A DNA stretch of 64,000 nucleotides from Chrysophaeum taylorii (taxonomy: Eukaryota > Sar > Pelagophyceae > Pelagomonadales > Pelagomonadaceae), in NCBI GenBank assembly GCA_029834535.1, contig JAQMWT010000679.1, positions 111,796 to 175,795 on the forward strand, read 5' to 3'. The notes beneath the pieces were generated by a model. It saw only the letters and a program-made list of their open reading frames with translations. It was not told where the DNA came from and searched no databases. This document shows positions 1-64,000 of this stretch, piece after piece. How positions within the stretch are numbered: the first letter of the stretch is position 1; the number at the start of each line of letters is the position of its first letter. The translations under genes and the position numbers were made by a program.

Positions 1-516
1 AACTGGGCAGGGGACTTCGAGTGCTCGGTTTGCAAGCGGAAGCGGCTCATTGCTAACGAATTCTCGAAGAAGATGCAGGAGAAGCGGCGAAAAGATCCGA
101 CGGCCGCGCTCAAGTGCAAGCAGTGTGTAGACGCCGAGGCCAAGGCCGAGCAGGCCAAGGCGGCCGCCAAGGGGCCGGCCGACGGCGAGCAGCACACTTG
201 TTCGGCGTGCGCAAAGAAAATCCCCGCGTCGCGCTTCACTAAACCCCAGCTTAAAAAGGGTCCAGGCAAGCAGCGATGCGTGGACTGCGTCGCCAAAGCG
301 CAAGAGGAGGAGGCAACGGCCGGCCAAGCCGACAAAGCCGCGAGGCTTGCCGAAGCCAAGCGCGAAGCGGAACGAGCCGATGTCTCCGGCTCCGCCGCCG
401 AGAAGCTCGCGGCCAGCGCCAAAGTCGCCGCCCTCGAGGGCGAGCTCGTCACCGGCCTCCGACCGACCGTGGTCGGCCGGGGCCGAGGCCGAGGCCGCGG
501 GCGCGCGCGACGATAA
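1..516 (+). CDS. Stc1-like zinc-binding protein, 5'-truncated
   Basis: The reading frame is open from the first base of the window, so the 5' end of the gene lies outside it. Two similar cysteine modules can be seen: C-S-V-C followed about 30 residues later by C-K-Q-C, then C-S-A-C followed by C-V-D-C. Each repeats the spacing of the Stc1-type zinc domain, first described in a fission-yeast heterochromatin adaptor. A charged Ala/Glu/Lys-rich stretch of about 50 residues, probably helical, comes next. The C-terminus is a Gly-Arg (RGRGRGRG) tail typical of RNA-binding proteins. The TAA stop is followed by a gene on the opposite strand, so the two converge. A role in RNA or chromatin biology is inference from the domain and the RG tail. 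Confidence 0.6.
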   Translation, partial: NWAGDFECSVCKRKRLIANEFSKKMQEKRRKDPTAALKCKQCVDAEAKAEQAKAAAKGPADGEQHTCSACAKKIPASRFTKPQLKKGPGKQRCVDCVAKAQEEEATAGQADKAARLAEAKREAERADVSGSAAEKLAASAKVAALEGELVTGLRPTVVGRGRGRGRGRARR

Positions 517-552
517 TATATCTTGCGACCCATAGTAAAAAAATTGTACTTC

Positions 553-1211
553 CTAGCGCTTCTTGCCCGAGAGATAAGCAAAAGAGTCGGTGATCTCGTG
601 CTTGACGTACGCCCAGTCGCGCAGCGACTTGGCAGCCGTGTTGAGCGTAATACGCCTTCGTGGGCGGGTTGTGATGAACAGGGCACGACGCACCAGCTCT
701 GCTTGTCGGCGGCGTTGTCTGCGAAGAGCGAGAAGTTTTGTCGCTTGACATCACCGGCGAGGCTCGCCTCGGGCGGCGTGTAGCCCGGGCGAAGATGGCC
801 CGGAAACCACCCAAACCCGAACCTGGAGCTCTGGGCGTCGACCTCACGATTCATGAGCTCGGGTTCAACATAAAGCGCGATCTCGTTCGGAGCGATTTTG
901 CCCCGGTGCCTCCGGGCCGTCTCCCGAGTCGCCGCGTCCGCGACAACTTGGACGAACTTCATCGGCGCGCGGAACAACAGCTCGCCACCCTTGGTGGTCG
1001 ATATCGTCAGGACGCCGCCCCGCAGCTCGACCCACCGTCGAACGCCGTCGAGGGTTAACGCGCCAGCCTTAAAGAGCTTCGACGGAGCTAATTTGCCGAC
1101 GACGAGACTCTTGGTGAGTGCCGTCGTGCGCGCTAGTGCGGATGGCTTCGCTGGCGCAGGCTCGGGCCCGTCGGCCGTACTGGGCACGTACGCGACATTG
1201 TTGGCTGCCAT
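553..1211 (-). CDS. Small PH-like domain protein, two exons
   Basis: The model is complement(join(553..655,694..1211)), 206 aa, starting at the ATG at 1211. The middle has the look of a pleckstrin-homology fold: K-A-G-A-L-T-L near residue 45, then R-R-W-V-E-L-R-G-G-V-L-T-I. After a long variable loop comes F-S-L-F-A-D-N, ending with a W-R-I-T-L-N-T-A-A-K helix. That last helix only appears when a 38-nt GT-AG intron (656-693) is removed. Without removal the frame runs on into unrelated basic sequence. The proline/alanine-rich first 25 residues look disordered. PH domains bind phosphoinositides or proteins at membranes, but no specific partner can be inferred. The start and intron are my inference; the length after splicing is an exact multiple of three. 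Confidence 0.6.
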
Positions 1212-1555
1212 CCAAAGGACGGACCACTGTCGGAGGAGGAGAGGGGCGATGAGCGAACGCGGGCAGCCTCCGGCGTGCACGTGCGAACAATAATAATTAA
1301 TTTCGACACGAAAAACACGGTGAGGGTAAGCGTAGTAATACGCTCATAGGGTACGAGGGGCAGGGCGGCCGCTCAGATCAGAACGAGGGAGGTAGGAGAA
1401 GGATGACGGAGCCCCGAATCGGTCATCCAGGACGGCAGAGTGCGAGCCTGGCGGCAAGTCGACAAGGACGACGACGAGGGTTAGTGTAGTAGCACACTGT
1501 TGTTATATCGCGGCACAGCGGGGTTTACTCACTCACTCACTCGCGTTGGCCAACC

Positions 1556-4500
1556 TCAATCGACATAGATTCGACTTCGGAAGACCGCCTCGCGTCGGTT
1601 GGTTAAAAGCCATGGGACGAGCCCGCCGACTAGAAGAGTGAACGCGACGAGACCGCCGTACATGGCGGCCTCGAAGAGCTGGGGCGGAATGTCGAGATAA
1701 TTGTGCTTAAGGTGAAGGGCGTGAGACTGGTCGATGACGCGCTCCTCCGAGACCCACCAAACAGGAAAGAACATGAAGCAACCAAAGCCATTGTCGTTGA
1801 ACTGGGCCGTGGGGACCTCGCAGCGGTCCTGGGAGGAAAGGATTTCGGGGTAAAAGGCGTCGCGCTCGATCCGAAAGTTGTATTGGTAGCGCCGAGCTTC
1901 ACGGATGGCCTGGCCGGTCACGGGCTCGACGTCGACGTAGTAGGAGTGGAGTCGCCGGTCGTCGTCGGTGTCCATGTACACCTGGCGGTATTCGAAGCCG
2001 CCCCATTCGGCATTTCCGTAGAAGTGTGGGAGGGAGACGAAAATCGGCGTGTTGGCGAGGATCTCGATGGAAGCCATGCCGATGGGCACCGTGTAAGGCA
2101 TGCCGCGGGTGTCTCGGAGACGGTCGTGTGCTCGGAGGCGTGCAGCCGAAAACGTCCGTCGCGTGGTCTCGTAGCGGTTTCCGCGGATCCAGGCGCGCCG
2201 CGTGTAGTTCGAGGGGTCGTACTCCTTGCGCGTGGGCCACTCGACATAGTAGTCGTCCGACGAGTCGGCCATGCCGATGTCGAGATCGCCGCCATTTTGG
2301 CGTTCGAGGTCCTGGACCAACATGAGGTCGGGGTCGATAACGTATATCGACTCGTTCCCGAGGTAGTCGAGGCCCTCGTATCGGAACTTGTAGGAGAAGT
2401 TGAGCCACTTGAAGCCCTCCCACCCAAACGGCTGGAGTTGGTAGTCGGAGTTGAGGAGAAGCCCGGCGCTAACCGGTATGCCCGACACGAAACCAACGCC
2501 GGCGCGCAAAGTTTCGTTGCCATACCATTCGACGAGCCGTCGCACGTCGGACAGATCGCGCTTGCCCGTGTTGATCGTGACGTTGCAATTTGCGTGCGCT
2601 TTCGGGCCGCCGAGAAATCGGTGCAGGCAATCGTTTTCTTTGTGGAAATCGACGACGTCGTCGAGGCTCGTCGTTCGCGGCTGCATGGTCGCCGCCTCCC
2701 GGAGCTCGTCGCCGGACGCGCTCGGCTCCATAATCTTGCCGGGATAGATCGCGAAGGCGGGATTTTTGATGATGATGCTGGGGTCCGTCGAATTCGCGTC
2801 GACGCTCAAACTCAGGTTGCGGAGATTCAAGGCGAGTTCAGGTCTGTACCACTCGAAGGCGCGCTTACCGTCTCTCGAGAATTGCGCGACGCCGGGCACG
2901 TAGTTTGGGTCGGTCTCCGGAAGCGCGGAGACGATCTCGAACCCGAGATCCGAACATTCGGTGTTCTCGATCGGCAAGCAGTATTCCGTGTGTTCGACGG
3001 TGCTGCGATTGACGCAACGCAACGTAAAGTTCCCAAGTTCGGAGTTGAGGAGTTTCATGCTCAGGCGATCGACGTAGCCCTCAAACAACAGGCGTCGAGC
3101 AGAGTGCGTGACAAACATGACCCCACCTGCGTGGTCGCAGTCGTTGGGGCTATCGCAGGAGATTCTGTCCTCCGTCAGCACGCGCTGCCACGCCCACGCC
3201 TGGAGCCACGACGCGATCACGTTGCCGCGCCGCCGCGGGTACGGGTGCGAAGTGGCTGATTGGTAGTCGTGTTTGTAGGGCGTATCAATCTTCAGGATGC
3301 TTGTCTCGTCGCAGTAGATGCCGAAGGTTCCGTCACTAATCGTCGTTTCCCACTCTTCGCAGTTCGTCACCCAGACCTTGTAAATCGGCTCATTTTTCAA
3401 GAACTCGCACTCTTGGAACAACTCTTGGATAGTCGTGCATTGTTCGCTCGACGAATAGAACACTTCGTTCATTAAGTTCGCGGCCTCGACGAACTGCTCG
3501 TGGCGTATTGTATCCGACTTTGTTGATGCCGGGACCGCCTTTGAAAAGTTCGCGTACGCGTTTTGCGTGAAGAAGTAGTCACCACCCTCGGCACAGTCGC
3601 AATAGTCGCCAAATGGGTCGCACGTACCGTCGAGGCCGTCGTCACCATCGTCGTTTCGGTCGTCTCTTATAAGAAACCCAATCGAACACGAGGTTTCGTC
3701 GTCGTCGTCGCAGTCGGCGCCGTCACAATTGTACGTCGTGGCGACGCGAATGATGTTGCCACGGAACTCGTTGGCCGCATCGTCTGAAGCTGCGAGCACC
3801 CTCAAGAGCAGCTTCCCTTGGTTCACGGTAAGATTCATCTGCTCGTAGCCAATGGCCATGGCCTGGCTGTGGAACTCGATCAAGTCCTCCGTGTACGCCG
3901 AGTCATAAAATTTCCAGTATCCTTGTCTCTGGATGTTCCAGACACTCGGCACGCCCCAAAGTGCGGTGGTCACGTAGCCACCAGCCCATTGCGCGTATCC
4001 CAGATCTTCAAGGGCATCGGGCGAAAACACGAAACTGCCCAGGTCGGTCTGCTCGGTCATCCAGCGTGCCACGAAGGCTTCGTGCCAAAGGTCCCCGAGC
4101 GCGTATTCCTCGAACAAGTAGGCGGAGATGGCGCAAACCTGAGACCGAATCCTTGCGGTGAGATTGGCGTCGGCGAACAAGGTTGCCTCTGAGTAACCTT
4201 CGGCTTTTGCCAGGAGAACAGGCAGATCGTGTCGGGCAACGGTCGTCGCGTCTGCCATACCCGCGCACGACGTCGACGAAGAGTGCCGTGAGGCGTTGCA
4301 ATATTCATAAGCTTGCCAATATCGCACGTAATTCTCGTCGTGATGAATGCTAGCATCATTGCGCGCGTCGCGCTCGTCTCGATCGGCGACGAGCCGAGCC
4401 ACCGTCGCGTTCAACGGCTCGGATGCCGCGCGGTCGCCGTACGCGTAGAAGCGAAACGAGCTATTCGAGAGGCCCCAAGCGCAATCATAAGAAAAATAGT

Positions 4501-5788
4501 TGTCCAACACGTGTCGACGAACTGCTCGAGTGCCTACATCATAGCCACCAGCGTCACAACCTCCGGCGCGCCGCGCTGACGGCTCACCGCCCCATTCCGC
4601 AGCCGTCGCCGACTCTGTCGCCGGCGCGGCCATCCAGTTTTCGTACAAATAGCTAGCGATGCCTTTCACTCGCGCTTCGCTCCCAGTCTCGTTAACCAAG
4701 GTCCAAAATGCGAGCTCTGGGGCCGTCGAATCGTCGATCGCCGAGGCGGCCACGTAGCCCAAGTACCGTCCGGCACCAACCCACAGTGGAACTCCGCGCG
4801 TGAAATTGAGAATGCCGTACGGTGTTGCAGGATCCAAAAATCGGTCTGCCTCGGAGACTGATAACACTCGCGCGCCGGCATCTTCGAGCGCCTTGGCGGT
4901 GCCAAACACCGCTGAACCGGAGTGCAGTGTTGTCGAGCTCGCCAGCGTCGAGTCGTCGTCGGTGCCCGCAAACAGCACGGACGCATTCGTCGTCGTGTTG
5001 AGGACGGCGGCGACCGAAGCCACAGCCGTTGATGCATGAACCGCAGTACGATAATTCCAGATGCTCTCAAAGGCATCCGGTAGCAGTTCGGCCTTGACGG
5101 CCCACTGGAACGTTTTGGGTGCAGTGAATGCCTCTTCGATTCGTGCAAAAAAATCCTGACTAAGCCGTCCAAGGAGACCTTCGGTCTTGTATTCCGACAT
5201 CTGCAGCATGAACTTTGGGTTAAACAATGTCACCGTTTCTTCGAGATTGCTGCAACCAGAGGGATGGTCCACGGCGTGCTCGTTATAGCCGCTGAGGCCC
5301 TGGCGGAACCACATGAGGCGGCAGGTCTCCGCGTCGCGTACCGGCTCATAGTAGTGCCACTCCTTGAAGGTAATGCGCTCGCTGTTCTGCGGCCAGTCGA
5401 TATCGTACTTGTACGAGCGCTTCACAAAGGCGTAGGGGCCTTTCTCCTCGAGCCGCGGCTTGAAGCCATCCGTACTGAAGCCGTCGGGGTTCGTGACATC
5501 CCACAGATAGATGAGAAAAAGGTCCGTCGCCTCCTCCTGGTCGCGGTGCTGGAAATCTTGGAATGTCCAATCGAATGTGTATTCATCGTGCTCGTTCAGC
5601 ACTGCGTCAAACGCTGACCGCGCGTCCAGTATCGACGGAGTCAGGTTCTGGCTCCACGTAATCTGCAGCGCAACCAAAGCTACCAAACCTGCCACCACCA
5701 CAATCTTTCCGAACAGCCGGTACCGTGTCGGGAAGTGCCGCTCGCGCTTTCGGGCCATGCCCATTTTCACATCCGCGTACTTGGTCAT
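1556..5788 (-). CDS. Giant CD36/LIMP-2 (scavenger receptor B) family membrane protein
   Basis: This is a single open frame of 1,410 aa. I chose the ATG at 5788; an in-frame GTG lies three codons further upstream. The architecture is that of CD36/LIMP-2/SR-B proteins: a short basic N-terminus, a transmembrane helix (around residues 26-44), a long lumenal or extracellular domain, and a second helix (around 1380-1398) with a short basic tail. Family signatures are clear: L-W-D-V-T-N-P and L-E-E-K-G-P-Y-A-F near the N-terminus, and S-L-P-H-F-Y-G, V-D-V-E-P-V-T-G, Y-Q-Y-N-F and F-F-P-V-W-W-V near the C-terminus. Many N-x-S/T sequons suggest glycosylation. Typical members are about 450-550 aa, so roughly 900 residues are inserted between the N- and C-terminal family blocks. 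Known members bind lipids, lipoproteins or lysosomal enzymes; the substrate here is unknown. Confidence 0.85.
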   Translation of the reverse strand: MTKYADVKMGMARKRERHFPTRYRLFGKIVVVAGLVALVALQITWSQNLTPSILDARSAFDAVLNEHDEYTFDWTFQDFQHRDQEEATDLFLIYLWDVTNPDGFSTDGFKPRLEEKGPYAFVKRSYKYDIDWPQNSERITFKEWHYYEPVRDAETCRLMWFRQGLSGYNEHAVDHPSGCSNLEETVTLFNPKFMLQMSEYKTEGLLGRLSQDFFARIEEAFTAPKTFQWAVKAELLPDAFESIWNYRTAVHASTAVASVAAVLNTTTNASVLFAGTDDDSTLASSTTLHSGSAVFGTAKALEDAGARVLSVSEADRFLDPATPYGILNFTRGVPLWVGAGRYLGYVAASAIDDSTAPELAFWTLVNETGSEARVKGIASYLYENWMAAPATESATAAEWGGEPSARRAGGCDAGGYDVGTRAVRRHVLDNYFSYDCAWGLSNSSFRFYAYGDRAASEPLNATVARLVADRDERDARNDASIHHDENYVRYWQAYEYCNASRHSSSTSCAGMADATTVARHDLPVLLAKAEGYSEATLFADANLTARIRSQVCAISAYLFEEYALGDLWHEAFVARWMTEQTDLGSFVFSPDALEDLGYAQWAGGYVTTALWGVPSVWNIQRQGYWKFYDSAYTEDLIEFHSQAMAIGYEQMNLTVNQGKLLLRVLAASDDAANEFRGNIIRVATTYNCDGADCDDDDETSCSIGFLIRDDRNDDGDDGLDGTCDPFGDYCDCAEGGDYFFTQNAYANFSKAVPASTKSDTIRHEQFVEAANLMNEVFYSSSEQCTTIQELFQECEFLKNEPIYKVWVTNCEEWETTISDGTFGIYCDETSILKIDTPYKHDYQSATSHPYPRRRGNVIASWLQAWAWQRVLTEDRISCDSPNDCDHAGGVMFVTHSARRLLFEGYVDRLSMKLLNSELGNFTLRCVNRSTVEHTEYCLPIENTECSDLGFEIVSALPETDPNYVPGVAQFSRDGKRAFEWYRPELALNLRNLSLSVDANSTDPSIIIKNPAFAIYPGKIMEPSASGDELREAATMQPRTTSLDDVVDFHKENDCLHRFLGGPKAHANCNVTINTGKRDLSDVRRLVEWYGNETLRAGVGFVSGIPVSAGLLLNSDYQLQPFGWEGFKWLNFSYKFRYEGLDYLGNESIYVIDPDLMLVQDLERQNGGDLDIGMADSSDDYYVEWPTRKEYDPSNYTRRAWIRGNRYETTRRTFSAARLRAHDRLRDTRGMPYTVPIGMASIEILANTPIFVSLPHFYGNAEWGGFEYRQVYMDTDDDRRLHSYYVDVEPVTGQAIREARRYQYNFRIERDAFYPEILSSQDRCEVPTAQFNDNGFGCFMFFPVWWVSEERVIDQSHALHLKHNYLDIPPQLFEAAMYGGLVAFTLLVGGLVPWLLTNRREAVFRSRIYVD

Positions 5789-6495
5789 GGCCCTCACAAA
5801 TGTTCATGGAAAACAGAGATCCAGACTTATTATTATTATTATTGATTGAAAGGGTCGTCGAGCTTTTGATGCTAACCCTCATTCGATTTCACGTAAACCG
5901 GCGTTACGGCGCCCCGCGGTAGTACAAAAAAACCGCGGGATAGGATGGTGAAACAGTCACCGGTTGTATGTACGCAGGCCAAGAAACCCCCAAGAAGGGC
6001 AGCAGAGCCCTTGCCGCTCCGCCTCTCTGCAGCAACGAGGGTGCTGCTGAGTCTCATCCGAAGCACGCTCGCGCTAGCAAGAGAGAATATCGTTTTATTA
6101 GTCACATCTCCTAGTTGTTGTGCTTGCTGTGGTTGATCGGAAACAGCCTGTCGAGAAAACGTGGTTAAAATTTGTCTGTCTAATAACTTGAAATTTGATT
6201 TCGTGATCCTCATTCCTGCTCCTTGAGCCTGGGTGCCATGTTAATAGGGAAAACTGAGAATGTATCAACAAACCATGAACGTAGTACGTACGGGGTGACC
6301 AGCCAGCTTCCTATAGAAGAACCCAGCTACCTAAGAAAATGATGGCTATCCACGTGCTAAAACACACAGCGCATTGTGGCGGCACTGCGCAAACCCCCAA
6401 CAAAAGCCGCCGGAAACTTGAGACATCGCGACGTTCCTTCACTTAACGAGAATAGTTCGCCGTGATGCTCATCAGCTGGGGAGATATCGCGCCAC
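5789..6495. other. Intergenic region between two minus-strand genes
   Basis: No supported gene. It includes the likely 5' leader of the CD36-like gene, with a short ATT trinucleotide run near 5828-5845, and the 3' region of the ABHD14-like gene. Short open frames here are GC-biased shadows without recognisable motifs. Confidence 0.5.
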
Positions 6496-7289
6496 CTAAG
6501 ACCACTTAGCGCGAACCTTGGTACCCTCGGTGTGTGTGGCGCCGACGAAGTCGAGGATGAGACGCGTAAATTGTTCTGCAGCGACCGCGTCGCGCAGATA
6601 ACAGGGGTGTGGAGCATTCTCCATGACGACTAGCTCGGAGGTCCCAAAACTGCTTTTGATAAGGCGCTCATCGGACGAAAGTCGTGCGTCCTACGTCGGA
6701 ACGCGATTGTTCATCAGCAAAAGACAGACCACACCTCGGAGCCATAGATAGCGAGGACGGGGACGTCGTCGAGCCTTTGCGAACCGAGCGCACCCTGAAT
6801 GAAGGGTTATTAAAAATCATCGTCACCCGCCTCACCAGCATGCCAGCGACCGTGACGTAGCCGGCGACCGATGTCCTCATGACGAAGGGGAGACCGTAAG
6901 AACCTCCCATGCTCGCGGCGACGACGACAAAGGGCGACGGCAGCGAAATCGACGCAGTAAACGACGCGAGGAAGCCTTCGCGGCCGCGCTTGTCCCCGAT
7001 CGTCCGTGAGCTCGCCCCATAGCCGGGTAAGTTGATGGCGATCGCGCGGAACCCTCGAGAAGCGAGAGCATCGAGGACTCCCACGTATTGCCACGTGCGC
7101 ATCGAGAACGCGGCACCGTGGCAAAAGACAACGGGTCTACCCTCGCCAGCTTCGAGGTACTCGACACGCTCGCCGGCGACCACCACTTCGCGCCTTGTCA
7201 CCAAGTTCCTGCGAGCGGTCAGCGCAGCGCCAGTCCAACGGCTACCTGTCTACGTAGGCATTCTTGATCTCGAGCTCGAGGTCAGCCAT
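6496..7289 (-). CDS. ABHD14-like alpha/beta hydrolase, four exons
   Basis: The model is complement(join(6496..6690,6735..6794,6836..7208,7246..7289)), 223 aa, starting at the ATG at 7289. The three introns are 37, 41 and 44 nt and all are GT-AG. The joined protein has the alpha/beta hydrolase order: oxyanion H-G-A-A-F, nucleophile elbow A-A-S-M-G-G-S-Y-G-L-P-F, acid Y-G-S-E-D, and histidine E-N-A-P-H-P-C-Y-L. The S-x-S-type elbow followed by L-P-F, the total length near 210-220, and the H-P-C-Y-L motif resemble ABHD14 (CCG1-interacting factor B) more than other small hydrolases. Each splice rebuilds a motif: intron 3 removal joins G-S-E to the catalytic aspartate. The substrate is unknown. 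ABHD14-type proteins have been linked to deacylation reactions. Confidence 0.78.
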
Positions 7290-7662
7290 TGACGAGGACC
7301 TACCACGACATTCCTTTCGCAACGCAGAAACGCATACTTTCTATCTCGCTGGCGACTCGACCTCGCGCAGGCACCAATGATGAGGACCACAAAGCTCGTG
7401 CTTGAGAGCTTAGTCCACATAAGTAAGTACTAAGGGTAAGTAATAAGGCGAGAACTAACTAACTAACTAACTACAAGGCAGACCGCGGCTCGAGCTCCAC
7501 CTTGGGACTGCACTGACTGACTGACTGACTGACTGACCTAGATGATGGATAAACAAAAGAGACTTCGACGACGTCGACCTCGCTAGTTAGATGCGACCCG
7601 CCACGCAAGAGAACAAACAACGGTGTGATCGCAATACGGCGTGCGTGCTTTCCTAGGTACAC
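7290..7662. other. Intergenic region with short tandem repeats
   Basis: No gene supported. It carries two tetranucleotide runs, (AACT)n around 7451-7471 and (TGAC)n around 7511-7538, between the 3' end of the glycosyltransferase gene and the 5' end of the hydrolase gene. Confidence 0.5.
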
Positions 7663-10600
7663 CTACTTAAGTATTCCCCTGCCAGGGTTTCGGACTTTGA
7701 GGTAGAGGTCGTCGGGCTCGCAGCCAGGCTCGTCGTGGTCTATCGAACAGCGACTTCGCCCGTTGAGAATCCCGTCGCTCCGGTCGAGTTCGCTTCTTCG
7801 AAGAGCGAAGACCAGGAGGAATACCCATAGGAGAACGTAGACGTAGTCCGGGCGGATGGGCTGTTTCTTTCCGAAGAGCGCAGCAGTTACCCTGTCGATA
7901 ACGCTTGGCTTCTTTTTTTCGGCGATGACGCGTTTGTAGAAGAACATTGCGCGTATTGGCGTGATGACGATGTACAGCAGCATGAAACCTGAATTGGCGT
8001 GTTTGTTTTTACAATAGTCTCGAGAAAAGAATAATGGCGCTGGTTCTCGGACAGAAGAATACGCCGAGCGCGCGTATGCCGCGCTCAGAGCGGCCAACAT
8101 CGCTGAAGATGGCGTTGTAGATACCCCAGATTATGGATGCAACGAGCATGCCGAGGAGCGAGACGACCCAGAGCTTGACGGTCGACATGGCCGTTCTGGA
8201 GTCGAACGAACCCCAGCGCGAGGCGTCCTTGCCCATGAAGCAAATCATAAAGCCCTCCCTCATACCCTGGCAGATGGCGAGGGCATGCAGCGGCGCAGTG
8301 ACGAAGTACCTGTGGAAAAAATCGTGGTCAGGCTTGCGATTTATTACTCGTCGGACGCGGACCGAAATGAAAGTTTGCGCCGAGAGCGAACATTTGTTGG
8401 CTTCGCAAGAGAGACTGGTCAGAAGGCGCCGAACCGTTCTCGAGGGGCGACCAGGCCTTGATTTGGTTGATGATGAGCCCACAGTGCAGCTGGAGCCAAA
8501 GAGCACCAGCGGTGAGCAGCTGCGTGTCAAAGGCTGGTGGAATGCCGTGCCTCGCGATGCACATGTAGCAGGGCATCGCGGCCCAGTAAAACGCCGAGAT
8601 CGAGGAAAAGAAGTACGTGACATTTTCGAACATGACGGTGTACGCCCCAAGGCGCGGCCAGTGGAAAGTGATGACGGCAATGCTGACCATGATGATTGCA
8701 AAGATTAGGAAAAGAGGGTCGCTCGCGATGCCGAGAAGCGGCCCGACGTCGCACGGAAGTAGCTCGAATTTCGAAGCAAGGTATGTGCGATGGCATTGGT
8801 CGAGCTTTTGAAGCTGGAGGTAGACGACGCAACCGACGATGGGTACGACGTGGACGCAAACCATCGCAAACGGCCAGACGAACCCGTATCGCGGGAACCA
8901 GAACGTCGTCCAAAACAGTTGGACGGCTCCTTTCGACCAGCGGAAGACGGCCGCGAGGTAGTCGGTGGTCCCCTTACGCGCTCCGAGGACCAGCCGCTCA
9001 AAATGATAGACGCCCTTGCGGCCGGCGATTATGACATCATGGCTCGACGCGGTGTCCTCGATCATGGTGTCCTCGTTGAACCTGTGTTCCAGGGGGTCGT
9101 TCTGGAATTTGATGTCGTAGTTCCAGACAGCGTTGGTGCCGCACGATGTGATCGCCCCGACACCGCTGCGAATGTTGTTCGCCAAGCGGAAAAGGTATTC
9201 GTTGCGCATGTCGAAGATGTCATCCTCGATCGTGAGAGACGAGAAGCTCTGCGGGAGCTGGACAAAGGCAACATTGTGGTCAATCTCGAGCTCGGTCGAC
9301 CAGGGGTTGGCCTGGTGCTTATAGTGGTAGAAGTAGGGAATCACCGCGTTCCAAAATCCCTGCACAGCCATGTGTCTGCAGTCGAAGACGGCAAAGAGTA
9401 GGCAGGCCTCAATCGCGTTCGTCGGCGAGTTCTCGGGCACTTCGATTTTTTGACGACGCGTGCGCAACTTGCGTTTTGTTTCGAGAAGTTTGAAGGTTGC
9501 CGACTCGTACCGCAAGTAATAGTTTAAGATCTCCATGGCATGATTCATTCCTCCCGACTTTCCCCGCGACTCGCGGAGCGGTTGGACGCATTCGAGAGGG
9601 ATGATGGCTTCCTCACCCTCAAACTTGTAGCCGGGCGTAGACTTGTGGTGGCGCTTTCCAGACTCCTTGGCCTGGCCGTAATTCGTCAAGTAGCGCTGAG
9701 GTAATACCGACAAAAATTCGGGCGTGCACTCCTTGACTTTAATGAAGACCATGTTGCGCGGTCGCATCCGACCTTTGTAGCTTCTTCGGCCTTTCTCAAA
9801 CATGGAGAAACGCGAACCGACGACGCGAGCGTGGCAGCGGCGCGCCGTCGATCGGCTCATTGGTCGTATGCCAATGAACTCGTAGAGGCTAAACAAGCTG
9901 TCCATATCGGTCTGCTTGATGCGCACGAAAACTCCTTGGGATACGCCGCGCCGCAACACCGTGGGCGCGAATTGAAAGTTGACGTCTTCCGGATTCGCTC
10001 GTGCTGCGTAGCAGCACATGAGGTCGAGCTGGACGGTTTCGGAATCCTTCCGATAGTAGTTCAGCCTGCAGTTCCAAAATTTCGTCACATCATATCGCTT
10101 GCACCACTGAATGCGGCCCATCTCGTCGTAAAGGAGCCACCAGCTGTTCCAGATGTTGGCGGAAATCCCGGCGTGATGGGTTGGCGGGCAGTTCGCTGCA
10201 AAAGGGTTTGCCGTCCTTCCCGACCGCTTTCTCTCAATTTTGAAATTGGCCGCCCACTCGAGGAGCGCCGCGACCGCCCGTTCGTCGCCCGACAGATCGT
10301 GGAACGAAATCACCTCGAGGCTCGACGACTCGCTGCGCCAAAAGGCGTGGTGACCTAGTGCGTTGAGGAGGTCAAACGTCGCAAATGCGAGCTCGAAGAG
10401 GCCGATGTTCTCCTGCGAGATGCCCATGTCTGGTTGGGCAGCCAGTGACCGCATTTCGTCGTCGAGACACTTGCCGTCGTCAAATTTCTTACCCAATAAC
10501 TTTTTGTCGTCCGCCGTCATCGTGTCCATCTTGTTGGCCAAGCACTCCAAAAATCGAAGATCGCTGTTGTTGACCATGTTCACGAACGCATCCCATAGCG

Positions 10601-13308
10601 CGTAGGCGCCGACACGGTGGCCTTCGTCTTGGAAGATGTCGATGTATTCCACGTGACTCGACAGGTTCGCGCTCTCGACGTCGTGTGCTATCGATGGCCG
10701 CCGGCGGAATCCGGCGCGGGGGTCGGCGGTGTGAGCAAATACGTTCGTCATCTCCGAGTTCTGCAGCACGAGCACGAATTTTCTGCGTTTCACGGAAGTC
10801 ATAGGTGAGTCGAACGGAGAAGGACGACGACGTACCGTTGGTAGATCCACGACATGAGCTTGCCGCACATGTTCCTCAGTATCATCATGGGTCCTTCAGA
10901 GGCGGAGATTGAAAAGGCGCAGAGTAATAGCGGCTTCTTGTCGAGGGAGGAGTCTTCGGCCATGTAGACCTCTACGCATGACATGGTCGGCTTAGAGTCG
11001 TCGTTCTCGACCATGCCGCATCCTGCCAGGAACGAGACCCAGGTGCCCACAGCCATCATGGTCACCAAGCAAACGAAGGAGGCATGGTAGGCGGCCCTGC
11101 GTGGGGATCGGTGCTTTTTCTTGTTGTCGAAGTGCCGCCGCTTGTTGCCTACTAAACGGCGGCGGCGGCGGCGCCGGCTGCCCGTTGGTGCTATCGTAGT
11201 AGTCGGCGCAGCGGAAATCGTCGGTGTGAGCGAGGGCACATAAGATGGTCGTGACGTCGGCAGCGATGTCGGAATGGACGAGGGTTGCGATGTAGTGGGA
11301 TTTTTTGACGCCGAAGGCGCCGGGGTCGGCGTGGAAGTGGGTGTCAAGTCGACGTACCGTTCGTCGATCAACAGGTCCTTCGGGATCACGCCATTCTTGC
11401 AGGTGCCTGGTACGGGGATGCGGGCGTCCGCGTGGCATGCTGAGCCACAACGGCCGTGGACCTGGACGCAGGTACCCTCGAGGGTGTGGGCTGTCGGTGC
11501 AGCTTTGAGCTGCCAATAGTATTCTTCCGGATCGCTCAAGTATTCGAACGGCGTCGCACACGCCACGAGATAAATGAAGCCGGGTTTATCCAGACCTGCG
11601 ACAATTTTCGTCACACACGTTGTCGTTCGTTCACAAATATGCCAATCACAGAGAGATCTGCAAACATGCAGATCTGATGGCGCGCAGCGATACAAACGCG
11701 CTCCAAAGCGTTGTCAACAAAGAAAAATTATCGCAGACGCTGATCCGCACAGCACGTCGAAATTATGGTGTCGTCGTCAACGGTCTCGTCGTCGGTCTCA
11801 TTCACCTCATCGTCGTCGTCGTCGTCGTCGTCATCATCGCGGGGAAGTGGGGTCGGCCTACAAACTTGGGTAACGCTGTCACCAGTAGGCAAGTCCGTAA
11901 GTATCCCCGGGTTGCTGACGATGAACCAGTCTTTGAAGTTATAGGAGGCGAGCAGGGCGATGTACGACGCGGACGAGATCCCCTGACCCACCCAATAATC
12001 GGTGACGGTGGCCCGGATCTCGTAGGTAACGCCGAATTCCTGCGTCCAATCGTCGGCGTCGTCGCAGCGCGAGCACGTCGAGTTTGGCGCGTCAAAGGTG
12101 GAAACGTAGAGGTCCAGGCCGACCGAGGAGTTGAATATGGAAACGCGGTGATCGTCGGTCTCATTGCGCTCGATTGTCAGAAGCTTCAGCCAAAGTGGGA
12201 TCCAGACGATAAGATTGCACAGCAAAAATAAGTACGAGACGCGCGAGAACCAAGAGCGGTATATCAGCGACCGACGCGCTCTCGTGCGCACACCAAACTG
12301 GGAGTTTTGCGTCTTGCGCTGGCGGCGGCGCCCACGCGGGCCATGCCCTTCGTCTGTCTCCGCGAATCCGCCGAGGTTGTTGGATTTGAAATGCTCGAAG
12401 TTTTTGACAGATACGCTTTTTGCCGACTTGTCGAGGAGCGCGGGCCTCATGACGCCGATTCGCCGCTGGTGTTTGTCTGACGATCGTACCAACAGGGGCT
12501 CGGTTTCCTCGTGGCTGCCGCTCTCTTCCGTAGCATCCTCGTTACCCCTGTCAGCTGCAGCAGCCGAAGTCGCGGAACATTGCTTGTCTCCCTCCTCGTC
12601 CGCGACCGGGGCGCGATCGTCGTCGTCTCGCGAGGCACTCGCGCGTACTACTTCGCGTTGCGATGCGTGGGGGAGTTCTTCGTCTTCCGACATTTCACCC
12701 TCCTCGGGGATTGCCGAGGGTAGGCTCAAAAGTTGTGTTTGCGTCGGGTCATCGCAGCGCGGGCAGGGTGAGAAGGTTTCGACGACGTCCTCCTCGTCCT
12801 TCGCGTCCTGCTTGTTTCTGCTGCGAAGGCGGTCGGCCAGGGCCACCTGACTCCGCTGGCGCTCTGACTCGAGTTGTGCCTCCAGCCGGGCCATCCCGCT
12901 TGTTCGCGACTGGCATAAAAGCTGAACCTTGCGCTCGTCGTCGCCGTCGACAGAGCGCCTTCGAGAGGAAAACACGTCCAGGTCATTCAAGTCCGTCGGG
13001 CGCGACTCGTTGTAGATCTCGAAGGATCGGGGCTTGACGCGCTCTTCGCTCGGCGTCTCTTCCCCAGGACTTGCTGGCGACAGCAGTTTCGTCGCCTCCT
13101 CCAGGACGTCGTCGTCTCGCTCCACAGCGTCGTCTGCCTCTTTTCCATCATACATCACGGGCACCACCGCGGGCGCCGGCGGCGGACGCTGGCCATCCTC
13201 CAGCAAAACTGAGGTGACTTCGTACACGATGCGCTTGATGCTTCGCTGAAGGGCGCTCTGCCGTCGCGTCTCGACGACAGAGCGCACCTGTCCATAAGGA
13301 CTCGACAT
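7663..13308 (-). CDS. Multi-membrane family-2 (cellulose-synthase-like) glycosyltransferase, five exons
   Basis: Proposed exons are 11739..13308, 10836..11595, 8392..10782, 8053..8309 and 7663..7988, giving 1,767 aa. The frame is kept at every junction. The donor of the 8310-8391 intron is the least certain. The N-terminal ~320 residues are acidic and disordered. A first membrane helix follows (S-Y-L-F-L-L-C-N-L region), then a lumenal domain with N-glycosylation sites, cysteines, a poly-Asp run and a Ser/Thr/Pro linker, then a second helix. The catalytic part has GT2 hallmarks: V-F-D-C-R-H, C-G-T-N-A-V-W, an E-D pair in M-I-E-D-T, and a divergent Q-x-x-R-W element read as V-F-R-W-S-K-G-A-V-Q. 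Five or more further membrane helices follow. Such enzymes make beta-linked polysaccharides at membranes. Which glucan or chitin-like polymer is made cannot be told. Confidence 0.75.
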
Positions 13309-13430
13309 GTGGTGTATCCTTCAAGTATCCAAGAAGTGACTTCCTTCCCTTCCTATTTCGAAAAGATGTAAAAATTTGACTATTATTGTGCGACCTTCAA
13401 CTTGTGGTCCGTCGCCCCAAAAAGGTCGAT

Positions 13431-14531
13431 ATGCTCCGCGACAGGGAAGGTGTCGTTGCTGTCGTGGCGCAGTCTTCGGGGTTGGCTGCAGCGTTCCCAA
13501 CGATGCGCGAGCAGGGCGTGCGGCGGCTCGAGGAGGCGCTGGAGATGCGCGTGCGCGTGAGCGAGTCGTGCTTCCTGTCGACGGATCAGCTGACGCCCGA
13601 ACGGCGGGGTCAGGAGCTGAACGCCGTGTTCGCCGACACGCGCGTCGCTTTGGTAGTATCGGCGATCGGGGGCGACGACGCTATCAGAGTGTTGCGGCAC
13701 CTGGACCTCGAGACGATCGCGAAGAATCCTAAGCCTTTTATGGGCTACAGCGACGCGACGTCTTTGCATCTGCTGCTGTTCGAGCTCGGCGTCCTCTCGC
13801 TGTACGGCGGCGCCCTTTTGTGCCAATTCGGCGTGGGTGGGCCCGGCATGCACGCGTACACGCAGGAATCGTTGCTGACCGCGTTGTTCGGGCCGCGGGA
13901 CGCGCCCGTTCCCGTGCGACCTTCCGACGCCTTCCTCGACGGCTACCTCGACTGGAGCGAGCCCAAAAATTTGAAAGTTGCGAAAGACCTCGAGGAAAAT
14001 CCGGGCTGGGAGTGGCACAACTGCCCTCGCGCCGACTACGATACGAAGACGGGCATCCTCTGGGGGGGCTGCCTCGAGGTTTTGTTCAATCACCTCGCCG
14101 CGCGCGTATGCATCCCCGAGTCGGACCAGCTCGCTGGGGCCGTGCTCTTTGTCGAGACTTCCGAGGTCTTTCCCCCGTCTCATGTCGTCTACTCTTTTTT
14201 CCAGTGCCTCGGCGAACTCGGGTTACTCCAGGGCTTCGCGGCCGTCCTTGTTGGACGCCCGCAGACCGTGCACCGCGATACGCGCGCCCCGCCCTCGCGC
14301 GACGCCTACCGCCGAGATCAAAAACGTGCTATTCTCCGCGCAATCTCCGAGTACACGAGCCCGCCCTTGCCCGTGGTCTTCGACCTCGACTTTGGCCACA
14401 CCGACCCCCAGGTCTTCGTTCCAGTCGGAGGGACGGCCCACATTTACCCTCACTCTCGCGCGATCACGTTTACATACGAGAACGCGCCTCGGCGGCGGCG
14501 GCGGCCCTTTCCAGCACGCGCGGGAGGTTAA
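13431..14531 (+). CDS. Peptidase S66 / LD-carboxypeptidase-like protein
   Basis: The product is 366 aa, with the start taken at the ATG at 13431 because V-V-A-V-V-A-Q-S-S-G, the usual N-terminal strand of the family, begins about eight residues later. The nucleophile serine is in M-G-Y-S-D-A-T. The glutamate of the Ser-Glu-His triad is probably in G-G-C-L-E-V-L or L-F-V-E-T-S-E, and the histidine is in D-F-G-H-T-D-P-Q. The length fits the family (about 300-350). Known S66 enzymes cleave the L-D peptide bond of murein tetrapeptide or inactivate microcin C. In a eukaryote the substrate is not obvious; uptake or recycling of bacterial cell-wall peptides is inference. There is no signal peptide, so it should be cytosolic. 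A bacterial origin is plausible, but the codon use matches its neighbours. Confidence 0.82.
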   Translation: MLRDREGVVAVVAQSSGLAAAFPTMREQGVRRLEEALEMRVRVSESCFLSTDQLTPERRGQELNAVFADTRVALVVSAIGGDDAIRVLRHLDLETIAKNPKPFMGYSDATSLHLLLFELGVLSLYGGALLCQFGVGGPGMHAYTQESLLTALFGPRDAPVPVRPSDAFLDGYLDWSEPKNLKVAKDLEENPGWEWHNCPRADYDTKTGILWGGCLEVLFNHLAARVCIPESDQLAGAVLFVETSEVFPPSHVVYSFFQCLGELGLLQGFAAVLVGRPQTVHRDTRAPPSRDAYRRDQKRAILRAISEYTSPPLPVVFDLDFGHTDPQVFVPVGGTAHIYPHSRAITFTYENAPRRRRRPFPARAGG

Positions 14532-14830
14532 ACAAGACGCGGGATTCCATTCCCCACGTGTGGTAAAGAGCATAGTGATGGAAGTCGTTTTGAGGGACGG
14601 ACGGACGGACGGACCATCGACGGGTCCCGAGGAGGAGGAGGAGGAGGAGGAGGAGTGCGCGCGGCAGAAAAAAGACACATCTTCTTCGATTCGCAGAAGA
14701 CATCTCGTCGTCGCAGCGCAGCCGTAATTTTAGAAGTGTTCCTTCTTCTTCCAAAGTTCGTTTCTTCGTTTGTTCGAAGAGTTTTTTTTTTTTAAGTCGC
14801 GTCTGCGTGTGCAAGGAGCGAGGAAAAGAC
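14532..14830. other. Short convergent intergenic region with microsatellites
   Basis: This lies between two converging genes. It holds an (ACGG)n run near 14598-14612, a (GAG)n run near 14631-14655 and a poly-T tract near 14782-14793. Nothing gene-like is seen. Confidence 0.5.
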
Positions 14831-14843
14831 CTAGTCACCGATG

Positions 14844-14880
<37 letters not shown>

Positions 14881-15679
14881 GCGCGCGCTTGTTGACGCGC
14901 TGTCCTCCGCGCGTGCCGCGCGGTCGGCGGCGCGGTGGCCTCGCGGCATGCTTTTTTCCGTCGTCGTCCTCCTCCTCCTCTTCGACGCCCGAGTCGAGCT
15001 TGACGAGCCGAACGGTGAAATCGAGGGTAGCGTTCGCAGGGATCCTCGGCGGCGCGCCGGCGCGGCCGTAGGCGAGGTCGGGCGGAACCACAATCTCTCT
15101 TATGCCACCAACGCGCATCCCAACGACCCCGCGCTCGAAGCCCGTGACGACGGAGGCGGTCCCGAGGACGAAGTTGAAGGGGTCGTTTGGGTTGGAGACG
15201 TGATCGAAGCGACGGTTGGACTTGTCGAGGCGACCGCTGTAGCAGACGCCCACGGCGTCGCCCGGTTCGGCCGGCGCGCCCTGGCCGATTTTGATGTCGC
15301 GGATCCAGAGGCCGGCCCCGAGGTCCACCGGAACGCCGCCGTCGCCGCCGAGAAGAGTGGTCGGCGACGTCGCGAAGAGGGACTCTTTCGTCTTTTGCTT
15401 CTTTTGGGAGGAGGTCTTCTCCTTGGTGGTGGCGAGGAGATGGGTCGCAGGGGACGCAACGAACAACGAGGCCATCATTTTCGAGGACGATTCGCGTTCG
15501 TCGTTCTTCCGCTTTCCGCCGACCTGTTCGGCACGCGGAGTCAAAGGGGATTCTTCTTCGGCCGACGACGACTTCTTGCGCCGCATTCGCGGTACCACCA
15601 CGCTGCTCCGCGACAACACCGACGACTCGCGCCGCCGCAATTCCATATCCTCGAGGGCCTGGAGGTTCTTCGCCTCCAT
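14831..15679 (-). CDS. FKBP-type peptidyl-prolyl isomerase, nuclear type
   Basis: The protein is 282 aa from the ATG at 15679. Residues ~1-110 are charged and basic and contain K-K-S and K-R-K-N clusters suited to nuclear import. The FKBP fold spans about residues 115-215: G-L-W-I-R-D-I-K-I-G-Q-G, then G-D-A-V-G-V-C-Y-S-G-R-L, F-N-F-V-L-G, V-V-T-G-F-E-R-G-V-V-G-M-R-V-G-G, P-P-D-L-A-Y-G and A-T-L-D-F-T-V-R-L. These residues form the proline-isomerase pocket. Behind it come an acidic E/D run, a basic R/K stretch, and a poly-alanine tail encoded by a GCC repeat at 14841-14880. Acid and base tracts next to an FKBP domain resemble nuclear FKBPs that act on histones and ribosome biogenesis. The order here (FKBP before the acidic run) differs from yeast Fpr3/Fpr4. 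Confidence 0.88.
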
Positions 15680-15839
15680 CGCCGTCGTCGTCGTCGCCGT
15701 CCGAATCAGTAATAATAGATAGAACCAACCAACCGCCGATGGTTGACAACGGCCGAGTCAACGGTGTAATTAATTCCCTTACCCCCACACCTGGCGTCGC
15801 TTCGGTTTAAGGAAGGAAGGAGTCAGTGTCGTTGCCACA
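15680..15839. promoter_or_regulatory. Bidirectional promoter region, FKBP / PI3-kinase
   Basis: Only 160 bp separate the start codons of two genes that point away from each other, so both promoters must lie here. An AT-richer patch is at 15705-15725 (AATAATAGATAG). No canonical TATA box can be assigned with confidence. Confidence 0.5.
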
Positions 15840-18800
15840 ATGCGGCTCGTGGCGTGCTCGTGCAACCTCGGGGGCTTGGCGCCAAAGAACCTCGGGGAGT
15901 GGCTGGCGGCGCCCGAGGGCGAGGACGTGGTTTTCGTGGTGGGTTTCCAGAACTCGAGCTTTTGCGGGGGCGAAAAGGACGAGGAACGCGGCGAGCTCCA
16001 AGCCGGGCTCGTGCGAACGCTCAGAGGGTACGAGGTCAAGGGGTACGCGAGGTTCGGGCGGGTCCGCGTGTTCGTGCTCCGTCACCGCGTGGCCGTGGTC
16101 ATCGACGAGGAGGTCCGGCACTGCGAGGCCGCGGCGCCCGAATTTGGAATCGTCGCGATCGCGTTCGGGGTCGAGGGCTGGCGCGTCGGCGTCGCGTGCT
16201 GCCACCTGCCCCCCGGCGAGGGCCGCGCTTCCGACCGGAGCATCGTGCTGCGCGAGGGGTTCCGGGAGGTGTCCCCGGTCGTGGCGAGCTGCGACCACGT
16301 CATCGTTTTCGGGGACCTCGCGTACCGGCTGTCGCCGGTCGCGCCGCCTCGGGTTGGTGCCGAGACGACGACGACGACGACGATGCCGACGCGCGCGGCC
16401 GCGCGGCGCGCCCGACACGCGCAGGTGCGGGCGCAGGACTGGGCAGGTCTCGCCTTGCTCGACGAGCTCGACGCCGAGCGGCGCGCGGGCCGTTGCCTCG
16501 CGGGCTTCGACGACGCTCCGTGTTCCGAGACTATGCCGAGCTTTGGGCTCGCGGCCGACGGAACCTACGACCAACGCCTCGCCCCGGCCTATACGGACCG
16601 CGTCTTGTGGCGGAGCCTCGCGGGCGCGCGGCCCTTTTTGCGCCGGATCCCGGCCCCGTGGGTCCTCGAGGCGTCCGTCGCGCCGCGCCACAGGCCGACG
16701 CGCGTCGTCTTCGAACTCTCGGCCCCCGGCGAGGCCGCGTCGACTCGCCGCAGCGCGGGCGGCCGCCTCCACTGCGCCCACCTCAAACTTCGCCACCTGC
16801 GGCACACACCCGGGTCCGAAAGAGCCGCCGCCCGGGTGAGGGTGACGGTCCTCGCCGCCGGGTGCCGCGCGGTCGGCGACGTCGCCGAGACGCGCGAGGC
16901 AAAGCTCGCCGACGGAGCGGCGGTTTTCGACGACGAGCTCGCGGTCGCCGTCGACGCCGAGACGGCCGAAAGCGTGGCGGACGAAGAGAACAACTCGGGC
17001 CGCACGGTCGCTCTCGCGGTGCGGCTCCTCGAGGAGGACGCGGGCGCGGCCGACCTCGACCTCGACCTCGTCGCGCGCGAGTCGAGACGCGCGTGGGCCT
17101 CCTTCGTCGCGCCCCTCGTGGCCCCCGGCGGCCACATCGTCGGCGTCGTCTCCGGCAAGCTCCGATTCACGCGGTCCAACGAGCCGATTCCGGTACCACC
17201 GCCCGACGATAAAGACGACGACGACGACGCGACGATTCCGCGCGCCGAAGAGGCGTCTGCCGAGCCCGCGCTCGCGATCGAGGCCCGACTCCTCTACGAA
17301 AAGTTGAGAGCGACATCCAACGAAGTCCGGAACCTCGAGGCGCAACTCGAGCTCGAACGCGCCAAGCGCGTCGAGGCCGAGACCCGAGCCGCGGCCGAGA
17401 GGAGGCCACCCCTCGTCGTAACCGCGGCCGCCGCCGCCGCGCGGAGCGGGGAATTCTTCCCCGTCGTCGAGACTGGAACTAACTTCCTCCGGTCGATTCC
17501 GTTGTTCCAGGCGCTCAGCGAGCTCCAGCTCGCAAAGCTGCAGCAGGCCCTCGTGACCCGCGACTACGACCGCGGCGCCAAGATCATCGAGCAGGGCGAC
17601 GAGCGCGGCAGCGAGTTCTACATCGTCGCGCGAGGCCGGGTGCGAGTGACCGTCGTCGGAAAACCACCTCCGACCGACGACGACGAGGCCGCCGATCACC
17701 ACGCCTTGATGGCCCAGGGGAGCATTTTGGAGGACGACGCCCGCGAGCGCCAGGTCGCGCTCCTCAATCCTGGCGACTACTTTGGCGAGCGCGCTCTCAT
17801 CCTCAACGAGCCGCGCGCCTCGACGTGCGTCGCCGACACCCCGACCGGCGTCGCCTGCCTCGTCCTCGATCGCGACACCTTCGAGGACGCCGTCGCCGAC
17901 ATCGACAACATCGGCACCGTCTTCTCGGGGTACGAGCACGACGCGCGCGACACCTCGCGCGCGAGTCTCGAGCGCTTCGTCGCGACTTATTCCGACCTTC
18001 TCGGCCTCCGAGAGGACGACCCTAAAAAGGAAAAGGAAGATCTTCGCGCCGTCGCGCGGGCCGCGCTCGCCGCCGAAAAGAACGGGGGGGGCTTTTCTCG
18101 AGCCCGCGAGCTCCAGCTCCTGCTGCTCGACGCGATCACGCCCGAACAATCCGTCGACGAAATCCTCGCCGCGGGGATCGAGGTGGCAAACGCCGTCTTC
18201 GGCCGCGAATTCGCGTGCTACTTTCCCGTCGACGCATCTAAGCGACGCCTCGCGCGTTGGAGTTGGCCAACTGCCGCGTTCCACGGCCGTCGCGACGACC
18301 TCGCCCCGTGGGACGGCGCGGCCGCCGTAGCCGCCGAAACCAAGCAGCTCCGCCGCGCCGACGGCGTTCTGGCGATGCCGATCCTCGTCGCGCCCGACAG
18401 CGGTGACCAAGCCGCAGTGAGTAATAATGAGAAGGCTGTTGCGATACTCGCGATGGAAGACCAAGAAGACGAAGAGGAGCCACCCGCGTACCGTCGAGAA
18501 GCCCTCGCGATTATTGCGGCGGAGATTGCGCACGCCTTTCGGTTCAAGTGCGCGGAGCTCGACTTGCTTCTGGGCATCGAAGGCACGCGGTCGTCGGCGC
18601 GGGTCGTGGAGCCGCCAGACCTCGAGCTCGCGACGCTCACGGTCACGCCGCCGCCCGCTGCCGGCGAAAGCGCGCGCGAGGAGGTGCCGCGCGCCAAGCA
18701 TCACCGCCACAAAAAGCACCGCGACAGCAAGCACCACCACCACCACCACCACCACCACAAGGTGAAACTCAAGAAGAAGCACCACCGCGCGCCGCACGTC

Positions 18801-21279
18801 GACCTCGAGGGCTCGGAGGTGAGCGTCAATCTCTACGAAAGCCTCGCAAAATGCGAGAACGAGAACGTCGTCGCGCGCGTCGAGGTGTTCCACGGCTCGA
18901 TCCTCCTCGTCCAACCCTGGGAGTCCGACCCGTGCGTGCTGCGCAAAGCAACAACAACAACAACAACAACAACAACAACGGGCAGCGGCCAGTTGGTCGC
19001 GGACTTGAAAGGCCAAAAGGTCAAGTTCGAGGCCGAGCCGGGAGAGGTCGTGGGACTGATGGATATCCCGCTCGCAGCAGTTCTGCAGCTGTCGATCCGC
19101 CGGGCGTCGGGCGACAAGCGCAATCTCGCCTTCTGCAAGGTCCCTTTCTGGACCGCGCAGGACTGCGCGGTGATATCGACCGCCGGCGCGCCGCTCCGGC
19201 TCACGTTGGCAGGCGGCGATCCGAGCTCGACGATCGGCCGGCGGAAGATCCGCGGACCGACGTACCACGACGCCACCGTGGCACCCTGCGTCCTCGAGCT
19301 CGTCGGGGTCTCGACGGACACCATCGTCTATACGCCCGAATTCAACGACGACGCCGAACGCAAGAAGCGTTTGATGCGATCGCGCGAATCTTTCTCGACG
19401 AGTAGTAACTTCGCGCGGTCCGCCGCCCAGACAAGCACCACCACCGACACGCACGAGAGAGAGCACGACGCCCTCGAACGCTTGTTGACAATGCACGCAC
19501 TTCACGAGGCCACGCCGGCCGAGAAGGACTTGTTGTGGGCCGAACGGGCGACGTTCGCGCGGAGTCGACCGTCGGCACTTCCAAAACTCGGCCTCGCTGT
19601 CGACTGGGGCAAGCGCGACGCCGTCCTCGAGTTCTACCTTCTCCTCGACGACTGGCCGCTCATGCCGCCCCTCGAGGCCCTCCAGCTCCTCAACCTCCGG
19701 TTCCCCGACCCCAGGATTCGGGGCTACGCGGTCCGGTGCCTCGACGCGCTCGCCGACGACGAACTCGCAGCCATCACCCTCCAACTCGTGCAAGTCGTCA
19801 AGTTCGAGGTCAACCACGACACGCCGTTGAGCCGGTTCTTGCTCCGACGCGCCCTGAGAAACCCCGTCGTTTGCGGTCACGCGCTCTACTGGTCGCTCGC
19901 GACGGAGAAGGACGTCGGCGACGACCACCACTACTGTCGCGTCCTTTTCGACCTCTACGTGCGGTTCTGCGCCAACTACCGCGTCCCCCTCGGTCACCAG
20001 GTCTTGCTCGTCACCAAGCTCGCCCAGGTCAGCGCGCGCGTCAAGCTCATGAAAGCGGCGACCGACGACGAGCGCGACGACCTTCTTCGCTCCGAACTCG
20101 AGAGCGTCGTCCTCCCGCGCAACTTCCAGCTCCCGTTGTCCCCCTTCATGGTGTGCCGCGGCTTGCTTCTGCGCAAGTGCAAGGTCATGGGCTCGGCTCA
20201 ACGGCCGCTCTTGCTGACCTTTCTCAACGCTGACGAGACCAAGCCAAACCACGTCGTCATCTTCAAGTGCGGCGACGACCTCCGCCAGGACCAGCTCACG
20301 CTCCAGCTGATCCGCGCGATGGACCAGATCTGGCGCGACGCCGGCCTCGACCTCCGCATGTCGCCCTATCGCTGCGTCGCGACCGCCGCCGAACAAGGCT
20401 TCATCGAGGTCGTGCAAAATTCCAGCACGCTCGCCAACATCGCGCGCTCCGAACGCTTTGCCGCCTACGGCAAGCCGCGCTTCCGCGTCAGTCGCAAGTA
20501 CGCCGCCGCTGCCGAGGCTTACTACGGCAACGACTCCCTCCTCCGCTGGATCACGCGCGAATCCCAGGACTACGCCGACGAACAACACGCCGGAGAAGAA
20601 GAGCATAAGCGAGAAGCGACCCGCGACCCCGCCGTCCCCTCCGCGTCGGCGGCGCACTCCGCGACGGCCAACCCCCTCACCCAGGGCGCGCCGCTGGTCG
20701 GCGCTCTGGACAACTTCGCGCGGTCGTGCGCGGGCTACGCGGTTGCGACGTACGTATTGGGCATCGGCGACCGTCACAACGACAACATCATGTGCACGCG
20801 CGACGGCCGTCTCTTCCATATCGATTTTGGTCACTTCCTCGGCAACTTCAAGGAGAAGTTTGGAATCAAGCGCGAAAAGGCCCCCTTCGTGTTTACGCCC
20901 AGCTTCGAAAAGGTCCTCGGAGGACGCGGCAAAGGGGACCACTACCGCCTTTTCGAGGACCTCGCCTCAAAGGCCTTCCTCGTCATTCGACGCTACCGAG
21001 ACTCGCTTCTCGTGTTGCTGATGCTCATGGTGCGTCGTCCTATGTCGACTCGCTTTCTTCTTCTTCTTCTTCTTCGAGTCGTGCGTTGTGTAGGTCGACT
21101 GCGGCATACCCGAGCTCAAAACACTCGCCGACGTCAACTGGGTCCTCCAGACCTTCATGGTTGACGAGACCGACGACGCCGCGGCCTCGCAGCGATTCCG
21201 CGCTCTTGTTGGCGAATCCCTCAATTGCAAGCGCACGCGCTCCAACTTCGCTGTCCATTCCCTCGCCCATACGGACTGA
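15840..21279 (+). CDS. Fusion protein: pseudo-inositol-5-phosphatase, cNMP-binding domain, class I-like PI3-kinase
   Basis: The model is join(15840..21029,21094..21279), 1,791 aa, with one 64-nt intron ending in a long pyrimidine tract. Residues ~1-290 follow the inositol-polyphosphate 5-phosphatase fold, including P-A-Y-T-D-R-V-L-W (249-257). Catalytic positions are lost, however: Q37-N38 stands for Q-E, G-D-L-A161-Y for G-D-L-N-Y, and R283-H for D-H. Residues ~548-690 are a cyclic-nucleotide-binding domain with an intact cassette (F-G-E-R-A-L ... P-R-A-S, E650). A GAF-like stretch follows at ~770-900. Next are His-rich and Thr runs, a C2-like domain, the PI3K helical domain (~1220-1400) and the kinase. 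The kinase keeps the D-R-H-N-D-N loop (1644-1649), D-F-G (1662-1664) and a class I-type K-F-G-I-K-R-E activation loop. Exon 2 supplies the G-I-P-E-L C-terminus. It should phosphorylate phosphoinositides at the 3-position under cNMP control; this is inferred. Confidence 0.85.
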
Positions 21280-22511
21280 GTTGAGCCTGCTGCTTAATGT
21301 TTTTTTATGGAATCTTCACCCTAACCCTGCAACCACGAACCGTTGTTGGTTGCGATGGAGGACGGCGCCTGACACGCTTGCTCCCTGCGGCGGCCCCGGC
21401 CGTCCCGGAGTGAGACGGTGCCTGCTCGCCTCCCGGGCTGGCCGGTTAGCACCCGGAAAGTCCGCGCTGGCTGGGATGGGGTTCGCTCGGTTGGGCAGAA
21501 CGCGACGGACAAGTCGATTGTTCGTGGACCAACACGTCCGCGGCCTGCGACGCTTTTGCACGACCTCGCACCACAAGACCGCGGTCCGCAGTGGCGGTCC
21601 ACCATCAACAAGTCCGTCCTCGTCCCTCGCCTCTGCCCCAACTGCGTGATTTTCCTCTGTGATTCCATACCGGCTCCTGCCGGTCCGGCCTGGCTCCCAT
21701 GCTCGGGAGATGTCTGAAGTTAGGTAGTTCGGTATCTTCATTTTTACCCAACCTACCTACTTGCCCCTTGAAGACCATCCCTCCCCTTGTCCGACGACGG
21801 TCCTGCTTTCTGGATCAAATGATTTCGGGTGACAACGCCCGAGTGCGACTCCGCGGACGCTAATTAAACTCCCTTTGTATTCTAAACCTGCACGTCACCG
21901 AGGCTGGCTCTCCGGGGCCCGTCGTGCGTGCCCTCAACTCTGCTGACCCACGAGTAGCTCCCACTCTTAAAACTACTACTGGCTTTTTTCCTTCTGCTGG
22001 GACTGCTCAGAGTGAGTGTTCCCTGAATGATACCGGGCCGGGTTGGAGTGCGTTGCCGCCAAGACATTTGTGCGAAGCAGGACTGCCAGCGCCCCTTCGG
22101 GAGAATTGTCGGGCGTCGAAGCCACTTCCCTTGCGGGGTTTCGGGGAGCTCCGGCAAAAGTCGGGGGCGGTGCAGCTCGCCTGTTATTAAAAATTCCCTA
22201 GAGCCTAGTAGAGGGACGCGGAAGATCCGAGAAGAATAAAATATCATCGACATAGGAACTATCAATTCAAACTATATTGCTCTGAGTTCTTGCGTCGAGG
22301 TCGACGCCAGTTGCAAGCGCCAACTTCTTCATGCGCCCGCCAGCATCTTGGGCCTGGAAAAAGTTATTTTAGGTCTCCTGTTGTGAGTCCAGGCGGGGAA
22401 ATTGATGTATCATTAGCAAGGGGATATTTATTATTAATACCCTGGATATCAGTTGACCTCTACGCACCCTACCCTTACCCTCGCGTCAGTGGAGAAAGCC
22501 AACGGCTTTAG
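21280..22511. other. Intergenic region containing a diverged dispersed repeat
   Basis: No gene is supported in these 1.2 kb. Positions about 21,340-21,520 resemble the dispersed repeat also found at 42,601-43,008 and, inverted, at 39,600-39,960; the shared core is TTCGCCTCCCG-like followed by a G/C-rich block and GCAG-rich sequence. A telomere-like CACCCTAACCCTG occurs at 21,319 and ACCCTACCCTTACCCT at 22,466. The remainder shows nothing recognisable. Confidence 0.45.
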
Positions 22512-23900
22512 ATGGCGTGCTCCGTGTGCGCGCGGCCGAGCAAGGCAAAGTGCGTGTGCGGAACGAGGGAGTATTGCTCGAAAGTGTGTCAAAGACATGA
22601 CTTTGCGGCGCACCGCACCACGTGCGCGCGGGTGCGATATTGTCTCCGGCGCGGCACAGCCGTGTTCGTGGTGGGGCTAGAGACAGCCAAGAAGTACAAT
22701 TGGCGGCGCGGCGTGGTGGACAAGAAATGCGATGACAACCGATGGTGCGTGCGGTTGAGCCACGACAAGTCGTTGCTCGTCAAAGCCGAGAACCTCCGTT
22801 CCATCCACCGTTGCGCGTCGCGCGTTTGCCTCATGCCGGGTGCAAGCGTCTCGTGCGAATCGTGTCACGCGTCGTGGTACTGCAATGAAAGATGTCGTGC
22901 CGACGACGCATTCCGCCACGGCCCGCGCTGCGTCAAGCTGGACGAATATGGCGAGGCGCCTGGGTCGATTGCGAGGATCGAGAAGATCTTTAGAGACCAA
23001 CGCGATCGCGAGAACGTACGGCTCGATGGTCGGCGCGTTGACACCTATGGACCAGACCTCGACAGGCTCCGGTTTTTGAAGGAAGTGGACGCGTGCGTGC
23101 GCGAGTTCCCAGAACTCGCGGAACTCCGAAGTGACATGAGGTCAGCCATCGACGCGATGATCGATTTCCGCAGGTGCGAGATGGATGCTGACATCAAGGC
23201 CAATCCTATGGGCGGGGGCGGCAACGACGACGACGAGGTGCCGTGCCCCGTGTGTATGATCAATCGCGACGACGCGGGAGGACTGTGTCGCGGTATGTGC
23301 TTCACGTGCGGCCTTTCAATCTGCGCGAGCTGTGCTGTTGACGTGGAGATAGCGTCCCCGCCTGTTGGCGACCAGTGCGATGACCTAGAATTGTACGAAG
23401 ACGAGTGCCCATTCGCACGCAAATGCCCCATATGTAACGCGGCATTTATGCCGCGCTGCACGGAGCGAGAACATCAAGAGCGCATGGAGCGCCTCCTGAG
23501 AAACAAACCCAATGGACGACATGTCCCTTTCGTTCTCATGTGCTTGGGCGATATCTTTTTGGAGGGGTGCGATGGCGTGCCTCCTGACAGCGCAAAAGCC
23601 GCCGAATTTTACGAAAAGGCGGCAGGAGTGGGCTCGCTCGAAGCCACCATCAAGCGAGGCAAAGTCGCTTGGCGGGATGGCAAGCCCATGGCTGCCAAGG
23701 AATGGTTCTCCAAGGCCGTCGACAAAAACTACGGCCCTGCGCGAGTGCAGCTTGCTAACCTCTATATCGCCTCGAACTATATACTAGGCGATAAGGAAAC
23801 CGCCGTCAGTTTGCTCAAGAAGGCCTTCAGCGAAAGCAAGGACGCCGCCGCTTTCGATGCCCTCCGCCGCGTTGGCGTTGGAGCCTCGGATCTTGTTTAG
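22512..23900 (+). CDS. MYND/RING-type zinc finger protein with Sel1-like repeats
   Basis: The protein is 462 aa from a single exon. An MYND finger starts at residue 3 (C-S-V-C, C-V-C, Y-C-S-K-V-C, H-x3-C). A second cysteine cluster with S-W-Y-C-N-E-R-C lies around residues 110-145. A RING-like set follows at about 250-325 (C-P-V-C-M, C-F-T-C-G, C-A-S-C-A, C-P-I-C-N). The last ~110 residues contain Sel1/TPR-like helices: A-A-E-F-Y-E-K-A-A, then A-K-E-W-F-S-K-A-V, then A-V-S-L-L-K-K-A-F, at ~36-residue spacing. MYND fingers bind proline-rich peptides, RING-like fingers recruit ubiquitin machinery, and Sel1 repeats scaffold complexes. Proteins of this mixed kind are multiplied in several marine algal genomes. 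The exact role is unknown; an adaptor or ubiquitin-related function is inference. Confidence 0.78.
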   Translation: MACSVCARPSKAKCVCGTREYCSKVCQRHDFAAHRTTCARVRYCLRRGTAVFVVGLETAKKYNWRRGVVDKKCDDNRWCVRLSHDKSLLVKAENLRSIHRCASRVCLMPGASVSCESCHASWYCNERCRADDAFRHGPRCVKLDEYGEAPGSIARIEKIFRDQRDRENVRLDGRRVDTYGPDLDRLRFLKEVDACVREFPELAELRSDMRSAIDAMIDFRRCEMDADIKANPMGGGGNDDDEVPCPVCMINRDDAGGLCRGMCFTCGLSICASCAVDVEIASPPVGDQCDDLELYEDECPFARKCPICNAAFMPRCTEREHQERMERLLRNKPNGRHVPFVLMCLGDIFLEGCDGVPPDSAKAAEFYEKAAGVGSLEATIKRGKVAWRDGKPMAAKEWFSKAVDKNYGPARVQLANLYIASNYILGDKETAVSLLKKAFSESKDAAAFDALRRVGVGASDLV

Positions 23901-24029
23901 GATGATAATGACCGTCATCCGAACATACCCTCCTTAAGCAACGTTCTCCCGCCAAGCTACACGGGCCCTTTCTTCTGATAATGTCCTGGCCATCAGTCGC
24001 TTACCACTACTTAGCTACAACACACGCAA

Positions 24030-27000
24030 TCAAATGTCACTCCACTCGTCTTCGTCACGAGGTGGTCTACTACGTTCTTCATCGAAGTCACAACCACCAG
24101 GATCATCGCCAGCGAGTACTGTAGCAGCGGCGTCACCAGATGGAGCGACAGCAGCAGACTGCGGGTCCTGTTGGTCATTAGGTTTGTGTCGCGGGGGCGG
24201 CGGCGGCGGTGGTACGCTGTCTTCGCCGATAGTATCGGTTTCTTCGTCTTGAGCGGTAAGACATGTTACATCGGCACGCGTCGTGATGGTGCTGGCATCG
24301 TCCAACGCAAAGTAAGATTCGAGCTGACGAGTGAATTCAAGGTTGCGGTCTTCCGTATCACTGGAAAGTCTACGTGATGGGTCGCTGGCGGGGCGCGGAC
24401 TGGGCCGGCGTTTTTTGCGCGGCGTCGAGAAAGCCAGGAGCACGGGCGATGGCTGCTCGGCGTGTCGGTGCGGTGGATTCGTAGTGTACATGTCATTTAT
24501 CTCGCTGCGTTCCGCTTTGGTGCGGAGCCGTGGCTTGACAGCCTCGCGAACCTGTGTTGCTTCAAGCGTCGAAACCGACACCGGGATGAGGTGCTCGTCG
24601 TCAGCCCAGGTTCTCTGGGGCGAAGGCGTCCGCCGCCGCGGGAGTTTTCGGGCCGACGGTGTTTGCTTGTGCCCGCTGTGCCCGCTCGTGCGCCGAGGCG
24701 ATGGAGTCCGCGACCGCCGATCGAGAGCCAGAGGGCTTGAGGTTCGCTTGGGTCGCGCAGGAGTCTGGACCATGACGGCGCGCTGTTCTGATGGCCCAGT
24801 GACTGCCGGCGAGCGGGAAGATGAAAGTTTCCGCTCGGTAATCACGAGCGGCGCTCCAGCGACTCGTTCGAGGTCCTCGACCATGGTTGCGATCTCTTGC
24901 AGCGAGGCCTGAATTTCGCGATCAACGGGCGTGGTAGTAGCGGCAGCGACACGCCTCATCAAGTGGTCGGGCGAGGTCCGTGGTGGCGGAGGTGGCGGAT
25001 CCTCGGATGATTCAGTCGACCTCTTCGTGGCTCCCGACAATCCCTCGATACTCGTGGCCTCAGATCCGGAGTAAACTGCGCTCGGCGCGTCGGTCGACGC
25101 TGAGACGTCCTTGCTATCTTCGTTGAGAGAGTACTCCTCCTCCTCCGTTGGAACAGCACCGACATGAGGTGTAGTTGCGTGCGGTGCTGCTTGTTGCCTG
25201 GCGGACGATTTCGGAGGAGAGGCTGCTGGCGATGTCTCGACACGTTGCGTCATTGCAAAGCGAACCGTATTGGCAGCACCGCGTAACGCGGCATGCTCCC
25301 TGTCACGAGAACAAGCCGTCTTCTCCGTGGTTCCTCTTCCCGAATTGGTACTTGAGGCTTCGTCGCTGAGTTGATACTGTGTTGCAGCCGGGGGATTACC
25401 AGCGAGTGCAGCTTCTTCAGGCGGTTCTCTTCCCAAAGTAGTAAGCGATTCGTCACTCGGCTCATCACCGCTAGGGGGCGCTCGCTGTGTTGAGGGATAT
25501 CCAACAGGCTCTCCCGCGGGTGCCCGGTGTGCCACCACTCGAATAGCCTTAGCAGCCGCACGGAAAGAGACGCGGTGCTGCTTGGTGTCTGCTTCTTTGG
25601 AGTTTAATTGATGTGGTGTTGCAAATCGCACGGCGTCGGAACGTAACGAGGTGTGGGCCCGCGCCACTTCCGTCTTACTATAAACAGCTTCATCATCGTG
25701 CGTCGCAGCTCGTCGCGATGTGGAGAGCCGCACGACGTCAGCGGCTGTGCGGAATGACGGGTGCGTTCGCGCGGTCACGGGAACACCGCTGTGTTCATCT
25801 TTCTCAATCTCCTGCTGCTCGTTTGATGACTCTCGGCTACTGCTATGGGAATTCGACGCGTGGACAATGTTCGCCGCTCTTTTTGATAACAGTGATTCGA
25901 GATCTGCTGTTTGCTGCTCTGACCCAGCCTGTTCGCGTGAAGATACTTGGCCGCGTAATGAAGTTTTCGCGCGTGCAACATACCCAGCAGGGCCATCAGG
26001 GGGATCCGCCGTCCACTGCTGCGACTGGTCATGTGACGAGGCATGGGTGCGGAGGATGGTCGCCACACGTTCGAGGTTGCCCGCGGTCTGCAACGAGAGT
26101 CCATTACCACCTGGGTTACTCGCAGGAGCTGCCATCTGCTGAGAGTCCTTGTGTGATGGCGCATGGCTTCTGGAGGCGGTCAAAGCATGAGCAACATGAA
26201 CTGTGGTTCGCAACGAAGGGTCGTTGTCGCGTGAAGGGTATCTGACTGAAGCCGCGGTCTCCTGCTCAGCGCTGTCGTGCGCAAAAGATGCTTGGCTGCG
26301 GAGATTGGCAGCGGCACGTATAGCGTTTGCCGCGCGTATAGCATTTGTCGCGCGTATCGCGTTTGCCGCCGTCTGCGAAGACAGGCCGTTACCATCTAAA
26401 GTATTCTGCTGCGGATCCTCGTATAATGGTGTCTGGCAAGCGGTCGCCGCTCTTGTGAAATGCACATTTGATCGCAATGATCCGTCGTCAGATACGAGGT
26501 CTCCGTAGGTATCTGCGGTCTGCTGCTCGGTACTCTGGTGTGCAACTGACGCTTGGCTGCGGAGAGCGGTCGCCGCCCGCACGGCGTTCGCCGCTGCCTC
26601 CAACGATAGTCCTTTACCATTTGAGACAGTCTGCTGCGGTTCCTCGTGTGATGGCGTCTGGCAAGAGCTCGCATCTCGTGTCATATGCACCTTAGCTCGC
26701 AACGATGGGTCTTCGCACGAAGGGTTTATGGAAGGAGCCCCGATCTGCTGCTCAGTGCTGTGGTGTGCCACTGACGCTTGGCTGCGGAGATCGACTGCCG
26801 CGCGTATAGCGTCTGCGGCCATCTGCGACGACAATCCGTAACCATCGGGGATAGTCTGCTGCGGGTCCTCGTGTAGTGGCGTCTGGCAAGCAGACGCCGC
26901 TCGTGTGATATATTCCTTTGATCGCAACAATGGGTCGTCAGATATGACGTCTCCGGCGGGAGCCGCGGTCTGCTGCTCAGGGCTGTGGTGTGCAGCTGAT

Positions 27001-30000
27001 GCTTGGTTGCGGAGAGCGGTCGCGGTCCGCACAGCGTTCGCCGCTGCCTCCAATGACAGTCCGTTTCCATTCCGGGCAGTCTGCTGCGGGGCCTCGCGCG
27101 ATGGCATCTGGTAAGCGGTCGCATCTCGTGCGATACGCACCTTAGATCGCAACGATGGGTCGTCAGACTTGAAGTCTCCGGCGTGAGGCGCGGTCTGCTG
27201 CTCGGTGCTGTGATGTGCAACTGACGCTTGGCCGCGGAGAGCGGTCGCCGCGCGCACAGCATCAGCCACAGTCTGTAACCTCATTCTGTTACCATCCAAG
27301 CCACTGGCGGTAGAAATCTGCTGCGCAACACGTGGATCCTCGCGTGATGGCGCTTGGTGGAAGGCGGTGCGTTCGACTTGCACCGCTGTCCGTAACGATT
27401 GAATATCGCGCAGAGGATCTTCAGCAGAAACTGCCGAGTACTCGTGTGAGGGCGCCTGGTCGTGGAAGGCAGTCGCCGAGAGCGCTGTTTGCGCCGCTGT
27501 CTGCAATGACAGCCCATAACCACCAAGGTCACTGTACGGAGCTGCAGTCTGTTGTGCAACGCAAGCGACCTCGCGCGGAAAGGCGGTCTCCGCACGTGCC
27601 ACTTGCACCGCCGTTCGCAACGATTGCACATCGTGCGCAAGGTCTTTGGCGGGAGGCGCTTTCTTCTGCAATCTCTGCGGTTGTTCGTATGATGACACCA
27701 CTTGGCCGCGAAACGCATTTGCCGAGTGAGCGACATGCGCCGTTGTCTGCAACCCATTACTACCAACCGGGCTGCTAGTAGGAGCATCAACTTGCTGCGG
27801 TTCCTTGTGTGATGGCTTGTGGCTGGCTCGGGTGCCTTTGACCGACATTCGCAATGATGGAATGTCGCGGAGGTGATCTCCGACAAAATCCGGAGTCTGA
27901 TGTGTACTCTGCGGTTGACTGTCTGACGGTGCTTCTTCGCCGCGAAACGCGGCCTCCGCGCGCGCGACTTGCGTTGGCTTTTGGAACAAGAGCCCATCCA
28001 CGCTCGTAGTGACAGGATCTGCAGTTTGCAAAGCAACCCGAGCGGTCTCGTGTGCTAAGGCGGTCGCTGCACGCGGGACTTGTGTCGATTTGCTTAACAA
28101 CGGCTCGCAATGTACACTGTCACGGGCCGTGGTCTGCGTGCTGTAGTGTACGAATTGTCTGCGGGAGCTACGTGCTGGGAACGTGACCTGCTCTGGTCTT
28201 CGTAATGATGACTCGTCGCGAACAAGATCCTCTACAGTGGTCTGCGTGCTGTGGTGCGCAAATTTTCCGTGGGAGCTACGTGCTGGAAGCGTGACAAGCG
28301 CCGGTGTTCGTATTGATGACTCCTCGCGAACAAGATCTCCGACAGCGGTCTGCGTGCTGTGATGCGCAAATTGTCTGTAGGAAACACGCGATGGGAGCGT
28401 GACGTTCGCCGTTGCCAGGCCCCGCGGGCTATCCGCGGGAAACACTGTGGTTTGTCGCGTCAAGTCAGGCTGCGTTTGGCACCGGAAGGCATTAGCCGCT
28501 TGCGCTGCGCCAAAGGACGGTGCTTGTTGACTCAAGTTTCGGTCAGGCCTGTCTATCCCTGATTGTACTTGTTCCCAACCATTCGTCTTTTCCGGCGAAG
28601 TGGCGACTGCAGCACGAAGAGCCGGGCCATCCCGGAGCGGAGAACGGTCAGATAGCTCTTCCCCGAACGAGGGTTGTTTAGGTGAGGTGGTCGATGTCAG
28701 CGGATACGAATCGCTCTGTTCGCCGTGCTGCTGTTCTTCAACTTGAGATTGACCCCAAGTGCGAGTCGCTTCACGCGCAAGATTGACAACAGTCTGGAAC
28801 GACGGTCCATCACCGAATGAACTATTGTCGCGGTGCGCATCTTCAATCTCGTCATGTTTGTGGAAGCTCTCCGCCGTCCGCCACTCACCGACACGAAACG
28901 ACCGCGGGTCGCGCCCCACTGGCTCCAAGTACCGCTGCTCAACGGCGGCGGCTTGGTCCGTCAAGCGGCGTGCCGCTTGCCGCACTGATTGTGCCGCAGC
29001 GCTCCATGACGTTTCCGGACGCCATTTTGGCGTGGGATCCACGTACCAGTCCTCTTGTCTGGGGCTTCGGAGATTGGATCTCGCGGCAGCGGCCGCCGGC
29101 GCACTTTCGTCCCAACCGGATGTCGCGGCACGCCTTTCCGAAGACCGATCGACATCGTTGTCGTCGTAACTGTCATCCGGTCTTCTTTGTCGGCTGCCGT
29201 TTTTATCCTCATCCGATGCGAATGCAGGCGCCGGTCTCGCGTAATTATCGTCATCCGACATGGCAGACCGGAATGCGGCGTCCGCCGCAGCGCGCAGCGC
29301 GATGTCGTCTTTCTCGCGTCGTCGCGACGCAAACCGCACCGAGTCGGTCGTCGTGCTCAACGATTTGTATTCTTGGTCAGTGTCGTCTGCAACGAGGGGC
29401 GTACCCTCATTACCCTCCTCCTCCTCCTCCTCCTCCTTGAAAACGGTTGGCCGTTGGCGAGTCGTCGGACGGGATGGCGTTGTGACGGGAGGGTCGGTGA
29501 CCGGTGAGCGGGGCGACGAGTCATTAGAGTACGAGAGGTAGTCGTAGTCGTCGCGAGGCGTCGACTTGAGTGCGACGGGGCGAGGCGGGGGCGATTCGGC
29601 TCGTCTGGAAGGCGAAGGGACCTCTCGCCTGAGGTGCGGGGGCTCTTCTGGCTTGAATCGTCTTGTGGGAGAGTCTCTCGTATTGTCCAAGCACGCACGA
29701 AGGCGAGGCCTTCTCGGGGCGGGCTTTGACGTCGACGCGGGAATATCCCAGGCAGCAGGCTTGCTGAGCTCGCGCGACTTGCGCACCGTCAACAGCCGTT
29801 CCGATGGAGGCCGAGCAGGCGCAGGGGCATTGAGGTCGCAGTAAAAGGCCACGGGCGACTTCTTCGCGGCGACGAGTGCGTCCGAGGACCCGCCCTCGTC
29901 GACCGACGGTTTCTGGATCATAGGCTCATCCTCGGGTTTGGTCTTCAGCTTGCGCCTCGGCTTCCCGCCCGAAAGTCGTACCTTCTGGTTCCCGATCACG

Positions 30001-30452
30001 ATCACGACTGGTCTCTGCCCCTCCCCGTAATCGACGGCGGCGTCGCCTGACTCAGTTTCCCGCTCGTTGTCGTCGTCGATGTCGTCCTCGACGTCGTCGT
30101 CGTCGGGCACGCCAACGTCGCGACGACTCGGCTCCGTTGGCGCCTCTTTTAGAGACGCGCCATTCTGGCGTGACCGGAGCCCCGCGCGGCGCGAAGACTC
30201 TTCGCCACCGCCACCACCAGCTTCGTGATGGTCCAGAGGAACATCTTCCTGGTAGTCGACAGGAAAGTCGCAGCCTCGCGGCAGCCACTCGACGCTCCGG
30301 AACCCTGCGGCGCGGTTCTGCTCGTACTCGCTGTGCGACTCGCGATACTCTTCGAGGTGCCGTGGGTACGGCACCTCGCCGTGGTTCGGTCTCCTCAACA
30401 TCGCGGAGCCAACAGCAAACGTCCGCGAGTACCGTTCAACGGCTTTCCTCAT
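24030..30452 (-). CDS. Very large disordered protein with tandem ~74-residue repeats
   Basis: This is a continuous open frame of 2,140 aa starting at the ATG at 30452. The same frame continues upstream for 16 codons to a likely splice acceptor (TTTTAG, 30501-30506), so a 5' exon may exist and the true start may differ. The first ~70 residues look folded and rich in Tyr/Arg. The rest is polar and mostly disordered. The middle carries imperfect tandem units, each with G-L-S-x-x-A-A-x-A-x-R, L-R-x-Q-A-S, E-Q-Q-T-A and a D-P-S-L-R-S-like segment. Shorter S-T-Q-T-containing units lie before them. The C-terminal third is Ser/Pro/Arg-rich with R-x-x-S/T-P sites and ends in an acidic D-E-D-E-W-S-D-I. 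I do not recognise the family. A structural or cytoskeletal role would fit, but this is only a guess. Confidence 0.7.
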   Translation of the reverse strand: MRKAVERYSRTFAVGSAMLRRPNHGEVPYPRHLEEYRESHSEYEQNRAAGFRSVEWLPRGCDFPVDYQEDVPLDHHEAGGGGGEESSRRAGLRSRQNGASLKEAPTEPSRRDVGVPDDDDVEDDIDDDNERETESGDAAVDYGEGQRPVVIVIGNQKVRLSGGKPRRKLKTKPEDEPMIQKPSVDEGGSSDALVAAKKSPVAFYCDLNAPAPARPPSERLLTVRKSRELSKPAAWDIPASTSKPAPRRPRLRACLDNTRDSPTRRFKPEEPPHLRREVPSPSRRAESPPPRPVALKSTPRDDYDYLSYSNDSSPRSPVTDPPVTTPSRPTTRQRPTVFKEEEEEEEGNEGTPLVADDTDQEYKSLSTTTDSVRFASRRREKDDIALRAAADAAFRSAMSDDDNYARPAPAFASDEDKNGSRQRRPDDSYDDNDVDRSSERRAATSGWDESAPAAAAARSNLRSPRQEDWYVDPTPKWRPETSWSAAAQSVRQAARRLTDQAAAVEQRYLEPVGRDPRSFRVGEWRTAESFHKHDEIEDAHRDNSSFGDGPSFQTVVNLAREATRTWGQSQVEEQQHGEQSDSYPLTSTTSPKQPSFGEELSDRSPLRDGPALRAAVATSPEKTNGWEQVQSGIDRPDRNLSQQAPSFGAAQAANAFRCQTQPDLTRQTTVFPADSPRGLATANVTLPSRVSYRQFAHHSTQTAVGDLVREESSIRTPALVTLPARSSHGKFAHHSTQTTVEDLVRDESSLRRPEQVTFPARSSRRQFVHYSTQTTARDSVHCEPLLSKSTQVPRAATALAHETARVALQTADPVTTSVDGLLFQKPTQVARAEAAFRGEEAPSDSQPQSTHQTPDFVGDHLRDIPSLRMSVKGTRASHKPSHKEPQQVDAPTSSPVGSNGLQTTAHVAHSANAFRGQVVSSYEQPQRLQKKAPPAKDLAHDVQSLRTAVQVARAETAFPREVACVAQQTAAPYSDLGGYGLSLQTAAQTALSATAFHDQAPSHEYSAVSAEDPLRDIQSLRTAVQVERTAFHQAPSREDPRVAQQISTASGLDGNRMRLQTVADAVRAATALRGQASVAHHSTEQQTAPHAGDFKSDDPSLRSKVRIARDATAYQMPSREAPQQTARNGNGLSLEAAANAVRTATALRNQASAAHHSPEQQTAAPAGDVISDDPLLRSKEYITRAASACQTPLHEDPQQTIPDGYGLSSQMAADAIRAAVDLRSQASVAHHSTEQQIGAPSINPSCEDPSLRAKVHMTRDASSCQTPSHEEPQQTVSNGKGLSLEAAANAVRAATALRSQASVAHQSTEQQTADTYGDLVSDDGSLRSNVHFTRAATACQTPLYEDPQQNTLDGNGLSSQTAANAIRATNAIRAANAIRAAANLRSQASFAHDSAEQETAASVRYPSRDNDPSLRTTVHVAHALTASRSHAPSHKDSQQMAAPASNPGGNGLSLQTAGNLERVATILRTHASSHDQSQQWTADPPDGPAGYVARAKTSLRGQVSSREQAGSEQQTADLESLLSKRAANIVHASNSHSSSRESSNEQQEIEKDEHSGVPVTARTHPSFRTAADVVRLSTSRRAATHDDEAVYSKTEVARAHTSLRSDAVRFATPHQLNSKEADTKQHRVSFRAAAKAIRVVAHRAPAGEPVGYPSTQRAPPSGDEPSDESLTTLGREPPEEAALAGNPPAATQYQLSDEASSTNSGRGTTEKTACSRDREHAALRGAANTVRFAMTQRVETSPAASPPKSSARQQAAPHATTPHVGAVPTEEEEYSLNEDSKDVSASTDAPSAVYSGSEATSIEGLSGATKRSTESSEDPPPPPPRTSPDHLMRRVAAATTTPVDREIQASLQEIATMVEDLERVAGAPLVITERKLSSSRSPAVTGPSEQRAVMVQTPARPKRTSSPLALDRRSRTPSPRRTSGHSGHKQTPSARKLPRRRTPSPQRTWADDEHLIPVSVSTLEATQVREAVKPRLRTKAERSEINDMYTTNPPHRHAEQPSPVLLAFSTPRKKRRPSPRPASDPSRRLSSDTEDRNLEFTRQLESYFALDDASTITTRADVTCLTAQDEETDTIGEDSVPPPPPPPRHKPNDQQDPQSAAVAPSGDAAATVLAGDDPGGCDFDEERSRPPRDEDEWSDI
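26150..27330 (-). repeat. Tandem 222-226 bp coding repeat
   Basis: Recurring landmarks (TTACCAT-like) at about 26391, 26613, 26836, 27061 and 27287 give a period of 222-226 bp, or about 74 codons, within the large minus-strand protein gene. More diverged units extend to roughly 25,800 and 28,400. All stay in frame. One unit carries an extra triplication of an A-I-R-A-like 7-residue block near 26310-26360. Confidence 0.75.
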
Positions 30453-30633
30453 ACGTGAGTCAAGGCCGTAACCTCCAGCTTTGTAGTAAGGACAGTCACC
30501 CTAAAACTAGACCCTATCTCTCTCTCCCCAAAGGTGCCACATCAGACGAAAAATCCTGCCCTTAAGAGACTTGTATACAACGAAACCGCCCAACATTTCG
30601 TAAACATGTTCAAGATGTACGCGCAAGGCGCAG

Positions 30634-31068
30634 TTGGCCATCCTTTCGACCACTCTGAACTCTTCGGCACTGTTCTTCCCATCGTTTTGTAAACCCACCA
30701 TCGTCGACCCGGACACCGACCCGGACACCGATGCCCCCATCACCGGCTGCGCGCGCCTGACCTCTGCCGACCTTCAAGCCGGAACTGGCGCCGCCAACTC
30801 GCAAGAGAAGACGCAGCTGTCGTTCCTGAAGTCGGGCGTCTCGGCGATCAAGGGCTACTCGGCGAAGAAGATCCAGGAAATGCTCGCTACCTACAACCTG
30901 GAAGCCTACACCAACCCCGAGGCGGGCAAGATTTCCCTCATCAAACACCTCGAAAAGCAGTTTGGCATGGAAATCCAACCCGCGTGGCTCCCCGAGACTC
31001 GTCGTGCGAAATTCGCCCCCGGCAGCGCGAAAGAGCCCGCACAACCACCCAAGAAGAAGAAGAAATAG
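30634..31068 (+). CDS. Small lysine-tailed hypothetical protein, start not resolved
   Basis: The frame is open here but has no ATG near its beginning, so the 5' exon or the start is missing from this model. The ORF starts with D-P-D-T repeats (a 12-bp duplication at 30717-30742). A helical segment follows, reading S-A-I-K-G-Y-S-A-K-K-I-Q-E-M-L ... I-S-L-I-K-H-L-E-K-Q-F-G, about the size of a SAP or SWIB-like helix bundle, and then a K-K-K-K-K tail. Past the TAG at 31066 the same frame stays open for another 138 codons to 31482 and reads as ordinary basic protein (V-V-T-L-K-T-K-A-D-E-P). It may be a gene broken by one nonsense mutation, or one with an unseen intron. The function is unknown. 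Confidence 0.4.
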   Translation: MAILSTTLNSSALFFPSFCKPTIVDPDTDPDTDAPITGCARLTSADLQAGTGAANSQEKTQLSFLKSGVSAIKGYSAKKIQEMLATYNLEAYTNPEAGKISLIKHLEKQFGMEIQPAWLPETRRAKFAPGSAKEPAQPPKKKKK

Positions 31069-31658
31069 CCTGACGATGTAGATGTCGTTACACTGAAAAC
31101 CAAAGCCGACGAGCCCGTCACCAAGTCCAAACGCGCCTCCGGCGCCCATCGTGTACCGCTCTCCCTCATTCAAGCTCCAAACACGAACTTGAAAGCCTCT
31201 AAGTCCAAGGCTACCCCATCAGCTCCTCTTACTTACCTCAATTGGGCACCCAGTATGTCCGCCAGGAAGCACAGCACAGCTTGGCAGAAGCTCCGGGGGC
31301 ACGTTGGGGCCCGTAGTGGTCTTCATCTGATAGCCATCACAGCAAAGAAGACACCATCTGACGCCACCTCGCAAGTGACGAACTTCCGACCAGCTATTCG
31401 GGCGACCGGCCCCGCCGCTCGGCCCCCGCTGTTTAGGGCTTCGAAAGACCTTCGGGGGGCGACAATCTATTCGCGCCCTTAACGAGTCGGGTTGGCCGGT
31501 TCGTTGCTGCGGCACTTTCGCTTTCGTCTGATAAATCCGTCGTATAAGCTTTTTCAATAACCGAGAATGCCCCTCCCACCTTAATTGGCACGCACTAGGG
31601 TGGCATGCCGAGGATGGGCACCTATACGCGAGAGGTCAATTGAGAAATGCCCGGCCCA
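31069..31658. other. Downstream open frame and intergenic sequence
   Basis: The first ~415 bp continue the reading frame of the preceding small gene after its stop. The rest, to the end of the following minus-strand gene, shows no gene. It is G/C-rich around 31290-31480. Confidence 0.35.
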
Positions 31659-32120
31659 TCATTGCTGCCCTCGATCGTCAAAAGCGAGGCGTCGCGATAC
31701 CTCGAGGGCCAGGGCGCGGGCGTCGAAGGTCTGGGGAGGCTGTTGTGCCCTCGGGGAAGAGGAAGAGGAGGAAGTGAGGTTTGTGGAGGCAAAGGGCTGC
31801 TCCGGGACGGTCGCGCCGACGGGCACCCATCCCTCGTTCGTGGACTGCTTGCGCCAGAGGTCACCGCGCTTGACCTGCGCGTGGCTCGCGACGTCGTACG
31901 TTACCTCATTTGCGCGCTTCTCTAAGACCTTCTTTGCGCGACGCATGTAGCTCGCCATGCCGGCCGTGGTGCCCAGGACGTCCGAGAGTCCCTGGTGGGG
32001 CGTCGTCGCGGAGAGGCGCTCACGCCGCAAGCCCTCGAGGTCCGCCCGTCGCCGCGCGACGTTGGCGCGGATGCGCGCGCATAACGTGGTGACCTCTTCA
32101 CGAGGCTGATGATGATACAT
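31659..32120 (-). CDS. Hypothetical protein, 153 aa
   Basis: It starts at the ATG at 32120. The N-terminal half is strongly helical with heptad-like spacing (V-T-T-L-C-A-R-I-R-A-N-V, then L-E-G-L-R-R-E-R-L) and continues through V-L-E-K-R-A-N-E. The second half has a Ser run and Pro-rich linker before a final amphipathic helix (A-L-A-L-E-V-S-R-R-L-A-F). The gene is divergent from ribosomal protein L7, with 86 bp between the two start codons, so they probably share a promoter region. I do not recognise the family. A short coiled-coil adaptor, perhaps in membrane traffic, is possible but unproven. Confidence 0.5.
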   Translation of the reverse strand: MYHHQPREEVTTLCARIRANVARRRADLEGLRRERLSATTPHQGLSDVLGTTAGMASYMRRAKKVLEKRANEVTYDVASHAQVKRGDLWRKQSTNEGWVPVGATVPEQPFASTNLTSSSSSSPRAQQPPQTFDARALALEVSRRLAFDDRGQQ

Positions 32121-32206
32121 CGGCAAACAACAACGCAAGCAGGGTTTGGAAAGAAAAGAGTGTGCTGTGACAAGAACCCGCCTTAATATCGCTGATCCAT
32201 CCACAA

Positions 32207-32932
32207 ATGGCGACGCCCAACTTCGTGCCGGAGACAGTGTTGAAGAAGCGGCGGACGCAGGAGCAGATCGCGGCTGCCGCCGAGGAGAAGGCGCGTGAGA
32301 AGAAGGTGCGCGACGCGGAGAAGAAGGAGAAGGTTTTTAAGCGTGCCGAAAAATATTTGGAAGAGTATCGTCTCGCGGAGAAGGACGAGATTCGGCTGCG
32401 ACGGGAGGCCAAGGCGAACAAGTCGATCTACGTGCCGGCCGAGGCCAAGCTAGCGTTCGTGATTCGCATCCGCGGGATCATCGGCGTCTCGCCCAAGGTG
32501 CGCAAGATTCTGCAGCTCCTCCGGCTGCGCCAGCTCCACAACGGGGTCTTCGTCAAGCTTAACGGCTCGACCTCGAAGATGCTGCGGCTGGTGGAGCCCT
32601 ACATCGCCTATGGCTACCCGAATCTCAAGTCTGTCCGCGAGCTCATCTACAAGCGCGGTTACGGAAAGGTCGATAAGAAGCGCATCCCGATTGACTCGAA
32701 TGCTGTCGTCGAGGACGCGCTCGGTGCGTGTGACATTATTTGCGTCGAGGATCTCATCCACGAAATCTATACCGTCGGTCCGCACTTCACCAAAGTTAAT
32801 AACTTCCTCTGGCCTTTCAAGCTCTCCTCCCCGACCGGCGGCTTCAAGCAAAAGCTCCTTCACTATAACGAGGGCGGCGACGCCGGCCTGCGCGGCGAAA
32901 AAATTCACGAGCTCATCAAGAAAATGCTCTAA
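32207..32932 (+). CDS. RPL7: 60S ribosomal protein L7 (uL30)
   Basis: The protein is 241 aa in a single exon, matching the usual eukaryotic L7 length of about 240-250. It has the basic N-terminal extension typical of the eukaryotic form (long K/R/E helix to about residue 75). The uL30 fold follows: [26 protein letters not shown], then the [18 protein letters not shown] block. The end reads [10 protein letters not shown] and G-G-D-A-G-L-R-G. It binds rRNA in the large subunit near the 5S RNA region. The ATG at 32207 gives the expected M-A-T-P-x-x-V-P-E-T start. This is the most secure housekeeping gene in the window and confirms nuclear eukaryotic DNA. Confidence 0.97.
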
Positions 32933-33322
32933 GTACGTACTTGCGGGTCAAAGACATTGTATGTCTTTTTTCGTGGGCACGTGCGCTTTAGTAAGGCATT
33001 GAGTCGAAGAAAAAAAAATTCTGCTTTCTTCATATTGCGGCGGCGTCTCGCCACGCTATATTGGGAGAGGAAATGCTCACGCCGTGAGGTGGCGGAGGGC
33101 ACTGACTCCTTCCTCAATGGTGAAAAACGAGAAGATTGTTTCTAATAGAAGGAATCGCGCTCGTGGGAGAATGAATCAAGGCCGAGGTGGTGTGCCCACC
33201 ACCAAACGAAGGAACGACCGACCACATTCGACGACGACGACGACGACGACGACGAACGTGAATTTTTCCCACCGCCTATAAAATATACCAAAAGAAAGAT
33301 CGCGGAGGTCGTCGCGGTGAGG
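32933..33322. other. Convergent intergenic region
   Basis: No gene. It contains an A-rich stretch near 33008-33018 and a (CGA)n run at about 33228-33256. It lies between the 3' ends of L7 and the next minus-strand gene. Confidence 0.5.
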
Positions 33323-34435
33323 TTAGGTGCTAATAACGAAGTTGTGGAGGAACTGGACACAGAGGGAAAGAGGGGTGTCGTAAAGTATGTAGAGTTCGTG
33401 GATTCGTGCGCAGGTTAGCGGGGCGAGGAGGTCGCGCGTGGCTTGCTGCCAGCCGGCGAGGGCGTGGTGGAGCGTGCGGAGGGAAGCCGCGGCGTCGGCG
33501 GTGAGGCGCGAAGCGATGATAGGGAGCGCGACCTTGAGGAGGTTGCGTGGTGAGCCCGGGACGGGGCGCTGGGTCGGCGGGCGTTTTTGCGGAAAGTGGC
33601 GGTAAAGGGTGTCGGTCTTGCCGGCCATGGCAACGTCCTGCGCCATCTGCCAGTGCTCTGATCCCTTGAGCCAGATATTGGTGAGGCGCACAACCGCTCT
33701 GACGACGATGCCGAGGTCCTTGGGTTCGATGCCGAGGGCGTCGGCCGTGCGGCGGCACTGGGACCGGCGAGCGTTCGAGTAATAGTCTTGGGTGCGAAAG
33801 TGGAGGCTGCCGTAGGGTCGGCCGCAGCAGAGGAGCTGTATTGTCGAGCCGGGGAGCAAGACGTGAACTCTGACATATCTGTAGCCCGAGCACCAGCAGC
33901 CGGGTTCGCATCTGTTTTGGTCCGAACAGGTGACGACGAAAACGACTCTCGCCGTCTCGAGTCCCGCGATGGATACGACGCAGAGCGTTTCCTCGGCGTC
34001 GAGGCCAAAAAAGTGGTTGGCGTGGGCCGCGCCGTGGGGGAAGGCCGATGCAACGATATGTCGGAGGATAGACGAGGCGCGGCGTAAGCAGGGTCTCGCC
34101 TCGAGGCGCGCGAGCCAGCGTCGCGCGTACCCGAGCGACGTCTCGAATCTTACGATTCGCAGGACCGTTTCGGTTCCGTCGTCCGAGTCGACGTCGCTCG
34201 GAATCGAGTGCGCCGCGCCGTGGCACTCCTCCTTGGAGACACGCGTCCGCAGAAGCACCTCGTCGCCAATCGCTTCTTCGATGATAGAAACGCGGTCGTC
34301 GCGCCCGAGAGCGATCTTGAAGCACCGAAAGCTAGAGGCTTCGACGAAGCTCGCCACGTGGGCGAGCTCGTCGGCCGTCAGCCGCGAAAACAGCGCCGTC
34401 ACCACGAGCCGCCGCTTCGACCGCGTCGAGACCAT
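33323..34435 (-). CDS. F-box-like hypothetical protein
   Basis: The protein is 370 aa from the ATG at 34435; the frame is open a little further upstream without another ATG. The N-terminal ~40 residues (A-L-F-S-R-L-T-A-D-E-L-A-H-V-A-S-F-V-E) resemble an F-box-like helix triplet. The remainder has no repeat or catalytic motif that I can name. It contains a cysteine-rich patch around residues 195-230 (C-S-D-Q-N-R-C ... C-W-C-S) and a long C-terminal helical region. If the F-box reading is right, it would be a substrate adaptor of an SCF ubiquitin ligase. This is a weak inference from a short motif. Confidence 0.55.
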   Translation of the reverse strand: MVSTRSKRRLVVTALFSRLTADELAHVASFVEASSFRCFKIALGRDDRVSIIEEAIGDEVLLRTRVSKEECHGAAHSIPSDVDSDDGTETVLRIVRFETSLGYARRWLARLEARPCLRRASSILRHIVASAFPHGAAHANHFFGLDAEETLCVVSIAGLETARVVFVVTCSDQNRCEPGCWCSGYRYVRVHVLLPGSTIQLLCCGRPYGSLHFRTQDYYSNARRSQCRRTADALGIEPKDLGIVVRAVVRLTNIWLKGSEHWQMAQDVAMAGKTDTLYRHFPQKRPPTQRPVPGSPRNLLKVALPIIASRLTADAAASLRTLHHALAGWQQATRDLLAPLTCARIHELYILYDTPLSLCVQFLHNFVIST

Positions 34436-34629
34436 GGCCACACACGGCGCACAACACACAATACGACGATGATGATGATATCCCCCAGAGCAAGAAAAGT
34501 CTACCCCCAACCAACATCCTCAACAAAGTTCTTATTATTATGGGGAATAAATAGTCGCTACTTCTTCGAAGAACAAAAACCTAGAGATGAGATTAGTAGT
34601 AGTAAGGATACCTTCTCCTTTTTCCTTGA

Positions 34630-36126
34630 TCACGAGGGCACGAGGAGGGTTCGGAGTGCGGGCTGGAGGCGAAGCCGTGCGAGGTCCTCAGCGTCGAGGG
34701 CCGCGCGGACGTTGTGGGCAGCCGCCGTGGAGGTGTCGTCGCGGAGGAGGCGCGCATGGGTTGCGTCGGCGTTGAGAGGGAGGTCCCAGAGTCGGCCGAG
34801 CCACTCGCCGACGAGGTAGCGAGAGGTTGCGAAATCGTAGGCGAGGGCCCGGGGGAAGCGGAAGGGACGGTGGTTGTAGTGCCTCGCGGGATAGGCGGTT
34901 TGGCGAGTGCCGTAAGGGGTGGCGGCGAAGAAGCGGTCGTGGTTGGCGTCGAGCCAGACGAGGCGGAGATGCTTTCTGTCGGTCGTGGAATTACGAGGCC
35001 GCGGCAAGAGTAGGAGACCGTCGGGAGCGGCGTTCGCATCGCCAGAAACGACATCTTCGACGGCCTCGACGATCCCCTCGACGATCGAGATGCGCTTGAT
35101 GCGCGAGGCCGTCGACGCGTACACTTGGACGACGAGAGGAAAACCTCGTCTCGTCGTCGCGAGTGGGGTCGGGTCTAGCGCGAGGCCGCGCGGCTCGGGG
35201 GTCGCGGCCAGGACGATATCGTTTTGGTCGCCCGCGGCGCCGCCGGCGCAGCTTGGCCGCCTGACGACGGCCGCGCGGTGCGCGTCCGAGTAGTAGAGCC
35301 AGCCGCACGTCGCGTCGAGGGCCTCGTATGCGAGTCCGAGGACGCGCGGCGCGTCGCGCACGAGGACCTCGATGCGGCGACCAGACGAGAGGGCGAGAAT
35401 GCCCGGGAAGCTTCCGGGCGTGCCGATCGACGACACGAGCAGGCGGGGTCCGGCGAGCGCGAGCGCGCGCGCGCGGAGCGCGTACGACTCCACCACCTCG
35501 ACCTCGAAGACGGAGGGCGGGGCGGCGGCGCCGTACTCGGCGTCGCGCAGCATCGCAATCGTCGGCGAGGTTGCCGTCCCCGATTTTTCCGTCTCGACGC
35601 GGACGCACCGAGGTTCGAGCGACGACGACGTCGGCCCGACGAGCGCCGGGTTTCCTGTAGTGCATATCGCCTCGGTCGCCGACGCGGACACTTGCGCGCA
35701 CTCGTGGTCCCGGAACGCCAATTTTCGCGCACCATTCAGCGCGGCCCCCCGCACCAGAATTACGCCGTACGCCCCCGCGACCTCGACGTCCGCGCCCTCG
35801 CGAAATACGCGCACCGACGTCCCCGTCGTGTAGTACGCCGCGTCTCCGTCGACCACGAGTCCGCCGATCCGCGTCTCCCCGCACGGGGCGACCGCCAGCG
35901 CGCTCGCGTTTCCCCCGCACATCTCCAGGATACCGCCAGTCATGGGATCCGCCCGAAGGTATCTCGCGACGCTCCCTGGACACTCCGCCCGCAGCCCACC
36001 ATCCCTCGAGGCTGCGATCAGCCGCGACTGCGACAAACCCCCCGCGCACTCGAGCCCGGTCGGTGCCGAGCACTCCTTCGACCCTCCCGCCACCACCACC
36101 ACCACCACCACCGCCACCACCATCAT
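34630..36126 (-). CDS. Secreted beta-propeller-like protein
   Basis: The protein is 498 aa from the ATG at 36126; a second ATG follows directly. The start gives a strongly hydrophobic signal peptide (M-M-V-V-A-V followed by a valine run) encoded by a CCA/CAC trinucleotide repeat on the plus strand. After it comes a cysteine-containing segment with C-x5-L-E-C, then blades with the rhythm of YWTD/NHL propellers: G-L-A-Y-E-A-L-D-A-T-C-G-W-L-Y-Y-S-D, R-G-L-A-L-D-P-T, and R-L-V-W-L-D-A-N-H-D-R. Such propellers mediate extracellular binding. No transmembrane anchor or catalytic motif is seen. The gene is divergent from the next gene, with only 147 bp between start codons. Confidence 0.65.
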   Translation of the reverse strand: MMVVAVVVVVVVAGGSKECSAPTGLECAGGLSQSRLIAASRDGGLRAECPGSVARYLRADPMTGGILEMCGGNASALAVAPCGETRIGGLVVDGDAAYYTTGTSVRVFREGADVEVAGAYGVILVRGAALNGARKLAFRDHECAQVSASATEAICTTGNPALVGPTSSSLEPRCVRVETEKSGTATSPTIAMLRDAEYGAAAPPSVFEVEVVESYALRARALALAGPRLLVSSIGTPGSFPGILALSSGRRIEVLVRDAPRVLGLAYEALDATCGWLYYSDAHRAAVVRRPSCAGGAAGDQNDIVLAATPEPRGLALDPTPLATTRRGFPLVVQVYASTASRIKRISIVEGIVEAVEDVVSGDANAAPDGLLLLPRPRNSTTDRKHLRLVWLDANHDRFFAATPYGTRQTAYPARHYNHRPFRFPRALAYDFATSRYLVGEWLGRLWDLPLNADATHARLLRDDTSTAAAHNVRAALDAEDLARLRLQPALRTLLVPS

Positions 36127-36159
36127 ATTCCCAACGGTTATAACGGATTTCTTTCTTTC

Positions 36160-36200
<41 letters not shown>

Positions 36201-36273
36201 CGGAAAGAAGAAAGGGACCGGACGTCACGACGACTTGACATTGTCGCCACCCTTTTTCCGAAAGCGAACCATC
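36127..36273. promoter_or_regulatory. Bidirectional promoter region with (TC)n microsatellite
   Basis: This 147-bp space between two divergent start codons contains an 18-unit TC dinucleotide tract at about 36163-36198. Pyrimidine tracts of this kind are often found in promoters or 5' leaders. No other motif could be assigned. Confidence 0.5.
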
Positions 36274-36799
36274 ATGCCCGTTGTCGCGGACCCCTCGGCC
36301 GTGCTCGAGAAGCAGGTCCCGATGTACCACCTCGACGATGACAACCGCTACATCATCATCATGGGCGTCGGGCCCGAGGGAGCCGACGGCAATTACACCT
36401 CGTGAGACAGACAGACAGATAGACACTGTGTGTGGCGACGACGTCACGCCTTGAACCGCAGCTTCTCGCCCTTCCAAGTTCCGATCGAATACGATTACGA
36501 CATCCTCGACATCAAGCACATCATCCAGGTGCGTTTAAACCTTGGCGCGCGAGTGATATTTCAAGTTCAGGCGCAACTCGGCTTCGACCCGGAAGACATC
36601 AATATCCGTGCCGCGGGCGACTTCCGGCCAGACGAGTTCGTTGAGTGTATCCGCCTACCCCGACCTTTCTTTTCGCAGGGCCAAACTCGGGCCCATCTTC
36701 GGCCGCTGGTTTAAGGAGGGCTGGCACATGCAAGCGAGCGTTTACCCCAAGGGCTGGAAGTCGGCGATGGACAAGTGGCGCGAAGAACAGGGCAAGTAA
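36274..36799 (+). CDS. Small conserved-looking protein of unknown function, four exons
   Basis: The model is join(36274..36401,36462..36528,36571..36635,36679..36799), 126 aa. Introns are 60, 42 and 43 nt. The first three exons keep frame with GT-AG borders and clear pyrimidine-rich ends. The donor of the last intron (GTTCG at 36636) was chosen because it alone restores frame to the final exon. The product is acidic then basic. It has an N-terminal strand-rich part (Y-I-I-I-M-G-V-G), a Y-D-Y-D-I-L-D-I-K-H-I-I-Q helix, and a Trp-rich C-terminus (G-R-W-F-K-E-G-W-H, K-G-W-K-S-A-M-D-K-W). I do not recognise the family. The high intron density and compact size suggest a real, conserved gene. Confidence 0.6.
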
Positions 36800-37333
36800 A
36801 ATAACCATGCGATGTCCTGCGCCCTTGATCTCTCGATCACGCTTTCCTTGATCGCGAATCTTAGATCCGATTTCCCACCTGCGACCTCTCGCCCTCGAGC
36901 GAGAACATCCCCCTCCTCCATATTCAAGTCGATCACCATGTAGCGCTTTTTTTCTCATAGACACTGCCCTGCTCGCCCGAGCGATGTCGGATGGTTGTGA
37001 TTGGGGTGTGACGGAATCATTATTATTTTGATCCCGGTTTATTGGTGTCCACAGTGGTTTGCGGCGGGTAGCTCCGCTATCTCCAAGCCGCTTTATACTG
37101 CCACGTTAGATGGCGGGCGCTCCTTGCTGGTGGTGGCCTGTTTCTCCTCATGTGTACCTTTATTTATTCTTCGTTCTCTCGATTATTGTAACGATTCTTC
37201 CCTGTTTTGCGCCGAGTTGTCATGAGATCTTTGCGCCGTTGTCCAAAAAAGCCCCGCTTTCGGAGAAGATTATGAATCTCGCCTTTTGTCGTCACAGCCA
37301 CGTCAATAGATACGCAGATTTTCGGGTCATATT
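36800..37333. other. Intergenic region
   Basis: Nothing recognisable beyond probable 3' and 5' untranslated sequence. It is AT-richer than its neighbours, especially 37015-37040 and 37150-37200. Confidence 0.45.
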
Positions 37334-38133
37334 ATGGGCACCGCTATTAGCGCATCCAAAGCACTCGAGGAGCTCAGTCCTGAAGAACTGACTGCTGGCG
37401 TCGAGGTTCTCTGCAAAGACCGACCAATCACGGGCAATGACGTCATGACTGCCCTCAAAGAAAGCTCCGTGCGCGATGCCGAGATCGCTGAGCTCAAGGC
37501 CAAGGTAGCGTCGCTCGAAGATGAGCTAAAGAGTCGATCAAAAGTCGTCGAAGACAAGGCAGCCCACCAGGCGATCGGTTCGGGCTTGACGGCCTCCGAA
37601 CTTGTTGCCAAGGGTTTTACTGTAGGGCGGTTCAAGGCTGCGGGTGTCGCCGTAGATGCTCTGAAAGATGCTGGATTCTCGGCCGAAGAGTGTCGAGACG
37701 GTGGCTATGGGGCCGAAGAGCTGTACTTCTTGTGTGCAGATTTTCCTCTCAACGACCAGAGCTGCAAGACTTTCGACCCCGCTTACAACAAGCTCTCGAT
37801 CCTGCAAATGAACGGGGCGAGCGTCATCACGGCGACAGCTTTTGGCATGATGCAAGTCGCTAGCTGGTGTGACGTCTGTTTAGTGCGACCATCACGCTGT
37901 TCCGTAGGTCCCCCGACATCTACGCGGCGCCTCCGGCGTGGGACCGTGCTGAGGACGGCTGGGACATCCGGAACAGAAAGAAGGCTCGGCTGTTGAGATG
38001 GAAAAGTGATGAAGAAGCACACATTTCCGCGGAGGAAGACGCCACCGTGCCAATCGCCGAGGACCTTGGCGACGACGATGCTGCAGATTGTGATGATGAA
38101 AATGAGGACGGGGAGGATGACGACGAGAATTAA
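37334..38133 (+). CDS. Helical-repeat protein with acidic tail, two exons
   Basis: The model is join(37334..37866,37908..38133), 252 aa, with a 41-nt intron (GTGTGAC donor). Removing it turns a short out-of-frame ending into a long plausible C-terminus (S-P-D-I-Y-A-A-P-P-A-W-D onward). Residues ~50-75 form a coiled coil (A-E-I-A-E-L-K-A-K-V-A-S-L-E-D-E-L). Short degenerate repeats of the A-G-F-S-A-E-E-x-x-x-G-G-Y type follow (residues ~90-135), as in several algal repeat proteins. The last 45 residues are strongly acidic (G-D-D-D-A-A-D-C-D-D-E-N-E-D-G-E). No catalytic residues are seen. The start M-G-T-A-I fits an N-myristoylation pattern (G2, small residues after it), which would suggest membrane attachment; this is inference. 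Confidence 0.6.
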
Positions 38134-38778
38134 TTCGCATAAGCCAGACATAAGTCGTTGAGGCATAAGCTCGACACGCTAACCATATCCTACGAGTTTG
38201 AGTTTGGAAAATCGATTTCTCCGGAGGTTGAGTTTGCCGGGACCCAACAAGACTCCTACTCCGGCGACAATTGTGTGCGACTGATAAAAGTGCATTTTGT
38301 TGCTTCCACTCCACGCTGGCGAACATGCAGCGACCCACATAGTCTTCCATGCAAAACAGGCGCGTTCTCGCGCATTTAAACATGCTGTTGTTCGCTGCGA
38401 TATCGCCATTCATAAATCGCTGACTTCATATCCTCTGTCGTCAAAATTACCGTCGCGCTCACTGGCTTATAAATGGAAACTGTATCGCGCGAGCCCACGC
38501 AAGAAATTGCGGAGTCGATGCGCTTAGCTTCTGGCCGTTCGCGCTTAGTTCGCTACAGCGCAGCGCTAGACATGTAACTAGACGACGATTTCAGTGGATC
38601 AGCTTACCTGGGCACAAGCGTTGTCACCGTCGTCAATAACATCGAGAGTAAAATCGCCGAGGGCTCTTTAAGAGCCGGCTGCCAAATGAAGCGCGACGTG
38701 GTAGAAATGGTAGAGAGGTCAGCTGGCACTCACTCGGAGGGCATCAGAGACTGGCACCCCGAAAGGGCATAGGCAGGG
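38134..38778. other. Intergenic region
   Basis: Nothing recognisable. No frame has coding character across the region. Confidence 0.4.
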
Positions 38779-39327
38779 TCACTGCCCATCCGGTAAGGGG
38801 GGCGAAGAGAAGAGAAAGCCAGCCCTCCGAGCGTGCGCGTACTGCCACCAGACATGCGCGAGACGGAAGGGGGCGTCCCGCTGGGCGCGGGTAGTCTGGG
38901 TTGGGCTGCACGAGGCGGCGACGTGGCTGAGGGCGGTGAAGACGCAACGAGCTCTGCAGTAGATGCGGCGGAGCTGGGCCGCCGTGGCCTCGGTGACGTT
39001 GGCGTAGCCATTGTCGACCCACGTCTGCTCAGCGACCCGTCTCGCGCAGATGCGTGTGAGATTGCGGCACGCCTCTCTGGCCTCGCCCAAGGTGCTGAAG
39101 ACGAAGCTATCAATAGTGCCGTAGCTTCGCGAGAGCTGTACGACGAGGCACGGGAGACCGAGCGGGAGCCAGGCGCAGGCCTGCGCGAGCGTGTCGTCGA
39201 TGTCGCTAGCGTGGCGAACGTAGGCGCTGTCGACTTGCGCGGCACCCCTGTCGAAGGGGGGGGAGGAGGGCTTCGACATTATACCTCGTGCCCCACCTTC
39301 GACAGGGGGGGAGGAGGGCTTCGACAT
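38779..39327 (-). CDS. Hypothetical protein or gene fragment
   Basis: This is an open frame of 182 aa from the ATG at 39327. The first ~32 residues are two copies of a 16-residue unit (G-I-M-S-K-P-S-S-P-P) made by a 48-bp tandem duplication. The rest reads like folded protein (D-I-D-D-T-L-A-Q-A-C-A-W-L-P-L-G-L-P-C-L, then C-R-N-L-T-R-I-C-A-R-R-V-A-E-Q). I recognise no domain. Minus-strand sequence just upstream (39330-39590) also looks partly coding in another frame, so the piece may be the end of a larger, interrupted gene beside repeated DNA. Confidence 0.35.
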   Translation of the reverse strand: MSKPSSPPVEGGARGIMSKPSSPPFDRGAAQVDSAYVRHASDIDDTLAQACAWLPLGLPCLVVQLSRSYGTIDSFVFSTLGEAREACRNLTRICARRVAEQTWVDNGYANVTEATAAQLRRIYCRARCVFTALSHVAASCSPTQTTRAQRDAPFRLAHVWWQYAHARRAGFLFSSPPLPDGQ

Positions 39328-39345
39328 TATACCTCGTGCCCCAGG
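39240..39345. repeat. Two-copy 48-bp tandem repeat
   Basis: The segment CTTCGACATTATACCTCGTG begins at 39271 and again at 39319, each copy preceded by a G-run and GAGGAGGG. A second small duplication (GTCGTAGAGGTGC) follows at about 39359-39395. Confidence 0.85.
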
Positions 39346-39599
39346 CAAGCGCCCTGACGTCGTAGAGGTGCAAGTGCCCTGGCGTCGTAGAGGTGCTCGC
39401 GGTCGAGTGCAATGAGAATTTCGGGTACAACATGGTGTTGGGGCAAGGTTCCCGCGGTACCGGCCGTAGAACCGGGCAATGAGCTGGATCAGAAAGTGGA
39501 GTTAAGCAAGTTACGCCAGCTTGCGAGCTCATGTTCGGGGGGGTGGAGCTGCACCAAACACTCCGGCAGCGCGTGCTGCGGCGCATCCATCGTCTTAAG

Positions 39600-39960
39600 A
39601 TAGCTAACTATAGGCCAGCCCAGTAGGCAAGCCCACTGCACGGGGCGTAGGCTGATCCCAGCGCCGTAGTGCGCAGGATCAGAATCACGGGGCGTGCAGA
39701 CTGAAAGGAGCGTCGGGCGGGGTGAGTGACGCCTGTCGCCATGTGACGCGGAGACTGCGAGATTTCTGACAACCATCTCGTCGTTAGCTTTTCCTTCTGC
39801 GCCCCCCTGCCATAACGCGTCCCACTGCGAACGCTCCGGCTTCCGACCGGCCGGCCCGGGAGGCAAACAGGTCCCAACCCACGCCGGGAGGACGGATGCC
39901 CTCGCATGGCGCAGGTTAAGAAGGCACTGTCCTCTATTGCAACCCTGCAGTTGGCGATCA
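39600..39960 (-). repeat. Dispersed repeat R1, inverted copy
   Basis: Read on the minus strand, this stretch matches 42,601-43,008 over several blocks: GAGGG...CCTCCCGG, TTTGCCTCCCGGGCCGGCCGG, GTTCGCAGTGGGACGC, GGCGCAGAAGGAAAAG, and near its end CGCCCGACGCTCCTTTC and GTGATTCTGATCCTGCG. A third, more diverged copy lies at 21,340-21,520. It has no coding capacity, so it is probably a non-autonomous mobile element. Confidence 0.6.
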
Positions 39961-41582
39961 GCGCCTCAACCGTCATCCATAGGGTCGACACCAACTGCCC
40001 GGCGGCCCAGGTCTCGTCGGCCGCCGTGCCTCATGGTGGCGAACCACTTGCCACGGCTTGAAAGTATAATGGCCTTGTTTAGGGTGGTTCGCGTGGCTGG
40101 TGCGCGTGGGGGTCTTCTCAATGATGCAAAAGCCCCAGCCGTCAGGCTCGGAACGAAGTTTTTGAAGGCCGTCTGCTAAGAGGGGAGAACGTGCGTGTTT
40201 CGAGTGTAGCGGTTAAAAGTGGACGGCTTCTCCAGATCAGCCTAATGTGCCACACCAATTCCGCTACATAAGGAAGGGCTTACTGTCACATCATGCCTCC
40301 TCCTCGATTGCTTCGCCTCAAGGATCCGCGCAAAAAAATAAAAATAAACAATAAAAAAAAAAACGAAATGGTATGGAGAGATCTACTGTGGGCAACCCCC
40401 CTTGATCGCGCGACGAGCATTGCAGCGGCGCGATGCGCTCTTTGTGATATTGCCAGCACGATAAGGACCACAAGGCAGATACAACCCACCACGCCGAGAG
40501 CATGTTGTGACCTTTGCTGCCTAGTGCGGTGTAGGTCAATGCGTGTGCTGCGAGTGTCCTTTTCGTTTTGCTGCAGTATCAGTAAGTATCCGTGATATAA
40601 TTGCGGCAAGCAACTACCTGGGTAGTAGTATCTCGAGCCGCAGGCTGTTGAGATCAAACACAAGCGAAATTGGGCTCGAGTATGACGCAACAGCCAGAGG
40701 AAGGGGAATTGCAACCGCCGCACGAACCACGGGCACAACCACGGCGAGGGCGTAACCCACCAACAGTCGACATTTAAAGACACAAGCACCTCCCCCTCGC
40801 AGTCGACCTTAAAAACCCAGAAAACATGACTTTCTGGAATGATCCCGGACCATTGATGACATGTGTTCATTTTCAGGAAAAATGCGTCACAGAGGAGTTC
40901 CAACGGATATAATTTCGAATGCAAAAAGGTAAAACTGAGTCAATATATTTAAGCAGGCGCTTATAGGGGATGCAAGCAAGAGACAGGCAAAATATGATTC
41001 CGTATCTAGAAGGATCTAGATGTGCTGAGTAAGATGATCTTCAAGTACTATCATTCTTTTTCCTACTAGTAGTTAGTAGACAATTTTGTACCCACTACAT
41101 GCTTTCTGCGCGGTGGGTCACCACCAGGACGAACTAAAACGTGAGGCGCAACGCATTGGCCGCCGCCGAACTTGCAAGTGCAGGCGATCGTAAAATGAGA
41201 AACCTGACGCGATAAGGGAGTTGCAAACCATAATGATAATAATTTTTGATTTCATAGACCTTCCTACAATTGTATATTCCATGTAGTTGCACGTAGGGCA
41301 GCAAACACTGCCTTCCTGCCTGGCTAGACAATTCTTAAAGACAATTCTTGCCCTTGAGACGTCACCAGCGGACGTCCTCATTGCGAGTACCGAAATTTTG
41401 ATAACCCATCTTGGGCCGTCCCATAATTCCTGTATTTGACATCTTCCTATAGTCATAATATTATGACAACCACGTGGTAAGAAACAAGATACTGGCAGAG
41501 TTTTTGGACCCGTCGAAGCTCGCGCATTCGAGCAACACCGACCAAAAACTCCGACCGCGCCCTTTCCGGGCTCACGTCTGAT
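39961..41582. other. Intergenic region, 1.6 kb
   Basis: No gene is supported. It contains an A-rich tract at 40328-40365 and a 62-nt segment with 7-bp complementary ends (40206-40267) that resembles a tRNA only superficially. One minus-strand open frame (40286-40924) has a hydrophobic stretch but no ATG near its start and no known motif. Confidence 0.4.
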
Positions 41583-42443
41583 ATGAGGCTTGTGACGGTG
41601 ACACTACTTGTCCCCGCCGGAATCGCCGTTGTGCACAACCAATGCCATCGATTTCTCGAGGATCCCGAGTTACCCTTGCGCTACATGTTTACCGAGGAGG
41701 GTTACCGGCAGGCTCCCACTCTTGGATGGCGCGGGAAGTTATATGATCCTTTCAAGCGGCGCAACAGTGTCGACCAACTTTGTTGGAGCGGAAACAGCAG
41801 TACCGCTGGGCTCGAACAATATCTTTTGGCCGCGCGAAAAGGCTACGCATCGTACGGCGGCGTGCTAAGGGAGGGCGGAACGTGTGATCGAAACTGGCTC
41901 GAGGGCACCAAGTTTTTCGATAGCGGTTTGACTTTGCCGTTCCCAGATTCCGTCGCCCCGGCAATATTGGGAATGGACCCTGACATCATCCGCAAGTGCC
42001 CCGAGCGACAAGAGGGCAGAGGCTGTACCCGCCAGCCCTTCAACATGCTGGGTCTGTGGCGTCACGAGGTGGGCCTTCTCGGGACGTGGAACATGTGCCG
42101 TAATTTTGAGTTCATCCTGTGTGGTGCGTTAGGGATGCTCCCGCAACAACGTAGTGCCGTATTTTACATCGCCACGGCGCCATCCTACATGGAAGAGCAC
42201 TCCTACAAGTTCGTGGAACGAGCAAAACACGATATGCACGAACTCGGCGAGTACCGCGGCATCAGCATCGTCACCGTCTATGAGTACTGCCTCATCGACT
42301 GGGTCTGTGCCAATGCCGCCACCGACCTCTGGAATATGACCCAGCCTGGATATTTCACGTGCGAGTTCGACGATAATGCTTACGCGCAGCTCAAGGACAT
42401 CATGATACCACCGCGAAATTCATTTCAGTTGCCGGTGGACTGA
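41583..42443 (+). CDS. Secreted protein of unknown family
   Basis: The protein is 286 aa in a single exon, with the ATG at 41583. The N-terminus (M-R-L-V-T-V-T-L-L-V-P-A-G-I-A-V-V) is a short signal peptide. The mature part has at least ten cysteines, probably in disulfides, and several N-x-S/T sites. It is also rich in aromatic residues (Y-R-Q-A-P-T-L-G-W-R-G, C-R-N-F-E-F-I-L-C-G-A-L-G-M-L). A short block R-S-A-V-F-Y-I-A-T-A-P-S-Y-M-E-E resembles a buried strand with following turn. I cannot place it in a family. It lies at the border between the gene-dense left part and the repeat-rich right part. Confidence 0.6.
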   Translation: MRLVTVTLLVPAGIAVVHNQCHRFLEDPELPLRYMFTEEGYRQAPTLGWRGKLYDPFKRRNSVDQLCWSGNSSTAGLEQYLLAARKGYASYGGVLREGGTCDRNWLEGTKFFDSGLTLPFPDSVAPAILGMDPDIIRKCPERQEGRGCTRQPFNMLGLWRHEVGLLGTWNMCRNFEFILCGALGMLPQQRSAVFYIATAPSYMEEHSYKFVERAKHDMHELGEYRGISIVTVYEYCLIDWVCANAATDLWNMTQPGYFTCEFDDNAYAQLKDIMIPPRNSFQLPVD

Positions 42444-42600
42444 ATGATGCGTCACCCGCGCGCGTGTCTTCTTTCCGATGAGCCGGCGTGGCTGCAGTCT
42501 TACCGTCTTTTGGCACGTCGACGGTTCAGTGACCTCTATATTCTTATATATCTTACCATTCCAACTATGATCCGGCACCGTCATGGTCGCGATGGAGGAG

Positions 42601-43008
42601 AGCGCCTTTTGAACCCGCGCCTTGCGAGGGTCCTCCCGGTGTAGGTTGGCACATGTTCGCCTCCCGTGCGGGTCGGCCGGAATGTTCGCAGCGGGACGGG
42701 GTATGGCAAGCAGGCGCAGAAGGAAGAAGACGACAAAGTTGGTAGTGAGTTTGATGTCCGCGGTCTCAAAAACGAGGCGGATATTTCACGTGCGGACGGG
42801 TTCCCAACTCCAAAACGAAGCGAGGATATTCCACATACAGCCGGTGTCTCAACAAGGCACTCCGCAAATTCCACGTGCCAACGAAGACCTGGTACTCCCT
42901 CGTTCGAGCCAGTGACAACTGGCGACAGACCATCAATTTGCCCTCCGTCTTCCTTTCTACCCCCCTTGTCAGAACGCCCGATGACTCTGATCCCGCGTGC
43001 CACTGCGC
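42601..43008 (+). repeat. Dispersed repeat R1, direct copy
   Basis: Blocks shared with 39,600-39,960 (inverted) and 21,340-21,520 include TTCGCCTCCCG, GTTCGCAGCGGGACGG, CAGGCGCAGAAGGAAG, and TCTGATCCCGCGTGCC. The right end runs directly into the R2 tandem repeat. Confidence 0.6.
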
Positions 43009-43590
43009 AGGGGTTTAGGAGTAAACTCGAAGGCTAAAGGGCGGAGCGTGCCCTGATTAAAGCAGCTTATATTGGCGGGGGTGAGAGCGTCGAGCGGAAA
43101 GGAGAAACTGGGGTGAGTGGAAGGAAGGACGTGGACGCAAGCCGATTATAGGGGGCGGCCAAGCGCGAGCCTAACCGTCCGGGCGCCGCCAGGGACCCGG
43201 CGGCCGAGAGACGCAGGGGCTGGGGTTTAGGAGTTAACTCAAAAGGCTATTATTATTATGGTTTGCATCTCCTAGGCTCAAGGTTAGGGCGGAGCTTGCG
43301 CTGATCAAAGCAGCTTAGATTAGCGGGGGTGAGAGCGTCGAGCTGAAAGGAGAGTGGGGTGAGTGCAAGGAAGGACATGGATGCAAGCCGATTATAGGGG
43401 GCGGCTAGGCGGCTATCCATCCGGACGCCGCCAAGGACCCGGCGGCCAGGGGCCGTTGGCGTTTCTGTAAGCGTCTGGGGTTTAGGAGTAAACTCAAAGG
43501 TTAGCGAACGTGCGCTGATCAAAGCACCTTAGATTGGCGGGGGTGAGAGCGTCGAGCTGAAATGAGAGTGGGGTGAGTGGATGTAAGGGT
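43009..43590 (+). repeat. Tandem repeat R2, direct array
   Basis: There are about two and a half units of 215-265 bp, each opening with GGTTTAGGAGTAAACTC (43012, about 43222 in a variant form, about 43480). Each then has GCTGATCAAAGCA, a GCGGGGGTGAGAGCGTCGAG block, GAGTGGGGTGAGTG, GATTATAGGGGGCGG and a G/C-rich GGCGCCGCCAGGGACCC-like segment. The same units occur inverted on the far side of the retrotransposon (54,537-54,985). Confidence 0.75.
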
Positions 43591-43695
43591 TCGAAAAGGG
43601 GGACGGCAAGGTTAGCCTATGACCTATGTGCACTGGACTAGGCTCTACGCATAACACAGTTAGGCTGACACACCTACGCACCTGGGCCCGTAACC

Positions 43696-43790
43696 TGGAG
43701 AGATTTGACCCTCTCCGGGTACATGGTAGAGACCGCGTGCGGTCTTATCCGTGTACAGACCATTCCGCTTGTCACATGCTACTACACAGG
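43696..43790 (+). repeat. Older LTR-like repeat (family B), left part, split by insertion
   Basis: The sequence from TGGAGAGATTTGACCCTCTC to CTACTACACAGG matches 57,579-57,672 closely. It is cut at ACAGG by the retrotransposon and resumes at 54,168. Confidence 0.75.
43786..43790. other. Target-site duplication ACAGG, left copy
   Basis: The five bases ACAGG directly precede the 5' LTR and are repeated directly after the 3' LTR at 54168-54172. This is the usual size for Ty3/Gypsy integrases. Confidence 0.9.
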
Positions 43791-44130
43791 TGTGGCGGCA
43801 ACTCCCGCCTCCTAAGGCTTACCCCTCTTCTAGGGCCCCCCTTATCAGGGGCACCCTACTCCGTTCCGATGATGTCAGGGAATTCTCTATGACATCATCT
43901 TTCTTTTTTCGTGACGCACGTCACCCTGATTTCCTATTTTCGATATATCCTTGATCATAAAGCAACAGCCGATCCTCAAGTTGAGAGGACCAGGCGCAGG
44001 AGTTGTTTGTGGTCGCGTGGCGGGAGAACGGCCATCCTCGTCCAGTGATCCCTCCAAAGGCACGGACGCGATCGGCGAGCCAGGATTCGAAGGCACGCCA
44101 GGTAGCCCCCAAAATTCTCCTTACGCCACA
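43791..44130 (+). repeat. 5' LTR
   Basis: It is 340 bp, from TGTGGCGGCAACTCCC to CCTTACGCCACA. A TATA-like CGATATATCC at 43941-43950 could be the promoter core. Confidence 0.93.
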
Positions 44131-44132
44131 GG

Positions 44133-44152
44133 TGGTGGAGGAATACGAGATT
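44133..44152 (+). other. Primer-binding site for minus-strand synthesis
   Basis: Two bases after the 5' LTR the sequence TGGTGGAGGAATACGAGATT begins. Its complement ends in CCTCCACCA and continues inward with a TCGAAT T-loop-like stretch, as expected for the 3' half of a tRNA. The tRNA identity could not be settled. Confidence 0.7.
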
Positions 44153-44595
44153 CGAGCGACTATATCGGTCGCAACGAACTAGTGCATCTTGCATTCTCTA
44201 CACGGTCCGGTCAAGCCGTGCGCGCCCTGATCAAGCGCGCCGACAAGGAATTCCAGAAGGACCATTGCCGTGGGAAAGTTCCCCGGCCGGATACGTTAGT
44301 CGTCGGAAGTGACGACGCGCGATTTGGTGCTAACCGACGCGCAACCCGGGTACCGCTGCCGCAGGCGAGCGGAGTGAGATCGCAACTCACGGATAAGGCA
44401 TTGTTTGCCGGGCAGAGACGAGTTCTGCCGCCCACCGTACGGATAGATTTGTCGGTGGAAGACGCACGCAACGACGATATTACGCGTGTCGTGGACGATT
44501 AGAAGTTCCGGAGCCGAAGGAGCACGAGAACGACGACGACTCAACCATTTTGGACCCGCTCTGACCTCGGCCGACTAGAACGAGCCAGAGCCGAT

Positions 44596-47500
44596 ATGGA
44601 AGACGATGATGCTGCCGCCGAGCAGCTACGATATGAAGAACCGCCAAGCCGTCAGGATGAGACGAACGAGCGGAATGACGATGATGATAATGATGATGAT
44701 GAAGAAGAGCACGATACAGAAGTTGACGAGGAAGAAGAGCTAGACTACAACGACGGCAAGCCCACGGAGAGACCGACGGGAGGACGATCGACAGCTCCGT
44801 CGACGCGTGCAGTACCCCAGGACCCAACGATAATGAAAGAGTTCTATGAGGCTCTCTTGCAGGAATTACGCGTAGAGAACGAACGCGAGCAAGAACAACT
44901 TTTAAAACTATTAGGGGAAGATAATGAACGAAAAGAACGGCTACAACGGAAGGAGAAAGAAGAACTAATAGAGCAACTGCGTCAGGCCAACGCTCGAGCA
45001 GACGCCTTCCAAGATCAAGTAAGCTCGTTGACACGTGAAAGAGACGAGTTACGTACGCCGAGTCGATCAAGGCGAGCGAGCAGTCCGGAGTCCCGAGCTG
45101 AGGAAGAGCCGCCGACTACACGATCACGCGCGAAAGCTAGGAAGCCGCGCTATGAAGACGATGATGAAGAAGAAAAGGAGGAGACGCGTGGCGCCGGAAA
45201 GATCGACACCCAGGAGTTCTTGATGAGTTTTACGGATCGACTCGCGGGCGCGTTAGCTAAACACGATCGCTACAAGGAGCGGCGATCAACCTCTGGATTA
45301 AAAACCGAAACTTTTAAACTGGTTCTCGATGGACGCGACCAGGACCAGTTCGATTTAGATGCGGCCGCGGTGATGAGAACGTTCGCCGAAGACCATTTCA
45401 GCTTGGAGAAACTCCGATATCTGCTTCCCGCGACCCTACGCGACACGGTCGCACCGATTTTTCGAGAACACTTAGAGAAGTATGAAGACCTGTGTAAAGA
45501 CCTCGATCACCCAGCGTCTTTCTATTTACGTCGGGATATCGACGATGACGAGTACGGTTCCGTTGTACGACGGATACGACGATTGAACGAGAAGTACTGC
45601 CTCAAGATTTTGAAATATTTCCGAGAGAGTTGTCCGCTGCCGGTGACGGCAGAGGAATCATTACGAAAGTTACAATGCACGACCCAGGCGACCGTTCCGA
45701 AACGTTCTGGAGAACGTCACGTGCATACGTATTGCACTAAATTTCAGAAAGAGGCCATGGCATACTGTTCCGTGGCCAACCGAGATCTCAACGACGTGGA
45801 GATCATCTCTTACTTGATACGTGGACTGGAGTCCAGCGAATTGAAATCCCGCGTGCGAACGATGCGCAGCGGACACCCGACGACGTATGAGACGTTTACG
45901 TCTACGTTGTCGCTGATTACGCGGCTCGAAAACGACTTCGCAACAGCCATGGCGGAGAAGAACAGCCGAAACTCGATGAACCCCTCGAGCGGGAAGCCGC
46001 AGAAGCCGCCGCCTGGACGCGGAGGACGAGCTCTCGTCTCGGGAATGAAAGATAAAACGACGAAATATGAAGCCTTACGTCTCGAAGAGAATCCGAAAAA
46101 GTGGTTCGAGAAGACGTGCAAGGACTGTGGGTTTTTCTTAGCGACCCACGACAAGGATGAACACGGGAACCGCATCATTTGCAACCGCGAGCCCGACGAC
46201 TATTATGTAGCGATGTACAAATACATCAGCGATGGCAGAAAGCCCATTTCGCGAGGACGATGGGAGAGCCGACAAAGGAAAGATAATCATTCGCGTGACG
46301 ACGGCAGTTCTAATGCCACCCTCGGTTCGAGCGCTGCTTACGATATTCAGAGCAGACTCAATGATATGGGCACGCAGCTAACCACGGTTATGGATACCGT
46401 GCAGCACTTAACAGATGGACACGGCCGATCGTCTTCGACACGAACGGGCCGTCGAGATAGCCGGAGCCCCCGACGCCACGACAAGAGCCGTAGCAGTTCA
46501 TGCCAGCGCCGACGGAAAGATAGCAGGAGCTCTAGCATACATTCACGCCGCCGCCGGCGACGAAGATCTCGCGATCGAGATTCGGACGATGGTCGTTACC
46601 GAGAAGACTCGGGACAGTCGTCTGCAACGTTCGCATTTACGACCCCTTGCGGTCAACAGTTACCATTAGGAGTGACGGTGTACCCGAACATGGACAACCG
46701 CACCGACGACGCAGCCGACGCCCTTGCCGCGGCCGCATTCGAAGATCTTGCTCGCCCACCGATGGACGAGCCACCCAACGACGTGCTGACCACTCGTCGG
46801 TCTTTGGCACAGATTTATGAGCAGATGTCGAGCGATGAGCTCGAAGATTCGAGCGAGGAACTTGAAGCTCCACGATACTGGGAAGGCGATTCAGATTCGG
46901 AAGATGAAGCAGCTACACTTTTTGAACCAGTGTCCGCGTTAACGTTATTTGACAAGTCGTCCACGGACGACCCACCGTTTATTTTTGATGAGGAAGCCCT
47001 CGATGCCATCGGCTTATCTTTGGACCCTTCAGAGACGACCGATGGCGACCGAACTGGCTGTGAGCCAGACATGAATTTCTGCAGTGATAGCTCGTGCGCG
47101 CATTCGACTGACGAGACGATGACAAGCGCGAGTATTGCAGACGACGATTTTACGCCAGAGTTGACGTCGGGGACGACGCCATCTTTTCCTGCGGACCCCC
47201 CCGAAACGGTTTCGATTACTACGAATCGAGACACGGATACGCCGCCGGAAGAAAAGGATAGATTTATGAAGAAGATTAGCAGCGTTCTCAAGTGTGACGA
47301 AGACGAGCAGACGTGGAACCTGCAGGATTGGTGGACGAAAGCTCGGAATTTCTTACTAAAGAAGCCACCGGAACAACCGCGCAGCTGCAGACTCAAAGCC
47401 GCAGCTGACACGGAACCGATCGCCGATACTGATGAGGATCAGCAGGCGACGAATGAATTCACAGATGCATTCTGGAACGACGAAATGAATGATTTATGGG

Positions 47501-50067
47501 AGGGGTTGTTTGCTTCCAAGGTTTACGAAGACCAGGATCCCCTACCAGCGTTTATTCCCTCGGAGATTGTCTTGGAGGAAAAGCGGAAGCCGCCAGATAA
47601 AGAGGCTGCCGCGAGCATTATGACGAAGACGCCAACAACAGATAATACGAAAGCTCAAGCCGCGGTATCGATGCCCAACCCCGGAGAGGAGCGATTCAGA
47701 GCCCGATGTGCTCACACTTCGTTGACGCCGCGAGATGGCAAGACGATCGAAGATGATTTGATTACCCTCCGTTGTTTAGATACGGGTACTTTAACGTTTA
47801 TAGCCTGTCACATCTACAGGAATCGTGACGGACCGAAATTCTCGACGACCATTGGTGTCGATGGAATGGCAGATGTTTCTTATATTTGCCGAGAAATGGT
47901 CAAAAAGTTGACCAAAGATCAGTTGATTCTCGATGAAGGCGAACTTCCGATTAAGCGCAAGCTGTACGGGTCAGGGTTGAATACGACGACGATCCATCGT
48001 TGGATCACCCTTCGGGTCGCTTTCGCCGACGACTTCGCTGCCCCCATTGTTGCTATTGTAGCCGATACGAATTATCTGTTCCTGTTGGGAGGGCGCGATA
48101 TACGAGTTTTAGGAGCCATCGTGGATTTTCCCCATGATCGGATCTGTTTTTGTCGAACCCAAGTCGTCTACGGGCGCAAGAAGATTAAAGTTAAGGATGA
48201 ACGAGTCGATGCGCCAATCGTGACCTTTCGGTCTATTTACGATCGAAATCCGATAACCGTACCAATTTACAATCATCAACACGATGCCTTTCGGCAGAGT
48301 CTCGACCTGGTCAAGACTCGAGTTTACGCTCGTTTGAGCACGATTAAAGATCTCCGAAGCCCGCCGCCGGAACGTAAGGTAGCCTTGGCTACGCGGGGAC
48401 ATGCTACGACCAAATTCTCCCCAGCTCCGGGAGAAGACGCGCGAGAAGTAATCGCTTATGCTGCGCGCACGCTTCAAATCGAGCCCGGTCGAACGTACAA
48501 TCTACCGGTTATTTTGTCGAAACCTATGGAAAGAGGACAGGTTTTCGTCGCTACGTTTGCTGAGAACGAGCAGTTGGGAGTTGTCGAAGGAATGTGTTCT
48601 TCTTGCGAAGAGCGCGACCGGTCCGCTGCTCGGGTGGCGGTTACTGCCACGGAAGAAGTGCCGACGATCGTCACTCAAGGCGAAGCCCTTGCGATTGGTG
48701 ATATCGTTAGGTACGAAGATGAGTTGAACGTCTCTACGATCAACGAACTTACGAAAGAATGTGAAGAAGGATACGCCAAGGGGAACCTTTCTTTCACCGT
48801 TTCTGTCGCTAGTCACTTGACGCGATGCGACGAATCTCCCCCGCCGATGCTGCTGAGCACGGTGCAGAAGGACGCTACGACCGCTATGACGGACAAGTCC
48901 ACCCTCAAACGACCTGAAGGCAGCGACGATTTCGCTCAAAGGTCAGAAGAAGATGAAAAGAAATGCCGCGAGATCACCGAAGCGGAGATCCGCCGCCGAT
49001 ATGAACAGGTTCAATGGCTTCCAATCACGTATCGCAAGGTGGTGATGCTGTTCAGTGGAGCCGGAGGCAGTACTTTAGGTCTCCAACGAGCCAACGAAAC
49101 GTGTGGGACGTCGTTTCGAGTCGTGCTAGCACTCGATGCGTCGGATACCGCCAACCAGATACACCACAAGGACTTTCCGAACATTCCTGTGGTGCAGCAC
49201 ACATTGTGTGGTCGCTATGTTACAACCTTACGGTTGATCGAATCTTATTTACCCTACGCGGAATGGTCGTCGTTGCTGTGTGTCGCGTCGCCACCCTGCG
49301 TACACTCCGCTCTGTGCAACTTGACCTCCAGAGATGTTGGGAAAGGAGTTACCGCTACCCACTGGACGATGACATTATGCAAGATGGCTGGTTTCTTCAT
49401 GTGGTTGATAGAGCAGGAGGCTTCGATTATTTCTTACGTTGCACGTTTGCACCCGTACGTATACGTCGTCAATTTTTACGACATAACTCCTAGTTTGATG
49501 AGCTGTCGCGTGCGATTGTTGGTTTCCAGCCATCCGCTCCATTTGCGCGCAGTTCCAAAGACTTGCAAGAATATGCAGCAAAAGTTCGCCGCAGCACTTG
49601 GCTACGCCGACGTACGACATTTACTTCAGATGAACACTTTAGGATCATCACGAGCCGCGACAGATGCAGCTTATACTGTTACGCGTGTCCCGCTTCGCGT
49701 AGGACCGCACCGTTCCGATTACAGATCTCTGAATTTGGACATGACTTCAGAGTTGCTGACGATGCCCCCTGATTTTGATTGGGCCGGCCTCTCCAGGACG
49801 ACCTCGTTGAAACACTTGGCGTCCGTCGTGCCACCTGACACGATGGCCTTATTAATGCTCGATCTGCACAATTCTGTGACCAAGGAATTTCGCCTGAGTG
49901 GCGAAGCTTTACCGTCAGCGTTGAGTCCTGCAGACCGACCGTTTGATTATTATTTACAAATTGATGAAACCACCCTTCGTCACGTACAAGTTCCGCTGTT
50001 AAACACGCGCACACGTGTCATACGATGGGTGTCGACTGATGATCTTCAAGATCGCACCAAATGGTAA
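44596..50067 (+). CDS. Retrotransposon polyprotein: gag, protease-like region, C5-cytosine DNA methyltransferase
   Basis: The product is 1,823 aa. Residues ~1-190 are acidic and coiled-coil. A gag-like helical domain follows (~200-450), then a Cys/His cluster (C-K-D-C ... H ... H ... C near 510) and an Arg-Ser-rich stretch (~615-665). A protease-like part lies at ~1060-1180, with L-D1062-T-G and, 27 residues on, V-D1089-G-M-A-D-V-S, and later L-L-G-G-R-D-I. From residue 1480 a cytosine-5 methyltransferase is clear. Motif I is L-F-S-G-A-G-G (1485-1491). An acidic residue (A-L-D-A-S) ends the next strand. Motif IV is S-P-P-C with catalytic Cys1568. Motif VIII is C-R-V-R (1637-1640), then L-T-M-P-P-D-F and a V-V-P-P end. 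Motif VI reads I-E-Q-E instead of E-N-V. The TAA at 50065 separates this frame from pol, which continues in the same frame. Confidence 0.88.
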   Translation: MEDDDAAAEQLRYEEPPSRQDETNERNDDDDNDDDEEEHDTEVDEEEELDYNDGKPTERPTGGRSTAPSTRAVPQDPTIMKEFYEALLQELRVENEREQEQLLKLLGEDNERKERLQRKEKEELIEQLRQANARADAFQDQVSSLTRERDELRTPSRSRRASSPESRAEEEPPTTRSRAKARKPRYEDDDEEEKEETRGAGKIDTQEFLMSFTDRLAGALAKHDRYKERRSTSGLKTETFKLVLDGRDQDQFDLDAAAVMRTFAEDHFSLEKLRYLLPATLRDTVAPIFREHLEKYEDLCKDLDHPASFYLRRDIDDDEYGSVVRRIRRLNEKYCLKILKYFRESCPLPVTAEESLRKLQCTTQATVPKRSGERHVHTYCTKFQKEAMAYCSVANRDLNDVEIISYLIRGLESSELKSRVRTMRSGHPTTYETFTSTLSLITRLENDFATAMAEKNSRNSMNPSSGKPQKPPPGRGGRALVSGMKDKTTKYEALRLEENPKKWFEKTCKDCGFFLATHDKDEHGNRIICNREPDDYYVAMYKYISDGRKPISRGRWESRQRKDNHSRDDGSSNATLGSSAAYDIQSRLNDMGTQLTTVMDTVQHLTDGHGRSSSTRTGRRDSRSPRRHDKSRSSSCQRRRKDSRSSSIHSRRRRRRRSRDRDSDDGRYREDSGQSSATFAFTTPCGQQLPLGVTVYPNMDNRTDDAADALAAAAFEDLARPPMDEPPNDVLTTRRSLAQIYEQMSSDELEDSSEELEAPRYWEGDSDSEDEAATLFEPVSALTLFDKSSTDDPPFIFDEEALDAIGLSLDPSETTDGDRTGCEPDMNFCSDSSCAHSTDETMTSASIADDDFTPELTSGTTPSFPADPPETVSITTNRDTDTPPEEKDRFMKKISSVLKCDEDEQTWNLQDWWTKARNFLLKKPPEQPRSCRLKAAADTEPIADTDEDQQATNEFTDAFWNDEMNDLWEGLFASKVYEDQDPLPAFIPSEIVLEEKRKPPDKEAAASIMTKTPTTDNTKAQAAVSMPNPGEERFRARCAHTSLTPRDGKTIEDDLITLRCLDTGTLTFIACHIYRNRDGPKFSTTIGVDGMADVSYICREMVKKLTKDQLILDEGELPIKRKLYGSGLNTTTIHRWITLRVAFADDFAAPIVAIVADTNYLFLLGGRDIRVLGAIVDFPHDRICFCRTQVVYGRKKIKVKDERVDAPIVTFRSIYDRNPITVPIYNHQHDAFRQSLDLVKTRVYARLSTIKDLRSPPPERKVALATRGHATTKFSPAPGEDAREVIAYAARTLQIEPGRTYNLPVILSKPMERGQVFVATFAENEQLGVVEGMCSSCEERDRSAARVAVTATEEVPTIVTQGEALAIGDIVRYEDELNVSTINELTKECEEGYAKGNLSFTVSVASHLTRCDESPPPMLLSTVQKDATTAMTDKSTLKRPEGSDDFAQRSEEDEKKCREITEAEIRRRYEQVQWLPITYRKVVMLFSGAGGSTLGLQRANETCGTSFRVVLALDASDTANQIHHKDFPNIPVVQHTLCGRYVTTLRLIESYLPYAEWSSLLCVASPPCVHSALCNLTSRDVGKGVTATHWTMTLCKMAGFFMWLIEQEASIISYVARLHPYVYVVNFYDITPSLMSCRVRLLVSSHPLHLRAVPKTCKNMQQKFAAALGYADVRHLLQMNTLGSSRAATDAAYTVTRVPLRVGPHRSDYRSLNLDMTSELLTMPPDFDWAGLSRTTSLKHLASVVPPDTMALLMLDLHNSVTKEFRLSGEALPSALSPADRPFDYYLQIDETTLRHVQVPLLNTRTRVIRWVSTDDLQDRTKW

Positions 50068-53000
50068 ACTCCAGAGGTACCGTTGATTCCGCCTGCAACA
50101 GATGAGCCGGGGACGTCTCATGCTTCTTCTGCTGCCCCCCCCCGACAACCAAATTTAGACGTTCCTCCAGATCCTGAGCGAGATCGGGAACCGAAGATTA
50201 AGAGTGAACCGAGTGTTCGTGTCAAAGGCGAGAGGATCAACAAAAGCCACCCGGAAGTGAAACTAAAATACGAGAAAAAGTTCGATGTGCCATGGAAAGA
50301 TGCGCCGCGCGATGCCGAGGGTGCACCACTGCCGCAGACTCCTGAGCATGTCAAGGACAACGAAGCAATGAAAGTTAAAATTCCTACGAAGGAAGAAGTT
50401 GACAAGGTTGTGCAGGAGCTGGGAATTTCTGACAATCCGCACTTAGATGACGAGGCGAAACTGATGCTCCGTCACTGTGTGCAATATTCTTGGGCTTTTT
50501 CGACCCGATTATGAGACCTGTGGACTCGCCTCCTGTGTCTCTACGATTCAAAGACGCGAATCCGCGACCGATAAAGATGACGCCGCCGATTGACGCCTGC
50601 GAAACTCGATTGTGCCGCAAGCAGATCAGCGAGTGGTGCCGGGATGGAATTCGTCCGGCCAACTCACCTTGGGGCTTTCCTGTGTTGATGCTTCCGAAGA
50701 AATGAGCTGAGATTGGAACGTCAAACGCGTTCGTTCCGTGCTGCAGTTGACTTACGTCAGCTCAACGATCAATGGTCAATGACAGTTGGCCAAACATTCG
50801 ACAAGATGATGCTTTAGCTCTCGCGATGAGACGATGGCGGACATGCGCGATATTAGATGGGGATACCACAACCTTCGTCTGGATCCGGCAGCGCAGGACG
50901 CTGTCACGATGGTTAGCCCACTTGGCGCTCATGGTTTCTTGCGATTACCTCTAGGTGTGAAGACAGCCGGAGCTCTTTTCTGCAAGCAAATGGCGAGCGA
51001 CAGCGAAATGGATGTATCAAGACTTGGTTGCGTTTGTTGACGATATTATGATGGGATCCGACGATCTTCATCGACATTTACAAGTTTTGATCGAAGTGAT
51101 GTGTCATTTGGCACAGAGAGGGTACAGCGGTCGAACCGCGAAGTTCCACCTTCCAAGGATGATATAGAACTGGGACACTCTACCCCAGAAGGCGAAGCCG
51201 AATCCGAAGACGCTGGAAGCGCAGAAGATGCCGATTCCAGGTACTTTACCGAATACTTTGAAGACCCAGATACGATCTTTCATCGGCATGAGTAATGGCG
51301 CCGGCGATATGCGAAGGGCTACTCGAAGATTGTTAAGGGAGACGATTATGCCTCGAAGGTGCGAAAGTTCGAGTGGACGCCCGAGTGTCAGAAGGATACG
51401 TTGTTGAAGCTTTGGTTGATTCCCGTGGAGTCTACCACGCCGATTATGATCTGCCTTTTCAGATCCGATCCGATGCTTCACAGGATGGACTTGGAGCATA
51501 TCTCTTCCAGATTGTCGAAGTCAAGGACGATGCCGGAAGAGTGACTCGAGAAGAACGAGTGATTGAATACTGGAGCCGAGCTGCCGAAGGAGATGCGGAA
51601 TTATGAGCCCCGTCGGCTAGAGCTGCTGGCAGTTATACTTTCTCTAGAGCACTTTCGAGCCTACATCGAAGGGCACCGGACTGTTTGGAGACCGATCACC
51701 GAAATTTGACGTTTTTACGTAAGGCGACGCACCGTCTGGGCAGCTTGCTCGTTGGGCGATGCGCCTCGCCAATTTTGACCCTGAACTTGGTTACAAGCCG
51801 GGAAAGTCACCGGGAATGAGTATCCCTGACTGTCTCCCGCAACCCGATAGATCGTCATCGAGACTGACGAGTTTGGAGACCTTTGAACCACGCGTATTTA
51901 GTGTTCCAAGAGCTTCCGACCTGTTGATGACCGAGTTTCCTCTCCGGCTGCCACTTCATAATGTCGTTTATTACGACCGAACTGCCGGAAGACGAAGACG
52001 AAGACCCTGAAAGGATCCGATGAAATTGGCTACGTCTCACGCTACGAGACAACGTCGGAAGAACCGTGCGCGTGATGAGCCACAGGTCTTCAAGGACGTA
52101 GCCGCTTACAAGTTGCGTATCGATAAGATACCCGATAATATGACGCTCGCTGAGATCGCACGTGAGCAAGAATCTGATGCTACGTGCGAGGATATTCGCT
52201 ACCGAATGGCCCAAGGTCAGGCGCCGCGACGTTCCCGAGCGAACGAACGATTCGAAGTCGTTAAAGATGTTCTTTACCGCATTTCTGCTGATTCGCACCC
52301 GATGATTGTTGCACCTGCTACGTTGCGCAAACGCATTATTCGACTCTATCATGACACTCCGGTTAACGGTGGTCATATGGGACGTCACAGTACCGTCAGG
52401 CTATCCAAGAACGATTTTGGTGGCCTCATAGAACGAAGTTGGAGTCTTCATGCTGTTTGGTTTGTCAGAAAGCTCGCGCGCGAGCCGAAACAGGCTGGAC
52501 TCTTGCAGCAGCCATACGATGGTGATGGTGCTGTTCTTTGCATGGATTTATTTGGACCCTTGCCTTTGGTCCCGACGTATCTTCTGTATTTTTGATCCGT
52601 TCTCGCATTTCTTGATTCTGGATGTTTTGAACGATAAGACTGCTGAGTCTCCTCGAGTCTTTTGTCATTAACATTCTCCTCAAGACGCTTGCCCAGATGA
52701 TTCGTACCGACAACGGTAAGGGTGTGAACAGTTGATGCGCGAGTTCGCCATCTCTTTAACACCGATACCAAACTACGATTCCTTATCATGCCCAGTCGAA
52801 CCCGGCTGAGCGCGTCAACCGATTATCAAGGCCTTCCTCCGTGCTTGCCTTCAAGGCCGGAACATCACGGATTGGCCTGACTTTGCTCATTATATTGCGT
52901 TTTGCTATAACCGCAAGTTTATTCCAGGCACGCAGATTTCTCCCTTTATGCTGCGCCTGAACCGTCAGCCGATGCTACCGACTGACTACACGCTCATGGA

Positions 53001-53787
53001 TTTTGATACGATTTTGCCGAAGACTCGCCTGATGCAGTCGCCGAGAACTCGCGCGTTGATACAAAGATCGTCCGCGAGGCTCGTGATAAAGCGAAGAAAC
53101 AGCGATTGGCTTACAATGCTGATCATGTTGATGTTGAATACAAGGAAGGACCGCTTTACGTTTCTACATCCCTCCTTCAGAACAAACTTCGACCGGAATG
53201 GCGAGGGCGTTTATTATCAAGGAACGCCTCTCCCGGTCACCTATAGGTTTGAGTCTCTCGACTCGCCGCCCGAAGAACGGCGTGTTCATGTAAGTCAGAT
53301 CACGCCGGTGATGGTACCTCCGATCGTTGATCAAACCATCCGCAAACCCGAAGAAACCTTCCGTGATGATTATCAGCACGGTAAGTTTGTTGTTTTCCGG
53401 ATTCCTGACCGGAAGCGCTCGATTGGCGCAAGAAGCATGTTGCCAAGTTTACGAGCGCACGCGATTACCAAAATGATCGTGTTGCTCTACATTTCTATTC
53501 CGATTTGGGTCCGAACGATGATGTCGCTTATTTCAAGCCGACCTCTCACCTTTCGCACCGCAAGCTCAAGCCCGAATTCAAGGACGTTGAAGGTCGAAGT
53601 TTCACCGACAAGTCCCGAATTTCCTCAACACAACTCCGTGTCACGGATCGCTCCGCACGAGATTGACGTGTTGGTCCCCAAGTTTACTTTACGCAGTGGT
53701 CGAGTTCCTGAACCGATCATCACCCGCGTTTATCAGAAGATTCGTTCACGAGATGCTCGTAAGGCGAAGCCGCGCTCCTCGCGCTAG
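50068..53787 (+). pseudogene. Frameshifted pol: reverse transcriptase, RNase H, integrase
   Basis: Pieces appear in order but in changing frames. The RT entry block R-P-A-N-S-P-W-G-F-P-V (50490-50702) is followed by V-D-L-R-Q-L-N-D (50734), D-I-R-W-G-Y-H and L-R-L-P-L-G-V (50834-50970), and the catalytic F-V-D-D box (about 51033). RNase H D-A-S-Q-D-G-L-G-A-Y-L (51373-51603) and the L-G-Y-K-P-G-K linker (51759) come next. The integrase zinc region has L-Y-H-D-T-P-V-N-G-G-H (52020-52592). The integrase core has M-D-L-F-G (about 52548), T-D-N-G (about 52708) and H-A-Q-S-N-P-A-E-R-V-N-R (about 52785). After it lies a W-x-K-K-x-V-A-K ... V-A-L-H-F-Y module. At least eight frame changes are needed. 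All catalytic acids are still present, so decay, or read error, is recent. Confidence 0.85.
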
Positions 53788-53827
53788 CACCTCGCTGGGG
53801 CAGCTCGAATTCTTACCAGGGGAGTCC

Positions 53828-54167
53828 TGTGGCGGCAACTCCCGCCTCCTAAGGCTTACCCCTCTTCTAGGGCCCCCCTTATCAGGGGCACCCTACTCCG
53901 TTCCGATGATGTCAGGGTATTCTCTATGACATCATATTTCTTTTTTCGTGACGCACGTCACCCTGATTTCCTATTTTCGATATATCCTTGATCATAAAGC
54001 AACAGCCGATCCTCAAGTTGAGAGGACCAGGCGCAGGAGTTGTTTGTGGTCGCGTGGCGGGAGAACGGCCATCCTCGTCCAGTGATCCCTCCAAAGGCAC
54101 GGACGCGATCGGCGAGCCAGGATTCGAAGGCACGCCAGGTAGCCCCCAAAATTCTCCTTACGCCACA
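53828..54167 (+). repeat. 3' LTR
   Basis: It is 340 bp and matches the 5' LTR apart from two substitutions I can see (A to T and C to A, around 53917 and 53931). The preceding bases ACCAGGGGAGTCC form only a weak polypurine tract. Confidence 0.93.
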
Positions 54168-54516
54168 ACAGGGTAGGGATTTAAGCCCTAACTCCTCAGG
54201 GACATTAAGTCCCATAGAAGCTTTTACACGGACAACGAGGAACGAAGCTTCTGATAATTAAGCAGAAGACCCTGTACCCTGCGGTAAGCACCTGGAGGAT
54301 TTCTCCTTGTTGGAAGAAAGCTTCAGATCGGGTTCTTCATAGTCTTGTAAAAAGATAGTTGCGGAAGGGGTAAGGCAGGGGGAAAAAGGGAGGATAAGGC
54401 ACGAGAGAAAGCCGTATTAATTCGGAGAGAAAACCCTCATGCTGAAGGGGTGTGAGAAAAGGCGCGAAGAGCTCCAGAGCATTGTACACATTATGGTATA
54501 ACTCTCTGGAGCACCT
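54168..54516 (+). repeat. Older LTR-like repeat (family B), right part
   Basis: It begins with the right copy of ACAGG and continues GTAGGGATTTAAGCCCTAACTCC. It is collinear with 57,673-57,977, including CCTTGTTGGAAG and GGAGAGAAAACC. Together with 43,696-43,790 it forms one interrupted copy of about 440 bp. No coding region borders it, so it may be a solo LTR. Confidence 0.7.
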
Positions 54517-54536
54517 AGCCCGTACTTAGCGCCAAG

Positions 54537-54985
54537 ACGCTTACAGAAACGCCAACGGCCCCTACGTCTCTCGGCCGCAGGGCCCCTGGCGGCGCCCGGA
54601 CGGTTAGGCTAACGCCTTGCCGTCCTTACTTACACCTTACACCCCTTACACCCTCCCACCCCACTCTCATTTCAGCTCGACGCTCTCACCCCCGCCAAAC
54701 AAAGCTGCTTTGATCAGCGCACGTTCGCTAACCTTTGAGTTTACTCCTAAACCCTTACTTCAGGGAGCGCCAAGACGTTACAGAAACGCCAACGGCCCCT
54801 ACGTCTCTCGGCCGCCGGGTCCCTGGCGGCGCCCGGACGGTTAGCCCCCTAAAATCGGCTCACACCCACTCGTGCTTACACCCACTCACCCCACTCTCCT
54901 TTCAGCTCGAAGCTCTCACCCCCGCCAATCTAAGCTGCTTTGATGAGCGCACGCTCGCTAACCTTTGAGTTTTTTCCTAAGCTCG
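54537..54985 (-). repeat. Tandem repeat R2, inverted array
   Basis: There are two units in the opposite orientation to 43,009-43,590, each ending (plus strand) with CTTTGAGTTTACTCCTAAACC or a variant. They contain GGCGGCGCCCGGACGG and CTCACCCCCGCCAA blocks. Confidence 0.75.
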
Positions 54986-56011
54986 TAGTTGTTGACCCTA
55001 ACCCTTTTCTAGTGACCCTTGAGGCTAGACCCTAGACCCTTCTTTCTTTTGCGTATTGTTTTTAACAGTTCGAATGTCGAACGCCTTTTCCACCTCACGC
55101 TCCCTCTAGGTCAATCACTCTCTGGAGTGACTGGTTTTTATTACTTAAAGGTTATGGGCCCAGAGTGTTATCACACTGATTTCTCGCCGCAAGACGGAAA
55201 TTTGATTAAACAAGGCTTGGAGACTTTTTGCTGCTTGAAAGACTCTAAGCTCGCGCTCAAAGTCGGCATGCCGTTGGTTGTCAGGAAGTTGAGAAACTCG
55301 ACTGGAAAGAGCGAGGCGTCGTCTTCCGACCCAACCTTGAGAACTCCGTCGCCTTATCTCCGGGAAAGGCCAAGGTCATGCGCGCTTTGTCAGCATCGAA
55401 AACCTCGTTTCGGCGGGGCGTGAGAATGGCGCGCTGGCTGGAAGAGCCACCGAGGGTCGCGGAAATTGTCTGCGGGGTCGCCTTAGACGGCTTGGGGTCT
55501 GGCTCGCGCGAATACCTGAGCATAAACCCTGATTCAGGGAACAGACCCCCACAAAACCACACACATCCTTCATGCACCACCACCCATAGCAGTCGACCTT
55601 TAAAAACAGACAGACAAACGATGACCCCGACTAAGTCCCGCATACCTATCTACGCCGTTTAGGCACATTGTAGTGGTTCCTCTTGGCCGGACCAGAGGCC
55701 TCAACAAGTCCTTTCTCCCAATCCCAACCGCGGGTGAAACCACCACACGCCCGATCTCAGCGTAAACACTCACGCCATCTCGAAATCGGACAATCAAATG
55801 AGGGTAATAGCAGAAAGGGGGATACAAATTCCTGGTACATTGGTTCCAGTGGAAGCGCCGGTGAGGGTGTCAAGGTGACATCCCCCCCCCCATAATGGCA
55901 ATGGCAATGCCAGGGCAACAATCAGGGTAAGTCGGGTGGCAGGCAGGCAAGTGGGGTGATGGACGTTACTGCCACAGGAGCCCCCTACTTGAGATGAAGT
56001 CGTCCTCGACT
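54986..56011. other. Repeat-rich region without a supported gene
   Basis: It starts with telomere-like CCCTAACCC and CCCTAGACCC words (54996-55035). The stretch 55140-55420 has an open frame with protein-like composition but no ATG and no motif. The stretch 55530-55620 shares AGTCGACCTTTAAAAAC with 40,755-40,815. It is probably decayed mobile DNA. Confidence 0.4.
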
Positions 56012-57572
56012 TCACGGGCGACGAAGGTCACGCTCACGAATAGCACGATAAGCTCGGTCAGCTACATCAGCAGGAACTTTGTTGCTGTGGAGGCCGAAGT
56101 TACTGACGAGGACATCGATTTCATCCGGGCGAAAATCAGTCACACAGGGTTCACAGCCCTCCATATTTGGTCGTAGGCGAGTGAAACTGCCTCCGTCAGG
56201 GTCCTTGTATTCTGGTCTTAAGCGTCGCTCGGCCAGAGGCTTAGTAGGATCAAAAACACGAGGTCGCAAATCGGTATAGTAGTGAAGCGCAACGGTATCA
56301 TAGTCGTTGTCGTATTCTTCGTAGACTTTGGCAACGTAGATACGCTTCTTCCACGCGCTGGATCGTCCTTTAACCCTGAAAATCGCGAACTTGCCGTGCT
56401 TGAAACGGTCGCGGTCTGAAGGTAGATGCAGAGGGGCTGAAGAAGTGTCGATGCTTGGCACTTTCAAAGGCACAATCTACTGTACAGATACTACAACCGA
56501 CTCAGCATCATCGTCGTTGACGTCCTGAATTTGGTAAACGACGGGAGAGATCTTTCTGGTAACTATGTAAGGTCCGCGCCGAATAGGCCATAGCTTGTGG
56601 CGCGTCTTAGGCACGAAACGCAAAACACAATCACCTGGGGGAAACTGGATGTCAATTTGGTGGGCATCATAGTTGAGTTTCTGGCTCTCCTGGGCCTTTT
56701 GGTGAGCTCGTGTAACGAGTCGACTGTAAAATTCAAACTTGTTCTTGAAGTCCATCAAAATCTGCTGACGCGATTGCGGTAGATCGCGCTGTTCACTCAA
56801 AAGATTGTAATCGGGTGGTAACAGGGGCTGCTTGCCGGTACGCATTATGAAAGGCGAAATCTTCGTTCTCGGAATGTACATCGTATTGTACATGAATGCA
56901 ACATGGGAGAAATTCGACCAATCTGGCTGACGCATTCATCGATGTAGCAAGAAGGCTTTGATAAATCGATTAACAGCAGTGCGGTTACTCTGAGGGTGAT
57001 ACGGAAGGGTAGTACGATAACGTACGTTGAATAGACGAACGAACGTGCGAAATAAATGCGTCGCGAACTCGACCATTATCGTGAGACTATGCACCGTGGA
57101 GAGCATCCTCGAGCACAATCTTGTCCACAAACGCGGAAAATTGGGCCTGCTTGGTGTTGATCAGAGCCAATTTCAAGAAATGCGACGCTGCATCGTACAT
57201 CGCGAGTACGTGTACAGGTCAGCACCTCGCAAAGGTCCAATCAGATCCATACCCAGGACATAGCAATCTCCGACGCGATTCGGTTTATAGAGCAAGCCAT
57301 CACGCTTAGGCATGGTGGATCGAATCTTCTGGCTAATAATGCAGGCATTGACAAGTGAAACCGACGATGATGAGCGTTTGGCCACCAGCCGTTCGATTTG
57401 ATTCGCTGTGGAGTCTCGTCCAACATGGCCTCCGAACAATCCTCGGTGATGCATGGCGATTACACTCTTTCGCATCGACTGAGCGACCACAATAAGACGT
57501 TGAGAGTCCGAATCATCGACCTTATACAACACGTCGTTATCAACTTCATACGGTACGGATGACTGCTCGTCT
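56012..57572 (-). pseudogene. Remnant of a second Gypsy-type integrase
   Basis: One minus-strand frame runs from 57,572 to 56,012, broken only by three in-frame stops (TGA at 57173-57175, TGA at 56936-56938, TAG at 56477-56479). It holds the integrase zinc-binding part (M-H-H-R-G-L-F-G-G-H-V-G-R), H-P-Q-S-N-R-T-A-V-N-R-F from the core end, a Y-I-P-R-T-K-I-S-P-F block, and G-P-Y-I-V-T-R-K-I. The tail W-K-K-R-I-Y-V-A-K-V-Y-E is homologous to the end of the complete element. Gag, RT and RNase H are missing, and the family B LTR-like sequence begins immediately upstream at 57,579, so most of the element was deleted. Confidence 0.75.
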
Positions 57573-57578
57573 TGATCT

Positions 57579-57977
57579 TGGAGAGATTTGACCCTCTCCG
57601 GGTACATGGTAGAGTGCGTGCAGTCTTAGGCGTGTACAGACCATTCCGCTTGTCACATGCTACTACACAAGGTAGGGATTTAGGCCCTAACTCCTTAAGG
57701 ACATTAGGTCCCATAGAAGCGTTCACACTGACAATGAGGAATGAAGCCTCCATTAATTAAACAGACAACCCCATACCTGACGGTACGCACCTGGAGGTCC
57801 ACTCCTTGTTGGAAGTGAACTGCCGATCTAATTCTTCGAGAAAGTAATAATGGCGGAAGGGTAAGGAAGGAAAGAGGAAAAGCCGCGTTGTGGAGAGAAA
57901 ACCATCTAGTGGAGATAGGTGTGAAAGGGTGGGGGTTCCAGTGTCGTACGTAATACAGTGTAGCGCTCTGGACCCCT
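57579..57977. repeat. Family B LTR-like repeat, uninterrupted copy
   Basis: It is collinear with 43,696-43,790 plus 54,168-54,516, and across the insertion point it reads CTACTACACAAGGTAGGGATTT without any retrotransposon. It adjoins the minus-strand integrase remnant and is probably that family's LTR. The right border is approximate. Confidence 0.7.
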
Positions 57978-58156
57978 CGACGTTGTGAAATGATGTGCAT
58001 GCATTTCAGACGTTCTTGAGAGCAGCGTATGATGCATGGAGAGCAGCAGACAAATTAAACAAACAACAATAAAACAGAGGAAGAGGGAACATAACAATTT
58101 AGTTTAGGAAGATGAGGTTTCGTGTTGTGACGCGTAAAGAAGCGGCATCCACAACA

Positions 58157-58828
58157 TCAGATGTTGGGGTCCAACTCATCATCACTATTATCTTCCAGTT
58201 CCTTCAACTCTGGAGAGGAAGAATCATGATCTTCGGGTTGGTCGTTAGCAGTATTGTTTGTAGTGATAGCATCACTGAGGGCGACCAGGGGTGCCATGAT
58301 AGAAGATAGAAAGGACATAGCTGCGTCCAGTGTTAAAGTATGCAAGTCTGCTGCAGGGATAACGTGATCCTGTGCATCAGACATAGCGGTATGTAAGTTA
58401 TGAGCTGTATCGTCAATTAGAGTTTGCTGTGCCTCGTCATAAGTATTTGTAGGAAACTGTCCAATAGACGGAATTAGCGATCGCGAGGTTATGTGAACAA
58501 AGACAGCAAGGGTATGCATCATAGTATCTTGGTGCATTTGGTAGCTTGATAGTACACTATCTAAGAGCGCGACATGCTTGATATTTTCGATTACTTGAGC
58601 ATTTAATGTGGCATAAGCCTCTTGTAGCTGAGTTAAGTTCTTTAAGGCATTAGATAGCTGTTGATCTCGTTCCATCAACTTCTGATCACTTTTGGTGATA
58701 CGTGAGGATAGCGATTGAATTTCTTCATTTAACTGGCGCAAAGATTCAACTACATTGTCGTTAGGTTCGTCTGGCGTGGGTTCAGCAGATGCAGTTTCGA
58801 CTGGTACAGGTTTTTTATCCTCAGACAA
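58157..58828 (-). CDS. Coiled-coil hypothetical protein
   Basis: The frame is open for 223 codons on the minus strand but has no ATG at its beginning. The codon at 58828 is TTG and TAA precedes it, with a possible splice acceptor (TTTTCAG) 11 nt further upstream. Residues ~25-95 form a coiled coil with clear heptads (L-R-Q-L-N-E-E-I-Q-S-L-S-S-R-I, then L-S-N-A-L-K-N-L-T-Q-L). A helical, Met/His/Thr-rich middle follows, and the acidic tail ends D-N-S-D-D-E-L-D-P-N-I. GC is lower than in the host genes on the left. It may be a host gene with a missing 5' exon, or a gag-like ORF of a mobile element. I do not recognise it. Confidence 0.45.
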   Translation of the reverse strand: MSEDKKPVPVETASAEPTPDEPNDNVVESLRQLNEEIQSLSSRITKSDQKLMERDQQLSNALKNLTQLQEAYATLNAQVIENIKHVALLDSVLSSYQMHQDTMMHTLAVFVHITSRSLIPSIGQFPTNTYDEAQQTLIDDTAHNLHTAMSDAQDHVIPAADLHTLTLDAAMSFLSSIMAPLVALSDAITTNNTANDQPEDHDSSSPELKELEDNSDDELDPNI

Positions 58829-60229
58829 TTAGTATCTGAAAATGCGTCTATTATGGCAGAGGGATAGCCAACCTGGACTATAACACATTTTTGAAAGCGA
58901 ACTGATGCTCGGGTGAAAGTTGAAGAAAGCGATCTAACATTGGCGGCGGTACCATCTCGTGGACGTCATTAAGCTGGTGAAAGACAAGTAACGAAACTTT
59001 CAATGAGCACATTAAGTAGCTCATCAGGATTGGTCACGACACTGAGATTAATCTTCAACCGACTGTGTGACCAAGCCGCGCCAGATATAGAATTGACATT
59101 CGAGATACGGGAGCAGTTGTAGCAAGAGGTGCGTTGTCGTTAGGATTTACAAACGAAGCAGTCAGATTGCGGGTTGCCATCGTTTCATGAGCGCGCTTTA
59201 CAGCTTGTGATTGCAATGGACTTCCAAAGCGGAGAATGATGGCTCTCATGTGTGCAGCTGGATCATTATAGCAAGAAAGATGGTGACTGGCGACTGTTCC
59301 TAATTAACGCTGTCCGTGCTGTGACAGGTTACACATGACACAGATCAAAATGAAAAATGGACGCGGTACGTCAAAACAATGCGAAGCATGTTGATCTGAC
59401 GCAAGGTGGTCCTCGATGATTTTAGTGATTTTGTCCGTTTTAAGCTCATCTTCGGTGCAAATGGCGAGTACAAGGGGCGTACCCGCGCATCGGTTTTATT
59501 GGCATTTGGCGCACACCGTGTACGACAACGCGGCTTTGGGTGGGTATCGGTAATGTCGAATACCCGTTTGTCGGTATGTTAGGAGCGCTGCGGATGCGCT
59601 TCGCCTTTAGACACAATAGAGAGCTCAGGAAGTGGAGGTTGTCAACGCAGTTCTTTTGTTGTGCCTCCGTAAGCAATTGTTTGATGGATTGATGCCAACA
59701 TTGAGGATCCTTGGGTGACGGTAGCAAAAAGTCGGTGGCTGTGTGCCAAGCGAAACAACGTTCCCGTCATCGCCATAGCATCGAATACAAGTAAACAAGG
59801 CTGCGCGTTTGCAACATGCGATTTAGTTTGATGTTGTGCTGTTTGTGACTTAAGTTGGCGGACGAACCTTGAGCACCAGAAAGATACGTTGATGCTTAGG
59901 AGAACTGGTTGGAGCAACGCCTGGGTTTAGTGCATTAGACGGAGAGGATAATGATGATATGCCGCCACGTCCACGGTTCAATACAGAGTAACGTCGGCTC
60001 GCAGCATCCTTGTTCTTGGCAGGGTTCATTTTGTAGAGGTCCTCACATTGCGCATTTCATTTCACATTTTGGCGAGCCACGATGCCGTTTTATATGAGGG
60101 TTAATTTAACGTCATTTCGGACATAGTGAGGGGTAAGGATTAAGCATCTTGCTGAGCTATGGGTTGTTGTAAGCCAAGTAACGTGCGGAATCTGGTGAAA
60201 AGCGGAGCACCAAAGGTTTAGTGAATCCA
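58829..60229. other. AT-richer decayed repeat region
   Basis: No intact gene. On the minus strand a short frame starts with M-N-P-A-K-N-K-D-A-A-S-R-R at about 60,030 and is soon closed by stops. It may be the beginning of a gag-like gene of another element. Nothing else is recognisable. Confidence 0.4.
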
Positions 60230-63200
60230 TCAGCGATGTTCTGAGTGCCGGAAACGCGGTATAAGCAGATGAACGGGTGTAGCGTAATAGCGAATACGAA
60301 ACCAGCGTGGCGCTATAGCTTTGGCCTTAGTCGCACTGTCAGGATTATTTATGGATGGATAGCGAAACAGAATCCCCAAGTATAGAGGCATTACGTTATG
60401 AACGCATGTCGATGGGAGAGGGACATCGCAAACATCTAATCTATAACAAATGACTTTCCCTGGAGGTTGGCAGGATAGTGGTGGGTTTATAGCGAATGCC
60501 ATTTCCGTTCTGTTCGCGTAACAGACCATATCGCACTCATATTAAATGGCGATGAGCTCACTCTCATGCGTAAATAGCGTGATTTCTGGTTTGGACTTCA
60601 GGTGATGAAGAACCGAACAAAAATGGCATAGCCAGTTGTAGATTTGCGGTCTCGTTCATAAGAGGGTGCGTTATCAGCATCAACGAACGCGACCAGTGGA
60701 TCAAAGTTACCTGAATTTATTATTTCTTTATTGTAATCCAACATGGTTGCCATATCAGTACGATTGCCGATGAGAAGTCTAAGGTGGTCCATTAGAACGG
60801 AAGAGCCAGAGTAGTACCATAGTCGAAGATTACGATTTTCGGGCTTGCGCAAATAGCGAAGAGTGCCTTACCAAAAGTATGAACTTTTAGGTTTCGACTA
60901 GATATTCGCTTCATGGCACTGGAATTCACGACGTGAGGTTTCCGAGTACAAGTGATGACAACATCAATCACTGATATTGGCAAAGTAAAAACGACGTCAG
61001 CTTGGACTTTAGCATAGATGGCATATCTGTTCGAAAAGCGTGTATAGCCTGATAAATAAAGAAGCCATTATGGTTTGGTTCAAAGGGCAGGACTTGTCGT
61101 GTCCATAAAAGTTTAAGTGAGTTTTGGAGAGGCATGTCGCCTTGATATTTTACATCTTCAGGATCAAGTGAATAAATGGCGTGGCAGTTTGACATAGCAC
61201 ATGAGAATCTATGGAGCTTGAACAAAAGCGTGCAGTACATCGACGTGGTAGACAGGAAGTCGTAGGTGAGCTGCAAGCGCCAGAACACAACGGATGCCGT
61301 GTAAGCTGCGCCATAGGACTAAATATTAAAAGTCAGTGCCCAGAAGAAGCGGAACATCGTAGGACCAATCGTGCTTTATGTTTGATGTATTCACCAGCAG
61401 CATGGTTTTGCGCGTAATACCAATCGGGTATCAATAGGCTTAGAGTTGACCATGGGCAACGCGAGTTTAAAGCAGCCAAACTTAACAATAAAATGCGCCA
61501 AATAGCGGAGATGTAAGCACGATCAGTGTCTAGAGACAGGAGCAGGTCAACTCGCATTCATCAATCTTGATATCGCAGCTTGAATTTATATTCGTCGGAC
61601 CAACAGTGCTGGGATCTTGAGCATTGATAGATGGGTGATTGCGGCGACACTTATCGTTAGTGTGAGCGTGATCTGGATCTTCGACAAGTTGAGAGGGTCA
61701 TCTCCAAAGTGGGCCTCAATGTAATGAGACTGCACGGTGATGTAGTCTTCGATGGCAGAGAGGTGGGGCTCGGAAGCACCAGAAGAAGCATCATTATGAT
61801 CCAAGATCGAGCGGTGTGTTAGCAAGCATAAGCATATTGAGCAGGAGGAACGAAAAGCGAAGGGTGTTCAAGCGAGATGAAGGAAGCACGAGGAAGGTGA
61901 AAGTCTGCAAGGCTGAAGTCGTCGAAGAGATGAACAGGAGTGGTATCGGTGGATGGCGGAAACATGACATGAGCGGAAGATTGGGAAAGCGGCGATGAAC
62001 ATGATGATGAAGGGATGGGGTAAATTCCCCTCTGGCGGTATGCCGTCCAGTGGATGCCAAGGAACATGAAGGGAGCGGAGGTGAGGTCACAGGCGTTGCT
62101 TTGAGGAGGTCATGAAGTCAGCAAGCGCACCACCAGCTGTTATAAGCGGCAACAGTTGGAGAAGCAATACGAGTAGAACAGCCTTGAGATTAGTCTTGCG
62201 ACGAGGTTGAGGGTGATGAGAACCACAGGTGAGACGAAGGACATCCTGAATAGAGACCGACCTAAGACTATGCAGATAAGCGACAGAGGACACTTCAGAT
62301 TTGGAGGTGTGATGACAAAGCAGCAGTGCAGAAGCAGCTGCAGACATGCGGGAACAGGAGTAGAAGCATGGGCAAAAGAAGAAGAGTACCATCTCGTGTT
62401 CAATGTCGGTGGACATAGCATTCCCTCTACGCCGCATCATGAGGTGCTGAGAACAGAGAAGGGGTCATCGGGTGAAGGTGCGGGTGGGGATGTTCATAAT
62501 CAGGGAGTGATTCAGAAATAAGAGGAGAGGTGAAGTTTAGAAGAAACACGGACTGCCGTTCTCAGGATTAAGGACAACATCAGCAAATGGCTGGACATAG
62601 GTGTGATTAACGGGATGATAACATTAGCACCACGAGTATGCGTGAACGACATCGAGGTTCATATTATAAATTGATTAGTTTCCAAATGCAGATAACAAAC
62701 AGAACCAAAGGGAGGTAATTTGTTGGGCATTGATCCAACAAAACTTGTGGGAGCTAGGACTTTATTATAAATAGAAGGAACGTAGGAAGGAGATTATACG
62801 AGTGGACAGCGATGTAACAGCCCACGGGTAGTGTGGTGCCGGATCTGTTGGGGGTGACCTTTATAGGATACATTAAGCTGCCGGTGTCGTGTAGACGCGG
62901 CAGTTGCTATATGACCAACAGCGGCCTACTTTCATGATTAACGCGTAAGTAAGGGGAACACGGGCATGATAATACAACAACGAGGGTGGCGGTAACGGTT
63001 GAGATAAGTAGGGTTTAAATCACAACAAATTTATTTTGTACATGAACAAAAGTGGAGCAAAGGTGGCGAACAAACTCGAGGAGGGCAAAATTATAGAATT
63101 GGTGGTACGAGATACGACAAAAAGTACACAAACTGGTGCGAGAATGAGACATGGAACATTGGAGCAGGGATCCCCATTCCGATAGGACAGATGGCGACCA

Positions 63201-63969
63201 CCATCCGCCAGAGCACAGGTTAGCTTTAAGTGATGGTTAGCTTGGTAGATGATGTGAGCTGAGAAAGCGACTTTATGTAAGTACAAATCCACAGAACTAC
63301 GGTAGGGCACATCTGAAGGGTGATGTCCCGGACTGGCAATAACCGAACGAGAAAAATGGCTTAGGAATCAGGAGATGGTGTATTGTGAAAATTAGTAGCA
63401 CGTAATGCTGAGCATGTCGAAACGCGAGGGTGCCTCTGGCATGAACTTTTCATCGAAGGGCGCATGTTTCTCACGTGACTGTCTGGAGTTGCGAGAGGAA
63501 TAGTTTCGTTTTGTAGGAGATGGTGTAGCGTCTGCAGATGGGTGTTAGTGAGGAAGGCGTGAGCCATGATCGAGATGAAATGAGAAGTTCGCGGTTAGAA
63601 AGCAGGATTGTCTAACATTGGGCATTAGGATGCTTTGGATGCAACTCTGGTGTAAAATTAAGGATGTGTCAGTGGGAAATAGGTTTGTGAAAAGGTTGAC
63701 CACGTGGTTCGGTTAGAAGCGTGATCAGGGTCAAAGGATGGTGATAATGCGAATTTACATAAGTCGCGAACAATGCGACACCTAGGGCGTAGATTACATG
63801 ATGAGGTTTCCAGCCGGAATAGCATTACTGATGTATACAGCATTGCATCCGAGACAAAGACAGAAGAAAATGTTTGGTACCCTGTGAAATTATTGGCGCG
63901 TGCCAATTCGCGAGTTGAATAATGTAGAATGCGATCGGGTAGTGGAGATCGTAAGGATGGTATTAGCAA
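60230..63969 (-). pseudogene. Decayed Ty1/Copia-type pol, running toward the right edge
   Basis: Copia-order landmarks appear on the minus strand, with the element's 5' side to the right. A pre-integrase block reads H-L-Q-T-L-H-H-L-L-Q-N-E (63,361-63,567). An RT entry I-K-H-K-A-R-L-V-L-R follows (61,333-61,557). An RNase H end reads V-D-A-D-N-A-P-S-Y-E-R-D-R-K-S-T-T-G-Y-A (60,598-60,852), followed by P-E-I-T-L-F-T-H-E-S-E-L-I-A (about 60,545-60,600). Integrase before RT is the Copia order. Many stops and frameshifts separate the pieces, so it is long dead. Part of the element probably lies beyond 64,000. Confidence 0.7.
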
Positions 63970-64000
63970 ACCCAGATAGTGGGAGTTAGGGTATATGGAA

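Follow-up and report, generated by a model that had tools for sequence, protein, structure and literature searches.

A predicted C5-cytosine methyltransferase within the polyprotein of a Ty3/Gypsy retrotransposon family in an alga with a red-lineage plastid

The window, by which we mean the whole 64,000-nucleotide stretch of DNA analysed, contains an LTR retrotransposon with a large open reading frame on the forward strand. Its features, in window coordinates, are as follows.

43786..43790, no strand: target-site duplication, left copy, ACAGG, 5 bp, read directly and equal to 54168-54172
43791..44130, + strand: 5' LTR, TG...CA, 340 bp, 99.4% identical to 53828-54167
44133..44150, + strand: putative primer-binding site directly after the LTR, starting TGG, named from sequence only
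44596..50067, + strand: open frame of 1,823 codons with gag-like, protease-like and predicted methyltransferase regions
45196..46005, + strand: gag-like region, residues ~201-470, named by position; pN/pS 0.18
47857..48129, + strand: retropepsin-like region, VDGMADVSYI ... FLLGGRDIRVLGAIVDF, residues 1088-1178, motif recognised by eye
49027..49890, + strand: predicted C5-cytosine methyltransferase domain, residues ~1478-1765, from profile and profile-profile matches
49048..49068, + strand: motif I, LFSGAGG, residues 1485-1491
49288..49299, + strand: motif IV, SPPC, residues 1565-1568; predicted catalytic Cys1568, codon 49297-49299
49408..49419, + strand: motif VI, IEQE, residues 1605-1608; Glu1606 aligned to the Glu of ENV
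49504..49515, + strand: motif VIII, CRVR, residues 1637-1640
49729..49836, + strand: motifs IX-X, LNLDMTSELLTMP ... VVPP, residues 1712-1747, with VVPP at 1744-1747
50068..53787, + strand: pol region (reverse transcriptase, RNase H, integrase) with many small deletions, from tblastn pieces and indel density
50135..50143, + strand: poly-C tract between methyltransferase and reverse transcriptase, variable in length among copies
53828..54167, + strand: 3' LTR
54168..54172, no strand: target-site duplication, right copy, ACAGG

An earlier note on this DNA described a young Gypsy-type element, and the description holds: the LTR pair is 99.4% identical over 340 bp, the ACAGG duplication flanks it, and pol domains in other copies stand in Gypsy order. 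In locus L015 profile matches locate RVT_1 and RT_RNaseH; in L016, which overlaps it on the same contig, H2C2 and rve lie downstream. Reverse transcriptase (RT) followed by RNase H and then integrase is the Ty3/Gypsy order, and Ty3 is the second best PDB match of the RT of locus L004 (E 2.7e-16). The element is a Ty3/Gypsy LTR retrotransposon. The frame at 44596-50067 is open throughout and contains all five motifs named in the earlier note. A profile search of the window ORF gave no match in the gag-like or the retropepsin-like region; the latter reads D-G-M where, by eye, the triad D-T/S-G is expected.

The first ORF had been said to end in the methyltransferase. The domain stands, but the end of the ORF does not: the stop codon TAA at 50065-50067 is absent from all 20 other loci read over 45 bases at that point, 19 of which stay in frame past it (L006 is shifted by one base), and in L004 the methyltransferase and RVT_1 share a single open frame of 2,273 aa. 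The stop is private to the window copy and is not family architecture. The reported position of the methyltransferase, between the protease-like region (itself identified by eye only) and the RT, is supported.

The pol half of the window copy is most likely a stretch of poor assembly. Aligned to L014 it shows 65 small deletions and five insertions, or 18 gap openings per kb, an excess that starts near 50.25-50.5 kb and stops before or in the 3' LTR; among nine other loci the same measure is 0.26-0.78 in seven, 2.9 in L016 (partly of lineage C, defined below) and 9.3 in L021. The idea of a decaying pol beside a preserved gag-methyltransferase half was rejected, the damage being indel-like and absent from seven of the eight other lineage A loci. 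At the poly-C tract, nine of 20 copies besides the window keep the frame, ten change it and one (L027) is ambiguous, with L003/L028, L009/L010 and L011/L012 each counted as one copy and L015 as reference. These changes would fit homopolymer error as well as they would true slippage with programmed frameshifting.

Other copies of the ORF, which the earlier note thought worth counting, were sought in the assembly (70.8 Mb, 697 contigs). The whole ORF recovered at least 36 stretches (the best 26 of 2,672 candidates were scored) which, the window excepted, are 75-98% identical to the query; several have long open frames. Eleven sampled regions fall into three lineages: two belong to that of the window (lineage A), four to lineage B, about 76-78% identical to the window, and five to lineage C, 34-38% identical. 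A search with lineage C found at least 123 stretches (113 of 940 candidates scored), some near 80% identity and one at 64%. In the L016 sequence the lineage C methyltransferase likewise lies directly before the RT, and the RTs of lineages A and C are 59% identical. The Gypsy family thus comprises at least three lineages, which are 37-98% identical in the methyltransferase domain. An origin in viruses or prokaryotes was also considered, but no relatives were found when viral contigs and genome contigs were scanned with a few short peptide patterns, an insensitive method; tblastn with the window domain in phages returned one chance match only, and tblastn with lineage C in plasmids gave non-significant matches (E at least 2), four of five of them annotated as cytosine methyltransferases.

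On the strength of profile comparisons, residues ~1478-1765 are almost certainly a divergent but complete C5-cytosine methyltransferase domain. The window domain alone matches PF00145 in the motif I region only (E 1.4e-4) and, at 21.9 bits, lies just under the cut-off of 22, so that evidence from the family is needed for the claim. This is given by alignment A2 of 13 chosen members (L041 was excluded for a stop, L036 trimmed to its intact part), each of which has a PF00145 match at E 0.1 or lower (best 8.5e-10); L004 (25.5 bits) and L034 of lineage C (39 bits) exceed the cut-off and L038 of lineage B (21.6 bits) stays below it. Alignment A1 excluded L007 and L025, whose domains contain stops, as well as frameshift-split copies. 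PHROGs DNA-methyltransferase families are matched by the window (E 7.4e-6) and by lineage C (E 1.9e-11), and NCBIfam dcm weakly, far below its cut-off. Compared by hhalign to ten phage and plasmid C5-methyltransferases, A2 scores 97.7% (E 2.2e-12, 264 columns), while none of ten column shuffles and a single reversal exceeds 0.6%. The register of this alignment runs from motif I to motif X through GAGG, PPC, the motif VI Glu, R-x-R, the motif IX stretch and VPP. The methyltransferase call, made from motifs, therefore has significant PF00145, PHROGs and hhalign matches across the family behind it. In PDB searches, the top two matches of the single window domain are DNMT2-type enzymes at non-significant values (E 0.4 and 0.45), the sole PDB chain matched by the A2 profile at E up to 1 is 3g7u (E 0.45), and AlphaFold, run on the single window-domain sequence, gave a pLDDT of 33.7 and no structural support.

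The host, which encodes methyltransferases of its own, is an alga with a red-lineage plastid. A DNMT2-like gene on contig C634, whose protein shows the PPCQ pattern, adjoins a chlorophyll-binding gene with best PDB matches among antenna proteins such as VCPI, FCP and PCPI, which we take to be proteins of algae with red-lineage plastids. For PsaA of the 103.6-kb plastid contig C697 the best PDB match is 9m4f, and the entries after it are presumably those of a cryptophyte, a diatom and a haptophyte. A stramenopile host, plausible on this plastid and light-harvesting evidence, is compatible with all of it; a pattern search for 18S rRNA gave no match. On contig C621 a DNMT shares its 2,086-aa frame with a partial match to SNF2 (E 2.9e-8), which is the layout of DNMT5. 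Against A2, hhalign gives 59% over 141 columns for the DNMT2-like protein (a single sequence as target) and 0.1% for the DNMT5-like protein; the latter scores 97.2% against the ten known enzymes. In a tree of 19 C5-methyltransferases the Gypsy lineages form one clade (100/100) of unsettled placement, meeting the long DNMT2-like branch. We regard the enzyme as an apparent 'orphan', not assignable to a DNMT class within a comparison set that holds no Dnmt3 sequences.

Is the domain maintained? Conservation of motif I and of the catalytic Cys across copies had been named as decisive, and both are conserved. Counting the window copy, all 26 loci of lineages A and B have GAGG. Cys1568 with its PPC is present in all 25 loci that cover it, the motif VI Glu likewise in all 25 that cover it, and both Arg of the motif VIII R-x-R in all 24 that do so; of the two VPP prolines, the first is replaced in one of 24 loci, by Thr, and the second in none of 24. 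The Cys nucleophile is invariant in A2, and GAGG, PPC, the motif VI Glu and RxR recur in four rows of lineage C that are 37-38% identical in the domain. The earlier doubt over motif VI (IEQE, usually ENV) is thereby eased in part: its Glu aligns with that of ENV, but the Asn is changed, to Gln in general and, in two rows of lineage C, to His or Glu. The Gln of motif VIII is also replaced, the Gly-Asn of motif X is altered, and in L018 the Phe of motif I is Cys. The codon tables behind the conservation, selection and CpG figures consist of tblastn pieces of at least 70% identity with stop codons skipped, so a badly broken domain drops out and is not counted against conservation.

Comparison of substitution rates shows that the methyltransferase domain is under purifying selection. 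Within lineage A (pairs covering more than 70% of a segment; L009 and L027 excluded as poor, L038 and L039 as lineage B) the methyltransferase has a pooled pN/pS of 0.22, and the gag-like region and the tail have 0.18 each, as against 0.33 in the protease-like region, 0.39 between it and the methyltransferase, 0.54 in the linker and 0.55 in the N-terminal part. For the methyltransferase, dN/dS between lineages A and B is 0.06-0.09 (14 comparisons, seven A by two B copies) at a dS of 1.5-2.3, which is near saturation; for either lineage against C, dS is saturated. Four synonymous and 19 non-synonymous changes separate the two lineage B copies, which show no constraint, as is expected of decaying insertions.

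A C5-methyltransferase is found in a second type of element of this genome as well. Loci L031, L032 and L044 (contigs C120 and C96) match PF00145 above its cut-off (E 1.1e-9 and 5.9e-8) and have PCQ and ENV motifs; on C96 the match lies within an open frame of 1,952 aa. The methyltransferase is followed there by an integrase core, an rve match of E 0.0036 that falls short of the Pfam cut-off (L032, residues 1016-1110), and further downstream by RVT_2 (E 6.4e-39); from this order, integrase before an RVT_2-type RT, the element is classed by its predicted domains as Copia-type. Its methyltransferase occurs in at least 52 stretches on at least 38 contigs (38 of 1,377 candidates scored), with a dN/dS of 0.13 for one pair of copies. 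Genome-wide, PF00145 has at least 121 matches at E 0.01 or below, in cellular genes and both element classes together.

The Gypsy and Copia enzymes were likely captured independently. Against the ten known enzymes the Copia domain scores 97.2%; hhalign between it and the Gypsy domain gives 0.1%, with two Copia sequences only. Since an AU test on the 19-sequence tree does not reject a single clade of the two (p 0.29), the case for independence rests mainly on the absent hhalign similarity and on the differing element classes. Independent captures would strongly suggest a role for the enzyme in transposition itself. More tentatively, Ty3/Gypsy and Ty1/Copia elements may each have captured a C5-methyltransferase of their own downstream of the protease-like region, both held under purifying selection and together extending over well above a hundred stretches, in which case self-methylation of cDNA would be all but required of LTR elements here. 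Were this so, such a requirement could exist because the host recognises unmethylated DNA as foreign.

The explanation that we favour overall, and think reasonably probable, is that the Gypsy gag-pol polyprotein includes a captured C5-methyltransferase that methylates the element's own cDNA. The enzyme would be enclosed together with RT in the virus-like particle and would methylate the new double-stranded cDNA before or at integration; the cDNA would thereby arrive bearing the 5mC mark of host DNA, which the host DNMT5-like (DNMT plus SNF2) protein could maintain. Its place in the polyprotein and the constraint on its catalytic residues favour action of the enzyme while the element replicates, with cDNA in the particle as the simplest substrate. 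That the predicted enzyme is catalytically active in living copies we consider likely; whether cDNA is its main substrate is a closer call, on which we lean slightly to the negative. In favour of the explanation, retrotransposon DNMTs of another class methylate CG de novo in yeast (PMC5890265). Against it stand the changed residues of motifs VI, VIII and X, the lack of CpG depletion and of excess CpG transitions in the copies (figures below), and the failure of KnitGypsy-Dnmt3 to methylate in yeast, a result that its authors call inconclusive. The methyltransferase and RT are out of frame in ten of the 20 copies, so co-packaging with RT is not assured for every copy.

Activity in the nucleus on chromosomal DNA, in trans, whether as self-silencing or tuning or as a disturbance of the host methylome, is an unlikely alternative. 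The DNMT5-like protein could maintain marks laid down there too, and more than 100 stretches with these domains exist in the genome; however, the domain is fused beside RT in a polyprotein and is not a separate protein, and the copies bear no signature of CpG decay. CpG observed/expected in ORF1 is 1.44, and transitions among copies affect 1.85% of CpG and 1.99% of other C/G sites (at third codon positions 2.74% for CpG, 2.45% for CHG and 2.72% for CHH). With CpG undepleted and CpG transitions not in excess, there is no sign of long-standing mutagenic methylation of the copies at CpG. Methylation in other contexts, or on cDNA only, is compatible with these figures.

Methylation of RNA in the manner of DNMT2, on the genomic RNA of the element or its tRNA primer, appears improbable. 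Pointing this way are the two DNMT2-type PDB matches, though neither is significant, and the discussion of de Mendoza et al. (PMC5890265), where methylation of RNA is brought up for SymbioLINE; yet the host DNMT2-like protein reaches 59% in hhalign where the ten DNA methyltransferases reach 97.7% (an uneven contest of one sequence against ten), and motif IV lacks the PPCQ pattern of the DNMT2-like protein. We are equally doubtful that catalysis has been lost and that the domain persists as a remnant with a role in folding, in binding nucleic acid or in the architecture of the capsid. The weak profile scores of single sequences and the altered motifs VI, VIII and X are what such a remnant might show, but the Cys, the Glu, the two Arg and GAGG are invariant wherever covered, even at 37-38% identity. 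Chance resemblance of motifs or an assembly artefact, to which the error-like pol half of the window copy might point, can be dismissed with near certainty: it is refuted by the profile-profile significance with its controls and by the recurrence of the domain in 26 conserved lineage A and B loci and at least 123 lineage C stretches on many contigs.

Retrotransposons with a cytosine methyltransferase of their own are few in the literature searched (open-licence papers), and no title on this element or its host was found there. de Mendoza et al. 2018 (PMC5890265) describe such enzymes in Symbiodinium, where the carriers are LINE and DIRS elements, and in Klebsormidium, where the carrier is a Gypsy element; the abundant Copia elements of Symbiodinium are stated there to be without any DNMT domain. 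In the yeast assay reported there, DIRS enzymes gave de novo CG methylation, whereas LINE and Gypsy enzymes, among them KnitGypsy-Dnmt3, the closest known enzyme, did not; the authors deem the KnitGypsy result inconclusive. PMC12344493 treats orphan DNMTs and, citing the 2018 paper, places DNMT3 in 'LTR Copia and DIRS' of streptophytes and dinoflagellates, that sentence naming no further host group; 'Copia' may be a slip, since the cited paper gives Gypsy for the charophyte. Of PMC9998398, PMC6338049, PMC12477816 and PMC3145265, three describe no C5-methyltransferase inside an LTR element in the portions available.

Retrotransposon-borne C5-methyltransferases have thus been known since 2018, and the additions from this genome are a persistent Gypsy family with an orphan enzyme and a Copia-type family with a different methyltransferase. 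With a DNMT5-like protein in the host, an assembly of ~71 Mb and many copies of both elements, the role of such enzymes in transposition is testable here. PMC5890265 (and, for the adenine methylases, PMC6338049) allows a comparison with known systems. The Dam-type N6-adenine methylases of DIRS elements likewise pair a retrotransposon with a DNA methylase, but they are adenine-specific, structurally unrelated and belong to another element order. SymbioDIRS-Dnmt3 and SymbioLINE-Dnmt are retrotransposons with hundreds of DNMT copies; the DIRS enzymes share an ORF with RT, and the LINE enzymes are likewise an orphan lineage, but the Symbiodinium carriers are LINE and DIRS elements whereas those here are LTR elements of Gypsy and Copia type. 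KnitGypsy-Dnmt3 of Klebsormidium nitens resembles the present family in being an intronless LTR Gypsy element, present in several copies, whose Pol polyprotein contains a C5-methyltransferase; both enzymes evolve under purifying selection (Ka/Ks below 0.2 in KnitGypsy, 0.06-0.09 here in the comparison of lineages A and B). They differ in that KnitGypsy carries a Dnmt3 relative in a charophyte, whereas the present family carries an apparently orphan enzyme in a red-plastid alga and has diversified into at least three lineages, down to 37% identity.

Compared with L014, another copy of the Gypsy element that carries the methyltransferase, the pol half of the window copy (window 50250-54000) is densely packed with small deletions (65) and insertions (5), and this stretch of the assembly has probably been poorly corrected. 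The indel pattern is partly similar in a further copy, L021, so apparent damage to other elements in this assembly may likewise stem from poor correction. Two homopolymer tracts also vary among copies. A poly-C tract between the methyltransferase and reverse transcriptase (window 50135-50143), which sets the relative frame of the two, differs in length at the equivalent site of other copies; at the second, CCCCC near codon 1415, one-base indels are present in four copies (L011, L013, L014 and L022).

The element is flanked by two repeat arrays in mutually inverted orientation, and fragments of a different Gypsy element lie beyond the right-hand one:

Window 43044-43588 and 54541-54990: diverged direct repeats, spacing 214-248 bp
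Window 56012-57550, minus strand: integrase pieces, 38% identical

On visual comparison, the ORF downstream of the integrase pieces has a C-terminal segment in common with the DNMT element (GKF..FR ... YVA.VYE.YD); a Pfam search of this ORF gave no matches at E up to 1. The same search was equally negative for a long frame elsewhere in the window:

Window 24030-30452, minus strand: open frame of 2,140 aa

A single open frame at window 15840-21164 combines, by Pfam, an Exo_endo_phos2 domain, cyclic-nucleotide-binding domains, a PI3K accessory domain and a PI3/PI4 kinase domain, and is possibly a phosphatase-kinase fusion.

A Copia-type retrotransposon family in the same genome encodes its own C5-methyltransferase, with PCQ and ENV motifs, and the host has a DNMT5-like gene:

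C96:62800-66800: Copia-type methyltransferase locus L032
C96:66700-69300: Copia-type methyltransferase locus L044
C120:37500-41200: Copia-type methyltransferase locus L031
C621:16000-19500: host DNMT5-like gene L030

The host gene holds the DNMT, a Cys-rich stretch and an SNF2 match in a single 2,086-aa frame. Stretches of the Copia-type element occur on at least 38 contigs (38 of 1,377 candidates scored).
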